Shown here one piece after another: positions 1 through 45,478 of a stretch of DNA of 45,478 nt. Each line of letters starts with the position of its first letter. Position 1 is the first letter of the stretch. The position numbers and the translations under genes were made by a program. A model generated the notes under the pieces. That model was not told the origin of the DNA. It searched no databases and worked only from the letters and a program-made list of their open reading frames with translations. The stretch is from Pirellulales bacterium (GTDB taxonomy: Bacteria > Planctomycetota > Planctomycetia > Pirellulales > JALHPA01), in contig JANRLT010000071.1 of assembly GCA_033762255.1 (NCBI GenBank), positions 1 through 45,478 on the forward strand, written 5' to 3'.

Positions 1-419
1 GCAATTCGTTGTGGCCAGAGCCAGGTTATTTCTTCGGGTTGAATGTCGGCCATGCAGCGTAAGACCGCCTGGGTTGTGGTCGGCTGTTGCTGGGGTGGAT
101 CATCATCCCGGGCGTGAGGGTTAAAAACAAAGTTAGGGTCGTCAATGTCCGGCAGGCGGGACTTAGGGGCATCGGCTTTGCTGGCCGCTTGGCGTGCAAG
201 GTCAATCAACCATCTGCCGTCCAGGTCTAATCCGTCGGTATCCTTGCAGCGTGCATCTATGACCAAACTGGCTAGGCAAGCTTGCTCCACAAACCGCATC
301 CGCTCGCGGGCGTTATCCAGGTCGATTGTGTCCACAAATACGGACTGGCGATTCTCAAAAATCTCAAGTCGGCGTTTGCCGATTCTATTTAACTTTCCCG
401 CTGTGACTGTGATATTCAT
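1..419 (-). CDS. RepA-like AAA ATPase, N-terminal part (runs off the window)
   Basis: The frame is open from the ATG at 419 to the window edge without a stop, giving 139 residues. The N-terminal 120 residues are poorly conserved in appearance and end in an acidic, Gln/Pro-rich linker. They are followed by the segment ADIQPEEITWLWPQRI. That segment (a conserved phrase with WLWP) precedes the Walker A loop in RepA-like/AAA_25 ATPases of phage and plasmid replication modules. The Walker A itself would lie just outside the window. The start codon overlaps the stop of the upstream small gene (ATGA), which supports both the start and co-translation. The likely role is a replicative helicase or primase-associated ATPase of an integrated element. 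Confidence 0.6.
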   Translation of the reverse strand, partial: MNITVTAGKLNRIGKRRLEIFENRQSVFVDTIDLDNARERMRFVEQACLASLVIDARCKDTDGLDLDGRWLIDLARQAASKADAPKSRLPDIDDPNFVFNPHARDDDPPQQQPTTTQAVLRCMADIQPEEITWLWPQRI

Positions 420-736
420 GCCACCACCCGCCGCCGCGTTGCGGTCTGTACGGGCATCGGGCCAACTGATATGGCCTGGGGCTGTTCCGCTGGCGTTTCC
501 GGCTCTTGGGTTGTCACAATGGCCCGTGCCAGGGCATGGGAATATCGCCGTAACTGACGCCATTCGGGTGGAAATTGACTCAATAGCAATTCAACCGCCG
601 CCTGTTCATCCCTTAGGGTTCCCACGCGATAGCGGGGTCTCACTGGCCCCTGCTGACCGCGTTCCCGGGCCAAGTCTTGGGCAGCTTCACGCAAAATTGC
701 GCGTGCCTCAATCTCTTGCAAATATGTGTTAAACAT
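416..736 (-). CDS. Small conserved-looking protein of the element, unknown function
   Basis: This 106-residue protein begins MFNTYLQEIEARAIL. The ATG at 736 is preferred over an upstream start because AAGGA lies about eight bases before it. The first half is charged and predicted to be helical (many Glu, Arg and Ala). The second half carries ELLLSQFPPEWRQL and a run of hydrophobic and Arg residues. Its stop codon overlaps the start of the RepA-like gene, so the two are probably translationally coupled. I do not recognise a family. Its place between the DNA-binding proteins and the ATPase suggests a replication or regulation accessory. Confidence 0.5.
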   Translation of the reverse strand: MFNTYLQEIEARAILREAAQDLARERGQQGPVRPRYRVGTLRDEQAAVELLLSQFPPEWRQLRRYSHALARAIVTTQEPETPAEQPQAISVGPMPVQTATRRRVVA

Positions 737-800
737 TCTATATTTCCTTGTGAAACGCGGCGGACGTGCGCTAACACGTCCACCGCTAAGAGAGGTAAGG

Positions 801-1106
801 TTACAGCGTCGCGGCCACGGGATCATTCCTGTGGCCGTCGGCGTTTGGGGAGAAAATCGCCGGGCATTGCTCTTGAGCCAGCTTGGCTAGCCAGTCCTTG
901 ATTACCGCGACGGGGAACATCCGGCATTTGCCAATTTTGGCATGGGGGATGACCCCGCGCTTGCACCAGCGTTCGATTGTCGCGGGGCTGACCGCAATCA
1001 GTTCGGCTAGATCGACGGCATCCACCGCCAGCTTTTCGCAATCAACGGCGTTGATCCGCGCTAAGTGCAGTTGCGGATCGCGGACTTGAGAGGGGGTAGC
1101 ATTCAT
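801..1106 (-). CDS. Excisionase-type helix-turn-helix DNA-binding protein
   Basis: This 101-residue protein has the start chosen at the ATG overlapping the stop of the preceding gene (ATGA). Residues about 22-65 form a MerR/excisionase-type winged helix: VDLAELIAVSPATIERWCKR, then a turn and IGKCRMFPVAVIKDWL, the pattern in which a helix-turn-helix is followed by a strand-turn reading and a final helix. Such proteins act as recombination directionality factors or local repressors. It sits directly downstream of a second protein of the same fold, an arrangement common in integrated elements. A longer reading from 1256 would overlap the upstream gene and is unlikely. Confidence 0.65.
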   Translation of the reverse strand: MNATPSQVRDPQLHLARINAVDCEKLAVDAVDLAELIAVSPATIERWCKRGVIPHAKIGKCRMFPVAVIKDWLAKLAQEQCPAIFSPNADGHRNDPVAATL

Positions 1107-1345
1107 CGCGCACCCCCTTTGTCCGCCGGGGTGTTCGCGGTTGCCTGGGTGTCGATCCAGGCTTGCAGTTTCGCGGGGCTGTAGAGCGTTCGCCGCCCCA
1201 CCCGTAGGCAGGGCAACTCCCCCTCTCGGGTCATTTGCCAGAGGGTTTTTGTGCAAATGCTAAGCATTCGCGCCGCTGTCTTGGAATCCACCAAGAGTGG
1301 GGGTTGTTCGGGGGCGGGGGATTGCTTGTAAATCGCAACTGCCAT
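1103..1345 (-). CDS. Excisionase family helix-turn-helix protein
   Basis: This 80-residue protein starts at the ATG at 1345, which has AGGTGA five bases upstream. An upstream in-frame start at 1411 lacks that support. The core LLVDSKTAARMLSICTKTLW is the classic excisionase/AlpA-like helix-turn-helix, followed by LPCLRVGRRTLYSPAKLQAW, the conserved wing with Arg-Val-Gly-Arg. This family binds element ends or promoters. It is probably the first gene of the operon that continues through the second excisionase-like protein. Function is assigned by fold; whether it controls excision or transcription cannot be told. Confidence 0.7.
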   Translation of the reverse strand: MAVAIYKQSPAPEQPPLLVDSKTAARMLSICTKTLWQMTREGELPCLRVGRRTLYSPAKLQAWIDTQATANTPADKGGAR

Positions 1346-1543
1346 CGGTTCACCTGGGGTTTGAGTGCCAGCCCTAAAAATGGGCCGATACTCCAAATCC
1401 CCTTGCGCCAACCGATTGCGCCAACCGTGCTTGAGAATGTGCGGGAGTGAAAGCGTAAATTACGGATTGAAAATTTCTAAAAATATTTTCGCTGACAACC
1501 GCGCGCCAACCGCGCCAACCAGTTTACAGCCTGATTTTAGGGA

Positions 1544-2914
1544 CTATTCGTCGCTGTCATCGCCGCCAACATAGGGATTGTTTCTTGCCCTATGATTTTG
1601 GGGACTGCGCATTTTATCTTTATGGACCTGTATTCGACGGCCTTGGTTTTCGTCATCTTTCCCCGCGCGATTTTTCATCCACCAATCCGTTTTGCCGATA
1701 GCCGATCGCGTTACCCCAAACGTATCCGCCAGGGTTTGCATAGTGATTTTGGCGGGGAATTTCAAAATCCTATCAATCGCCCACAGCTTTTGATCGACGG
1801 ATTTGCTTGTGTCGCTGGCAATCCGCTCAATTTCCACGTATTTGCCCTTGAGAATGCTCCCGCCATAGAGCATGGCAACTTTGGGCGTGCCGCTGGAATC
1901 GCTATCGAGGGGCTTAGGCGTGTTTGCCTCCAATCCTGGGTTGCTGGGGGAGTGCCCCGCAATCTCGTTCAACCCGCCCCAGGCTTGCTCAAAATCGCAG
2001 CGTAAAAGCGGCCAGTCCAGGCGTAACGTAACCCGTCGCTTATCGTCCAGAATCACATTCCGTAGCGTGTCAAATTCAGCCAAAAGCGTTTTCCACTCAT
2101 TCCCCCATTCCCTCATCAAACCCCGCAAATCCAATTCACTGACTGCCGCCCCGCACAGACGCTGAAACTCCCCCTGATCCATCCCCCCAAATGCCGCATA
2201 GTGGTCTGGCTTAGACTCCGTTGCCGGTTCCTTAATCCAGGCCCCAATCCGGTCAATTTCAGCTTTGAGAAAATCCAAAAATTGCCGTAGTGCTGGCGTT
2301 CCGTTCCGTTCCATTGTGGTTCCCTTTTCCCCCGCATCCCGGCCCGCGCTCGCCGCGCGCTCAATTTGCAGAATCCCGGCATAATTCGGCATTTCCCGAT
2401 ACGGCAGCAGCGATTTTCGCATGCCTTCCAGACAACGCTCCGCCGCCATCGCAGAGGACTGTAATTCAGCTTCCTTAGCGGAAACGTGCTCATTCCAGGC
2501 TGTCAATATGGCGGACGCCACCTGCGAAACCGCTTGATGGGCGGTCGCAAAGGTTTGGCCACCCAGCATGATGGGTTGTTGGCTGGCGGCCCGCATATCC
2601 AGGCAGGCGGTTTGAAAATGGGGCAGATTGCGGCTTTGTCTTAACTTCCCGGCCAAAGACGCTATGCCGGACTTGAGCCGCTCTAGTCGCGGGAATAATG
2701 GCTCGCTTTCCAATTCGTCGTCGATTTCCCGAAACGTGTTATCCCCCTGGGACTGATAATACTCCTGCACCTGGGCGTACTCGGGCAAATGCCGGTGAGA
2801 GGAGGGTTTTATGAAAAGTGCCTGCAAAAATGCGACATTACTGTGATTCAGCCAAAAATGCACTTGGGCAAATTCTGCAAAACTTCTTTCGGGGAACTGC
2901 TCACGCCAATCCAT
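1544..2914 (-). CDS. Unknown element protein with C-terminal helix-turn-helix
   Basis: The start is chosen at the ATG at 2914 (MDWREQFPERSF), because GGAGGAG lies four bases upstream, giving 456 residues. The reading frame stays open a further 49 codons upstream, but that stretch is Arg/Gly rich and unlikely to be translated. The protein is mostly charged and helical, with no transmembrane segment or nuclease motif that I can see. Residues about 385-430 contain KITMQTLADTFGVTRSAIGK, a plausible helix-turn-helix, followed by a basic tail. It lies upstream of the excisionase genes on the same strand, separated by about 200 bases. I do not recognise the family. Confidence 0.5.
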   Translation of the reverse strand: MDWREQFPERSFAEFAQVHFWLNHSNVAFLQALFIKPSSHRHLPEYAQVQEYYQSQGDNTFREIDDELESEPLFPRLERLKSGIASLAGKLRQSRNLPHFQTACLDMRAASQQPIMLGGQTFATAHQAVSQVASAILTAWNEHVSAKEAELQSSAMAAERCLEGMRKSLLPYREMPNYAGILQIERAASAGRDAGEKGTTMERNGTPALRQFLDFLKAEIDRIGAWIKEPATESKPDHYAAFGGMDQGEFQRLCGAAVSELDLRGLMREWGNEWKTLLAEFDTLRNVILDDKRRVTLRLDWPLLRCDFEQAWGGLNEIAGHSPSNPGLEANTPKPLDSDSSGTPKVAMLYGGSILKGKYVEIERIASDTSKSVDQKLWAIDRILKFPAKITMQTLADTFGVTRSAIGKTDWWMKNRAGKDDENQGRRIQVHKDKMRSPQNHRARNNPYVGGDDSDE

Positions 2915-3746
2915 GCGTCTCCTCCTTGGATATTGAGCGATAGTTGCGGAAATAGGCCCTAAATGGCCCCCGCACGGTCCATCAGCTAATTTTATCCCCC
3001 CAAAAATTTTAAGTACAGTCACCCAGCCTATCCCGCGCGCACGCGAGGGACGACCCGCCAAACCGCTAAAAACACCGTAAAATGCGGCATTTCATTTGAG
3101 AAGGGATTTTTAGGTTTAAGGCCCACGGCATCCCTGCGGTCACGGTTGAAAAAGTATTTAGTTCCCTGCATGGCCCAGTGTTGCCGAAAAAATGGCTATT
3201 ATCACGTCAGTTCAACTTTCCCCCCGTAGAAAAGGTGTAGGTTGAAACACGCTTCCCGCTAGGTTCCAAGAAATTCTAGGGGCTGGGGTCATCCGCCATC
3301 GCCACGCGGCTGAATGACTCAAAAATCCGCTGCCGCGGCAAAGGCCGCCTGTGGCCCTTGGTCCATTCCCGCCCTCACACTCTCTAGCTCTCTGCTTATC
3401 AGATCTCAAGGATTTACAACCTCATTGGCTTTTGACCCCCGATTCTAACTGGTACAGACACGAGTTAATGACGGCTCACGCGCAAATTCTATTTGGACGG
3501 AAGACCACCATGCCAGCTGATCTAGTTTAGAACTCTTGAAAAAACCTGATTGAAAAATTTACTAAACAAGGGAAAATTAATTACTTGAAAGAAGTGGAAA
3601 TTTTGATATATTTAGTGTGACTGCTTTCTGTCTCAATGTTAACGATATCGAAGCTGTGACAGCTCTTCTAGCGATTCTAAAGTTTCGTCGGCAGCTTGTA
3701 CGGGCAACTCCTTAAGTCGTTTTCGGAAACTTAAAAGGCAATAGTA
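2915..3746. other. Intergenic region between element module and defence operon
   Basis: About 830 bases separate the divergent minus-strand module and the plus-strand defence operon. Apart from a likely promoter near 3585-3612 I see no gene. A 33-codon reading from a GTG at 3616 to a TAA at 3714 exists in the leader but has no ribosome binding site and is not called. Confidence 0.5.
3585..3612 (+). promoter_or_regulatory. Candidate sigma-70-type promoter of the defence operon
   Basis: TTGAAA (3585-3590) and TATATT (3607-3612) are separated by 16 bases in an AT-rich stretch about 135 bases upstream of the first gene of the operon. This is a pattern match only. The long leader leaves room for post-transcriptional control. 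Confidence 0.35.
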
Positions 3747-4769
3747 GTGGGAACTTCAGTGAATAGAGATGTTACGACAGTCAAGTTGCACTTTGAAGAT
3801 TCTGGAGATTGGTACAGTCTACCGGAATGGGCAGAGTATTTTATCGGCATCGGAAAACAATTGGCTTGTGCTGATCAATTAGAAAGCAGGATTGTAACTG
3901 CAATTGTCGTTCCTACTCGTGCGTTCGGAGCAGCGTATGTGAGCCTTGGAATGGTTATAAGCGATGCGGCAGCACGTGATTCTTCATCCGCAGCAGCCCA
4001 CTTTGAAAATCTTCTCGCTCTTGCAGCAGGCACTCCTGTCATCTTCCGCCAAGGTCCTCGCAAGGTGCTAAAGGGCGTGTTGAAAGGAACGGAAGAGTAT
4101 AATGGTAATCTGCATGTTCGGGTGCAGGTACAGTCTAGAGATCCCCGGACTGGTGGCGGGCTAACATACCTGATTGACAAGTCGCGGGCACTCTTGGTAC
4201 AACCTGCTAAACATTCCGGTAAACTACCCAAGAAGCAGGGGGGTGAGAACAAACGGTTCGCCAATAGCTTCGTTGACACCCTCTTGGGCGATGCCGACCC
4301 GGTACAACTCGGTATACGATCAAAGCTTGTCTGCGCCATCGTGGGAAAGAAGAGTTCGCTTGAATATGAAATCCGTCACACACCCCTCGCCCTACATACC
4401 AATGGTAACTGCCAGGCTGAAGGACAATTGCAGGATGTGCTGCGAATAGATCGCTTCGTCAGTGGCGAGCAATCCTACCGCTCCGCGCTTGTACCCGTTG
4501 GCTCCAGTCCCCCATCTGGCGACGTTATCAGCAAGGTTGAGATCGGGGTTGTATTCGACGGTGCGGCTGGTTTCCTTAAATGGGGATCAATGTGGCCAGA
4601 CCGACACCAAGTCATCATACTTGATCGCACCGAACTATATTTCGACGATGCAATTACTGCCATCAATTGTCGGTTCTCGCAAAACCGTGCCGACGCCTCG
4701 TCACACCTGCCTGCCGAAGGCGCACTACCCGGTGGTGAAGTCCTCGTTTTTCGGGAGGCGATTCCATGA
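3747..4769 (+). CDS. Unknown protein opening the DISARM-like operon
   Basis: This 340-residue protein starts with GTG at 3747, with AAAGG about ten bases upstream. It has no signal peptide and no transmembrane helix. The sequence is a mix of beta-rich segments (for example LVCAIVGKKSSLEYEIRHTP and VISKVEIGVVFDGAAGFLKW) and a basic middle part (KLPKKQGGENKRF). No catalytic motif is visible. The stop overlaps the start of the next gene by ATGA, so the two products are likely made in fixed ratio and may act together. One possibility is that this and the following 528-residue protein correspond to a split version of the DrmE-type unknown subunit of class 2 DISARM; this is inference. Confidence 0.75.
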   Translation: MGTSVNRDVTTVKLHFEDSGDWYSLPEWAEYFIGIGKQLACADQLESRIVTAIVVPTRAFGAAYVSLGMVISDAAARDSSSAAAHFENLLALAAGTPVIFRQGPRKVLKGVLKGTEEYNGNLHVRVQVQSRDPRTGGGLTYLIDKSRALLVQPAKHSGKLPKKQGGENKRFANSFVDTLLGDADPVQLGIRSKLVCAIVGKKSSLEYEIRHTPLALHTNGNCQAEGQLQDVLRIDRFVSGEQSYRSALVPVGSSPPSGDVISKVEIGVVFDGAAGFLKWGSMWPDRHQVIILDRTELYFDDAITAINCRFSQNRADASSHLPAEGALPGGEVLVFREAIP

Positions 4770-6352
4770 ATTCCGTCTCCATCGGCAGAGCAACAATCGT
4801 TTACGAGACCGCTTCCAAGTGTGAGATCACACGTCATTGGGTAGATCATACGGGACTGGCAGATGTTTCACGAGATCTACGGACATTAGTTAAGTCACTT
4901 GGAGTAGACGCGGAAGACGAATTCTGGCAGCGGACTCTTGGCCCTGTCCGCCGCTTAGCGTTCGCATTCTGTTCTACACCGCTGCCGTTTGACCACGCCG
5001 CCTCAGCTTCATGCATCGAGTGGGACAAACTGCACCGACAGGTGCGGCTTTGCCAGCAACTGTTTCCCGATTCTCACGTAGCACTTGCAAGCCTTGTGGA
5101 GCAACTTCAAAGCCTATGCGAGGAGACTTGTTCCCCTTTTACCGAGAACTTAGAATCACTACACAACGCAAGTGGCGGTATATCGGTTATCCTCCGCAAT
5201 CCCCGAATGAACCAGGCTGTGGCCGCGTACTTTGCCACCAGTACTAGGCTCAGGAACGCCAGGGTGGTTAGTGCGAGACAGTTACGCGAAACGCAGTTCT
5301 GCAACTCCCTTGTCGCCATTGGCCCGTGCGGTTGGTTCCCAGAGTATGTGTTCTCTGCACCGCGTGCTTCGCACATCCATGTTGTGTCGTTCCGCTGGAT
5401 ACGCGATCCGTGGAAGCCGGGACCGGTATTTCTCAAGGCCGATGTTTCTGAAGGCGACAAAAACGGCAAACACTTTGTCGGAACAATGCCGCATATCAAG
5501 GGCCATGTTGCTCCACCCAGCCAGTCTATGACGGATATTCAACCATTGGACTTGCTCCCGCCCCTGCCGCCATTCGGCAAGGCGGGTTCGCGCATCCCAG
5601 GATGGCCCCCAAACACCAGTGTCGGTGATGAGACGCTACCAGCCCGGCTCTGCCACTTGAGCGGTGAACGTGCCGTCTTTGTATCGGCCGAGGAAGGTGC
5701 ATCCTCCCTCGTTATTGATTCATCAGAGACCGGCGATTCCACGGTAAGGCGCGTGCCCATTGATGAACTGGAGCCGGAACTGAGCTTACTCCTACGCACA
5801 TCTGGTGGAGGCGATTTCATTGCCCCGCTTGCAGACCGCATTCTCGGAGACCGTGCAGCAGAGCTGCGCACGCAACAGGCCGGATGGAAAGTCCGTTTGG
5901 TCGCCGCAGCGCAAGAGCAGTTTGGGGCACTCAACCGCCGCGAACTTGCAGCCCGCGTCGCAGTAAATCTTCGCTCGCATGGGCTTTCCGAAGCCCGCAC
6001 TGCGAATGTCCACTATTGGATGTCCTCTAAATGCATCCACCCGCGCAAGGAATCAGACTTTGCTGCGATACTTGTCTTCGTCGGTATGGCAGACAGAACG
6101 CGGGAACTGTGGGAAGCGATGTTAGAGATTGACCGGGCGCACAAGAGGGCGGGCCAGGCTATTCGGCAAATGCTTTTGCAGAAGATTGCAACATCATCCT
6201 TGGAACCGCTAGAAAGGGATGGTGAAATGGCGTTCGATCTCGGAGAGCAGGACGGTGGGACGCTTTCGGCGTTCCAGATCACGGCCATTTCGGAAGAGGA
6301 GTTCGAGGTTCCTTCCGACCGCATCGGCGTTCTATTAGATTCGGAGGAATAA
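4766..6352 (+). CDS. Unknown protein, possible DrmE-like DISARM subunit
   Basis: This 528-residue protein is cytosolic by appearance. The N-terminal half (1-250) shows alternating hydrophobic strands. The middle carries a Pro-rich stretch LLPPLPPFGKAGSRIPGW (263-280). The C-terminal part is the most distinctive: ADRILGDRAAELRTQQAGWK (356-375), a segment NVHYWMSSKCIHPRKESDFA (414-433), and EIDRAHKRAGQAIRQMLLQK (454-473). These look like a conserved helical DNA-associated or structural module and faintly recall the C-termini of DrmE-type proteins, but I cannot confirm the family. It is coupled to the preceding gene by a four-base overlap and lies two bases from the NERD-helicase gene, whose GTG has GGAGG in front of it. 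Confidence 0.7.
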   Translation: MNSVSIGRATIVYETASKCEITRHWVDHTGLADVSRDLRTLVKSLGVDAEDEFWQRTLGPVRRLAFAFCSTPLPFDHAASASCIEWDKLHRQVRLCQQLFPDSHVALASLVEQLQSLCEETCSPFTENLESLHNASGGISVILRNPRMNQAVAAYFATSTRLRNARVVSARQLRETQFCNSLVAIGPCGWFPEYVFSAPRASHIHVVSFRWIRDPWKPGPVFLKADVSEGDKNGKHFVGTMPHIKGHVAPPSQSMTDIQPLDLLPPLPPFGKAGSRIPGWPPNTSVGDETLPARLCHLSGERAVFVSAEEGASSLVIDSSETGDSTVRRVPIDELEPELSLLLRTSGGGDFIAPLADRILGDRAAELRTQQAGWKVRLVAAAQEQFGALNRRELAARVAVNLRSHGLSEARTANVHYWMSSKCIHPRKESDFAAILVFVGMADRTRELWEAMLEIDRAHKRAGQAIRQMLLQKIATSSLEPLERDGEMAFDLGEQDGGTLSAFQITAISEEEFEVPSDRIGVLLDSEE

Positions 6353-6354
6353 CC

Positions 6355-8085
6355 GTGGCCCGCATGATCCCTCCAACCATGGCTGCCTCCTGCCCCAGCC
6401 CTGGCGAGCAAGAGATATTCGCTAAGCTTAAGCAAGAAAATGCGGCACGGGAATGGATTGTACTTCACTCGCTAGACATTGCACAGCATCTGCGGCAGGT
6501 GTCTGGAGAGGCCGACTTTGTGATCATCGTTCCTGCAATCGGCGTGCTCTGCCTCGAAGTAAAGGCGTGCCGCTCACTCGACATCAAGGATGGGCTGTGG
6601 TTTTACGGCCATGATCCGAAGGGTGATCCACGCGGCCCATTCAAACAAGCATCCGAAGCGATGCACAGCCTCCGGCAACAGGTTATTCAAAGCGACGCAT
6701 CGCTTTCCCGAGTTCCGTTCTGGTCTGCTGTTGCGTTCCCGTATATCGAATTCAAGGTTGCATCCGGAGAGTGGCATCCGTGGCAGGTGATCGATTCGAC
6801 CCGCTTCAAACAGCAGCCGATGGCGACTCTGGTAGGCGGCATACTGCGCAGTGCGAGATCACATCTAAGTTTGCAGCCAACGGCCAAGTGGTTTCGCGAT
6901 AGCGACCGCATACCGGATAGCAAGCAGTCGGCCGCGATTGCCAGGATTCTCCGGCCGAATTTTGAATTCACCGAGAAGGCCAGTGATCGCCGCGCGCGCA
7001 AGCAAGCGGAAGTCATTCGCTACACCGAAGAGCAGTTCGTTGCGCTAGACACAATGGAGGATAACCCTCGCGTCCTCTTCACAGGTCCGGCAGGGACTGG
7101 CAAGACACTCCTCGCTTTGGAAATGGCACGCAGGGCAGCAAGCGCAGGGAAAAGTGTTCTGTTCGTGTGCTTCAACCGTTTGCTCGGCCGATGGCTGTCT
7201 TACCACCCTATAGTGCGCAGCGGCCAAATCGCGGCTGGAACACTCCACCAGTACATGGCGGGAATCGCCGACATCAAAGTGCCGGAGGGCGCGGACGAGT
7301 CATTTTGGAAGGCCGAGTTACCGGAAGCCGCCCTGTCGAAGCTGCTGGACGGGCACCGGGATGCTGCACGGTTCGATATGGTGGTTGCCGACGAAGTGCA
7401 GGACTTGCTCCACCCACAGTACCTCGACGTGCTGGAACTGGTACTCAAGGGTGAGCTTTCAGGCGGTTCGTGGCGAATGTTCGGCGACTTCGAGCGACAG
7501 ATGCTCTACGGGCAAGACCGCGAACTAGCCGAAGAATTGATCCGCAAGCGGTTAGGGTCGTTTGCTAGAGGAGCGCTCCGCGTGAATTGCCGAAACACCC
7601 CTCGCGTTGCGACACTATCCCAGCTCCTCGGCCGCCTCAGACCGAATTACTTGCGCATTCTCCGCCCCGATGACAACATCGAGCCAGCTATTAACTACTA
7701 CGCCACACCATCACAGCAGCGCAAGGAAATCAGCAATACGCTTGAACGACTTTTCAAAGACTCCTACAGCGGCGATGACATTATTGTCCTTTCGCCGAAG
7801 GCCGGGCAGCGGTGCGCGGCGGCTGGTGTGACAGAGAAGCCTTGGTGCGACCAGCTAGCTCCCTTCGAGACGGCTGCGCCCGGCAAGATTCGTTATACGA
7901 CCATTCAGAGTTTCAAAGGACTAGACGCTCCAGCCATCGTCGTTACCGACGTCGAGCACCTTGATGGCGACACGTTCTCGTCGCTTTTCTACGTTGCGAC
8001 AACGCGCGCGCTAGAGCGACTCAACATCATCGTGCATGAGACGGTCAAGCCTGACATCATTCATTCGCTGCTCGGCAGCAGATAA
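6355..8085 (+). CDS. NERD-domain nuclease fused to UvrD/Rep-type superfamily 1 helicase
   Basis: This is a 576-residue protein. Residues 14-130 form a NERD (nuclease-related) domain: G51-E52-A53-D54 followed by LCLEVKA with E68 and K70, the D...ExK arrangement of the PD-(D/E)XK nuclease fold. Residues 235-570 are a superfamily 1 helicase: Walker A GPAGTGKT (244-251), Walker B DMVVADEVQD (341-350), motif III around MFGDFERQ (375-382), QSFKGLDA (518-525) and YVATTRA (546-552). The GTG start has GGAGG eight bases upstream. A nuclease-helicase of this kind could process or unwind phage DNA. It sits inside the DISARM-like operon where canonical systems have a phospholipase-D protein elsewhere in the operon. 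Confidence 0.88.
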   Translation: MARMIPPTMAASCPSPGEQEIFAKLKQENAAREWIVLHSLDIAQHLRQVSGEADFVIIVPAIGVLCLEVKACRSLDIKDGLWFYGHDPKGDPRGPFKQASEAMHSLRQQVIQSDASLSRVPFWSAVAFPYIEFKVASGEWHPWQVIDSTRFKQQPMATLVGGILRSARSHLSLQPTAKWFRDSDRIPDSKQSAAIARILRPNFEFTEKASDRRARKQAEVIRYTEEQFVALDTMEDNPRVLFTGPAGTGKTLLALEMARRAASAGKSVLFVCFNRLLGRWLSYHPIVRSGQIAAGTLHQYMAGIADIKVPEGADESFWKAELPEAALSKLLDGHRDAARFDMVVADEVQDLLHPQYLDVLELVLKGELSGGSWRMFGDFERQMLYGQDRELAEELIRKRLGSFARGALRVNCRNTPRVATLSQLLGRLRPNYLRILRPDDNIEPAINYYATPSQQRKEISNTLERLFKDSYSGDDIIVLSPKAGQRCAAAGVTEKPWCDQLAPFETAAPGKIRYTTIQSFKGLDAPAIVVTDVEHLDGDTFSSLFYVATTRALERLNIIVHETVKPDIIHSLLGSR

Positions 8086-8105
8086 GAGTAAAGGGGGAGC
8101 AACCG

Positions 8106-11100
8106 GTGCAAAATATTGAGAATCGTGATGCTGTGCTGCGGGCGCTCCGCGAGGAACTGGTCGGGCCATACCCGCTCGGGCAGGAAATAGACTGCGCACA
8201 GGCGATACAACTGGACGACGCCGAGGCTGCGTACCGGCCACACCGCCAGCTCGGTTCCGGTGAGGAGATTCTCCAGCGGGATTCTCCTACGAAGCGTTAC
8301 GGCGTTGGTGTTCTGTATCCGATGGAGGCACCAGTCGCGCCCGACGAGCTTGATTCTCAGTTACCTCCACCCGATGAAGAAGCTGAACCCGCGCCGCCGG
8401 AAAATGCCAGAGAGCCGCTCGCACCTTCTGCCGTGCATGACTGCGAGACGATTGCGGCGCGTGCTGAATATCGTCTCCCGGAGGCCGATTCAGACGACTT
8501 CGACCTCTCATCTGCCAATACATACAAACCGAGCAGCATGGCTGTGAGCCTACTGGTACATCTGCCACGAGGAGCTGTACTCGAAGTCGTGGCAAGTGGC
8601 GGCCGTTATCGGCTCTTGCCAGTAATGCTCACCGGGCGCGAAAGAGAGTGGTGGCTACGTTCGCTCGTCAGACTCGCGAGCAATTTCCACCGCGAAGATT
8701 TCCCCGCAGCAAATGCCTACGTCAATGCTCGCGATCCGGTGCGAGAAAATGTCGCAGACCTTGACGTGCGAATCGAAGTCTTCGCAAGGCCTTACCAGTC
8801 TCACCCAGACGAGTATCTCATCACAGTGTGCCTGGTCAACCGCGAGCCAGCTGGTGGCAGGCTGGATTTGCAGTCCTTGTTCCAGTCTCGGATAGAGGTC
8901 CGTTTGAAACCCGGCTCTGCCGGAACCATTCTGCCATACCCGACGGCTGAGCCGCTGGACAGCGATGAGCGCTCGCAGGAGCTGCTGTACCGAGACAAGC
9001 TCACTTTTGCAGTAGGCCACGGGTGCGCGGCTGACTGGACTCGCAGCGCCCCAACCTCCGCTGAAAGCGTCACCGCCGAATGTCTGCCAGTCTTTGAAAC
9101 ACCGAGCACAACGCCAGACATCCGCTCAAGCAGCGGCCAGCCGCTTATCGCTTCCATGCGAATTTTGGCAGGAATTGAACAAGGCTCCGATGGCACCGAA
9201 CAACTTGAGGCCATTGTCAGCGAGTACGAAGCATGGATCACGGTGCAGCGCGGGCGCATCCCAAGCCTGAACGCGCGATTGCGAGAAACCGCCGAAGCCC
9301 ACATGGAGCAATGCTCGGAAGCAGCCCGGCGGATGCGCGATGGATTGTCACTACTTGCAAGTGACCCGCAAATCCGCCGCGCCTTCCAGCTTGCCAACCT
9401 CGCAATGGTTACTCAACAAGTGCGGTCGAGGCGAGAGGCCCGCACTGCCACATTCGACCAGGAAGCCTCGATACTTCAATTTGCCGAACCTTATGAGCCG
9501 CTCGACCTAAACTCTGTGCGTGCGCGCGGAAGCCAGTGGAGAGCTTTCCAGATCGCATTCATTCTCGCATCTCTCCGTTCCACGGCGGACGCATCAGATG
9601 CCGACCGCGAGCGGGTCGAACTTATCTGGTTTCCTACCGGCGGTGGCAAAACTGAAGCGTACCTCGGGTTAGCCGCGTTTAGCATCTTCCTTCGTAGATT
9701 GCGCAACCCAGCAGATACCGGACTGCAAACACTGATGAGGTACACGCTCCGTCTCCTAACCGCACAGCAGTTTCAGCGTGCCTCAAGACTGATTTGCGCA
9801 ATGGAATACGTCCGGCGGCAACATGCCGAGGAATTGGGCGAGGCAGAAATCTCTACGGGCATTTGGCTTGGCGGTTCCACTACTCCAAATTCTCGGGACG
9901 AAGCCCGCTCTGTACTCCGCAGCCTGCGAAGTGGAGACGGGCGAGAACAGAACAGATTTGTTTTGGATCGATGCCCGTGGTGCGGTGCCGAGATGGGGCC
10001 GGTTAACCTCACCGCTGGCCGTGGGCGCGGTCGCCGGAGCAGTATTCCCCGCGTCATTGGCTACGAGTCCCGCAACAATACCGTCGTCTATGCCTGTCCC
10101 GACCGACACTGCGAATTCCACAGGTTGCTCCCGCTATATGTCATCGACGAAGACATTTATGAGAAGCGCCCTGATCTTGTCATCGGCACGGTTGACAAGT
10201 TCGCTATGCTCGCTTGGAAGCCGCAGGCGCGCTCACTGTTCGGCATTGCCGAAGATGGGACGAGAGCCTCCTCGCCGCCCGGCCTCATAATTCAGGACGA
10301 ACTGCATCTCATTTCTGGCCCGCTCGGGTCGATGGTCGGCCTCTATGAGCCGATTATCGAGGAATTGTGTACCGATAGGCGGGGACAACACGCAGCTAAA
10401 CCAAAGATCGTGAGTTCTACGGCAACCATCCGCAACTTTGTCGAACAGGTGCAGGGCCTGTATGCGAGGGACCGAACGAGCCTGTTTCCACCGTCCGGAT
10501 TGGATGCCGACGACTCGTTCTTTGCGAGAGTCGCACGGCGGCCCGACGGCACTCTTGAACGCGGCCGTATCTACGTCGGCGTCCATGCTCCCGGTCTTGG
10601 TTCGCTCCAAACGGTGCAAGTACGAACATTTTCGGCCTTGCTCCAGGCCCCCCAAACGATGTCGGCTGCCGACCGCGATCCGTGGTGGACGCTATTGCTC
10701 TTCTTCAACAGCTTACGCGAACTCGGGACAACGCTCACGCTGTTCCAGTCTGACATTCCAGTTTTGCTCAAAGGTGCGCTCAGGCAGCGCCTTGGCATCA
10801 ACTTCCAGGATGTGCGGCAACTCAGAAAGATACTTGAACTGACGGGCCGCCTGCCGGGCGACGAGGTGCCAAAAGCCATTTCCGCCCTCGAAATCCCGAC
10901 CGTCTCGCAGCAAGGGCAACCTGTCGATGTCTGCCTGGCATCCAACATCATCGAAGTAGGGGTCGATATTGACCGGCTTTCGATGATGGCAGTTGTCGGC
11001 CAGCCGAAAACAACATCCCAATACATTCAGGTGACGGGGCGCGTCGGCCGCAAATCGGATCGGCCTGGCCTGGTCGTGACAATCTACACCGCGTCGAAAC

Positions 11101-11600
11101 CCCGCGACCGCTCGCATTTCGAGAAGTTCCGCAGTTATCACGAGCGGTTGTACGCGCAGGTGGAACCGACAAGCGTTACTCCATTTTCCCGGCCAGCACT
11201 GGACCGAGCCGCCCATGCCGTCATTGCAAGCTATGTGCGGCAACTCGGTGACTCCGATCAAGCCGAAAGCCCTTACCCATTTCCGGCAACTTTGGTTGCC
11301 GCCGTGTCGCATATCCTCGAACAGCGCGCAGCTTACGTTGATCCCGATGAACTTGTGGCGCTTCGCAGGATCATCCAACGGCGTGTTGATGAGTGGCAGA
11401 GGTGGCAGAGAACACAATGGGATCGCGGGCAAAATACAGAGAACATGCCTCTATTGAGGCCATCCGGCGCTTATGTGACGCCGGAAAAATCTAGGGTCTC
11501 ATGGGAGACACCGCAGTCTTTGCGAAACGTGGACGCCGAATGCCAGGCCGAAATCACGCAACTCTACATTCTCGGAGAAGAGGAGGCTGGCGATGCCTAG
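8106..11600 (+). CDS. drmA: DrmA-type DISARM helicase
   Basis: This 1164-residue protein has a superfamily 2 helicase C-terminal to a 480-residue N-terminal region. Visible motifs are Walker A PTGGGKTEA (510-518), LRLLTAQQFQRA (548-559), DELHLISGP (731-739) as the DEAD-box equivalent, SSTATIRN (770-777), and motifs V and VI in ASNIIEVGVDID (945-956) and QVTGRVGRK (975-983). Two Cys pairs, C623/C626 and C664/C669, suggest a zinc site inserted in the helicase. This is the composition of DrmA, the helicase that with DrmB forms the core of DISARM and blocks incoming phage DNA. GTG start with GGGGGAG upstream; the stop overlaps the drmB start by eight bases. Confidence 0.85.
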   Translation: MQNIENRDAVLRALREELVGPYPLGQEIDCAQAIQLDDAEAAYRPHRQLGSGEEILQRDSPTKRYGVGVLYPMEAPVAPDELDSQLPPPDEEAEPAPPENAREPLAPSAVHDCETIAARAEYRLPEADSDDFDLSSANTYKPSSMAVSLLVHLPRGAVLEVVASGGRYRLLPVMLTGREREWWLRSLVRLASNFHREDFPAANAYVNARDPVRENVADLDVRIEVFARPYQSHPDEYLITVCLVNREPAGGRLDLQSLFQSRIEVRLKPGSAGTILPYPTAEPLDSDERSQELLYRDKLTFAVGHGCAADWTRSAPTSAESVTAECLPVFETPSTTPDIRSSSGQPLIASMRILAGIEQGSDGTEQLEAIVSEYEAWITVQRGRIPSLNARLRETAEAHMEQCSEAARRMRDGLSLLASDPQIRRAFQLANLAMVTQQVRSRREARTATFDQEASILQFAEPYEPLDLNSVRARGSQWRAFQIAFILASLRSTADASDADRERVELIWFPTGGGKTEAYLGLAAFSIFLRRLRNPADTGLQTLMRYTLRLLTAQQFQRASRLICAMEYVRRQHAEELGEAEISTGIWLGGSTTPNSRDEARSVLRSLRSGDGREQNRFVLDRCPWCGAEMGPVNLTAGRGRGRRSSIPRVIGYESRNNTVVYACPDRHCEFHRLLPLYVIDEDIYEKRPDLVIGTVDKFAMLAWKPQARSLFGIAEDGTRASSPPGLIIQDELHLISGPLGSMVGLYEPIIEELCTDRRGQHAAKPKIVSSTATIRNFVEQVQGLYARDRTSLFPPSGLDADDSFFARVARRPDGTLERGRIYVGVHAPGLGSLQTVQVRTFSALLQAPQTMSAADRDPWWTLLLFFNSLRELGTTLTLFQSDIPVLLKGALRQRLGINFQDVRQLRKILELTGRLPGDEVPKAISALEIPTVSQQGQPVDVCLASNIIEVGVDIDRLSMMAVVGQPKTTSQYIQVTGRVGRKSDRPGLVVTIYTASKPRDRSHFEKFRSYHERLYAQVEPTSVTPFSRPALDRAAHAVIASYVRQLGDSDQAESPYPFPATLVAAVSHILEQRAAYVDPDELVALRRIIQRRVDEWQRWQRTQWDRGQNTENMPLLRPSGAYVTPEKSRVSWETPQSLRNVDAECQAEITQLYILGEEEAGDA

Positions 11601-13476
11601 AAGACCAGTACGCCGCGGCCAACTCATCTCACCGTTCGGCCCCGGCGCGATGATGATTCTGCCTGATGGCGTCTCCGTGATCTGCGGTGGACTAGACCAC
11701 TGGTTCAAGCACGAAACCGGCGGCACAGAGAACATCGACCAGCGGGAGTACCAAGTCGATGAATGGCGGCTTGCTGCGCGCCTCAATGTCGGGCATTTCT
11801 ATCTGCCACCCGACCACCGGCGGGTGCGTCGCCCCGCTCCCCCGACCAACGGCTACCTCACTGTGCCGTTTCTGCGGTTCCCGCAGTGGCATTACTGCAC
11901 TCGTTGCGGGTTGATGCGCAAGGTGCCACTCGTGACCAAAGGGCGGATCAAATGCGCGGAATGCGAGGCCCGTGGATGGACAAGGTACATTGTCCAGGTT
12001 CCCTTTGTCGCCATGTGCGATGCGGGCCATCTCCAGGACTTCCCGTGGGTCGAGTGGGTATATGAGACCGCAAATCCGCCGCAGAACCAGCTTCCAATGC
12101 GGCTCGTTTCGACAGGCGGCATGACACTCGCGGGACAAAAAGTGAAGGTCGATGGCGGCCCTGAGCGGACGCTGGCAGGTATCACCAATGCCAGCCCGGA
12201 CGGCAACGATACGGACCTGAGCCGCCTGCTTGACAACAGCCGAACGCCCTACCTTTGCCCCGGCCACCGCCCGTGGCTCGGTACCGAGGAAGGTGAAGGT
12301 TGCGGCAGGCCATTAAGGGGAACCCTCCGCAGTGCCGCCAACGTCTATTTCGCACAAATCCACAACTCGATTTACCTCCCACGCAGTGACGACACGACCG
12401 TGGCAGAGGCCATCTCGCTGCTTGAACAACCGCCGCTGAGCACCTTTCTATCCATTTTCACCAGTGCTGGTGGAAGCCCAACGCCAGCACAGCTTCGGCA
12501 ACTGTATAGGGAACTCGTTAGCACATTCACTGACCGCCAGCTTGAGCAAGCCATCGCGACCGTGTGCGGCGGTGGTGGGAGACAACAACAGCAGCAAACA
12601 GCCGGTGACGATGCCGAAACCGGATTCAGGCGGCAAGAATACGATACATTGGTCGCGGCCGCAGATTTCGACCAACTCGTGCTCAGTCCCGCAGATCTCA
12701 GACAATACGCGCCTGACTTTTCACGTTTCTTCTCGCATATCACGCTCGTCCACAAACTAAGGGAAACGCGGGCACTTACTGGCTTTACGCGAGTCTTTGC
12801 CGATACTGACCGCGATCTCGCTAGCCAGCAGGCCATGCTCCGACTCGACCCGCCAGATGAAATGTGGCTGCCGGCCTACATGGTCTTTGGAGAAGGCATT
12901 TTCTTAACTCTCGATGAGCATCGCTTGCGGCAGTGGGAAGCGCAGCAGGACATTCAAGACCGCGTTGCACCGCTACTTGCCAGGTACTTGGCTCTCAGGC
13001 AGGCGCGCCATCTGCGCGACCGCCACATTGGTCCCCGATACATCCTCCTGCATACGCTGGCACACTTACTCATCAACCGCCTAACTTATGAATGCGGCTA
13101 CAGTTCCGCTGCGCTCAGGGAGAGATTATACGTGTCGGAGAATTCCGCCGCTCCGATGGCGGGCATTCTAATCTACACTGCTGCCGGCGATGCCGAGGGT
13201 ACGCTCGGAGGGCTGGTGCGAATGGGCAGGCCGGGGAAGTTGGAACCGCTCCTGGACCGCGCGCTTACAGGAGCGCAGTGGTGTTCTGCCGATCCAGTGT
13301 GCATGGAAATGGGCCAAAGCGGCGGGCAAGGTCCCGACTCCATGAACCTTGCTGCCTGCCACGGCTGCTGTCTGGTCCCGGAAACCGCCTGCGAAGAATT
13401 TAACCGACTGCTCGACCGCGGGCTTCTTATCGGCCCCTTCAGCAACCTCGTTATCGGATTCTTCAATCGAGCCTAG
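11593..13476 (+). CDS. drmB: DrmB-type DUF1998 protein
   Basis: This 627-residue protein overlaps the helicase gene by eight bases and has GAGGAGG upstream of its ATG. The N-terminus (RRGQLISPFGPGAM) is typical of DrmB. A Cys cluster, C102/C105 and C121/C124 followed by C142xxGH, suggests a zinc site. The C-terminal third carries the DUF1998 signature: ILLHTLAHLLINRLTYECGY followed by AGILIYTAAGDAEGTLGGLV and a Cys-rich end (C-x2-D-P-x-C and ACHGCC). A Gln-rich low-complexity stretch lies near residue 330. In DISARM, DrmB partners with DrmA in a DNA-binding complex. Confidence 0.87.
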   Translation: MPRRPVRRGQLISPFGPGAMMILPDGVSVICGGLDHWFKHETGGTENIDQREYQVDEWRLAARLNVGHFYLPPDHRRVRRPAPPTNGYLTVPFLRFPQWHYCTRCGLMRKVPLVTKGRIKCAECEARGWTRYIVQVPFVAMCDAGHLQDFPWVEWVYETANPPQNQLPMRLVSTGGMTLAGQKVKVDGGPERTLAGITNASPDGNDTDLSRLLDNSRTPYLCPGHRPWLGTEEGEGCGRPLRGTLRSAANVYFAQIHNSIYLPRSDDTTVAEAISLLEQPPLSTFLSIFTSAGGSPTPAQLRQLYRELVSTFTDRQLEQAIATVCGGGGRQQQQQTAGDDAETGFRRQEYDTLVAAADFDQLVLSPADLRQYAPDFSRFFSHITLVHKLRETRALTGFTRVFADTDRDLASQQAMLRLDPPDEMWLPAYMVFGEGIFLTLDEHRLRQWEAQQDIQDRVAPLLARYLALRQARHLRDRHIGPRYILLHTLAHLLINRLTYECGYSSAALRERLYVSENSAAPMAGILIYTAAGDAEGTLGGLVRMGRPGKLEPLLDRALTGAQWCSADPVCMEMGQSGGQGPDSMNLAACHGCCLVPETACEEFNRLLDRGLLIGPFSNLVIGFFNRA

Positions 13477-13485
13477 GAGGGCTAG

Positions 13486-14598
13486 ATGATAATTCCAATT
13501 TTGTCCTTTTTTACTGGAGGAGGTTTCTTCGATCTCGGGTTCAAGCAGGCGGGGTTTGCGATCTGCTGGACTAATGAGAATTGTCCGGCGTTTGTCGAGG
13601 GTTACGCGCACGGTATGTCCGCATGGCTATCATCCTTTAAAAAGACACAAACTACTAAGGCGGATATCTCGAACACCAGCAGCATCTGCGACCTATCCGC
13701 GAGGAAGGTGCTCAACGAGGCATTCGATAGCCCGCTCCCCGATGTCTTCGGCATAATCGGCGGCCCACCCTGCCCGGACTTCAGTAACGGCGGCACCCAT
13801 GCCGGGGGTAATGGAATCAACGGCCAACTTACGACAACCTTTGTGGACATGATCTGCGGCATCAAGCCATCGTTTTTCGTCATAGAGAATGTGGCTGGCC
13901 TCTACCGCTTCCACAAGCACCGTAAGTTTTTGCACAAGAAGATTTACCAGTTACAAGAGAATGGCTACGCCGTGGATTACAGAATTCTGAATGCCCTTGA
14001 ATTCGGAGTGCCACAGGACCGAGAAAGGATTTTTGTTGTCGGTTTCAAGCGCCCACTTGCGCAGAAAGCACTGGGACGAAAGTTGACGGCGGATGAACGG
14101 GAGTGGTTCGTGTGGCCTGAGAATGATACCTACAAAGGGGCCAAGTCTCTGCCCTGGCCGAGGGTCTCGCCGTTTGGCAAGGAGCCGAGTTTGCCTGACG
14201 ACCTCCCCATCGAACTCACCGTTTTCCCGGCACTGCTCGGCAATGGCGACCCAGAGAAAGTTGCGAATGGCTGCGATTTCTTCAATCCTTACTCCGACAA
14301 GTTCAAGCAGGTGAAGGAAGGAGATGTGTCCCGCAAGTCATTCAAGAGGCTGCACCGCTACCGGTTTAGCCCGACTGCATGGTATGGCAATCAAGAAGTT
14401 CACCTACACCCATGGAAGGCACGCCGATTATCAGTTCGTGAAGCCCTGCGAATCCAGACGGTTCCGGATGAATACGTCTTGCCATCAGACATGACCCTTT
14501 CCGCAAAATTCAAAATGACATGCAATGGAGTTCCTTGTATAATGGCAAATCATCTTGCATCAATGGTCCAGATTTTTTTGGAAAACGCGATCAAGTGA
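13486..14598 (+). CDS. drmMII: C5-cytosine DNA methyltransferase, DrmMII-like
   Basis: This 370-residue protein has the conserved C5-methyltransferase motifs: motif I LSFFTGGGFFDLGF (6-19), motif IV GGPPCPDFS with catalytic C96, motif VI ENV (134-136), and motif VIII QDRERIFVVGF (177-187). Motifs IX and X appear in RRLSVREALRIQ and NHLASMV near the C-terminus. The target recognition region between about 190 and 310 is short. AGGAGG precedes the ATG, nine bases after the drmB stop. In class 2 DISARM the cytosine methyltransferase marks host DNA so that the DrmAB machinery spares it. The recognition sequence cannot be read from the protein. Confidence 0.9.
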   Translation: MIIPILSFFTGGGFFDLGFKQAGFAICWTNENCPAFVEGYAHGMSAWLSSFKKTQTTKADISNTSSICDLSARKVLNEAFDSPLPDVFGIIGGPPCPDFSNGGTHAGGNGINGQLTTTFVDMICGIKPSFFVIENVAGLYRFHKHRKFLHKKIYQLQENGYAVDYRILNALEFGVPQDRERIFVVGFKRPLAQKALGRKLTADEREWFVWPENDTYKGAKSLPWPRVSPFGKEPSLPDDLPIELTVFPALLGNGDPEKVANGCDFFNPYSDKFKQVKEGDVSRKSFKRLHRYRFSPTAWYGNQEVHLHPWKARRLSVREALRIQTVPDEYVLPSDMTLSAKFKMTCNGVPCIMANHLASMVQIFLENAIK

Positions 14599-14776
14599 GC
14601 CTTAATTTGCTTTTTGTTCCCCGCGGGTCATTAGGTTTCAGTATATGAGTTGTTCGAGTGACTGTAATCCCGCCGCCCGAAAAAGGCGTGACACATCTCC
14701 CTCTGCTTTTCCCAACTCAGCGTCGGCACAACAGGTCTAAACTGTTTTTCCGCAATAGCGTCCGTCACGCCGCTAG

Positions 14777-14899
14777 GCGACTATAACTCTAGCAAATGCA
14801 ACATTGGTAAAAGCAGCACTAGCAAAAGTATCACTGGCAACGGCAAAAGGGGACCTGCAAACATTTCCACCCCACTACAAACCAGCTTACCCAGCTTAA
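14777..14899 (+). pseudogene. Pentapeptide-repeat-like gene fragment
   Basis: Between a TAG at 14774 and a TAA at 14897 the frame encodes about 40 residues. Four consecutive 15-base imperfect repeats (14789-14848) encode LANAT, LVKAA, LAKVS and LATAK, the five-residue rhythm of pentapeptide-repeat proteins, followed by GDLQ. There is no start codon or ribosome binding site, so it is probably a leftover of a larger gene. The repeat pattern is direct; the family name is inference from four units. Confidence 0.35.
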
Positions 14900-15093
14900 C
14901 ACTCTTTTTCCCATCTCCCGCTAGTTGCTAGTGTGACTCTCCGCGTTATTATTCACCGGGGGTCCGGGGTCAAAAATCCCAAAGGCAGGAATTTGAACCT
15001 AGGCACTACCGTTTTTGCCGGGTCCTTCACGGCGATACTAGAAACTGCGGTCGCCCAGAATCGCATCAATACGAGCAAAATTCTTTCATTCCA

Positions 15094-15111
15094 CCCCCGT
15101 TTTCACGGGGG
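15094..15111. repeat. Short GC-rich hairpin
   Basis: CCCCCGT and ACGGGGG form a seven-base-pair stem with a TTTC loop. It may be a terminator-like or structural element, but no clear T-run follows on either strand. Confidence 0.4.
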
Positions 15112-15165
15112 GGGCTTGGGGGGAATATCCGAATCAATTGCTTTAACTTATTGCTCACTTGTCCA

Positions 15166-15187
15166 AGCGCCCTGACTAGCGGGCGCT
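15166..15187. repeat. Inverted repeat, seven-base-pair stem
   Basis: AGCGCCC (15166-15172) pairs with GGGCGCT (15181-15187) across an eight-base loop. It lies about 570 bases downstream of the methyltransferase gene and could act as a weak terminator; a short T-run (GTTTTA) follows seven bases later. Confidence 0.35.
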
Positions 15188-15449
15188 ACACGTTTTAAGT
15201 CAAATTCTGGCAACAGATTACATCGGTTCTCTAACCAGGTGCCACGGCTACCGCGAAGAGATGCTCATGTTACAAGCCGCCTGGATTCACAATCCACCTT
15301 GTCTGACTGCGATCTTCCAAATCGGCTTTTCGAGCCACCAAAAGGAACAACGAAATTCACGGTGAAAATTCTTGCGTCCTAGACTACCCCCTATTACAAC
15401 TGGTACGTGGCACTTTCGCCACCAAATTTCTTTTCCCTGGGGGCCGCTC

Positions 15450-16121
15450 ATGAATCGCTGGACTTCTACGCTGTTTTTGTCGCTGTCGTTTGTCTTGGCA
15501 ATTACAGCTCCTACCCAAGCTAATCCCATCTTGTGGCCTATCGAACAAGGGGGAAACGGGCATTATTATGAGTTAGTGGAAGAGCCACAATTTTGGGCAG
15601 AAGCAATATCCGCCAGTATGCTACGTACGCCACCAACCGGCTACAATCCAGGGCATTTAGCTACAATTTCAGGTATAGCAGAGAATGAATTCCTACGATT
15701 CACATATGCCAATAACATGAGAGTCGGCGCTTGGTTCGGATTTACGGATGAACTTATCGAGGGGGAATGGCGTTGGATCGATAATACTCCCGGGATTTGG
15801 CAAGACCCGGATAATTTTGCACACCCAATCCAAACTGCTTTTGTAAATTGGATTCCAGGAAATGAGTTTAATCCTAGTGAACCCAATAACCATAACGGCA
15901 ACGAAGACTATGGATTATTCAGTTTTGAGAACGCCTTTTTTCCAGGGTTTTGGAATGATGGGGTAGGCCCAAACACCGGAAATAAATTCGCCTATGTCGT
16001 CGAATACGAACCTATCCCAGAACCTTCCACTATGGTTATCGTAGGCTTGCTTGGGATAACCCTGCTTGCTCGTAAGTCCCCCGGACTTTTTCGGCGTAAA
16101 AAATTGGCGGGCGGAATGTAA
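15450..16121 (+). CDS. Secreted C-type-lectin-like protein with PEP-CTERM sorting signal
   Basis: The start is set at the ATG at 15450 because it opens directly on a signal peptide (MNRWTSTLFLSLSFVLAITA, with cleavage likely after TQA), giving 223 residues. An upstream in-frame start would put 26 polar residues before it. The middle is a C-type lectin fold: HLATISGIAENEFL, then WFGFTDELIEGEWRWID, then NWIPGNEFNPSEPNN with the EPN calcium/sugar-binding signature, and WND near the end. The C-terminus has PIPEPSTMVIVGLLGITLLA followed by basic residues, a PEP-CTERM anchor processed by an exosortase-type system. It likely binds carbohydrate at the cell surface. No operon partner is seen. Confidence 0.85.
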   Translation: MNRWTSTLFLSLSFVLAITAPTQANPILWPIEQGGNGHYYELVEEPQFWAEAISASMLRTPPTGYNPGHLATISGIAENEFLRFTYANNMRVGAWFGFTDELIEGEWRWIDNTPGIWQDPDNFAHPIQTAFVNWIPGNEFNPSEPNNHNGNEDYGLFSFENAFFPGFWNDGVGPNTGNKFAYVVEYEPIPEPSTMVIVGLLGITLLARKSPGLFRRKKLAGGM

Positions 16122-16203
16122 CTGATAATACTGCCCCGCTGGGGGCCTACCCGGCCAGTCTCCTGGATGCTGCCAGGATGTATTTCTGGCAGTTAGGGCA
16201 ACA

Positions 16204-16470
16204 CTACCGGGTAGCGGAATGTTCCCCAGCTTTGCCGGTCGGCAACGTGCCACCGGTTAAACTGTCGAGAATCAAATCTTTGATCCGCTGGCGGGTTCCC
16301 ACAGTGAGGGACGGCCAGACGCGGATCAGGTCTAAGAGGTCGGCATCCGTTACACCGTCAAGAATTTCGCGGGGAATATCCGCGTTTACGTTACGGATTA
16401 CGTTACGGCGGGGATCGTCACTGGAATTTGCCGTATTTTGCGGCTTTTTTTGATCCTGTTCGAGGCACAC
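16204..16470 (-). pseudogene. Integrase C-terminal-tail-like fragment
   Basis: This 88-codon minus-strand frame can start at a GTG at 16470 but has no clear ribosome binding site. Its second half reads DADLLDLIRVWPSLTVGTRQ and continues RIKDLI. This resembles the tail at 44739-45107 (DLDAVMQAWPTLPPGIRKK, then ILKLA), sharing the WP-x-L, Gly-x-Arg and following Ile positions. Such tails sit at the ends of tyrosine recombinases whose attachment site lies inside the gene. Here the recombinase core is missing, so it looks like a leftover from an earlier integration or deletion. It could alternatively be a small independent protein. Confidence 0.4.
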
Positions 16471-16659
16471 CGGGCCTAGTTAATTTTCGTTTTTATCTAT
16501 GCGCGGCCTTTTCCCATAATCCGTAATGGCGTTCAAGCTACCTCAAACTTTGCCTAAGGTACCAGGAGCACAAGATCGCACGCCCCGTGGTGGGATCGCG
16601 GATTGCAGGGTATTTTACTCAAATATTCAATCCCGGAAATAAAAATTCATAAAAAATAA

Positions 16660-16824
16660 TTAGATCGCTAGCTGCTCTGAGAGGTTTATCAACGCAGCCA
16701 TTGGCAGGCGCATTTTGACGGCCTCATTACGTTTCAGATCATAGTTACCAACCAGCACGTAAAACCAATCAGCGGTTGATGGCTGGATTTTGGCAATGTG
16801 GGCAACGATAGTCGGAGCAACTAT
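16660..16824 (-). pseudogene. C-terminal remnant of an unidentified gene
   Basis: Between stops the minus strand encodes about 54 residues that look like real protein (IVAHIAKIQPSTADWFYVLV, then GNYDLKRNEA and MAALINLSEQLAI). There is a stop directly upstream and no suitable start codon at its beginning. The amino-acid composition is balanced, unlike the surrounding AT-rich DNA. I do not recognise the family. It is most likely the end of a gene truncated by recombination. Confidence 0.3.
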
Positions 16825-17264
16825 CTAAAGCAAAGTATGATAACACCAGCTTCTGATTCAGGGACCGGTCAAAGATCGGCCGACACACCAATCAGTCGCC
16901 AACCATTGCGGCACAAAACGTCCCGCAAATTTATTGATATATGTCTCTCTACATCACATAACATTTGATGATCCCAAGTGTCAAGATGTCACAAGAAAAT
17001 TTGCATCACAAAATATTTATCAACAATTTTCCCAGCAGCCTTTGATCACCAACGCTGTTAAAAAAGTATTCTGACATAACATCTTGTCGTAACTAAATTA
17101 ACGCATTCTTTGGTAGAAATTGTGCCAACATGGATTATTCGACAACCCCCTCCTTTAAAAACACGGTTGTTTTAGACAGAAAACCACGAAATCCGTGTCA
17201 TGGCACGTAAAATGCTTTCCATAATTCGCACATTATTTTAGTACTTTGTGGGAGTATTACACCC

Positions 17265-20200
17265 ATGCACGCGAATTTGGAATTTTTAGTTTTTTCCCAT
17301 CTCCGTTGGAACTTTGTTTATCAACGGCCGCAACATATTTTATCCCGTTTGGCTCGGCATCATAAAGTGTATTTTATGGAGGAACCATTGGAGACGGAAT
17401 CTTCCACTGGAATGTTGGAAGTTTCTCCCTCCGCCGAAGATCCCAATGTCATCGTCCTTCGCCCCCATACCAATGTGCGGGAAAAAGGATTTACCCCGGC
17501 CCAAATCCAAGCCATCACTCCGCTGTTAAAGGGATTTTTATCAGAAAATCATTGTGATAACTATGCCGCTTGGCTGTATACGCCGCTGGCACATGGTTTT
17601 TTAGAGCAGTTGCGTCCCCAGGCGGTGATTTATGATTGCATGGACGCCTTGGATGCCTTTTTGCATGCTCCCCCGGAATTGCGGGAGCAAGAAGAAAAGC
17701 TTTTAACGTCAGCCGATTTGGTCTTTACCGGAGGGCCGAGTCTGTTTCGTCGCCTGCAAGGTCGCCACCCTGCGGTGCATTGCTTTGCCAGTAGCGTGGA
17801 TGCGGAGCATTTTTCCCAGGCGCAGCAGCAGCGGGAATCGTCCGACCACCGGCCCGAACCCGCGGATCAACAATTTTTACGCAAGCCCCGCCTGGGATAT
17901 TTTGGCGTCATTGATGAGCGCATCGATCTGGAATTGCTGGATACCTTGGCCCGCAGCCGTCCCAATTGGGAAATCGTCATGGTCGGTCCCGTGGTCAAAA
18001 TTTCTCCCGAATCCTTGCCTCGGCACCCCAACCTGCATTATCTGGGCCAAAAACCCTACGCTGAATTGCCGTTATATATGCGCAGTTGGGATGTTTGCCT
18101 GCTCCCCTTTGCGCTCAATGATTCAACCCGGTATATCAGTCCCACCAAAACCCTGGAATACATGGCGGCGGAAAAACCGATTGTTAGCACGCCCATTACG
18201 GATGTGGCGGAACCGTACGGCGAGGTGGTTTATCTGGCGGATACCCCGGATACTTTTGTCGCCCAATGTTCGGCGGCCATGAACCGTACACCGAGTGAGA
18301 AAGAGCGGCAAGTAGAACACATGCGCGGCATATTGGCAAAAACCAGTTGGGAGCGAACGGTCGAGCTTATGCGGGCGCTTATCATGGACCACCTGGGCCA
18401 GGAAAACCAGAACGGGGCGAGCGTAAATCAATCTATGAATCGCTTGAAGGTGGTCGTGGAAAAAACCAAGGGAAATTCCCTGGGAAACGGGGCTGGACAA
18501 AGTTATTCCGCGAATGGCACCAACAAACAGCACAAAAATAACGACCACAACATTGATGCCCCGGTGGTGGTGATTGGAGCGGGCCCCACCGGACTTAGCG
18601 CGGCGTACCACCTAGGGAGTCGGGGCTTTTTAATCGAGCAAAATTCCACCGTGGGTGGATGGTGCCGTTCCCAGGAAGTGGCGGGATTTACCTTTGATTG
18701 CGCGGGGCACATCATGTTCTCTAATGATGCTTACGTGCAAGAATTATATCGCATTTTGCTGGAAGACAACGTCCATTGGCAAAATCGCGAGGCCTGGATT
18801 TACAGTAAGAATGTGTATACCCGTTATCCCTTTCAAGGAGCTTTATACGGCTTGCCGCCCAACGTTATTAAAGAATGCTTGGTCGGCGCGATTGAGTCAC
18901 GGTTCGGCAGTTTAAAAAGTCCCGTGTCCCCCGATAGTAAAGCGAATTCCGCGCATAGCGACACCAAAAACAATGGCTCGACGACAAAATCCGGTGGTAA
19001 CGGCCGCGCTGTCGAACAGAACGGCAACGGGCATGCCGCACATTCGGACGGAGCATCCACGCAGCGTCATGGCACAAATGGAACATTAAAAAATGGCGCC
19101 GCTACAAATGGCATCTCACCACTTGGTTTATCCGGAGGAACTCCGGCGCCTGTGAGGGGAGGACGCCTGGGCAATATGGCCCTGCCGGGCCAACGGCCTG
19201 AATTACACCGTGAAATTTTGCCCGCCGCCAGCACACCGCCCGCCCCTTTGTCATGCCAGCTCTCCAAGGATACCACCAACGGAAATTCCGCCAAGATTCC
19301 CGCGGGAGATGTCAAAGATTGCTGCGCGGATGGAATCCTGGAAAGCAGCGCTCCCCTGGTCGATGCCGCCCCCCATGACGCGCCAGCAAAAGAACCGCGT
19401 AATTTTGAAGAGTTTATTTATAAGGTCTGGGGGGCGGGCATCGCGCGGCATTTTGCGATTCCTTACAACCAAAAATTATGGGCCGTACCCCTGACCGAAA
19501 TGGAAACTTCATGGCTCGGGGGCCGAGTGCCACTACCCGATCTGGAAGAGATCATTGATGGAGCGTTGCAGCCCGTGGCCAAACCCATGGGTCCAAATTC
19601 GCGGTTTGGATATCCGCTGCGCGGCGGCTTTCAAGCGCTCATGAATGGTTTTTTGCCCCATGTGCGGGATCGTTTAGCCTTGAATTGCCGGGTGGCCGCG
19701 GTTTCCCCCGCGCGGCATACCATTACCCTGCAAGATGGCCGGGTGGCGCGCTATCAAAAGCTTATCAGCACCATGCCCTTGCCGGTGCTGGTGCGCATGC
19801 TGGGGGACGAGGCCCCCCCGGAAATCCACGAGGCCGTTTCACGGCTCAGGCATGTTTCGGTCCGGTGCGTAAACTTGGGCGTGGGACACGAAAAACTGAC
19901 CGAAAAACACTGGATTTACTATCCTGAACAAACCGTTTTTCACCGGATCTTTGTCCAGGGCAACGCCAGCCCATATTGCAATCCTCCCGGGGGATTTGGG
20001 TTAACCTGCGAGATCACCTATTCCCCGCACAAACCATTGCCGTGTGATGGCGAAGAGTTAACTCAATTGTGCATCCGCGAATGCCGCGAAGTGGGAATCA
20101 TCGGGCCGGATGATCCCATCTGGGTCACCAGTCAGGTGGATATGCCTTATGCGTATGTGGTCTACGATCATCAACGGGCTGCAGCGATCTCCGTGATTCG

Positions 20201-20384
20201 TCAATTTATGGCCGAGAATGACATTATTTTATCGGGACGTTACAGCGAGTGGGAATATTACAACTCCGACCATGCGTTTATCGCGGGAAAGAAAGCCGCG
20301 GAAGAAGCCTTGGAAAGTATTAAGCCCCACCCCACGCATGGCACTGCCAAGCCTAGCCCGGAAACGGCGCGCTCGCTCGCCTGA
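17265..20384 (+). CDS. Glycosyltransferase fused to UDP-galactopyranose-mutase-like flavoprotein
   Basis: This is a 1039-residue fusion. Residues 1-375 are a GT-B-type glycosyltransferase: FSHLRWNFVYQRPQHILSRL near the start, LGYFGVIDERIDLELL (210-225) beginning the donor domain, and STRYISPTKTLEYMAAEKPI (287-306) with the nucleotide-sugar-binding Glu. A Gly/Asn-rich linker (380-430) leads to an FAD-binding domain with VVVIGAGPTGLSAAYHLG (434-451) and a GG motif at 464-465, as in UDP-galactopyranose mutase and related amine-oxidase-like flavoproteins. A low-complexity insert (about 550-710, rich in Asn, Gly, Ser and His) splits this domain. The ATG has GGGAG twelve bases upstream. The role is probably sugar ring contraction plus transfer in surface polysaccharide synthesis. 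Confidence 0.8.
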   Translation: MHANLEFLVFSHLRWNFVYQRPQHILSRLARHHKVYFMEEPLETESSTGMLEVSPSAEDPNVIVLRPHTNVREKGFTPAQIQAITPLLKGFLSENHCDNYAAWLYTPLAHGFLEQLRPQAVIYDCMDALDAFLHAPPELREQEEKLLTSADLVFTGGPSLFRRLQGRHPAVHCFASSVDAEHFSQAQQQRESSDHRPEPADQQFLRKPRLGYFGVIDERIDLELLDTLARSRPNWEIVMVGPVVKISPESLPRHPNLHYLGQKPYAELPLYMRSWDVCLLPFALNDSTRYISPTKTLEYMAAEKPIVSTPITDVAEPYGEVVYLADTPDTFVAQCSAAMNRTPSEKERQVEHMRGILAKTSWERTVELMRALIMDHLGQENQNGASVNQSMNRLKVVVEKTKGNSLGNGAGQSYSANGTNKQHKNNDHNIDAPVVVIGAGPTGLSAAYHLGSRGFLIEQNSTVGGWCRSQEVAGFTFDCAGHIMFSNDAYVQELYRILLEDNVHWQNREAWIYSKNVYTRYPFQGALYGLPPNVIKECLVGAIESRFGSLKSPVSPDSKANSAHSDTKNNGSTTKSGGNGRAVEQNGNGHAAHSDGASTQRHGTNGTLKNGAATNGISPLGLSGGTPAPVRGGRLGNMALPGQRPELHREILPAASTPPAPLSCQLSKDTTNGNSAKIPAGDVKDCCADGILESSAPLVDAAPHDAPAKEPRNFEEFIYKVWGAGIARHFAIPYNQKLWAVPLTEMETSWLGGRVPLPDLEEIIDGALQPVAKPMGPNSRFGYPLRGGFQALMNGFLPHVRDRLALNCRVAAVSPARHTITLQDGRVARYQKLISTMPLPVLVRMLGDEAPPEIHEAVSRLRHVSVRCVNLGVGHEKLTEKHWIYYPEQTVFHRIFVQGNASPYCNPPGGFGLTCEITYSPHKPLPCDGEELTQLCIRECREVGIIGPDDPIWVTSQVDMPYAYVVYDHQRAAAISVIRQFMAENDIILSGRYSEWEYYNSDHAFIAGKKAAEEALESIKPHPTHGTAKPSPETARSLA

Positions 20385-20450
20385 TAAGCGAAAGATTTAT
20401 CCCCAGGCGTTGATTAACTCATTGAGAGCACCCCTAGCCCAGAGCCGTTT

Positions 20451-20891
20451 ATGTTAACCCTTTCCGAAGAATTATTGTCTCCTTCCCCGGGAATCGCGGA
20501 AGACACCTGGGAAGCCGCCTGTCGCCAATTACTGGATGCCGTCCCCCAAGAATACCTTTCCTTGATTAGCTTGTTGCTGAAGGAGCGGAACGGGGGAGGC
20601 TGCGGGTTGCGCGATTGGATTTCGGCCGTGGCTTTTCGCGGAGCCAAGTTTCCCCACAGTATTCCTCCCCAAATCGTGAGAATTTATTTAAATGATCCCG
20701 AAGCCGTCCCCTTGCATGATTGTGAGGAATGCGGCTTGGCCGTGCCTGTGCGTCCCAATCGGGTCCATGGCCTCGAAAGCGACCCGGAATGCGAGTATTT
20801 TCCCACTTGTCCGTTATGCGGCGGCCGGACCGGTCCCTTTTATTATTGGTCGGAATTTCGCACCCAGCTCCAGCGCCGCAAACCGCGCTAG
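20451..20891 (+). CDS. Small protein with Cys-rich zinc-ribbon-like C-terminus
   Basis: This 146-residue protein lies between two large carbohydrate genes on the same strand. The first 70 residues are helical (for example DAVPQEYLSLISLLLKER). The second half has HDCEECG, then CEYFPTCPLCGG, so two C-x2-C pairs that could form one zinc ribbon. No ribosome binding site stands out. I do not recognise the family. The context suggests a role linked to the polysaccharide cluster, but this is weak. Confidence 0.6.
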   Translation: MLTLSEELLSPSPGIAEDTWEAACRQLLDAVPQEYLSLISLLLKERNGGGCGLRDWISAVAFRGAKFPHSIPPQIVRIYLNDPEAVPLHDCEECGLAVPVRPNRVHGLESDPECEYFPTCPLCGGRTGPFYYWSEFRTQLQRRKPR

Positions 20892-20932
20892 GTATGCCTT
20901 ATCGCTAATCCGCGAACCGACAGGGGGGATTA

Positions 20933-23152
20933 ATGTCAATAACATTTAGTCCAATGGATTTGCAAATGTGGGGTGGCTTGGAATGTACCGTCAACCGCGT
21001 ACGGAATCGGTATTTTGACCAGTTGCATTTGTCCGGACACCGCGGCGCGCAAAGTCTTCAGGATTTGGAGCTGTTGGCCGGAATGGGGTTGACCGCCCTG
21101 CGATACCCGGTGTTATGGGAACATCATGGCACGGCCGGGGGAAGTTTACGGGAACTCCCCTTGGTGGAACGGCAATTGGAAAAAATAAAAAGCCTGGGGA
21201 TGGAACCAATCGTGGGCTTATTGCACCATGGCAGCGGGCCTCCGGGAACAGATTTGCTATCCGCGAACTTTGTGGAGGGATTTTCCACATATGCGGCGCG
21301 GATCGCCCAAAAATTCCCTTGGATCGAGTATTACACCCCCATCAACGAACCGCTCACCACGGCGCGCTTTAGCGGATTATACGGACACTGGTATCCCCAC
21401 AAACGTTCGGACCGTGACTTTGCTCTGATGTTATTGCAACAATGCCGCGCCATTCTCAGCGCGATGCGGCAAATTCAGCGGATCAATCCGCGCGCAAAAT
21501 TGGTATTCACCGAAAACCTCGAATATGTGCATAGCACGCCCCCGTTAAAGTATCAAACCGACTTTGAAAACGAACGCCGCTGGCTGTCAGCGGATTTAAT
21601 TTTGGGAAAAGTTGGGCGGGGTCATCCCCTGTGGGACTATTTTCGGGATGCCAAGGTTAATCGCGGCGAACTAGAATGGTTTCAACGAAATAAACTGGTC
21701 CGCGGGGTAATTCTGGGATGGAATTATTATGTGACCAGCGAACGCTTCTTGGATCATCGCATTAGCCTTTACCCCCCCCGCATGCATGGAGGAAACAACC
21801 GCCACGCTTATGTTGATGTAGAGGCCGTGCGCATCCGCCGGCAGGGACTATTAGGCTTGGAGTGCCTGCTTACCCAGGCATGGGAACGCTATGGCCTCCC
21901 CTTGGCGCTGACTGAATGCCATTTGGCCTGCCATCGCGAGTCCCAGTTACGATGGTTGTGGGATGCCTGGCAGGCTGGCCGCCGACTTAGAAAACAGGGC
22001 GTCGACCTCCGGGCTGTCACCGCTTGGAGTATGTTTGGCAGCCACAATTGGAATCATTTGTGCACGCGGGATGACGGACATTATGAATCCGGCGTATTTG
22101 ATATTCGCGGACAAACACGCCGTCCCACCGCGCTGGCCCATCTGGTAAAACATTTGACGCAAAAAACGCCGCTGCCGACAACCACTTTGATAGGCAAGGG
22201 TTGGTGGAATGGTCCGGAGCGGTTTTGCTATTCCCCCTTTAATACAGCCACGGAATCAAAAGTCCGCAGGAGCTTGCCCACCACCCCGCAGACAACCGCC
22301 AAAATCCTTATCTTGGGGGCAAATGGGACCTTGGGACGCGCGTTTCAATGGGCTTGCCGCGAGCGCGGCCTGGACCATGTGGCCTGCGTCCGCAATCAAG
22401 TTGACATTACCGATTCAAATTCCGTGGCGGCCATGTATGAACAGTGGCGCCCCTGGGCAATCATTAACGCGGCGGGCTATGTGCGGGTGGATCAAGCCGA
22501 ATCCGATCCTCGTTCCTGCCAGTTGGCCAATGTCACGGGTCCCGCCCAGCTTGCATGCCTGGCCCGCGCGCGCGGAGTCCGATTATTAACCTTTTCCAGC
22601 GATCTTGTGTTTGATGGCCGAACCGCCAACCCTTACTTGGAAAACGCGGCGGTCCGACCGCTTTCGACCTATGGACGAACAAAGGCCCTCGCCGAGGATG
22701 TCGTGCTGGCCATCGATAAAAACGCCTTAGTCGTGCGAACCAGCGCGTTTTTTGGACCTTGGGACGATGCAAATTTTTTGACCAGCGCTCTGCGCCGCTT
22801 AGCCGCGGGAGAGCGGATTTCAGCCGCCCGCGATTGGGTGGTTTCACCCACGTATGTGCCGGACTTGGTGCATAATTGCCTGGACCTGCTGATGGATGGC
22901 GAATCGGGTGTGTGGCATTTAGCCAATGACGGACGGGTGAGTTGGGCCGAATTCGCCTGTCAGGCGGCGGAAATTTTTGGTTTTTCACGCGTGGCCATTC
23001 ACGCCTGCCCTGGGCGGGAATTAAACCTACCCGCTCCCCGTCCGGCATATAGCGCGTTGGCCAGCACCCGGGGATACCTTTTGCCCACCTTGGCGAATTC
23101 CCTGGAACGTTACCATGCGGAACTGATTTCCAGCAATAAGCTCGCGGTTTAA
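20933..23152 (+). CDS. GH1 glycosidase fused to RmlD-like sugar reductase
   Basis: This 739-residue protein has GGGGGG just before its ATG. Residues 1-415 are a family 1 glycoside hydrolase TIM barrel: YYTPINEP with acid/base E139, and LPLALTECH with the likely nucleophile E328. Residues 455-739 are an RmlD/extended-SDR domain: ILILGANGTLG (458-468), IINAAGYVRVDQAE (510-523), FSSDLVFDG (554-562) and STYGRTKALAE with catalytic Y580 and K584. RmlD reduces dTDP-4-keto-rhamnose. The fusion suggests that one polypeptide trims a glycoside and makes or modifies a deoxysugar. The GH2 gene follows 14 bases later. Confidence 0.82.
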   Translation: MSITFSPMDLQMWGGLECTVNRVRNRYFDQLHLSGHRGAQSLQDLELLAGMGLTALRYPVLWEHHGTAGGSLRELPLVERQLEKIKSLGMEPIVGLLHHGSGPPGTDLLSANFVEGFSTYAARIAQKFPWIEYYTPINEPLTTARFSGLYGHWYPHKRSDRDFALMLLQQCRAILSAMRQIQRINPRAKLVFTENLEYVHSTPPLKYQTDFENERRWLSADLILGKVGRGHPLWDYFRDAKVNRGELEWFQRNKLVRGVILGWNYYVTSERFLDHRISLYPPRMHGGNNRHAYVDVEAVRIRRQGLLGLECLLTQAWERYGLPLALTECHLACHRESQLRWLWDAWQAGRRLRKQGVDLRAVTAWSMFGSHNWNHLCTRDDGHYESGVFDIRGQTRRPTALAHLVKHLTQKTPLPTTTLIGKGWWNGPERFCYSPFNTATESKVRRSLPTTPQTTAKILILGANGTLGRAFQWACRERGLDHVACVRNQVDITDSNSVAAMYEQWRPWAIINAAGYVRVDQAESDPRSCQLANVTGPAQLACLARARGVRLLTFSSDLVFDGRTANPYLENAAVRPLSTYGRTKALAEDVVLAIDKNALVVRTSAFFGPWDDANFLTSALRRLAAGERISAARDWVVSPTYVPDLVHNCLDLLMDGESGVWHLANDGRVSWAEFACQAAEIFGFSRVAIHACPGRELNLPAPRPAYSALASTRGYLLPTLANSLERYHAELISSNKLAV

Positions 23153-23166
23153 CTAGGAGTACTGGC

Positions 23167-25038
23167 GTGTCCCCTGAAAGCTTGACGGTGGAGCCGCACC
23201 CGCGGCCGTTGTTGGAACGCGCGGGCTGGATTTCGCTGAGCGGGACGTGGGACTTTGCCATTGACGCGGACGGAGTTTGGCGGACGCCGCAACAAGCGTC
23301 CTGGCCATCCGCCATCCGCGTCCCCTTTGCACCCGAGACCGTCGCCAGCGGCGTGCATCACACGGGACTATTTCGCGCTTGCTGGTATCGGCGCCGGTTT
23401 CGCGTTCCTCCCTTGCCCCGCGCTAGCCGGTTAATATTGCACTTTGGCGCGGTGGATTACTCGGCCGAGGTCTGGATTAACAATAAATTGGCGGTGCGGC
23501 ACGAAGGGGGACATACGCCCTTTGGTGTCGATATCACCGAGCTCCTGGAAGGGGAAGAGCAAACGGTGGTTGTGCGGGCCGAGGATGATCCCAATGATCT
23601 GGCCAAGCCCCGGGGAAAACAAGACTGGCAGCTTCATCCCCATTCCATCTGGTATCCCCGCACGACCGGCATCTGGCAGGGAGTCTGGCTGGAAGTTGTT
23701 CCGGCGGTTTTTATTTCCACCCTCCGCTGGACGCCCAACATTGAACGGTGGGAAATCGGCATGGAAGCGCGGATAGGCGGCGCGCTTTCTTCGGATACGT
23801 ATCTGACGGTAAAGCTCTGGTCGGCGAATACCATCATTGCCGAGGATCGCTATCATTTGTTAGGCAATGAGTTGATGCGCCGAATCGCGCTGTCCGATCC
23901 GGGTATCGATGATTATCGTAATGAATTGCTGTGGTCCCCCGCCCGCCCCACCTTGATCCAAGCGCGGCTCAACCTGGAAAACGGGGCGGGAGAAACCCTT
24001 GACTCCGTTCATAGCTACACCGCCCTCCGCTCCATCGCGATCCAAGGGGATCGCTTTGTGTTAAACGGGCGACCCTACCCCTTGCGCATGGTCCTGGACC
24101 AGGGTTACTGGCCCGATACCGGCCTGACCCCCCCCCACGACCAGGCGTTACGCCGGGATATTCAACTTATCAAGGCCATGGGCTTTAACGGCGTGCGCAA
24201 ACATCAAAAAATCGAATGCCCCGGCTTTTTATACTGGGCCGATGTGCTGGGTTTATTGGTTTGGGAGGAAATGCCCAGCGCTTACCGCTTTACAAAACTT
24301 TCCATCGAGCGGCTAACCCGCGAATGGATCGAGGTCATCGAACGGGACTCCAGTCATCCATGTATCGTCGCGTGGATGCCCTTTAATGAGTCCTGGGGGG
24401 TTCCCGACCTGCCTGATAGCCCCACGCAACGACACTATGTGCAGGCGCTGTATCATTTGACAAAGACACTGGATCCCACCCGGCCCGTCATTGGCAATGA
24501 TGGTTGGGAAAGCGTTGCCACGGATATTATTGGCATTCATGATTATGATCACGACCCCGAGCGCATCGCCCACCGTTATGGCGCGGAAACCCTGCCGCGG
24601 TTGCTCAAACGCGAGCGCCCCGGAGGAAGAATACTCTTACTGGGGAGCCACGCGACCGATGACCAGCCGATTATGCTCACCGAATTTGGTGGTATCGCGT
24701 TTTCCCCCGATCCCGCGCGCACGTGGGGTTATACGCGGGCGGATACCGCGGAACAATTCGCCACAGACTACGCCAACTTGTTGGAGGCGGTAAGATCTTC
24801 CACGACTTTGGCCGGTTTTTGCTATACGCAGTTCACGGATACCTATCAGGAAGCAAATGGATTACTGTACGCCGACCGCACCCCTAAAATTCCGATCGAA
24901 TTGATTCGCGAGGCCACCCGCGGAGGGCAACCCCTCCCGGAACCTATCGAATGGGAATGGCGGGAAAGACTCATGAGCGCGCAACGCACCCAATATCTGA
25001 TACCCAGCGAAGATTATCGCACGCATCGGGATCGTTAA
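23167..25038 (+). CDS. GH2 family glycosidase (beta-galactosidase/glucuronidase-like)
   Basis: This 623-residue protein starts with GTG, with AGGAG eight bases upstream and 14 bases after the preceding stop, so it is co-transcribed. It has the GH2 order: sugar-binding jelly roll (about 20-180, SGTWDFAID and YSAEVWINNKLAVRHEGGHT), Ig-like domain (about 185-290), then a TIM barrel (about 295-600) with WMPFNESWG carrying acid/base E408 and IMLTEFGG carrying nucleophile E506. There is no signal peptide, so it is probably cytoplasmic. With the GH1-RmlD fusion and the mutase-like fusion it makes a sugar-processing operon. Substrate is not assignable from sequence. Confidence 0.85.
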   Translation: MSPESLTVEPHPRPLLERAGWISLSGTWDFAIDADGVWRTPQQASWPSAIRVPFAPETVASGVHHTGLFRACWYRRRFRVPPLPRASRLILHFGAVDYSAEVWINNKLAVRHEGGHTPFGVDITELLEGEEQTVVVRAEDDPNDLAKPRGKQDWQLHPHSIWYPRTTGIWQGVWLEVVPAVFISTLRWTPNIERWEIGMEARIGGALSSDTYLTVKLWSANTIIAEDRYHLLGNELMRRIALSDPGIDDYRNELLWSPARPTLIQARLNLENGAGETLDSVHSYTALRSIAIQGDRFVLNGRPYPLRMVLDQGYWPDTGLTPPHDQALRRDIQLIKAMGFNGVRKHQKIECPGFLYWADVLGLLVWEEMPSAYRFTKLSIERLTREWIEVIERDSSHPCIVAWMPFNESWGVPDLPDSPTQRHYVQALYHLTKTLDPTRPVIGNDGWESVATDIIGIHDYDHDPERIAHRYGAETLPRLLKRERPGGRILLLGSHATDDQPIMLTEFGGIAFSPDPARTWGYTRADTAEQFATDYANLLEAVRSSTTLAGFCYTQFTDTYQEANGLLYADRTPKIPIELIREATRGGQPLPEPIEWEWRERLMSAQRTQYLIPSEDYRTHRDR

Positions 25039-25371
25039 TCAGACGGAAAAATAGGAAACTCCCCGTCCCGACATAAAAAGCCACTCCCGCCCTGGGGATT
25101 AGAAAAGCCTTTATATATTACGTAAAGTCCAGCCTTGCAAGAGTTTATGCAATTCCTTAGAGGAGCGCGGCGATTCGTGAAGAGGCATAAATTTGGCTAC
25201 ACCCCGCGTCACGCGTTATAATCCCAAAAATTCAACGGCCAATGCCGTCATGTAACACCTTCAGGGCCGCCGCCGCCGTTGCCCACCTCGAATAGCCATT
25301 GGACCCGCTTCGTGGGTCTGGATGGATAGCTGTTTTCGCCCCCCTTTGTCATTCCTGCCAGCGGACTTCCC
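25039..25371. other. Intergenic, nothing recognised
   Basis: About 330 bases separate the carbohydrate cluster from the cytochrome-type gene. I see no gene, no clear terminator and no confident promoter. Confidence 0.5.
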
Positions 25372-28300
25372 ATGCGTGTCCTGTGGATCATCTTACGCAG
25401 CTTGGGCGTGGTTCTTTGTGGAATTATATTTACCAAGGCGCGACTTGCCTTGGCGGAGCCACCCGATTACCTGCAACAGATCAAGCCTATATTGCGGCAA
25501 CGCTGTTTTGCCTGTCACAGCGGTCTTAAAGCCGAGGGGGGATTGCGCCTGGATGCGGCCAGTTTCATCAACAAAGGGGGAGATAGCGGGCCCGCGCTGC
25601 TAGCGGGCCAGTCCGAAAAAAGTGAATTAATCGCGCGGGTTACCAGTCATGACGAATCGGAACGAATGCCCCAGGAAGGAGCCGAGCTGCCAGAGGCCGA
25701 GATTCAAATCCTTAAGCAATGGATTGATCAAGGGGCAGCCCTGCCGGAGGAACCACTCCCCCCCGACCCGCTCACACATTGGTCCTTTGTCGCGCCGCGA
25801 CGCCCCCCGATACCACCCCAAAGCGACCATAGTCCTTTAGCCGCGTCGGCTAATCCCGTTGATCGGTTTATTGCCGCGCGGCAGAACGCGCTGGGCGTGA
25901 CGCCCCTGCCCCCCGCGGATAAAGCCGAGTTGTTACGGCGGGTCACGTTGGATTTGACTGGTCTGCCCCCCACCACCGCGGAGATGCAAGCCTTTATGGC
26001 GGATAGTTCGCCCGTCGCGTACACGGCCGTGGTGGATCGGCTGCTAGCCAGTCCCCGCTATGCCGAGCGCTGGGGCCGGCACTGGATGGATGTCTGGCGA
26101 TATAGCGACTGGGACGGATTTGGAGCCGAAGTCCGCGAAAGCCAGCCCCATATTTGGCGTTGGCGCGATTGGATCATCCAGTCGCTGGCGGACGACAAAC
26201 CGTATAATCAAATGCTGGTCGAAATGCTGGCTGGCGATGAGTTAGCGCCCGCTGATCCCGACATCCTGCGGGCGACCGGATTTTTAGCCCGTAATTATCA
26301 TCGCTATAGCCGCAACACCTGGCTGGAAAACACCATCGAACATACCGGCAAGGCGTTTTTGGGCCTGACACTGAACTGCGCGCGGTGCCACGACCATAAA
26401 TATGATCCCATTTCGCAAGCAGAATACTACCAATTGCGGGCTGTCTTTGAACCTTATGACGTGCGAATTGATCCCCTCCCCGGAGCAATCGACCCCGTCG
26501 CGGGAGGCTTATCACGGGTGTATGACGCCCGCCCGGAGCAACCCACGTATCTGTTTGAACGGGGTAATGAAAAGCAGCCCGACACCGAACATCCACTGAT
26601 AGCTTCGCTACCCCGCATTTTAGGGGAAAGAAAATTAGCCGCGGAACAGCGCGAATTGCCCGTGACGGCCTGGTATCCGGCTGTCGCCCGCTCGTTTCAG
26701 AACGACTTTCTGGCCCAAAAAGAAGCAACCCTGAGCGCCGCCCGCGCGGAACTAGCCACGGCCCGCGCGGACTGGGATAAGCATCGTGCCGCTCCCTCCC
26801 CCACCGTCCCCGCTCCGCCAGCAACCGCGACATTGGCGGATCAGGCAAAGATTGTGGCCCCTGATCGGGGTGAGAAATTTTTATGGGATAATTTTTTGCG
26901 GCGAGACACCGAATTATGGCTATATGACCGGGGCAATTGGGAATTGACGGGGCAAGGTGTGCGGCAAACCGATCCCGCCGCCGATTTTTGCCTGATGATT
27001 TCCCAATCCCAACACCCCGCTGATTTCGTCGCCCGATATGCCTTTACCATTCGCGGCGGCGATGGCTATCGCTCGGTCGGACTGGCGTTTGATTTGACGG
27101 ATAAGGATAACTTTCAGGCTTATTATTTAACGGCGTTTCCCGACAATCCCGGTAGCCAGTTCTTGCAGCGTGTTCGGGGAGCGGATACTTATCCCTCCGG
27201 CACCCACCGCGCATTTCCTGTGAATGTTGACTCCCCCCAAGAGGTCATCCTGGCGGTCCGCGGCCAACTGGTCAATGTTTGGGTGGGGGGAAAATTTCTC
27301 CTGGCATACCAGTTACCCCAGCCCCGCGCGGCGGGGGGCAAACTTGCGCTTTGGACCTTTGACGCGGTCGCTGATTTTCATCAAATTAGCGTGGAAGAGC
27401 TTAGCCCGGAGGTCGCGCTCGTTCCCGCCACACTTCCCGACTCTGGCGACAAAGCAATCGCGCAGCCGGAAGATCCCGTATTGACACAATTACGATTGCA
27501 ACAGCGGGTGGAATTGGCAAGCGCAAAGCTCGCCCTGGCGGCGGCGGATGAACTATCCACGCGGGCGCGCATGGCGGCGGATCAATTGCGGTACATGGTC
27601 CCGCGGGAAGAAGCTCCCTCGGACGCCACTTCCACTCCCACTCCCGCAGTAACGGACGCCATCTCCGTGGCGGTGCGGGCGGAAGCAGCCGAAAAAACCG
27701 CCGCCGCTCAACTAAAGCTTGTTACCGCGCGACACGAATTGTCCCTGGCCGCGACTAAGGCCGAAAACGCCTCCACCTTGCCAAAGTTGCAAGAAGCCGT
27801 CGCCCAGGCTGAACAAGCGGTGCAAACCTTGGCGGCCCAAGCGCCCGCGGCGGATTACGCCCCGCTTGGCCCCCAATACCCCAAAAGCAGCACCGGCCGA
27901 CGGTTGGCCCTGGCGCGGCGCATCGCCGATAATCAAAATCCACTGACAGCGAGAGTGGCTGTCAACCATCTTTGGCTGCGTCATTTTGGCGCGCCATTGG
28001 TCCCCACCATGTTTGATTATGGTCATAACGGCAAACCTCCCACCCACCCCGAATTACTGGATTGGCTGGCGGTTGAATTCATGGAAGGGGGCTGGCGAAT
28101 GCGGCCGTTGCACCGGCTGATCGTGACTAGCCAGGCATATCAAATGGCTAGCCACGGCTCCGAGGAACTTACATCGCAGAATATGCGGCTGGACCGGGAT
28201 AATCAGGCGCTGTGGCGGATGAACTCGCGCCGGCTCGAGGCCGAAGCGGTTCGGGACGCGGTGTTGTATGTGTCGGGACGATTGGATTTTACCGCGGGAG

Positions 28301-28743
28301 GACCGGATTTGGATCAAAATGCGGCTTTTGAGAATCCCCGGCGCAGCCTTTATTTTCGCCAGGCCAAGGAAAAGCGAGTGCCGTTTTTAGCGATCTTTGA
28401 CCAAGCCAATGTCGCCGAATGTTACCGGCGCGACGAAACGATCGTCCCGCAACAAGCCCTGGCCCTGGCCAATAGCGAATTGGTGGCGGCGGCAGCCGAG
28501 CAGACAACAAAAAAGCTGGAACAACTCGCTGGCAAAGTTCCGTCGGATCCGGAGTTTGTAGAACGGGCTTTTAAGGCGATCTTAAATCGCGCTCCTACTT
28601 CCGCCGAGTTAGAACGCTGCCTGCGATTCTTAGCGCTCGTTCCCAGCGTGGAGCATCCCCAACCCGCCTCCGCTAATCACTCCCGGCGGCAAAGCCTGGT
28701 CCATGTGTTGTTTAATCATCACGAATTTGTCACCATCCCCTGA
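25372..28743 (+). CDS. Planctomycete PSCyt1-DUF1549-DUF1553 protein with internal lamin-G-like region
   Basis: This 1123-residue protein starts with a signal peptide (about 1-28, ending ARLALAE). A PSCyt1 cytochrome c domain follows with haem motif CFACH (C45, C48, H49). DUF1549 (PSCyt2) covers about 160-370 ([12 protein letters not shown], then [17 protein letters not shown] and [20 protein letters not shown]). Residues about 480-680 hold a beta-rich insert, resembling concanavalin-type lectin or sugar-hydrolase folds. Coiled-coil-like Ala/Glu-rich stretches flank it. DUF1553 is C-terminal ([19 protein letters not shown], then [20 protein letters not shown]). It is thought to act in periplasmic polymer degradation, together with the downstream DUF1501 protein. 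Confidence 0.9.
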   Translation: [1123 protein letters not shown]

Positions 28744-28797
28744 CGTTGTCGCCAACCCCCCGGAACACCGCCCTACCGCGACAAAAAGGTAACTTCC

Positions 28798-30288
28798 ATG
28801 TTTCAGCACGCTCACCGCCGACCTTGCCCTGTTCCCCTCGCCGCCCGCAGGCAATTTTTGCAACGCATGGGCCTGGGGTTTACCAACCTGGCGCTGGGCG
28901 CGATCCTAGCTAAGGATGGATACCTGCGGGCCGAAGCGGCACCATCCATTCCCCCGGACGGCAAACCGCATTTTCAGCCGCGGGCCAAAAGCGTCATCTG
29001 GATTTTTTTATGCGGGGGATTGAGCCATCTGGAAAGTTTTGACCCCAAACCCGCTGTCACCAAGTATGCGGGGCAGACTATCGCCGAAACCCCCTATAAG
29101 GATACCCTGGATTCCCCCTATCTTAAAAAGAACGTGCGCGAATTTGTCGCTGGTCGGCATAAAGTGCAACCCAAACTATATCCGCTGCAAGTCGGCCACG
29201 CTCCCCGCGGTCAAAACGGGCTGGAAATGAGCGATTGGTTTCCAGAGTTGGGCCAGTGCGCCGACGACCTGACGATCGTCCGTTCTTTATGGACGACGGA
29301 CAACGACCACGGGGCGCAACTGCAGTTTCATACTGGTAGGCATGCCCTGGAAGGAGCGTTTCCCACAATCGGCTCTTGGGTGCATTATGGTTTGGGTTCG
29401 TTGAATGATAACTTGCCGCAATTTGTGGTCCTGGGGGGCGCTTTGGCCGATTGTTGCGGCGGCGTGGGGGGGCATGGGGCAAATTACCTCGGTCCCGAAC
29501 ATAGCGGCGTCACGCTGTCGGTTGATCCGGCCAACCCCCTTCCCTTTGCCAAGCCCAGCCGGCCTATTTCCCGTGAAGACCAACGCGCCGAGTTTGATCT
29601 GATTCGCGATTTGAATCAGCTTTCCGCCGACGGACAACCGGCGGATCCCGCCTTGGCAGCGCGGATCAAAAGTTATGAGCTGGCATTTGAAATGCAGGCC
29701 GCGATCCCGGGCGTGGTGGATTTAACCCCCGAACCAGCCCATATCCGTGAACTATACGGCCTGGATCAGGAAGCCACCCAGGTCCTGGGACGGCAATGTT
29801 TGGTCGCACGGCGTCTGGTGGAACAAGGGACGAGGTTCGTTCAAATTTTTCACGGCGCCAATGGGGGCGCGGGGGAATGGGATGCTCATGGCAAATTAAA
29901 GGAAGGCCACACCCGGCTTTGCGGGCAGATCGACCGACCGGTGGCCGCCTTGCTGCGGGATCTCAAACAGCGGGGGATGCTTAACGAAACGATCGTGGTC
30001 TTGGCCACCGAATTTGGCCGAACACCGGGAGCCGAAGGAGGCGATGGCCGAGATCATCATCCGTTTGGCTTTTCTATTTTGTTGGCGGGAGGTGGCATTC
30101 GCGGAGGCCTGGCCCATGGCAAAACCGACGAAATCGGATTTCACTCGATCGAGGATCGACACTATGTCACTGACATCCACGCCACTGTTCTGCACCAACT
30201 GGGCCTGGAGCCGCGCAAGCTAGAAATTCCCGGCCGCAAACGGCTGGAAATCGATTACGGTCAGCCTATACGACAAATTTTGAGTTAA
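28798..30288 (+). CDS. DUF1501 protein, Tat-exported sulfatase-like partner
   Basis: This 496-residue protein has the N-terminal twin-arginine motif ARRQFLQRMGLGF followed by a hydrophobic run ending near AEAAP, so it is likely exported folded through Tat. The body is typical DUF1501, an alkaline-phosphatase-like fold: SVIWIFLCGGLSHLESFDPK, GLEMSDWFPELGQCADDL, VRSLWTTDNDHGAQLQFHTG, VVLATEFGRTPGAEG and GRDHHPFGFSILLAGGGIRG with potential metal-binding His and Asp. It lies 54 bases after the preceding gene, a pairing seen widely in planctomycete genomes. The biochemical activity of the family is not established. Confidence 0.9.
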   Translation: MFQHAHRRPCPVPLAARRQFLQRMGLGFTNLALGAILAKDGYLRAEAAPSIPPDGKPHFQPRAKSVIWIFLCGGLSHLESFDPKPAVTKYAGQTIAETPYKDTLDSPYLKKNVREFVAGRHKVQPKLYPLQVGHAPRGQNGLEMSDWFPELGQCADDLTIVRSLWTTDNDHGAQLQFHTGRHALEGAFPTIGSWVHYGLGSLNDNLPQFVVLGGALADCCGGVGGHGANYLGPEHSGVTLSVDPANPLPFAKPSRPISREDQRAEFDLIRDLNQLSADGQPADPALAARIKSYELAFEMQAAIPGVVDLTPEPAHIRELYGLDQEATQVLGRQCLVARRLVEQGTRFVQIFHGANGGAGEWDAHGKLKEGHTRLCGQIDRPVAALLRDLKQRGMLNETIVVLATEFGRTPGAEGGDGRDHHPFGFSILLAGGGIRGGLAHGKTDEIGFHSIEDRHYVTDIHATVLHQLGLEPRKLEIPGRKRLEIDYGQPIRQILS

Positions 30289-30694
30289 GCAACTGGCCCC
30301 CTGCAGAATGTCAGTCTAGGTCCATGTTAACTCGCTAGATTCGAGTATGACCAATCAGAGGCTGAGACTACCTCATGGTTACTTGACATTTAAACATTCG
30401 CCTAGCGCCCAAAGGCTCATCCGATAGCCAAGTGCTATACTATTATTGTTCAAGCGCGGTCCGCGCATAAAAAAAGCCCGGTGAGTGGGGCAGGAACTCA
30501 CCGAGCGGTTGTGCAAGCATAGCTCGCACATAACTCATTGTAGAAGTTTCGTTTAACGGGTCAATATAGCGGGTTAAAAAATTCTAAAAAAAGACCCATT
30601 TTTCCATGAAGCAATTTTTTGGGTATCAAAAAAATCGAACATCCCCCGTTAAGTTGGGTAGTATAACAAAAACTAATGAACCCCGTTCCATCGG
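30289..30694. other. Convergent intergenic region
   Basis: About 400 bases lie between the DUF1501 gene and the converging nuclease/dockerin gene. It contains one strong terminator hairpin, listed separately; nothing else is recognised. Confidence 0.5.
30467..30503 (-). terminator. Intrinsic terminator
   Basis: An eight-base-pair stem (CGGTGAGT with ACTCACCG, 30479-30503, nine-base loop) is followed on the minus strand by GGGCTTTTTTT. The T-run points to the minus strand, so it may end the dockerin-protein transcript even though that gene stops about 190 bases before it. It could also stop read-through from the DUF1501 side. Confidence 0.65.
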
Positions 30695-33600
30695 TCATTT
30701 AGCTTTTTTCTTGCTGTTTTCCCGGGAATTTAGCGATTCTTCCATCCATAGACTCCACAATAACGCTTCCTGTTCATCCGGGTCTGCTCCTCTCCAGGAT
30801 TCTTGTGCGGCAAAAGTTAATTCCAAGGATCTCGCTTCCAGATCCCCCCCAAGCGGGGTACCCACCCCTGATCCAAAGAAAGAATCAATCGGCGTATAGT
30901 CGCCATTTTCGATCAGGCCATTAAAGTCTCCATCCCCCAGAAAAAATCCCCCCGCGCCTCCCGTGGTAACCATTCCCAAATTGGAATCCACCGCGCCATA
31001 GTCGGTCCCATCGACCCGGCCGTCTAAATTGTAGTCGCCTGGATAGGTAAAGCGGACAATCACCTGATTAAAACCGGTCCCCGCGCTACTGTCCCCCAGC
31101 GTCAAATCGTAAAACGGATTGCCGATATCGCCAAAGCTGGCGTTCGCGTTATCGACAGGGATAATGACGCGCGTCCCCAGACTGTCCGCGACGGCGGAAC
31201 TGCCAATGACCGGGACACCCGTCGAGCCGTTATAGTAGTTATCGAGCGCGGCGGTAATGACGGCCAGGGGATTGATCCCCAGGGGATCATAGGCCACGAC
31301 CAAGTCGTTATCCGCCAGGTCCAATAAACTGTCGTTTGCCAGGGACAACTCTCCGTCAATCACGAACAACCCGGCTGCGGCCCCTTCGGCAATCCCGGTG
31401 ACAACCGCATTTGCGCCCGCCAGCGTCAAATCTCTCGCGCGCAGACCGCGCGTGACCAGTTGCGCCGCGCCAAACACCGTCACATCTCCGCTGGTAGTCA
31501 AACCATTCGTTAAGGTGACTCCTCCCGCGGTAACAATCAAATCGCCCGAGGCGGCCAGGGGACCGTTAAGGGTCAAACTGCCCCCGCCAGCCACAGTTAA
31601 TTCGCTAAATCCCAACAATGGCGGGACCGCGGCGCCGCCGGTTTGCACGGTTACACTTTCCCCTGAATTTAATAGCCACATGCTGGGATGGATCAATGCT
31701 GGCAAGGGACTTGCCAGGTTAATTGTCTGCACACCTCCACCGGGTATTTCAAAGGCGATCCAGGCTGGAATGGCCGGTCCCGCATTGGCGGCCAAAATCG
31801 CCGCCCGTAGCGATCCTACGCCGGCATCGTTGGTGTTAAGAACCGTATAACTGGGCGTGACAACGGTCACAGATGTCGTGTCATTAGCAGTGCCGCTGGT
31901 GGCCTGAACGGTAAACTGGCCCAGGCCCGCGCCCGCGGTAAGCAAACCCTGGCTATCAATGCTATTTCCCGCGCCGGTCACGCTCCATACCAGAGCGGGA
32001 TTGAAGATCGGTTGGCCAAATTGGTCGCTTACCGCCGCGCTGTAGGCCAATTGCCCCCCCGCCGCGACGCTGGCATGATCGGGCGTGATGATCATTCCCG
32101 TGGGCGTTTGAACAACAGAAACTATGACCATGCTCGAGGCGGAAAGGGATCCCGCGTCGGTAACGTTAACTAAAAAAGCGTAATTCCCCGCCTGGGTAAA
32201 TGTGGCGGTGGTCTGCTTGGCCAGATTGGTGCCGTTGACGCTAAATTGCACAGGCGCGGGTGGAGTGCCCAAGGTCGACCATGTGTAGGTTAAATTCGAC
32301 TCTCCCCCGTCATCCGCCCCCAACACGTTTAGACTGGTGGTGGTTCCCGTTACGGGGTCGGGACTGGCATTGGCCGGATCGACGATCACGGGCACCTGAT
32401 TTAAAGCGGTGGCCAAAAACGTTAAATCGTCAATTGCCAAACCCGGCGCGTTGACCCCGGGGGCTGGATTTTGCCAACGGATGACCAGGTTGGCGCCGGA
32501 GGCCCAGTTTAATCCCGTGACCGTGACGCTTTTCACCGCGCGATTCGCCGGGGAGTTGCCATCGAGCGCTCCGCTAGCTCCGTCCTGAATGATCGGAACT
32601 AAATTTCCCAAATTGTTCGAGATAAAACCCGTGTCATCCAGTCCCATGCCGCCAATTTTATATTCAAACACCAAATTGTTGTTTTCGCTAACGCCGGTGT
32701 TTTTACGCCATTGTTCCTCGGTAAAGGTCAATGTAAATCCGCCTAGGGTTTGGCCCGTCTGATTAGCAATGACCGCCCCATAACGGGGCGCGCTCGATCC
32801 ACTGGTCACGGAACCCAACGCGCGGTCCATGACGGGATTGACTCCGGCCACTCCATAGCTATAAGTGCTGCCCGTGGTTGAAGCGCCCGCGTCCGTTCCA
32901 AACCGCGGCGTGCCGGTGTTGACGCTGGTATACCATCCCGCCAGACTGGCGGCGGCATTGATCGGCGCGGCGGTCAGGGCCACGGGAACCCCTCCCAGGA
33001 CCGCGGCTGCGGAAATTACACTGGGTAGGCCATTAAAATTTTGAAAATAGGGAGTCCCCGCCGTTGTATAGGGAATCACCGCGCCTGCGGGAGCCGCCGT
33101 CAGGTTGATGTGGATCGACAGCAGGTTACTGGCGGTAACACCGTCATTTGCCAGCGCGGTCAATGTTGCGCTAGGTCCATTGCCGGGCGCGGTATAGGCC
33201 AGCGTGGCCAACGCGGCGTTCACGTCGGCTAGCGCGCCGCCAATGATCAAGAACGGGGTGCCGTTTCCAGTTACCGTCGCTCCCCCCGCAACCACGTTTA
33301 GTGTCCCCGCGGTCACGCCCAGCGTAACTGTTTGATTGTCGTTATCAGGGTCGGCAATACTGATCAGATTTGCGCCGGAAAGCTCCACGGTGGCATTGTA
33401 AACCGCGTTTATCCCCGCCGGACCGCTGACCACGGGCGAATCATTGGCCACGGGAAAGCTATAATCCGCCACTACGGGGAGATGATCGCTCACGGTGGTC
33501 AGTAAATTGAGCACCGTCGCGCGATTGGCCAGCCCCGGCAGAGCCGTGTTCATCGCGGCATCAATTTGCCCATTTAAACTGACCGAGCCATTGTTGCCAA

Positions 33601-35494
33601 ACGCATGATAGCTATTTGATAGATATTCTAACCCCTGTCCATCGGTTAATTCGCTCGTGAATATCTGAAAGTCAAACCGATCATCCAGCCCGCCGCCGAT
33701 CAATCCGCCAGGAGGCGAAATCGCCGGCGCTTGGGTCAGAAGCCCCACAAACACGCTATTGTTGCTCCAATTTCCCGTAGCGGAAAGCGGATCAAAGGCC
33801 TGTCCGTTACCAGGGGATAAGAACTCTTGGTAAGAGTCGTCCCCGCTGCCGTAAATGTTAAAATCCCCGGCATAAATGATATTGATCCCCTGGCCCAGGG
33901 CGTCGGCGTCGTCGCGGATTGCCTGCGCATCGACTAGGCGGCGGGCCTCGTCCGTGGTCGTGTTCCCCGACTTTAAATGGCTGTTATACAGGTAAAAGTC
34001 CGCGGAACCACCGGTCCCCACGGGCCGAAAGTGGTATCGTAATGTCTGCCGCGGGGCCCCATTGACATTCGGCGCGCCAACCGCCACTTCGCCTAGCAAT
34101 TGCACTTTTTGACTGTTGTAGACCACCCCCTGGGTGTCGTCATTTCCCCCCGTGGACAGGCCATCCATATTTCCCCGGGCATAATGATTGCCGCCATACA
34201 GGGAATTAAGCAGGCTCACCACCGCTTGCGTGGTGATGGATTGCGACTGCACTTCTTGCAGGGCCAAAACATCAATTTGCTGGACCAGGCCATTTACCGA
34301 CTCCAGGCCAATCCCCTGCAGAATGGTTTCCAACCCGCTCCGGGGGTTTCCCGCCAGGCTGGCAATATTGTAACTGACGATCCGCAGGCGGCCATTCGAC
34401 GGCGGCACCAGGTTGATCGTGGTGGTCACCGTATTGCCGGTGGCGGTGCCGTCGTTTGCGTTAGCAGTCAAGGTGGCGGCGGTCCCGCTGGCCGGGGCGG
34501 TATACGACAACGTGGCCAGCGCGGCGTTGACCTGGGCAATAGTGCCGCTAACGATCAGGGCCGAAGTGCCATTGCCGCCAACGGACGCGCCCCCGGCGGT
34601 CAGGCTCAATGTCCCGGCCGTCACGGCTAAATTTGCCGTTAACGAACCACTGTCCGGGTCGCTCACGCTATATTGGTTGACCCCGGTGAGTTGCGTGGCC
34701 ACGTTCAATTCGGCCAAAAAACTGGCTGGGCCGCTGGTAGCGGGAGGGGCGGTAGCGCCAGTCGCCGTCAAGCGAAAATCATCCACCGCCAAGCCATCAT
34801 CCGCCCCGCTGGCGTTGGCATCGCTCCAGCGAAACCAGATTTGCGCGCCATTCGCCAAGCTCACCGTGGTAATGGTAACGCTCAGGAGGGCGCGATTGCC
34901 GCTGGCGTTGCCGTCCTTGGCCCCTACGGTCAGCGTGTTCGGCGTGACAAAATCCAGCGCATCCACATCGGTCCAGGCGCCGGAAGTCAAACTGGTGGCG
35001 TCGAGGCTATACTGAAAGTCCAACCGATCGGTGCGCCCCTCCGCCCCTAAACGCCACTGCTCTCCCGTGTACTCAATCGTCAGCGAGTTAAGCACCAATC
35101 CCGTGTTGTTTTGAATGTTGACGCCGATTGTAGGCGTCAGGTTTGTCGAAAGCAGCGTTCCCAGCGCGCGCTCATTGCCGCCGACATCACCATAACTATA
35201 GGTGTCGCCGGTATTGGAACCGCCGTTATTCGCCGTGTAGGTGGTGTTGGCGTTGGTGCCGCTTTCCACGAATGACCAGCCCGTGGGCAATAACACGGAT
35301 GTGTCACTACTTGCCAAAGAGCCAAAATCCTCTTGATAGGCAACACCCGGGGTTGCGTAACTGACCGCGCTCTGATTGAGGCGCGGTTCGAGCGTTTCAA
35401 ACCCGGGGGTTAAATGGCGCCGACGTAGAGGGGAATTTGCGGATCGCCGAAATCGCCAAGGATTTTGCGGCATACCGCCGGGGAAATAACTCAT
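30695..35494 (-). CDS. Large secreted endonuclease/exonuclease/phosphatase-family protein with dockerin
   Basis: About 1599 residues. The start is set at the ATG at 35494 because it puts the planctomycete export-linked motif FETLEPRLNQS about 35 residues in; no Shine-Dalgarno sequence is seen and an earlier start is possible. An EEP-type nuclease domain lies near residues 395-690: RLRIVSYNIASLAG, DVLALQEVQSQ, YLYNSHLKSG, IIYAGDFNIYGSG and SDHLPVVADY. Two copies of a beta-rich domain containing TYSYG and EQWR flank it, one before and one after. Cadherin/Ig-like repeats and a parallel-beta region (YTVLNTNDAGVGSLRAAI) follow. The C-terminal dockerin has GDYNLDGRVDGTDYGAV and GDFNGLIENGDYTPID. 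It is probably an extracellular nuclease or phosphodiesterase. Confidence 0.85.
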   Translation of the reverse strand: MSYFPGGMPQNPWRFRRSANSPLRRRHLTPGFETLEPRLNQSAVSYATPGVAYQEDFGSLASSDTSVLLPTGWSFVESGTNANTTYTANNGGSNTGDTYSYGDVGGNERALGTLLSTNLTPTIGVNIQNNTGLVLNSLTIEYTGEQWRLGAEGRTDRLDFQYSLDATSLTSGAWTDVDALDFVTPNTLTVGAKDGNASGNRALLSVTITTVSLANGAQIWFRWSDANASGADDGLAVDDFRLTATGATAPPATSGPASFLAELNVATQLTGVNQYSVSDPDSGSLTANLAVTAGTLSLTAGGASVGGNGTSALIVSGTIAQVNAALATLSYTAPASGTAATLTANANDGTATGNTVTTTINLVPPSNGRLRIVSYNIASLAGNPRSGLETILQGIGLESVNGLVQQIDVLALQEVQSQSITTQAVVSLLNSLYGGNHYARGNMDGLSTGGNDDTQGVVYNSQKVQLLGEVAVGAPNVNGAPRQTLRYHFRPVGTGGSADFYLYNSHLKSGNTTTDEARRLVDAQAIRDDADALGQGINIIYAGDFNIYGSGDDSYQEFLSPGNGQAFDPLSATGNWSNNSVFVGLLTQAPAISPPGGLIGGGLDDRFDFQIFTSELTDGQGLEYLSNSYHAFGNNGSVSLNGQIDAAMNTALPGLANRATVLNLLTTVSDHLPVVADYSFPVANDSPVVSGPAGINAVYNATVELSGANLISIADPDNDNQTVTLGVTAGTLNVVAGGATVTGNGTPFLIIGGALADVNAALATLAYTAPGNGPSATLTALANDGVTASNLLSIHINLTAAPAGAVIPYTTAGTPYFQNFNGLPSVISAAAVLGGVPVALTAAPINAAASLAGWYTSVNTGTPRFGTDAGASTTGSTYSYGVAGVNPVMDRALGSVTSGSSAPRYGAVIANQTGQTLGGFTLTFTEEQWRKNTGVSENNNLVFEYKIGGMGLDDTGFISNNLGNLVPIIQDGASGALDGNSPANRAVKSVTVTGLNWASGANLVIRWQNPAPGVNAPGLAIDDLTFLATALNQVPVIVDPANASPDPVTGTTTSLNVLGADDGGESNLTYTWSTLGTPPAPVQFSVNGTNLAKQTTATFTQAGNYAFLVNVTDAGSLSASSMVIVSVVQTPTGMIITPDHASVAAGGQLAYSAAVSDQFGQPIFNPALVWSVTGAGNSIDSQGLLTAGAGLGQFTVQATSGTANDTTSVTVVTPSYTVLNTNDAGVGSLRAAILAANAGPAIPAWIAFEIPGGGVQTINLASPLPALIHPSMWLLNSGESVTVQTGGAAVPPLLGFSELTVAGGGSLTLNGPLAASGDLIVTAGGVTLTNGLTTSGDVTVFGAAQLVTRGLRARDLTLAGANAVVTGIAEGAAAGLFVIDGELSLANDSLLDLADNDLVVAYDPLGINPLAVITAALDNYYNGSTGVPVIGSSAVADSLGTRVIIPVDNANASFGDIGNPFYDLTLGDSSAGTGFNQVIVRFTYPGDYNLDGRVDGTDYGAVDSNLGMVTTGGAGGFFLGDGDFNGLIENGDYTPIDSFFGSGVGTPLGGDLEARSLELTFAAQESWRGADPDEQEALLWSLWMEESLNSRENSKKKAK

Positions 35495-35857
35495 GGGACC
35501 AGCTTTCAATGTTGTCGCGCACGGGGGAGACAAGAGTGCAGGGAGTCGCCAGCAGAGGTTGAAAAGTCTCCCGCGAGAGGTTTTCACCCATTTTTCGCGG
35601 GAAATGCTGGCAATTCCGGGCAAATACGATGGCAGAGTCGAATTTGCCATCTTAGTTAATTTTTCCGTCCAGGGCAACGATTGGGCAAGCGACTAAATAT
35701 AAAGATGAGGTAATACACGTAATGAGAATTTTTATATAAATCGGCTATACAGTACATATTGCTAACGCAAGTATACTCAATTTCCTTACCCGACTAGACT
35801 ATGGTACACAGGGATGGCAAATTGGCGCAATTGCCGGGGTGTGCTGTGGTGTATTGA
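35495..35857. other. Intergenic, nothing recognised
   Basis: This is the upstream region of the large dockerin protein. The reading frame is open further upstream on the minus strand, to a TTG at 35677, but it lacks a convincing start. AT-rich DNA at 35690-35800 may hold promoters. Confidence 0.4.
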
Positions 35858-36058
35858 TTAGGCAGCGTCGTGTGGAAGTGGTAGGAGTAGCTCAATACCG
35901 ACGAGACGTCTGCTCTCGTCAAAGTCCAAGTAAACGTCTATGCCAGAGAAATCGGGAAGAAGGTCTCGCAGCCTACCAGTAGCGGCGACCGAACCCGGAC
36001 TACCGAGATGGTCGGGGAGATATAGATAACCCACATCATTTCCCTGTCGTACGCTCAA
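35858..36058 (-). CDS. DUF2283-like small protein
   Basis: This 66-residue protein ends in DVYLDFDESRRLVGIELL, the recurring phrase of DUF2283 proteins (variable Asp-rich strand followed by LVGIE). The start is uncertain: a TTG at 36058 has no good ribosome site, whereas an in-frame GTG about 24 bases inside has AGGGA upstream. DUF2283 proteins are often encoded near toxin-antitoxin or defence loci; function is unknown. It lies about 140 bases downstream of the SMI1-like gene on the same strand. Confidence 0.6.
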   Translation of the reverse strand: MSVRQGNDVGYLYLPDHLGSPGSVAATGRLRDLLPDFSGIDVYLDFDESRRLVGIELLLPLPHDAA

Positions 36059-36197
36059 TTCAATTTATTCTTTTGTCATAGTTGTATGAAGCGATCGTAC
36101 GACCAAGGTAACCCGGCGGGCGCGGGGAGTACTGAACTCCCAGAAAGTTTTCGTGCCTCGCCGTCTGCTGCTGCGCTTGGATCGGCGGTTATAGCGA

Positions 36198-36911
36198 CTA
36201 AATCGATGTAGGTAACCTTAAAGAAATCAATATCCTTTCACCCTCGGTACTGTTGCAGCCGTACCAGTCATCACCGTCGGCTTCATTTGGCGCATTGCGA
36301 ACAATAATACACCCGGCGGCGAGGAAGTACGATGGCCGGTGTAAGTTCCACGCGTACTCTCCTTTCAGCCACACCGGCTCCGTTTTCACACCTGCGTCGT
36401 TGAACAAAGCTCTCGTATTCGTCGATACGCCAAGAATCCGGGAACCGAACAGCAATTCCTGCAGTACAAAACTTACTAGGAAATGCGAGAGTGGATTGTC
36501 AAGTCGCCTCCACACCTTGAGGATTTCACGATGTGAACAGTTTTCACTTAACCATACTGGAGGATCAGTGCCGGTTCTCTCTGTTGCCGCCACCCATACA
36601 CCCTGATTTTCCCAAACGAATACGAGCCTGCCGTCCATCAATTGCAGTGTCGGCGCGTATCCATTTTCCCGAATCGCGCAAAGCGTGTCCTGCATACAAA
36701 ATCGGTTCGCAAAAGGTGTGGCCGAATTGTGACCCGGCCAACGACCTGCAAAGCAATAGAAACGTCGAAGGGGATCAGGCAACTCAATCGACTGAATTTC
36801 ATCGACTGGAGAACCAAATTCCGGACGCCGCTGTTCGAGGAACTGCTGGAGAAATAGTTCCAGTCCGGCCATTCGCGCATCGGTACTAGTATTGGGTATG
36901 ATGGGTTCCAT
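36198..36911 (-). CDS. SMI1/KNR4-like immunity-type protein
   Basis: This 237-residue protein has no signal peptide or transmembrane segment. LPDPLRRFYCFAGRWPG (about 48-64), then LMDGRLVFVWENQGVWVAAT and DPPVWLSE, match the usual run of SMI1/KNR4 (SUKH) proteins: a helix ending in an aromatic pair, followed by strands with VWENQGVW. SUKH proteins often act as immunity proteins against nuclease toxins, but no toxin gene is adjacent here. The ATG at 36911 has no clear Shine-Dalgarno sequence. Confidence 0.55.
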   Translation of the reverse strand: MEPIIPNTSTDARMAGLELFLQQFLEQRRPEFGSPVDEIQSIELPDPLRRFYCFAGRWPGHNSATPFANRFCMQDTLCAIRENGYAPTLQLMDGRLVFVWENQGVWVAATERTGTDPPVWLSENCSHREILKVWRRLDNPLSHFLVSFVLQELLFGSRILGVSTNTRALFNDAGVKTEPVWLKGEYAWNLHRPSYFLAAGCIIVRNAPNEADGDDWYGCNSTEGERILISLRLPTSI

Positions 36912-36980
36912 CGTGAAGGGCAGCGACTACTTGTCGGATTAAGACGGCGTTCTCCAAGCCACGACAGCCTTGCATTAGGC

Positions 36981-37196
36981 CTACTTCTTGACATTTTTCC
37001 GGGCAAGGACCACCAAAGCGCGGAGGGCGGCATTGACGGATTCGGAATCGGGAAAAAACTCGGCCACGTCCGGCGATAAGACAATAATATTCGTACCCTC
37101 GGCATATCGCTGGGCATACTTCCCGCGAACTCCTTTGCTAAAGTCGTATTCATCTCGCATTTTAGGGGCTGATTTTTTCTTAACGGCCTTTTTCAT
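36981..37196 (-). CDS. Small antitoxin-like protein
   Basis: This 71-residue protein starts at the ATG at 37196 (MKKAVKKKSAPKMRDEYDFS), with GGAG about eleven bases upstream. The body is RGKYAQRYAEGTNIIVLSPD followed by VAEFFPDSESVNAALRAL, a pattern common among small proteins annotated as antitoxin-like or hypothetical. The lysine-rich start could bind DNA. No toxin is seen next to it. Confidence 0.55.
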   Translation of the reverse strand: MKKAVKKKSAPKMRDEYDFSKGVRGKYAQRYAEGTNIIVLSPDVAEFFPDSESVNAALRALVVLARKNVKK

Positions 37197-37274
37197 AGTA
37201 ATGTTTCTCCCCGCTGGACTCGGCCCGCGCACTGATTAACATTATTCGATCACGGTTTTTGCGCGAATCCCACT

Positions 37275-37832
37275 TTATTTGGACTTCGGTTGCGAGTCCT
37301 CCGCTGGGACGCGTTTTTCCTGGCACGAAATATCCAAATAAACTTTGCCGGCGGCATCGGTTGCGAGAACCCGCCATTCCTTGGTGTCTTTGTCCGGAAA
37401 ACGGGTTATGGTGCGCATGCTCACACCCTGGGGCATTGTTGCCACACCTTCAAATGCTTGCGATTTGTCGTTCCAATGGATCGTAATATCGGTGCGGTTG
37501 CCCCCTGGCGACTGAAACATCGTGTAGTGAAACGCTTGTTCGCTTTGATCGTAATGCCAGATGCCCAGATGCTCGGAACCGCTCCCCGGCGCTTTGCGAT
37601 CTTCCAGGAACCAGCCATCCATGATCCAGCGGGTGGTGGCGACATCCCCTTGACTGCGTACTTCCGCGGGAGACCATTCGGCTTTTTTGCTGACAAACGA
37701 TTCGACCTTCCAAGTGCCCACGAGTGGTTCGAGGGCCTGTAGCTGCGCTGGCAACTTCGGGGGCTCCGCCGCCAAGACTAGGTTGGCCAGGCACATAAAC
37801 ATCACGGTAAAAACAGCGTGTGTGATTTTCAT
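37275..37832 (-). CDS. DUF1579 family secreted protein
   Basis: This 185-residue protein has a signal peptide (about 1-22, MKITHAVFTVMFMCLANLVL then AAEP). After it, LQALEPLVGTWKVESFVSKK and RWIMDGWFLEDRK match DUF1579-like beta-barrel proteins, which share a lipocalin-like shape. Function is unknown; several relatives are periplasmic. It is followed on the same strand, about 80 bases on, by the small antitoxin-like gene. Confidence 0.7.
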   Translation of the reverse strand: MKITHAVFTVMFMCLANLVLAAEPPKLPAQLQALEPLVGTWKVESFVSKKAEWSPAEVRSQGDVATTRWIMDGWFLEDRKAPGSGSEHLGIWHYDQSEQAFHYTMFQSPGGNRTDITIHWNDKSQAFEGVATMPQGVSMRTITRFPDKDTKEWRVLATDAAGKVYLDISCQEKRVPAEDSQPKSK

Positions 37833-37887
37833 AAACGCTTTTCTGAATGGAAGGGGAATGAAGGTGGAAACTGGTGAATTAGCTGGG

Positions 37888-38155
37888 CTACCCGCTGGCC
37901 AAGGCCCCGCGTCCGGACAAGTCGCCGATCACTTGGCTAACACCCTCGTGATCCAAAAAGATCGGCACGTTGCCCGGTGCCAAAAGCACCGCCGCGGGGT
38001 GGAAACCGCCCACGGAGAATTGTCAACGGTTCAATGCCAACTTCGGTCTCTGGACTCCAGAAGATTACATGAAAATGGGGAGGGTTGTGATTATCTAATC
38101 GATTCGAATTGAAATTCCAAAGAAGCGATTCACTTCCGGCATGTTCGAACCTCAA
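37888..38155 (-). pseudogene. Frameshifted DUF4160-like gene
   Basis: A TTG at 38155 with GGAG eight bases upstream opens a frame that reads LDNHNPPHFHVIFWSPETEV, the NPPHFHV phrase of DUF4160-type small proteins. That frame ends at a TAG after the Cys. The neighbouring frame, entered after a TGA near the middle, encodes SVGGFHPAAVLLAPGNVPIF followed by LDHEGVSQVIGDLSGRGALA, which also looks like protein. Reading both together would restore a longer product, so one base change is likely. It could also be two unrelated small frames. Confidence 0.4.
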
Positions 38156-38287
38156 CTCTTTAACTCCGCTGATGATTAATTATCCGGACGACTAAGCTCA
38201 GCAGCGGCGGAGGCCGAGTGAGCTACTTGTCCCGAAGAGCTGACATGCCCCCGCCGACTGCTGCAGCGCCTGGTTCGGCGTCTGGGG

Positions 38288-38620
38288 TTAAGGCTGAAGC
38301 CGGGAGCGCAGAACGGCGATCTCTGCGTCGATGCCCTCGACAAACCCCTCGGCCTCCTGAAACTCCTCCAACCCGCGCACCGCCTCCAACTTCTGGATGG
38401 CGAGAGCCAGATGGCGATCCAAGTCGTCCACCGGCCAAATGTAGACACGCCCGAGTTGGACCAACAGGAATGCGGCCGCTCGAATCACGTCCGCGTCCTC
38501 CTCCGGGTCGCGATTGAGCGCGTCCTCGACGTGCTTGGCGAGGCCTGTGGCGTCGAACAGGTCGCCGAACCAGTCGGCGGCGCTGTCGTTGTCCCAAGCC
38601 GCCGTACCCCACGCGCCCAT
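38288..38620 (-). CDS. DUF4259 family protein
   Basis: This 110-residue protein starts at the ATG at 38620, with GGAGG five to six bases upstream. MGAWGTAAWDNDSAADWFGD is the signature of DUF4259, in which the Asp/Trp-rich start is strongly conserved. The remainder is helical (HVEDALNRDPEEDADVIRAA, then LDRHLALAIQKLEAV). The role is unknown. Longer readings starting upstream are not needed. Confidence 0.8.
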   Translation of the reverse strand: MGAWGTAAWDNDSAADWFGDLFDATGLAKHVEDALNRDPEEDADVIRAAAFLLVQLGRVYIWPVDDLDRHLALAIQKLEAVRGLEEFQEAEGFVEGIDAEIAVLRSRLQP

Positions 38621-38978
38621 CAGAACCTCCGCGCCTCGTAAGGCTTTCCCCGTCCAACATTGCATTGTGCAGGCTTTTCGCTGGGATATTCGTAATATCC
38701 AGGTCAGCGACACAGCGATTTTCCTGTACAGTACTATCCTGAAAAACACCTGTCAAGCAACGCAAACGCCTGCAAGCACGGTTGTTATGAAAAATCTGGC
38801 AAGTTTACAAATTCGTTCTAACCAGTGAATAACCCGTACTCCTGCCAGCGGGTGCCCAGTGATAGCCCAATTGGCTGGCAGCGGAACTTGTTCCCTTGCC
38901 AACCGCCGGGGTAACCGCATTTCGGCGAAGGCGTGTTGCTTGGGCGTTCCACCGTGGCTAGAAAAACAGGCTAACGCC

Positions 38979-39061
38979 GCCGCTACGCGGCTCTGTTCGA
39001 AAATCAACTCGCAATCCCGGGGTTTGCACCCGCGGCTAGAATCCTGACGCCGCTGCGCGGC
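38979..39061. repeat. Two copies of GCCGC-N3-GCGGC palindrome
   Basis: GCCGCTACGCGGC (38979-38991) and GCCGCTGCGCGGC (39049-39061) share the same 5-base arms. A third copy, GCCGCGCAGCGGC, lies at 42693-42705 and is the exact reverse complement of the second. The flanks at the second and third also share GGAATTC and GCCCA-type words in inverted order, so they may belong to a dispersed intergenic repeat family. Confidence 0.5.
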
Positions 39062-39091
39062 TGGGCGGAATTCACCTCCCAAATAAAACAA

Positions 39092-39123
39092 CACGGCCGC
39101 AGAGCATGTGCTTTGCGGCCGTG
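39092..39123 (-). terminator. Strong intrinsic terminator
   Basis: CACGGCCGCA pairs with TGCGGCCGTG over ten bases, extended by GAGCA with TGCTT. The minus strand continues with TTGTTTTATTT. It lies about 60 bases after the end of the Gly/His/Pro-rich gene, which it most likely terminates. Confidence 0.75.
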
Positions 39124-39185
39124 ATTACGTTTATATGGGCACTTATAATAGTTCCCATGCGATTATACGTGGTTAGCAGCATTCC

Positions 39186-39491
39186 CTAGTAAGGGAACGG
39201 TCCGGGGCAAGGAAACGGAGGGAATGGACGGGGGTACGGATACGGACGGGGATAGGGGAACGGATAGGGCCGGGGATACGGGAAGGGACGGGGATAATGT
39301 CCCCCCCATCCGCCACCATGCCCACCACCCCAACCTCCACCCCAGCCGCCGCCATGCCCACCCCAACCACCGCCATGATGGCCATGATGACCATGCCCAC
39401 CGTATCCGCCCGCTTCGGCGGTGGAAGTCGCAAACAACGCCCCCACGGTTAAAACCACACAAACGGTCAAAATCTGCGCAAAACGTTTCAT
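39186..39491 (-). CDS. Secreted Gly/His-rich and Pro-rich low-complexity protein
   Basis: This 101-residue protein starts at the ATG at 39491, with GAGGAG about eight bases upstream. A signal peptide (MKRFAQILTVCVVLTVGALF, cleavage likely after TAEA) is followed by a Gly-His-Trp-rich repeat region (GGHGHHGHHGGGWGGHGGGW) and then a PYPRP/PFPYP repeat tail (about 76-101). The His-rich part could bind metal ions; the Pro-Tyr repeats suggest a wall or extracellular matrix role. Related low-complexity secreted proteins are frequent in planctomycetes. Longer upstream readings are unlikely. Confidence 0.75.
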   Translation of the reverse strand: MKRFAQILTVCVVLTVGALFATSTAEAGGYGGHGHHGHHGGGWGGHGGGWGGGWGGGHGGGWGGHYPRPFPYPRPYPFPYPRPYPYPRPFPPFPCPGPFPY

Positions 39492-39912
39492 GGCAAAACT
39501 CCTCTGCCAAGAAGATTTAGGATTAAGAGCCGGTCCCAGTGACCCGCTCGTTCTAAACATCCCAGCGAAGGCCGAGCGGCGGAGCGGCAAGATTTCATCA
39601 AAAAGATGACACTCCCCGGCGGGGTCGGGAATCGTGGTCGCCAGCGCTTGGCAATTCCTTGTAAACCAGACTCGACCAGGATTCCCGTCCCCCCTGCGAA
39701 ATGTCACCTCCAGGGGGTTCAGGAGTCTTCCGCGAACAGGCTTACCCGCAAAACACGTCCCCACTGCGTCCGACTCCCGACCCCGTGGCATAACACGTTT
39801 CGCCCTACCAGACCTATCCATTGCGGTAGCCAACCCGCGGCAACTTTTGGTAAATTAAGGGACTCACGACAACCCGACTAAAAAAAGCATTTTTTGGAGG
39901 AAATTCACAGCG
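39492..39912. other. Divergent intergenic region
   Basis: About 420 bases separate two divergent genes and should hold both promoters. I see no confident promoter or RNA gene in it. Confidence 0.45.
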
Positions 39913-40356
39913 ATGGCAGCAACCGCAACCCGGACCAAACCAACCCGCGAACAATTGACGGCGGATCAAGTCCTGTGCGATTTTTGCACGGCCAAATGTT
40001 GCCGCTATTTTGCGTTGCCCATTGATAAGCCGACGGAGCGGCGCGATTTTGAGTTTTTACGCTGGTTCCTGTTACACGAGCATGCCACAGCCTTTACCGA
40101 CGACGGGGTGTGGTATCTCTTGGTCCATACCACCTGCAAGCACCTGCTGGCGGACAACCGCTGCGGTATCTACGAGACCCGCCCCGAAATCTGCCGCGAA
40201 TACACCACGGACAACTGCGAATACGAGGACGATTGGGTGTATGACCAATACTTTGAAACAGCGGAACAGGTGGAAGATTACATGGAGGCGGTGATCGGCA
40301 ACCCTGATGGGCGGGTCCGCTCGCGCAAGCCGGCGTTGTTGCCGATTCTCAACTAA
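39913..40356 (+). CDS. YkgJ-like cysteine-cluster protein
   Basis: This 147-residue protein begins with a charged tail, then DFCTAKCCRYFALPI (C-x3-CC), followed by TTCKHLLADNRCGIYETRPE with further Cys, and CREYTTDNC. This spacing is typical of YkgJ/Fe-S or zinc-cluster small proteins. GGAGGA lies about 12 bases upstream of the ATG. Such proteins are thought to bind a metal cluster; the role is unknown. The topoisomerase VI A gene follows about 105 bases downstream. Confidence 0.8.
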   Translation: MAATATRTKPTREQLTADQVLCDFCTAKCCRYFALPIDKPTERRDFEFLRWFLLHEHATAFTDDGVWYLLVHTTCKHLLADNRCGIYETRPEICREYTTDNCEYEDDWVYDQYFETAEQVEDYMEAVIGNPDGRVRSRKPALLPILN

Positions 40357-40461
40357 TACCCCCTATTTTACGGAATATAGCGTCGGACTGTTGGCCGCGA
40401 ACCGCATTTTGCTTGACCACGTTGATTTTGGCCCACCGGGGCCGCAAGAAAGTTTTATATC

Positions 40462-41664
40462 ATGGCAAAAAAATCCCCACCCGCAAATCGCCCCCGCAAA
40501 GCAGCGGGGACCAAGCGCGGCGCGGCGCGCGAAACCGCCGCGTCCGCCCGCAAAACACCTGTCACCCTGAGCAAGCGGGATACCGCCACCATGGGCCAGA
40601 TTCGCTCGTTGGCGGATGGCGTCGTCACCGCCGCCGAAAAGCGCCGCGAACCGCACCTGGATGTGCCGTCGCGCACATTATCCAACGTCAAATACAACAA
40701 GAGCCGCCGCTTTCTCGAGATGGGCTCCGCCACCAACCGCCGCCAGCTCTTTAACCTCAATCAGGCCAAAATTTATATGCAGTCCCTGCTGATCGCCAAG
40801 GGGAGCAAAAACCTGATCCAAGAGGGAAAAACGACCAGCCTGCGGGGGCTGTATTACATGCTCAAACACACCATCGCCGACACCAAGGAAGAAACTTTTA
40901 ACGATCAATCGGAATCCGACACCATCATCGAGGATATGGAAGTCACGCTCAACGCCCTGCGCGAGGAACTGCACCTGTACGCGCAAAAGCGCGGCGAAAT
41001 GGTGGGTAACATCGTCGTCACGGACAAAGGGGACGACATCGACTGCGCGCGAATGGGTTCCGGCGGTTACGGCATACCCAGCATCGTGGAGCCGGACGTG
41101 ATTCAATTCAAAAAGTGCGATGCCAAGTTTATCCTGCATGTGGAAAAAGACACCGTCTGGCAGCGCTTTAACGAGGATAAATTTTGGAAAAAACATGGCT
41201 GCATCCTTACACACGGCGCGGGACAACCCCCCCGCGGCGTCCGCCGAATGCTCTATCGCCTGCACAACGAGCTGAAACTCCCGATTTATTGCGTGCTGGA
41301 TAACGACCCCTGGGGGTATTACATTTACAGCGTCATCAAGCAAGGCTCCATCAATTTAGCGTACGAAAGCAAACGGATGGCCATTCCCGAGGCGCGGTTC
41401 CTGGGCCTGCGCTCCAGCGACTTTGAACGCTGCAAGTTGTCCAACAGCGTCAAAATTAATTTGAACGACCAGGACACCAAACGGGCCAAGCAAATCGCCA
41501 ACTATCCCTGGTTCAAGGATAAAAAGCCGTGGCAAAAAGAGATCGAACTGATGTTAAAAAACGGCTTTAAACTGGAAGTGGAGTCCCTCATTAGCAAGGA
41601 CATTAGCTACGTAACTGAAACTTACGTCCCCGAACGCCTGGAGGAACAAGAGTGGCTGGACTGA
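40462..41664 (+). CDS. top6A: DNA topoisomerase VI subunit A (Spo11-like)
   Basis: This 400-residue protein is the catalytic A subunit of type IIB topoisomerase. A basic, disordered N-terminus (1-60) is followed by a winged-helix domain with TTSLRGLYYMLKHT, where Y131 or Y132 is the candidate nucleophile. The Toprim domain follows: FILHVEKD (E228) and YCVLDNDPWGYYI (D280-N-D282, the DxD metal site), then SKRMAIPEARFLGLRSSDFE. The family normally works as an A2B2 complex that relaxes or decatenates DNA. No B subunit gene is in this window. It is common in archaea and scattered in bacteria, including planctomycetes. Confidence 0.9.
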   Translation: MAKKSPPANRPRKAAGTKRGAARETAASARKTPVTLSKRDTATMGQIRSLADGVVTAAEKRREPHLDVPSRTLSNVKYNKSRRFLEMGSATNRRQLFNLNQAKIYMQSLLIAKGSKNLIQEGKTTSLRGLYYMLKHTIADTKEETFNDQSESDTIIEDMEVTLNALREELHLYAQKRGEMVGNIVVTDKGDDIDCARMGSGGYGIPSIVEPDVIQFKKCDAKFILHVEKDTVWQRFNEDKFWKKHGCILTHGAGQPPRGVRRMLYRLHNELKLPIYCVLDNDPWGYYIYSVIKQGSINLAYESKRMAIPEARFLGLRSSDFERCKLSNSVKINLNDQDTKRAKQIANYPWFKDKKPWQKEIELMLKNGFKLEVESLISKDISYVTETYVPERLEEQEWLD

Positions 41665-41788
41665 ACGCGGAATGAAGAATGAAGAATTTAGAATGCAAAA
41701 GGGAATACCTGCAATATTCACCAGCAGCGTCAGCCAGAGACACCGCGACGATGCGGTTTCGGCTTAATGACACCTGTTACCTCCACCG

Positions 41789-41995
41789 CTAGGGCAGCGC
41801 CGTGGTAGACCGTGCCTCTTCACTCCCCTCAAAGAGGGCAAGTTCCTCATGGAGCCGCGAAATCAATTTACGGATGCCGGCCTTGGTAAATCCATTCTGT
41901 CCCACGGGATATTCCCGCTGAAGATTATCCAATCTGGTCTGCAAGTCCCGCAATTCCGACTGCGCTCGATCATATTCCGTTCGCGTGAGAATCAT
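41789..41995 (-). CDS. Small helical partner of the DUF6932 protein, antitoxin-like
   Basis: This 68-residue, highly charged helical protein (RAQSELRDLQTRLDNLQREY, then GIRKLISRLHEELALFEGSE) has a plausible coiled coil. Its start overlaps the stop of the upstream DUF6932 gene by ATGA, so the two are translated together. Small helical partners are usual in nucleotidyltransferase-type toxin-antitoxin pairs. I do not recognise its family and the identity as antitoxin is inference. Confidence 0.55.
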   Translation of the reverse strand: MILTRTEYDRAQSELRDLQTRLDNLQREYPVGQNGFTKAGIRKLISRLHEELALFEGSEEARSTTALP

Positions 41996-42420
41996 AGTAT
42001 AACCTCTACAACACCCTTTCTGCGGTCATCGATTTCCCGGGTTCTAGTAAAGAATTCTACCCAATCCTCCCAGTCCCGTCGATTCTCAGCGGCAAAAATC
42101 TCTTCTGGATGCCGATTTATCAGCATTGTTTCCAATTCAAGTGCCTCGACTGATCCAGCGGCTATCTTCGCGGCATAGTCGTCTGGCAACCACACCACGG
42201 CATCAACGTCTTTTGGCTCGGCTTTGGCGGTTACAAAGCTGCCATCCACAAAGAAGCGCTGAGCGGAAATGGATCGTGCAAGTTCAATCCATCTCCGCAG
42301 ACACAAAACCAGTCGCCGTCGCCGGGATGTCGAAGTTCCAAATCGAAATGTCACCTCACCTTCAGTTGCCAAGTGAATGCCTTCAGGCAAATACCCGTCT
42401 TGTCGAAAGTCTGGAATCAT
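41992..42420 (-). CDS. DUF6932-like nucleotidyltransferase-fold protein
   Basis: This 142-residue protein begins MIPDFRQDGYLPEGIHLATE, the characteristic N-terminus of DUF6932. The motif FFVDGSFVTAKAEPKDVDAV contains GSF-x(n)-D-x-D, the active-site pattern of minimal nucleotidyltransferases (GS followed by a pair of Asp). The rest is helical. Members are often found in gene pairs resembling MNT-type toxin-antitoxin modules, which add nucleotides to a target. The four-base overlap with the following small gene supports that reading. Confidence 0.75.
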   Translation of the reverse strand: MIPDFRQDGYLPEGIHLATEGEVTFRFGTSTSRRRRLVLCLRRWIELARSISAQRFFVDGSFVTAKAEPKDVDAVVWLPDDYAAKIAAGSVEALELETMLINRHPEEIFAAENRRDWEDWVEFFTRTREIDDRRKGVVEVIL

Positions 42421-42721
42421 GTGTGATCAATCCAATTTTGTTGCCAAACAAACAAACTGACCAATGGGGTAGTATCTATTGAGGGAATTATACTTATACT
42501 AATTGCAAGTAATCATAGCGCGGTTTTTACCCAGTTTACCATGGGATTCCGCAACTCCGTGGGAGTAGGAGTTCACTGGTTTTGTTCTTTTTCCCAGGGT
42601 TGTTCGCTGCGCTCCAACCCGTGGGCTTTGTTACAGAACCGCGTTGCGGTAGAAAAGTACCGCGAAGCGTTCATGGAATTCAGCCCAGGGTTGCCGCGCA
42701 GCGGCTAGCCTGGGAACACGA
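42421..42721. other. Intergenic region with a dispersed repeat copy
   Basis: About 300 bases with no gene. It contains GCCGCGCAGCGGC at 42693-42705, a third copy of the palindrome found at 38979-39061, and GGAATTC followed by AGCCCAG, matching the inverted flank of that repeat. Confidence 0.45.
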
Positions 42722-43057
42722 CTAACGACAAAAGACAAAGAGCAAGATAAAAGCTAAAAGGCTAAAGTAGAATAACCCGTAAAATATGTTCCAAGCATTA
42801 CCTTCTCTACAACAGTCATCGCAGCGTAATTCATAACTACTACCTCGCCCGACAATCATGTTGATTGGCTGCAGATGCTCCGCGCAGCTCATTTTCCCGC
42901 ACTTTTGACAGCGAGTCGTGGCGGGACGCTTGCACGTATAGCAATTTGGCGTACTTAGGCCAGATTTACGCCCCGGTCCAGGATGCCCACACCTTGGGCA
43001 GGCTTCTGCCAGTCGCGAGATCTCTTGCCCGCATTCCCCGCAGCTTACTAGCGCCAT
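42722..43057 (-). CDS. Zinc-ribbon membrane protein
   Basis: This 111-residue protein begins with a zinc ribbon, CGECGQEISRLAEACPRCGHP (two C-x2-C pairs), followed by a B-box/FYVE-like Cys set: CYTCKRPATTRCQKCGKMSC then CDDCC. The C-terminus IFYGLFYFSLLAFILLFVFC is a single transmembrane helix. It probably sits in the membrane with the ribbons in the cytosol. The family is unknown to me. Confidence 0.65.
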   Translation of the reverse strand: MALVSCGECGQEISRLAEACPRCGHPGPGRKSGLSTPNCYTCKRPATTRCQKCGKMSCAEHLQPINMIVGRGSSYELRCDDCCREGNAWNIFYGLFYFSLLAFILLFVFCR

Positions 43058-43087
43058 GCCCCGCTCCCCTGGGGTAAATCCCGCCTG

Positions 43088-43744
43088 TTATTTTTTTTGC
43101 GCCACCACCGGGCAATAGTGCCGCTCTGTGGAGCGTGGGCTGTTGCTGGCTGCATGTTGCCATTTGCCCACCCGCTGCAAGACCGCCGCGCTGCCAAACA
43201 CCAGCCCGCAGTACAACAAATCCCCCTGCAGCATCCAGCGATAAAATGGAACCGCCGCCGCATAACATTCTAGTAAGCCAGCCAGTGAATCCTCGTAGGC
43301 GTTCCCCCGGCGAATCAGCCACACGGCAAAATTTGTTACCACATAAAAAAGCGTCGAACTGGCCACACTGGCCAAAATGATAGAGGCGGTAAATTTTATA
43401 CCGTGACCCGCGCCCAGGTTTGCATTTTTGGACGTATTACTACCCGTTATCAGCCAAGTTCCCCAAAATGCCGGCGCTACAAAGCAGACATACACGGCCA
43501 ACATTTCCACCCTACTGCTGTAGTCGGCCAAAAACAGATTGCTGACCGCCAGGATCACGCAGGGGAGCAGCACCGCCATCCACCGTTGCGCAAAAAGTGC
43601 CGCCGCAAAAAGGGTGACCGCCGCAATCGGCGTAACATTCCATTGGGGCTGAAAAATGCGCCCTAACACGCCCAAGAGGGCCAGCGCCGCAAAAATCGAC
43701 CATGTGGCGGGAATATTGGCGTTGAGGCGGGCAGGGGGCAGCAT
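43088..43744 (-). CDS. DUF6580-like integral membrane protein
   Basis: This 218-residue protein starts at the ATG at 43744, with GGGAG nine bases upstream (an in-frame TTG three codons earlier is less likely). Hydrophobic segments appear at about 15-30, 38-72, 80-100 and further on, giving five or six transmembrane helices. FQPQWNVTPIAAVTLFAAAL and VSNLFLADYSS match the DUF6580 family (related to ECF-transporter substrate components). Substrate is unknown. It lies about 30 bases upstream of the zinc-ribbon membrane protein gene on the same strand. Confidence 0.7.
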   Translation of the reverse strand: MLPPARLNANIPATWSIFAALALLGVLGRIFQPQWNVTPIAAVTLFAAALFAQRWMAVLLPCVILAVSNLFLADYSSRVEMLAVYVCFVAPAFWGTWLITGSNTSKNANLGAGHGIKFTASIILASVASSTLFYVVTNFAVWLIRRGNAYEDSLAGLLECYAAAVPFYRWMLQGDLLYCGLVFGSAAVLQRVGKWQHAASNSPRSTERHYCPVVAQKK

Positions 43745-43901
43745 GCTGGACAACTCCCGGGAAGATGCAAATTAAGGAAAAGCCGTCGATTTGATCACGT
43801 TGTTCCCATTCTTACCGATAGCCCAGCAGCGAACAAGACCAAGCCTGGCAAAACAGGGAACACACATAGCCCGGCAAATTTAGGCAATTTGCGTGGCTGA
43901 T

Positions 43902-44486
43902 TTATATGCCCAATGATTGCCGTGGACGCTTTTTCCGCGGCTGTTGCTGGGTCTGGGAATTTTCAGGGTTTAATTCATGGTTTGCCGGAACTTGGGCCAT
44001 TGGCACACCGGCTGACTCATGAGCTACTTGTCGCGGGGGAGTTTCCTCGTCCACGACCAGATGAAGCTCTTCGTCGCTGACGATCCAGCCACGGCATTTT
44101 TCGGCTTGGCAACCGCAAGGAATGGCATGGTCCGCCGGCCAAGCATAATCAATTAACAATTCTCCCCCCGCCGGGATCGTGCGGGTCGCTTGGACAAACA
44201 GCTTATCCAGGCAATGCTCTTGGCCGGGCTGGATGGTAGCTGGATCGTAATAGATCAGTTCGCAGTTAGGGAGACAGCTATGGTTTAAAAAACGGAACGG
44301 CTCCCGCGGTTCCAGGGTCTGCCCATTCCCCAATTCCATGCAATACCTGGACGTATAGTCCGGGTCCAGGACGACTTGTCCGTGGACTTCGCCAATGACC
44401 TGTCCTTTGCGAATTTTTTTGGTGGCAAAGACTCCCTGGCCAAATTCTGCCGGACGGACCTGTACCGGCGGTTCCTTGCGCTTCAT
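43902..44486 (-). CDS. SET-domain protein (lysine methyltransferase-like)
   Basis: This 194-residue protein has the SET core: GQGVFATKKIRKGQVIGEVH (16-35), FLNHSCLPNCELIYY with NHSCxPNC (68-75), then GELLIDYAW (108-116). A post-SET-like zinc site follows in CGCQAEKCRG (C124, C126, C131). These are the S-adenosylmethionine and lysine-substrate positions of SET methyltransferases. Bacterial SET proteins are patchy and their substrates are mostly unknown. The C-terminal 40 residues are polar and disordered. Confidence 0.85.
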   Translation of the reverse strand: MKRKEPPVQVRPAEFGQGVFATKKIRKGQVIGEVHGQVVLDPDYTSRYCMELGNGQTLEPREPFRFLNHSCLPNCELIYYDPATIQPGQEHCLDKLFVQATRTIPAGGELLIDYAWPADHAIPCGCQAEKCRGWIVSDEELHLVVDEETPPRQVAHESAGVPMAQVPANHELNPENSQTQQQPRKKRPRQSLGI

Positions 44487-44769
44487 AAAATCCTGGCGAC
44501 CGTGCGGTCGTTCCCATATGCCTATGCCAAGTTGTAAAAAACGAACGCGCGTGTTGGGCTATGCGTTTTAGTGTATGATCGCGCTGATCGTCAAGTGAGT
44601 TCCGCTAGCAATGATATTTTGCGCGGCAAACCCATGACGGTTTCACTGAATCATTCACCACTGTGCAAAATAAATGCCGTATGCAATTCAATGCGCCGAG
44701 CAAAACTCTTGACATAAAAAAAACCCGCACAACCCGAATTGAGTCGGGAAAATGCGGGTTTTTGTGAAG
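44487..44769. other. Intergenic region ahead of the attachment site
   Basis: Nothing coding. It contains the terminator listed at 44718-44764. Confidence 0.4.
44718..44764 (-). terminator. Terminator of the tRNA-Phe gene
   Basis: AAACCCGCA (44721-44729) pairs with TGCGGGTTT (44753-44761), enclosing a second stem CCCGA/TCGGG. The minus strand continues with T residues after the stem. It lies just downstream (on the minus strand) of the tRNA-Phe 3' half, so it is the original terminator of that tRNA gene. Confidence 0.75.
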
Positions 44770-45107
44770 TGGTCAGAGCCGGGATCGAACCGGCGACACA
44801 TGGATTTTCAGTCCGAATGTATTCCGATGATAAATCCGCTCTAAGTAATTCCCCCGTAGGGACTTGTGAAAACGACGGTGAAAATCAGGAAAACGAATTT
44901 TCACTAAATCGTTCACTAAACAGGGGAAGCAAGCCCAGTGGAACTACGCCCGCGGGGACAAGCAACCCAGGGCCAGAGGGAGACCTGGACGCGGTCATGC
45001 AAGCATGGCCGACCCTGCCCCCAGGCATCCGAAAAAAGATTCTCAAACTGGCCCAGGCGGGTCAGCACAACGACACAACCCGTGGGCATGTTGTCCGCGG
45101 GCGTTAG
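44739..45107 (+). pseudogene. Integrase C-terminal tail read through the attachment site
   Basis: The plus-strand frame crosses the antisense tRNA sequence as VRAGIEPATHGFSVR and continues with DLDAVMQAWPTLPPGIRKK, then ILKLAQAG, ending at a TAG. The first phrase is what antisense tRNA-Phe encodes and is often seen at integrase C-termini. The tail shares the WP-x-L, Gly-x-Arg and Ile pattern with the fragment at 16204-16470. I infer that on the circular form the integrase core joins this tail across the att site and that integration separates them. The apparent start inside the terminator is not real. Confidence 0.5.
44770..44815 (-). tRNA. tRNA-Phe 3' half, attachment site of an integrated element
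   Basis: On the minus strand the anticodon-loop segment GGACTGAAAATCC (anticodon GAA), the variable region, the T arm GCCGGTTCGATCCCGGC and the acceptor strand TCTGACC with discriminator A are present. Upstream of the anticodon arm the sequence no longer fits a tRNA: only three base pairs of that stem are conserved. This is the 3' half of tRNA-Phe left at one end of an element that integrated into the gene. The other, intact tRNA copy should be at the far end of the element. No CCA is encoded. Confidence 0.75.
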
Positions 45108-45146
45108 TTTCCCCTTTGCCCTCAGGGCAGAAAGTGAGCGTGAACG

Positions 45147-45478
45147 ATGTCAGATACCCAGAACATTGCCGACCTTTGGCAAGCGAACCTCGATTTGCTG
45201 CGGGAACGGAACCCCAAATTATCGGTGGGCCAGGCGGTCGCCAAGCTTGTGAAAGAGCAACCGCTTTTGCATCAACAATTTTTGGCGGCGGCAAACGCCC
45301 GGCAGGGGGCACGGCACGAAAAGCCCGGCACCAAGGCCAAGCCCGCCCAAGTGGCATGGGAATCGGCACTTGAGGCATTAACCGACAAAGGCATGCCGCG
45401 AGCACGGGCAACGGCACATCTGGCAAAAACCCGACCCGAACTGAGAAGTGCTTACGTGGCGGAACACAACGAACAAGC
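45147..45478 (+). CDS. First element gene, unknown, open at window end
   Basis: The frame from the ATG at 45147 is open to the end, about 110 residues. It begins MSDTQNIADLWQANLDLLRE and continues with helical segments and a basic Lys/Pro linker (HEKPGTKAKPAQVAWESALE). The end, RPELRSAYVAEHNEQ, is reminiscent of phage-element small proteins, but I do not recognise a family. No strong Shine-Dalgarno is present; AAAGTGAG lies upstream. It lies 40 bases after the integrase tail stop. Confidence 0.5.
   Translation, partial: MSDTQNIADLWQANLDLLRERNPKLSVGQAVAKLVKEQPLLHQQFLAAANARQGARHEKPGTKAKPAQVAWESALEALTDKGMPRARATAHLAKTRPELRSAYVAEHNEQ

What the first reader, a model, noticed from the sequence alone, without database searches (positions are those of the whole stretch)
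3747..14598. DISARM-like operon without DrmC but with a NERD-nuclease/UvrD helicase
Six genes are tightly coupled (4- and 8-base overlaps or short gaps, each with a strong ribosome site) and include DrmA, DrmB and a DrmMII-like cytosine methyltransferase. The canonical class 2 DISARM set (drmE, drmA, drmB, drmC, drmMII) has a phospholipase-D DrmC. No such HxKxxxxD protein is visible here. Instead, a NERD-type nuclease fused to a superfamily 1 helicase sits upstream of drmA. This could be a DISARM subtype with a different effector or processing factor. The loss of DrmC and the replacement idea are inference; the gene content is direct.
Basis: partly seen in the sequence, partly recalled or inferred. 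Interest (0 to 1): 0.8.

Follow-up and report, generated by a model that had tools for sequence, protein, structure and literature searches.

The report
DISARM variant with a nuclease-helicase
This six-gene bacterial cluster is a version of the DISARM anti-phage system in which the usual phospholipase-type nuclease gene is missing and a nuclease-helicase fusion sits in the operon instead, a pairing conserved across several phyla that may explain how DISARM systems without DrmC destroy phage DNA.

Summary
Window 3747-14598 encodes six tightly coupled genes: two unnamed ORFs, a NERD nuclease fused to an SF1 helicase, DrmA, DrmB and a cytosine-5 methyltransferase. No DrmC (PLD) gene is present; the genome's only PLD protein found is a two-domain one on another contig.

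ORF2 is the C-terminal half of DrmE; ORF1 is probably its N-terminal half, so DrmE is split. The same order recurs in other Planctomycetota, Thermodesulfobacteriota, Actinomycetota and Deinococcota. Loci found independently with the DrmE model also carry the NERD-helicase between DrmE and DrmA.

In 42 DrmA loci sampled without regard to partners, the NERD-helicase occurs in 9, DrmC in 16, both in none. On the DrmA tree the two partners fall mostly in separate lineages. So this is a lineage of DISARM, not one operon that lost a gene.

Nuclease and helicase motifs are intact. Best reading: DrmAB recognises phage DNA, the methyltransferase marks self, and the NERD-helicase is the dedicated nuclease (inferred). 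I found no description of this in the papers searchable here. No function was tested.

The parts
3747..4769 (+). Gene 1 (340 aa): probable N-terminal half of a split DrmE, with a small Tudor/CarD-like barrel at residues ~87-159
   Evidence: Length, position and end-to-end alignment of gene 1 + gene 2 with full-length DrmE; in-register profile match E=0.0012 with a bridge sequence; barrel. Suggested, not proven.
4766..6352 (+). Gene 2 (528 aa): C-terminal half of DrmE; residues ~10-235 predicted as a RecA2-like SF2 helicase domain with helical insert, no recognisable ATPase motifs
   Evidence: NCBIfam DrmE 710-837 E=2e-5; Nostoc ortholog 392-802 E=1.9e-18; hhalign 467 columns E=3e-17; fold matches Z 9-10.
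6355..8085 (+). Gene 3 (576 aa): NERD nuclease (aa 16-129) fused to a UvrD-type SF1 helicase
   Evidence: Pfam NERD 8.9e-12, UvrD_C_2 1.9e-7; E52, D54, E68, K70, Q98, GxxGxGKT (K250), DE (346-347) and R551 invariant in 13 homologs.
8106..11600 (+). Gene 4 (1164 aa): DrmA, YprA-family SF2 helicase of DISARM
   Evidence: PADLOC 3e-213, PDB 7s9v 8e-143; PTGGGKT, DELH, QVTGRVGR motifs.
11593..13476 (+). Gene 5 (627 aa): DrmB, DUF1998/MZB zinc protein
   Evidence: NCBIfam DrmB_fam 419 bits, over cut-off; MZB and conserved cysteines.
13486..14598 (+). Gene 6 (370 aa): cytosine-5 DNA methyltransferase
   Evidence: Pfam DNA_methylase 1.1e-47; GPPC, ENV, QDRER motifs; best PADLOC DruM2 435 bits.

Best explanation
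A DISARM anti-phage system of the DrmE-bearing (class 2) side, with DrmE split into two genes and a NERD-nuclease/SF1-helicase instead of DrmC. Proposed action: DrmAB loads on phage DNA with exposed single-stranded ends, as solved for Serratia DISARM (PMC9142583), and is the recogniser and translocase. The methyltransferase marks host DNA. DrmE, with a helicase-like fold and no recognisable ATPase motif, acts as a scaffold or clamp. The NERD-helicase is the dedicated nuclease: its SF1 motor moves on DNA opened by DrmAB and the NERD domain cuts it. Shown here: gene content, conservation, DrmE identity of gene 2, intact motifs, co-occurrence with DrmE, and no overlap with DrmC. Inferred: N-half identity of gene 1, complex formation, nuclease activity, substrate and antiphage function.
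For: DrmA, DrmB and C5 methyltransferase by curated models. Gene 2 is DrmE. Same order in other phyla. Six loci found with the DrmE model alone all have the NERD-helicase right after DrmE. In 42 partner-blind DrmA loci: NERD-helicase 9, DrmC 16, both 0 (p=0.008); 7 of the 9 also have DrmE (p=4e-5). Separate placement on the DrmA tree. NERD and SF1 catalytic residues invariant. Purifying selection on every gene.
Against: Cyanobacterial relatives have genes 1 and 2, DrmA and DrmB without the NERD-helicase, and in L013 it is a pseudogene while the other five genes are intact, so it may be dispensable. The co-occurrence tests ignore shared ancestry. Gene 1 as DrmE N-half rests on weak profile scores. 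No experiment.
Confidence: 0.62

Rival explanations
1. DISARM that simply works without DrmC: DrmAB alone blocks phage replication or host nucleases finish the job, and the NERD-helicase is an optional accessory.
For: DrmC is dispensable and often missing, and recruitment of host PLD nucleases has been proposed (PMC9142583). Relatives without the NERD-helicase exist and L013 has a pseudogene.
Against: The NERD-helicase is kept in the same place with intact catalytic residues across phyla and evolves under constraint like its neighbours.
Confidence: 0.2
2. The NERD-helicase is an independent defence gene that travels with DISARM but acts alone, like other nuclease-helicase fusions.
For: NERD-helicase models exist for other systems, such as RTasNERD-Hel, and a relative sits next to a Druantia-type helicase in Leisingera. 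Thermomicrobium has one without DrmA nearby.
Against: Fixed position between DrmE and DrmA with 2-20 base spacing across phyla; DISARM and Druantia partners are both YprA-family helicases, which hints at a functional pairing.
Confidence: 0.08
3. Genes 1 and 2 are not a split DrmE but a new sensor pair; only the C-terminal domain of gene 2 is shared with DrmE.
For: Direct profile match of gene 1 to DrmE is weak (E=0.035); the window's gene 2 is below the curated DrmE cut-off.
Against: Gene 2 aligns to DrmE over 467 columns, not only the C-terminal domain; joined as protein, genes 1 and 2 match DrmE in length and order; the barrel hinted at by the DrmE model lies at the same place in gene 1.
Confidence: 0.1

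Closest known systems
Class 2 DISARM (drmE, drmA, drmB, drmC, drmMII)
   Same: DrmA, DrmB, DrmE (as two genes) and a cytosine methyltransferase in one operon.
   Different: No DrmC; DrmE split; a NERD-SF1 nuclease-helicase between DrmE and DrmA; methyltransferase closer to DruM2 models.
Class 1 DISARM (drmD, drmMI, drmA, drmB, drmC)
   Same: DrmA and DrmB core.
   Different: No DrmD, DrmMI or DrmC; DrmA lies in another part of the tree.
TALON, ARMADA and Druantia (YprA-family systems, PMC12458937)
   Same: YprA-family helicase; TALON also has a NERD nuclease.
   Different: Here DrmA and DrmB are separate DISARM-type proteins; no TPR-CSD or TBP genes; the NERD is fused to an SF1 helicase.
NERD-SF1 helicases (RTasNERD-Hel; Nhi as a functional analogue)
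   Same: RTasNERD-Hel: same architecture over the full length, 86 bits.
   Different: No reverse transcriptase partner; it sits inside a DISARM operon. Nhi gives only 23 bits, over the helicase part.

Membership tests
DISARM (core) | DrmA helicase | tested here: met
   PADLOC 3e-213, PDB DrmA 8e-143; NCBIfam 893 bits, slightly under its cut-off of 950
DISARM (core) | DrmB (DUF1998), encoded separately from DrmA | tested here: met
   NCBIfam 419 bits, cut-off 240
DISARM (core) | DNA methyltransferase in the operon | tested here: met
   C5 methylase, Pfam 1.1e-47
DISARM (core) | Anti-phage activity | not testable with these tools
   Needs phage challenge
Class 2 DISARM | DrmE | tested here: met
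   C-half by gene 2; N-half by gene 1 only suggested
Class 2 DISARM | DrmC (PLD), required by PADLOC for type II (PMC9252829) | tested here: not met
   No PLD gene in the operon; only a two-PLD-domain protein elsewhere in the genome
Class 2 DISARM | DrmMII methyltransferase | tested here: inconclusive
   A C5 methylase, but DruM2 435 bits against DrmMII 97 bits
Class 1 DISARM | DrmD and DrmMI | tested here: not met
   Neither in the operon; DrmA outside the class 1 clade
TALON | ARMADA-like YprA helicase with NERD nuclease, TPR-CSD and TBP genes | tested here: not met
   DISARM-type DrmA, no such genes in the operon
NERD-SF1 helicase family | N-terminal NERD with E..D..ExK..Q core plus SF1 motifs | tested here: met

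The most novel reading that the evidence does not exclude
A whole DrmE-bearing lineage of DISARM uses a NERD-SF1 nuclease-helicase as its dedicated nuclease, and pairing of a YprA-family helicase with a NERD-helicase is a general module that recurs in Druantia-type loci. DrmE is itself a helicase-like protein with a degenerate ATPase and a Tudor/CarD-like barrel.
Probability: 0.45. Interest if true: 0.72.

Novelty: new variant of a known kind. Interest (0 to 1): 0.6.

Why it matters
The DISARM structural paper calls it a mystery how phage DNA is degraded when DrmC is dispensable and often missing (PMC9142583). A conserved nuclease-helicase gene inside the operon, not found together with DrmC in any of 57 loci examined, is a concrete and testable candidate for that nuclease. 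PADLOC's type II DISARM rule, which requires DrmC, would miss these systems, and its DrmE models did not match three full-length DrmE proteins tested. The predicted helicase-like fold also gives a first hint of what DrmE is.

Tried and rejected
DrmC hidden elsewhere in the genome: only a two-PLD-domain protein on another contig. Operon in viral contigs: none found. Full-length DrmE in plasmids by tblastn: none. PDB sequence search with DrmE or the NERD-helicase: no match. PADLOC scan of genes 1 and 2: no match, but PADLOC's DrmE models also missed three full-length DrmE proteins, so that silence means little. Direct profile comparison of gene 1 with the DrmE N-half: too weak alone (E=0.035), 0.0012 with the Priestia bridge. 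Gene 1 structure model: low confidence (pLDDT 46), only the small barrel is usable, and Z under 8 shows no more than a common fold class. Ofir et al. 2018, which defined DISARM, is not in the paper library. Literature searches for NERD with DISARM gave only TALON and lists of shared domains. Promoter and terminator scan: no more sites than expected by chance. No tRNA in the window.

Full report
WHAT IS THERE. The window is one whole contig of a 5.47 Mb genome, 96.6% complete, in the same class as a Planctomycetales genome that carries the same operon. Six + strand genes run from 3747 to 14598 with 4 and 8 base overlaps and gaps of 2, 20 and 9 bases; genes 2-6 have strong Shine-Dalgarno sequences. 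Gene 4 is DrmA (PADLOC 3e-213; PDB DrmA 7s9v 8e-143), gene 5 DrmB (NCBIfam 419 bits), gene 6 a cytosine-5 methyltransferase (Pfam 1.1e-47) closest to DruM2 models rather than DrmMII, and gene 3 a NERD nuclease fused to a UvrD-type SF1 helicase. Acidic, proline-rich residues ~72-128 of DrmA lie directly before the point that aligns to Serratia DrmA residue 222, which is inside the published trigger loop (176-232, PMC9142583); that they are equivalent is inference.

GENES 1 AND 2 ARE A SPLIT DrmE. Gene 2 matches the end of the NCBI DrmE model (710-837 of 838, E=2e-5); its Nostoc ortholog matches 392-802 (E=1.9e-18); profile-profile alignment covers 467 columns at E=3e-17. Gene 1 has the length and place of the missing N-half. 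Joined as protein, genes 1 and 2 align end to end with full-length DrmE. The direct profile match of gene 1 is weak (0.035; 0.0012 with a Priestia bridge sequence, in register). An independent hint agrees: the DrmE model picks up the CarD/TRCF RID region of an Mfd protein with its positions 49-121, and the only confident part of the gene 1 model, residues ~87-159, resembles the UvrD Tudor, Mfd RID and CarD barrels. The same split, with a 4-base overlap, is seen in Deinococcus and Nostoc plasmid4. Gene 2 residues ~10-235 are predicted as a second RecA domain with a helical insert, as in RIG-I, MDA5 and Hef (Z 9-10). Reading the alignments, I see no P-loop in gene 1 and no arginine-rich motif VI in gene 2. 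So DrmE is probably a degenerate helicase-like protein; this is inference from a model.

NO DrmC. None of the six genes is PLD-like. In the whole genome the PLD search found one protein with two PLD domains on another contig, unlike single-domain DrmC.

IT IS A CONSERVED SYSTEM. The exact six-gene order recurs in L009 and L010 (Planctomycetota) and L014 (Desulfobacteraceae); contigs L011 and L012, cut short, start the same way. Genes 1-5 recur on Rhodococcus opacus pROB02 (its gene 1 start is annotated late, the longer frame scores 278 bits against the family profile) and on a Deinococcus psychrotolerans plasmid. Nostoc relatives have genes 1 and 2, DrmA and DrmB but no NERD-helicase between them. 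In L013 the NERD-helicase is a pseudogene with stops and a large deletion, while the other five genes are intact. pN/pS for the window genes against three relatives is 0.10-0.34.

INDEPENDENT LOCI. Searches with the NCBI DrmE model alone in three phyla gave, besides weak or broken hits, six loci (L048-L053), each with the NERD-helicase directly after DrmE; five run on to DrmA and DrmB without DrmC, one is cut by the contig end. L094, found through DrmA, has methyltransferase, DrmE, NERD-helicase, DrmA and DrmB in that order.

ASSOCIATION. In 57 DrmA loci of all origins the NERD-helicase is in 15, DrmC in 16, both in none (p=0.0055). In the 42 loci from genomes found by DrmA searches in three phyla, blind to partners, the counts are 9, 16 and 0 (p=0.008), and 7 of the 9 NERD-helicase loci also have DrmE (p=4e-5). 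These tests ignore shared ancestry. The DrmA tree (quick method) puts 15 of the 16 DrmC loci in one clade of 24 and 13 of the 15 NERD-helicase loci in another group of 21 (support 89, drawn open); L027 and L099 lie outside it. L020 was counted as lacking the NERD-helicase only because the plasmid record is cut there. A locus with the published class 2 layout DrmE-DrmA-DrmB-DrmC (L097) is on a long, deep branch. The NERD-helicase is thus a lineage feature and not a recent swap; the ancestral state is not resolved.

HOW IT LIKELY WORKS. Published work shows that DrmAB binds DNA with single-stranded 5' ends, that its ATPase is needed, and that DrmC is dispensable, leaving the nuclease unknown (PMC9142583). 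Here NERD residues E52, D54, E68, K70 and Q98 and the main SF1 residues are invariant in 13 homologs. I propose that the methyltransferase marks self, DrmAB loads on phage DNA, DrmE scaffolds, and the NERD-helicase degrades the DNA. Only content, conservation and motifs are shown. The cases without a NERD-helicase argue that the operon can persist without it.

KNOWN OR NEW. Closest is class 2 DISARM, but DrmC, which PADLOC requires for type II (PMC9252829), was tested and is not met, so I file it as DISARM (DrmA, DrmB and methyltransferase met; DrmE met by its C-half) of a new variant. TALON has a NERD nuclease with a different YprA helicase (PMC12458937). In Leisingera a related NERD-helicase sits beside a Druantia-type helicase (DruE1 model, 1528 bits) and a weakly DruD-like gene; Paracoccus has a 2052-aa helicase in the same position. 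I found no paper linking a NERD-helicase to DISARM, but the library holds only open-access texts and not Ofir et al. 2018.

Noticed in passing
L010:19882-21471: The methyltransferase is followed by an HhH-GPD glycosylase (weak PADLOC match to a type II nicking enzyme) and a NO VEIN C-terminal protein (PADLOC PDC-S36, 352 bits); neither is present after the window's methyltransferase.
   Followed up: partly
L104:1713-10728; L102:1843-10669: NERD-helicase directly after a ~2050-2094-aa helicase (Druantia-type DruE1 model in Leisingera, 1528 bits), with an SNF2 helicase gene on the other strand in Leisingera: the same partner with another YprA-family system.
   Followed up: partly
L013:11586-12150: NERD-helicase reduced to a pseudogene (stops, large deletion) inside an otherwise intact operon: a natural deletion.
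   Followed up: partly
L021:6488-8959: Priestia plasmid pN447-3.2: the DrmE region is three consecutive ORFs (330, 206, 278 aa) before DrmA and DrmB; the third matches DrmE 580-837.
   Followed up: partly
L022:4321-20976: Tsukamurella plasmid: methyltransferase, a RelA/SpoT-like protein and a UvrD helicase stand before DrmA, DrmB and class 1-type helicase and methyltransferase genes.
   Followed up: no
G549:C335 and G549:C54: DrmE and NERD-helicase at the end of a 20,978-base contig and DrmA at its start, as if circular, with DrmA hits of identical scores on a second contig.
   Followed up: no
window 416-3061, - strand: Two small HTH_17 (excisionase-like) proteins and a 505-aa protein without Pfam match just upstream of the operon; possible edge of a mobile element.
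   Followed up: partly
window 40462-41664: Topoisomerase VI subunit A (Spo11-like) gene in a bacterial genome.
   Followed up: partly
window 30695-35677, - strand: 1660-aa protein that by eye carries an endonuclease/exonuclease/phosphatase-like stretch among repeated extracellular-type domains.
   Followed up: no
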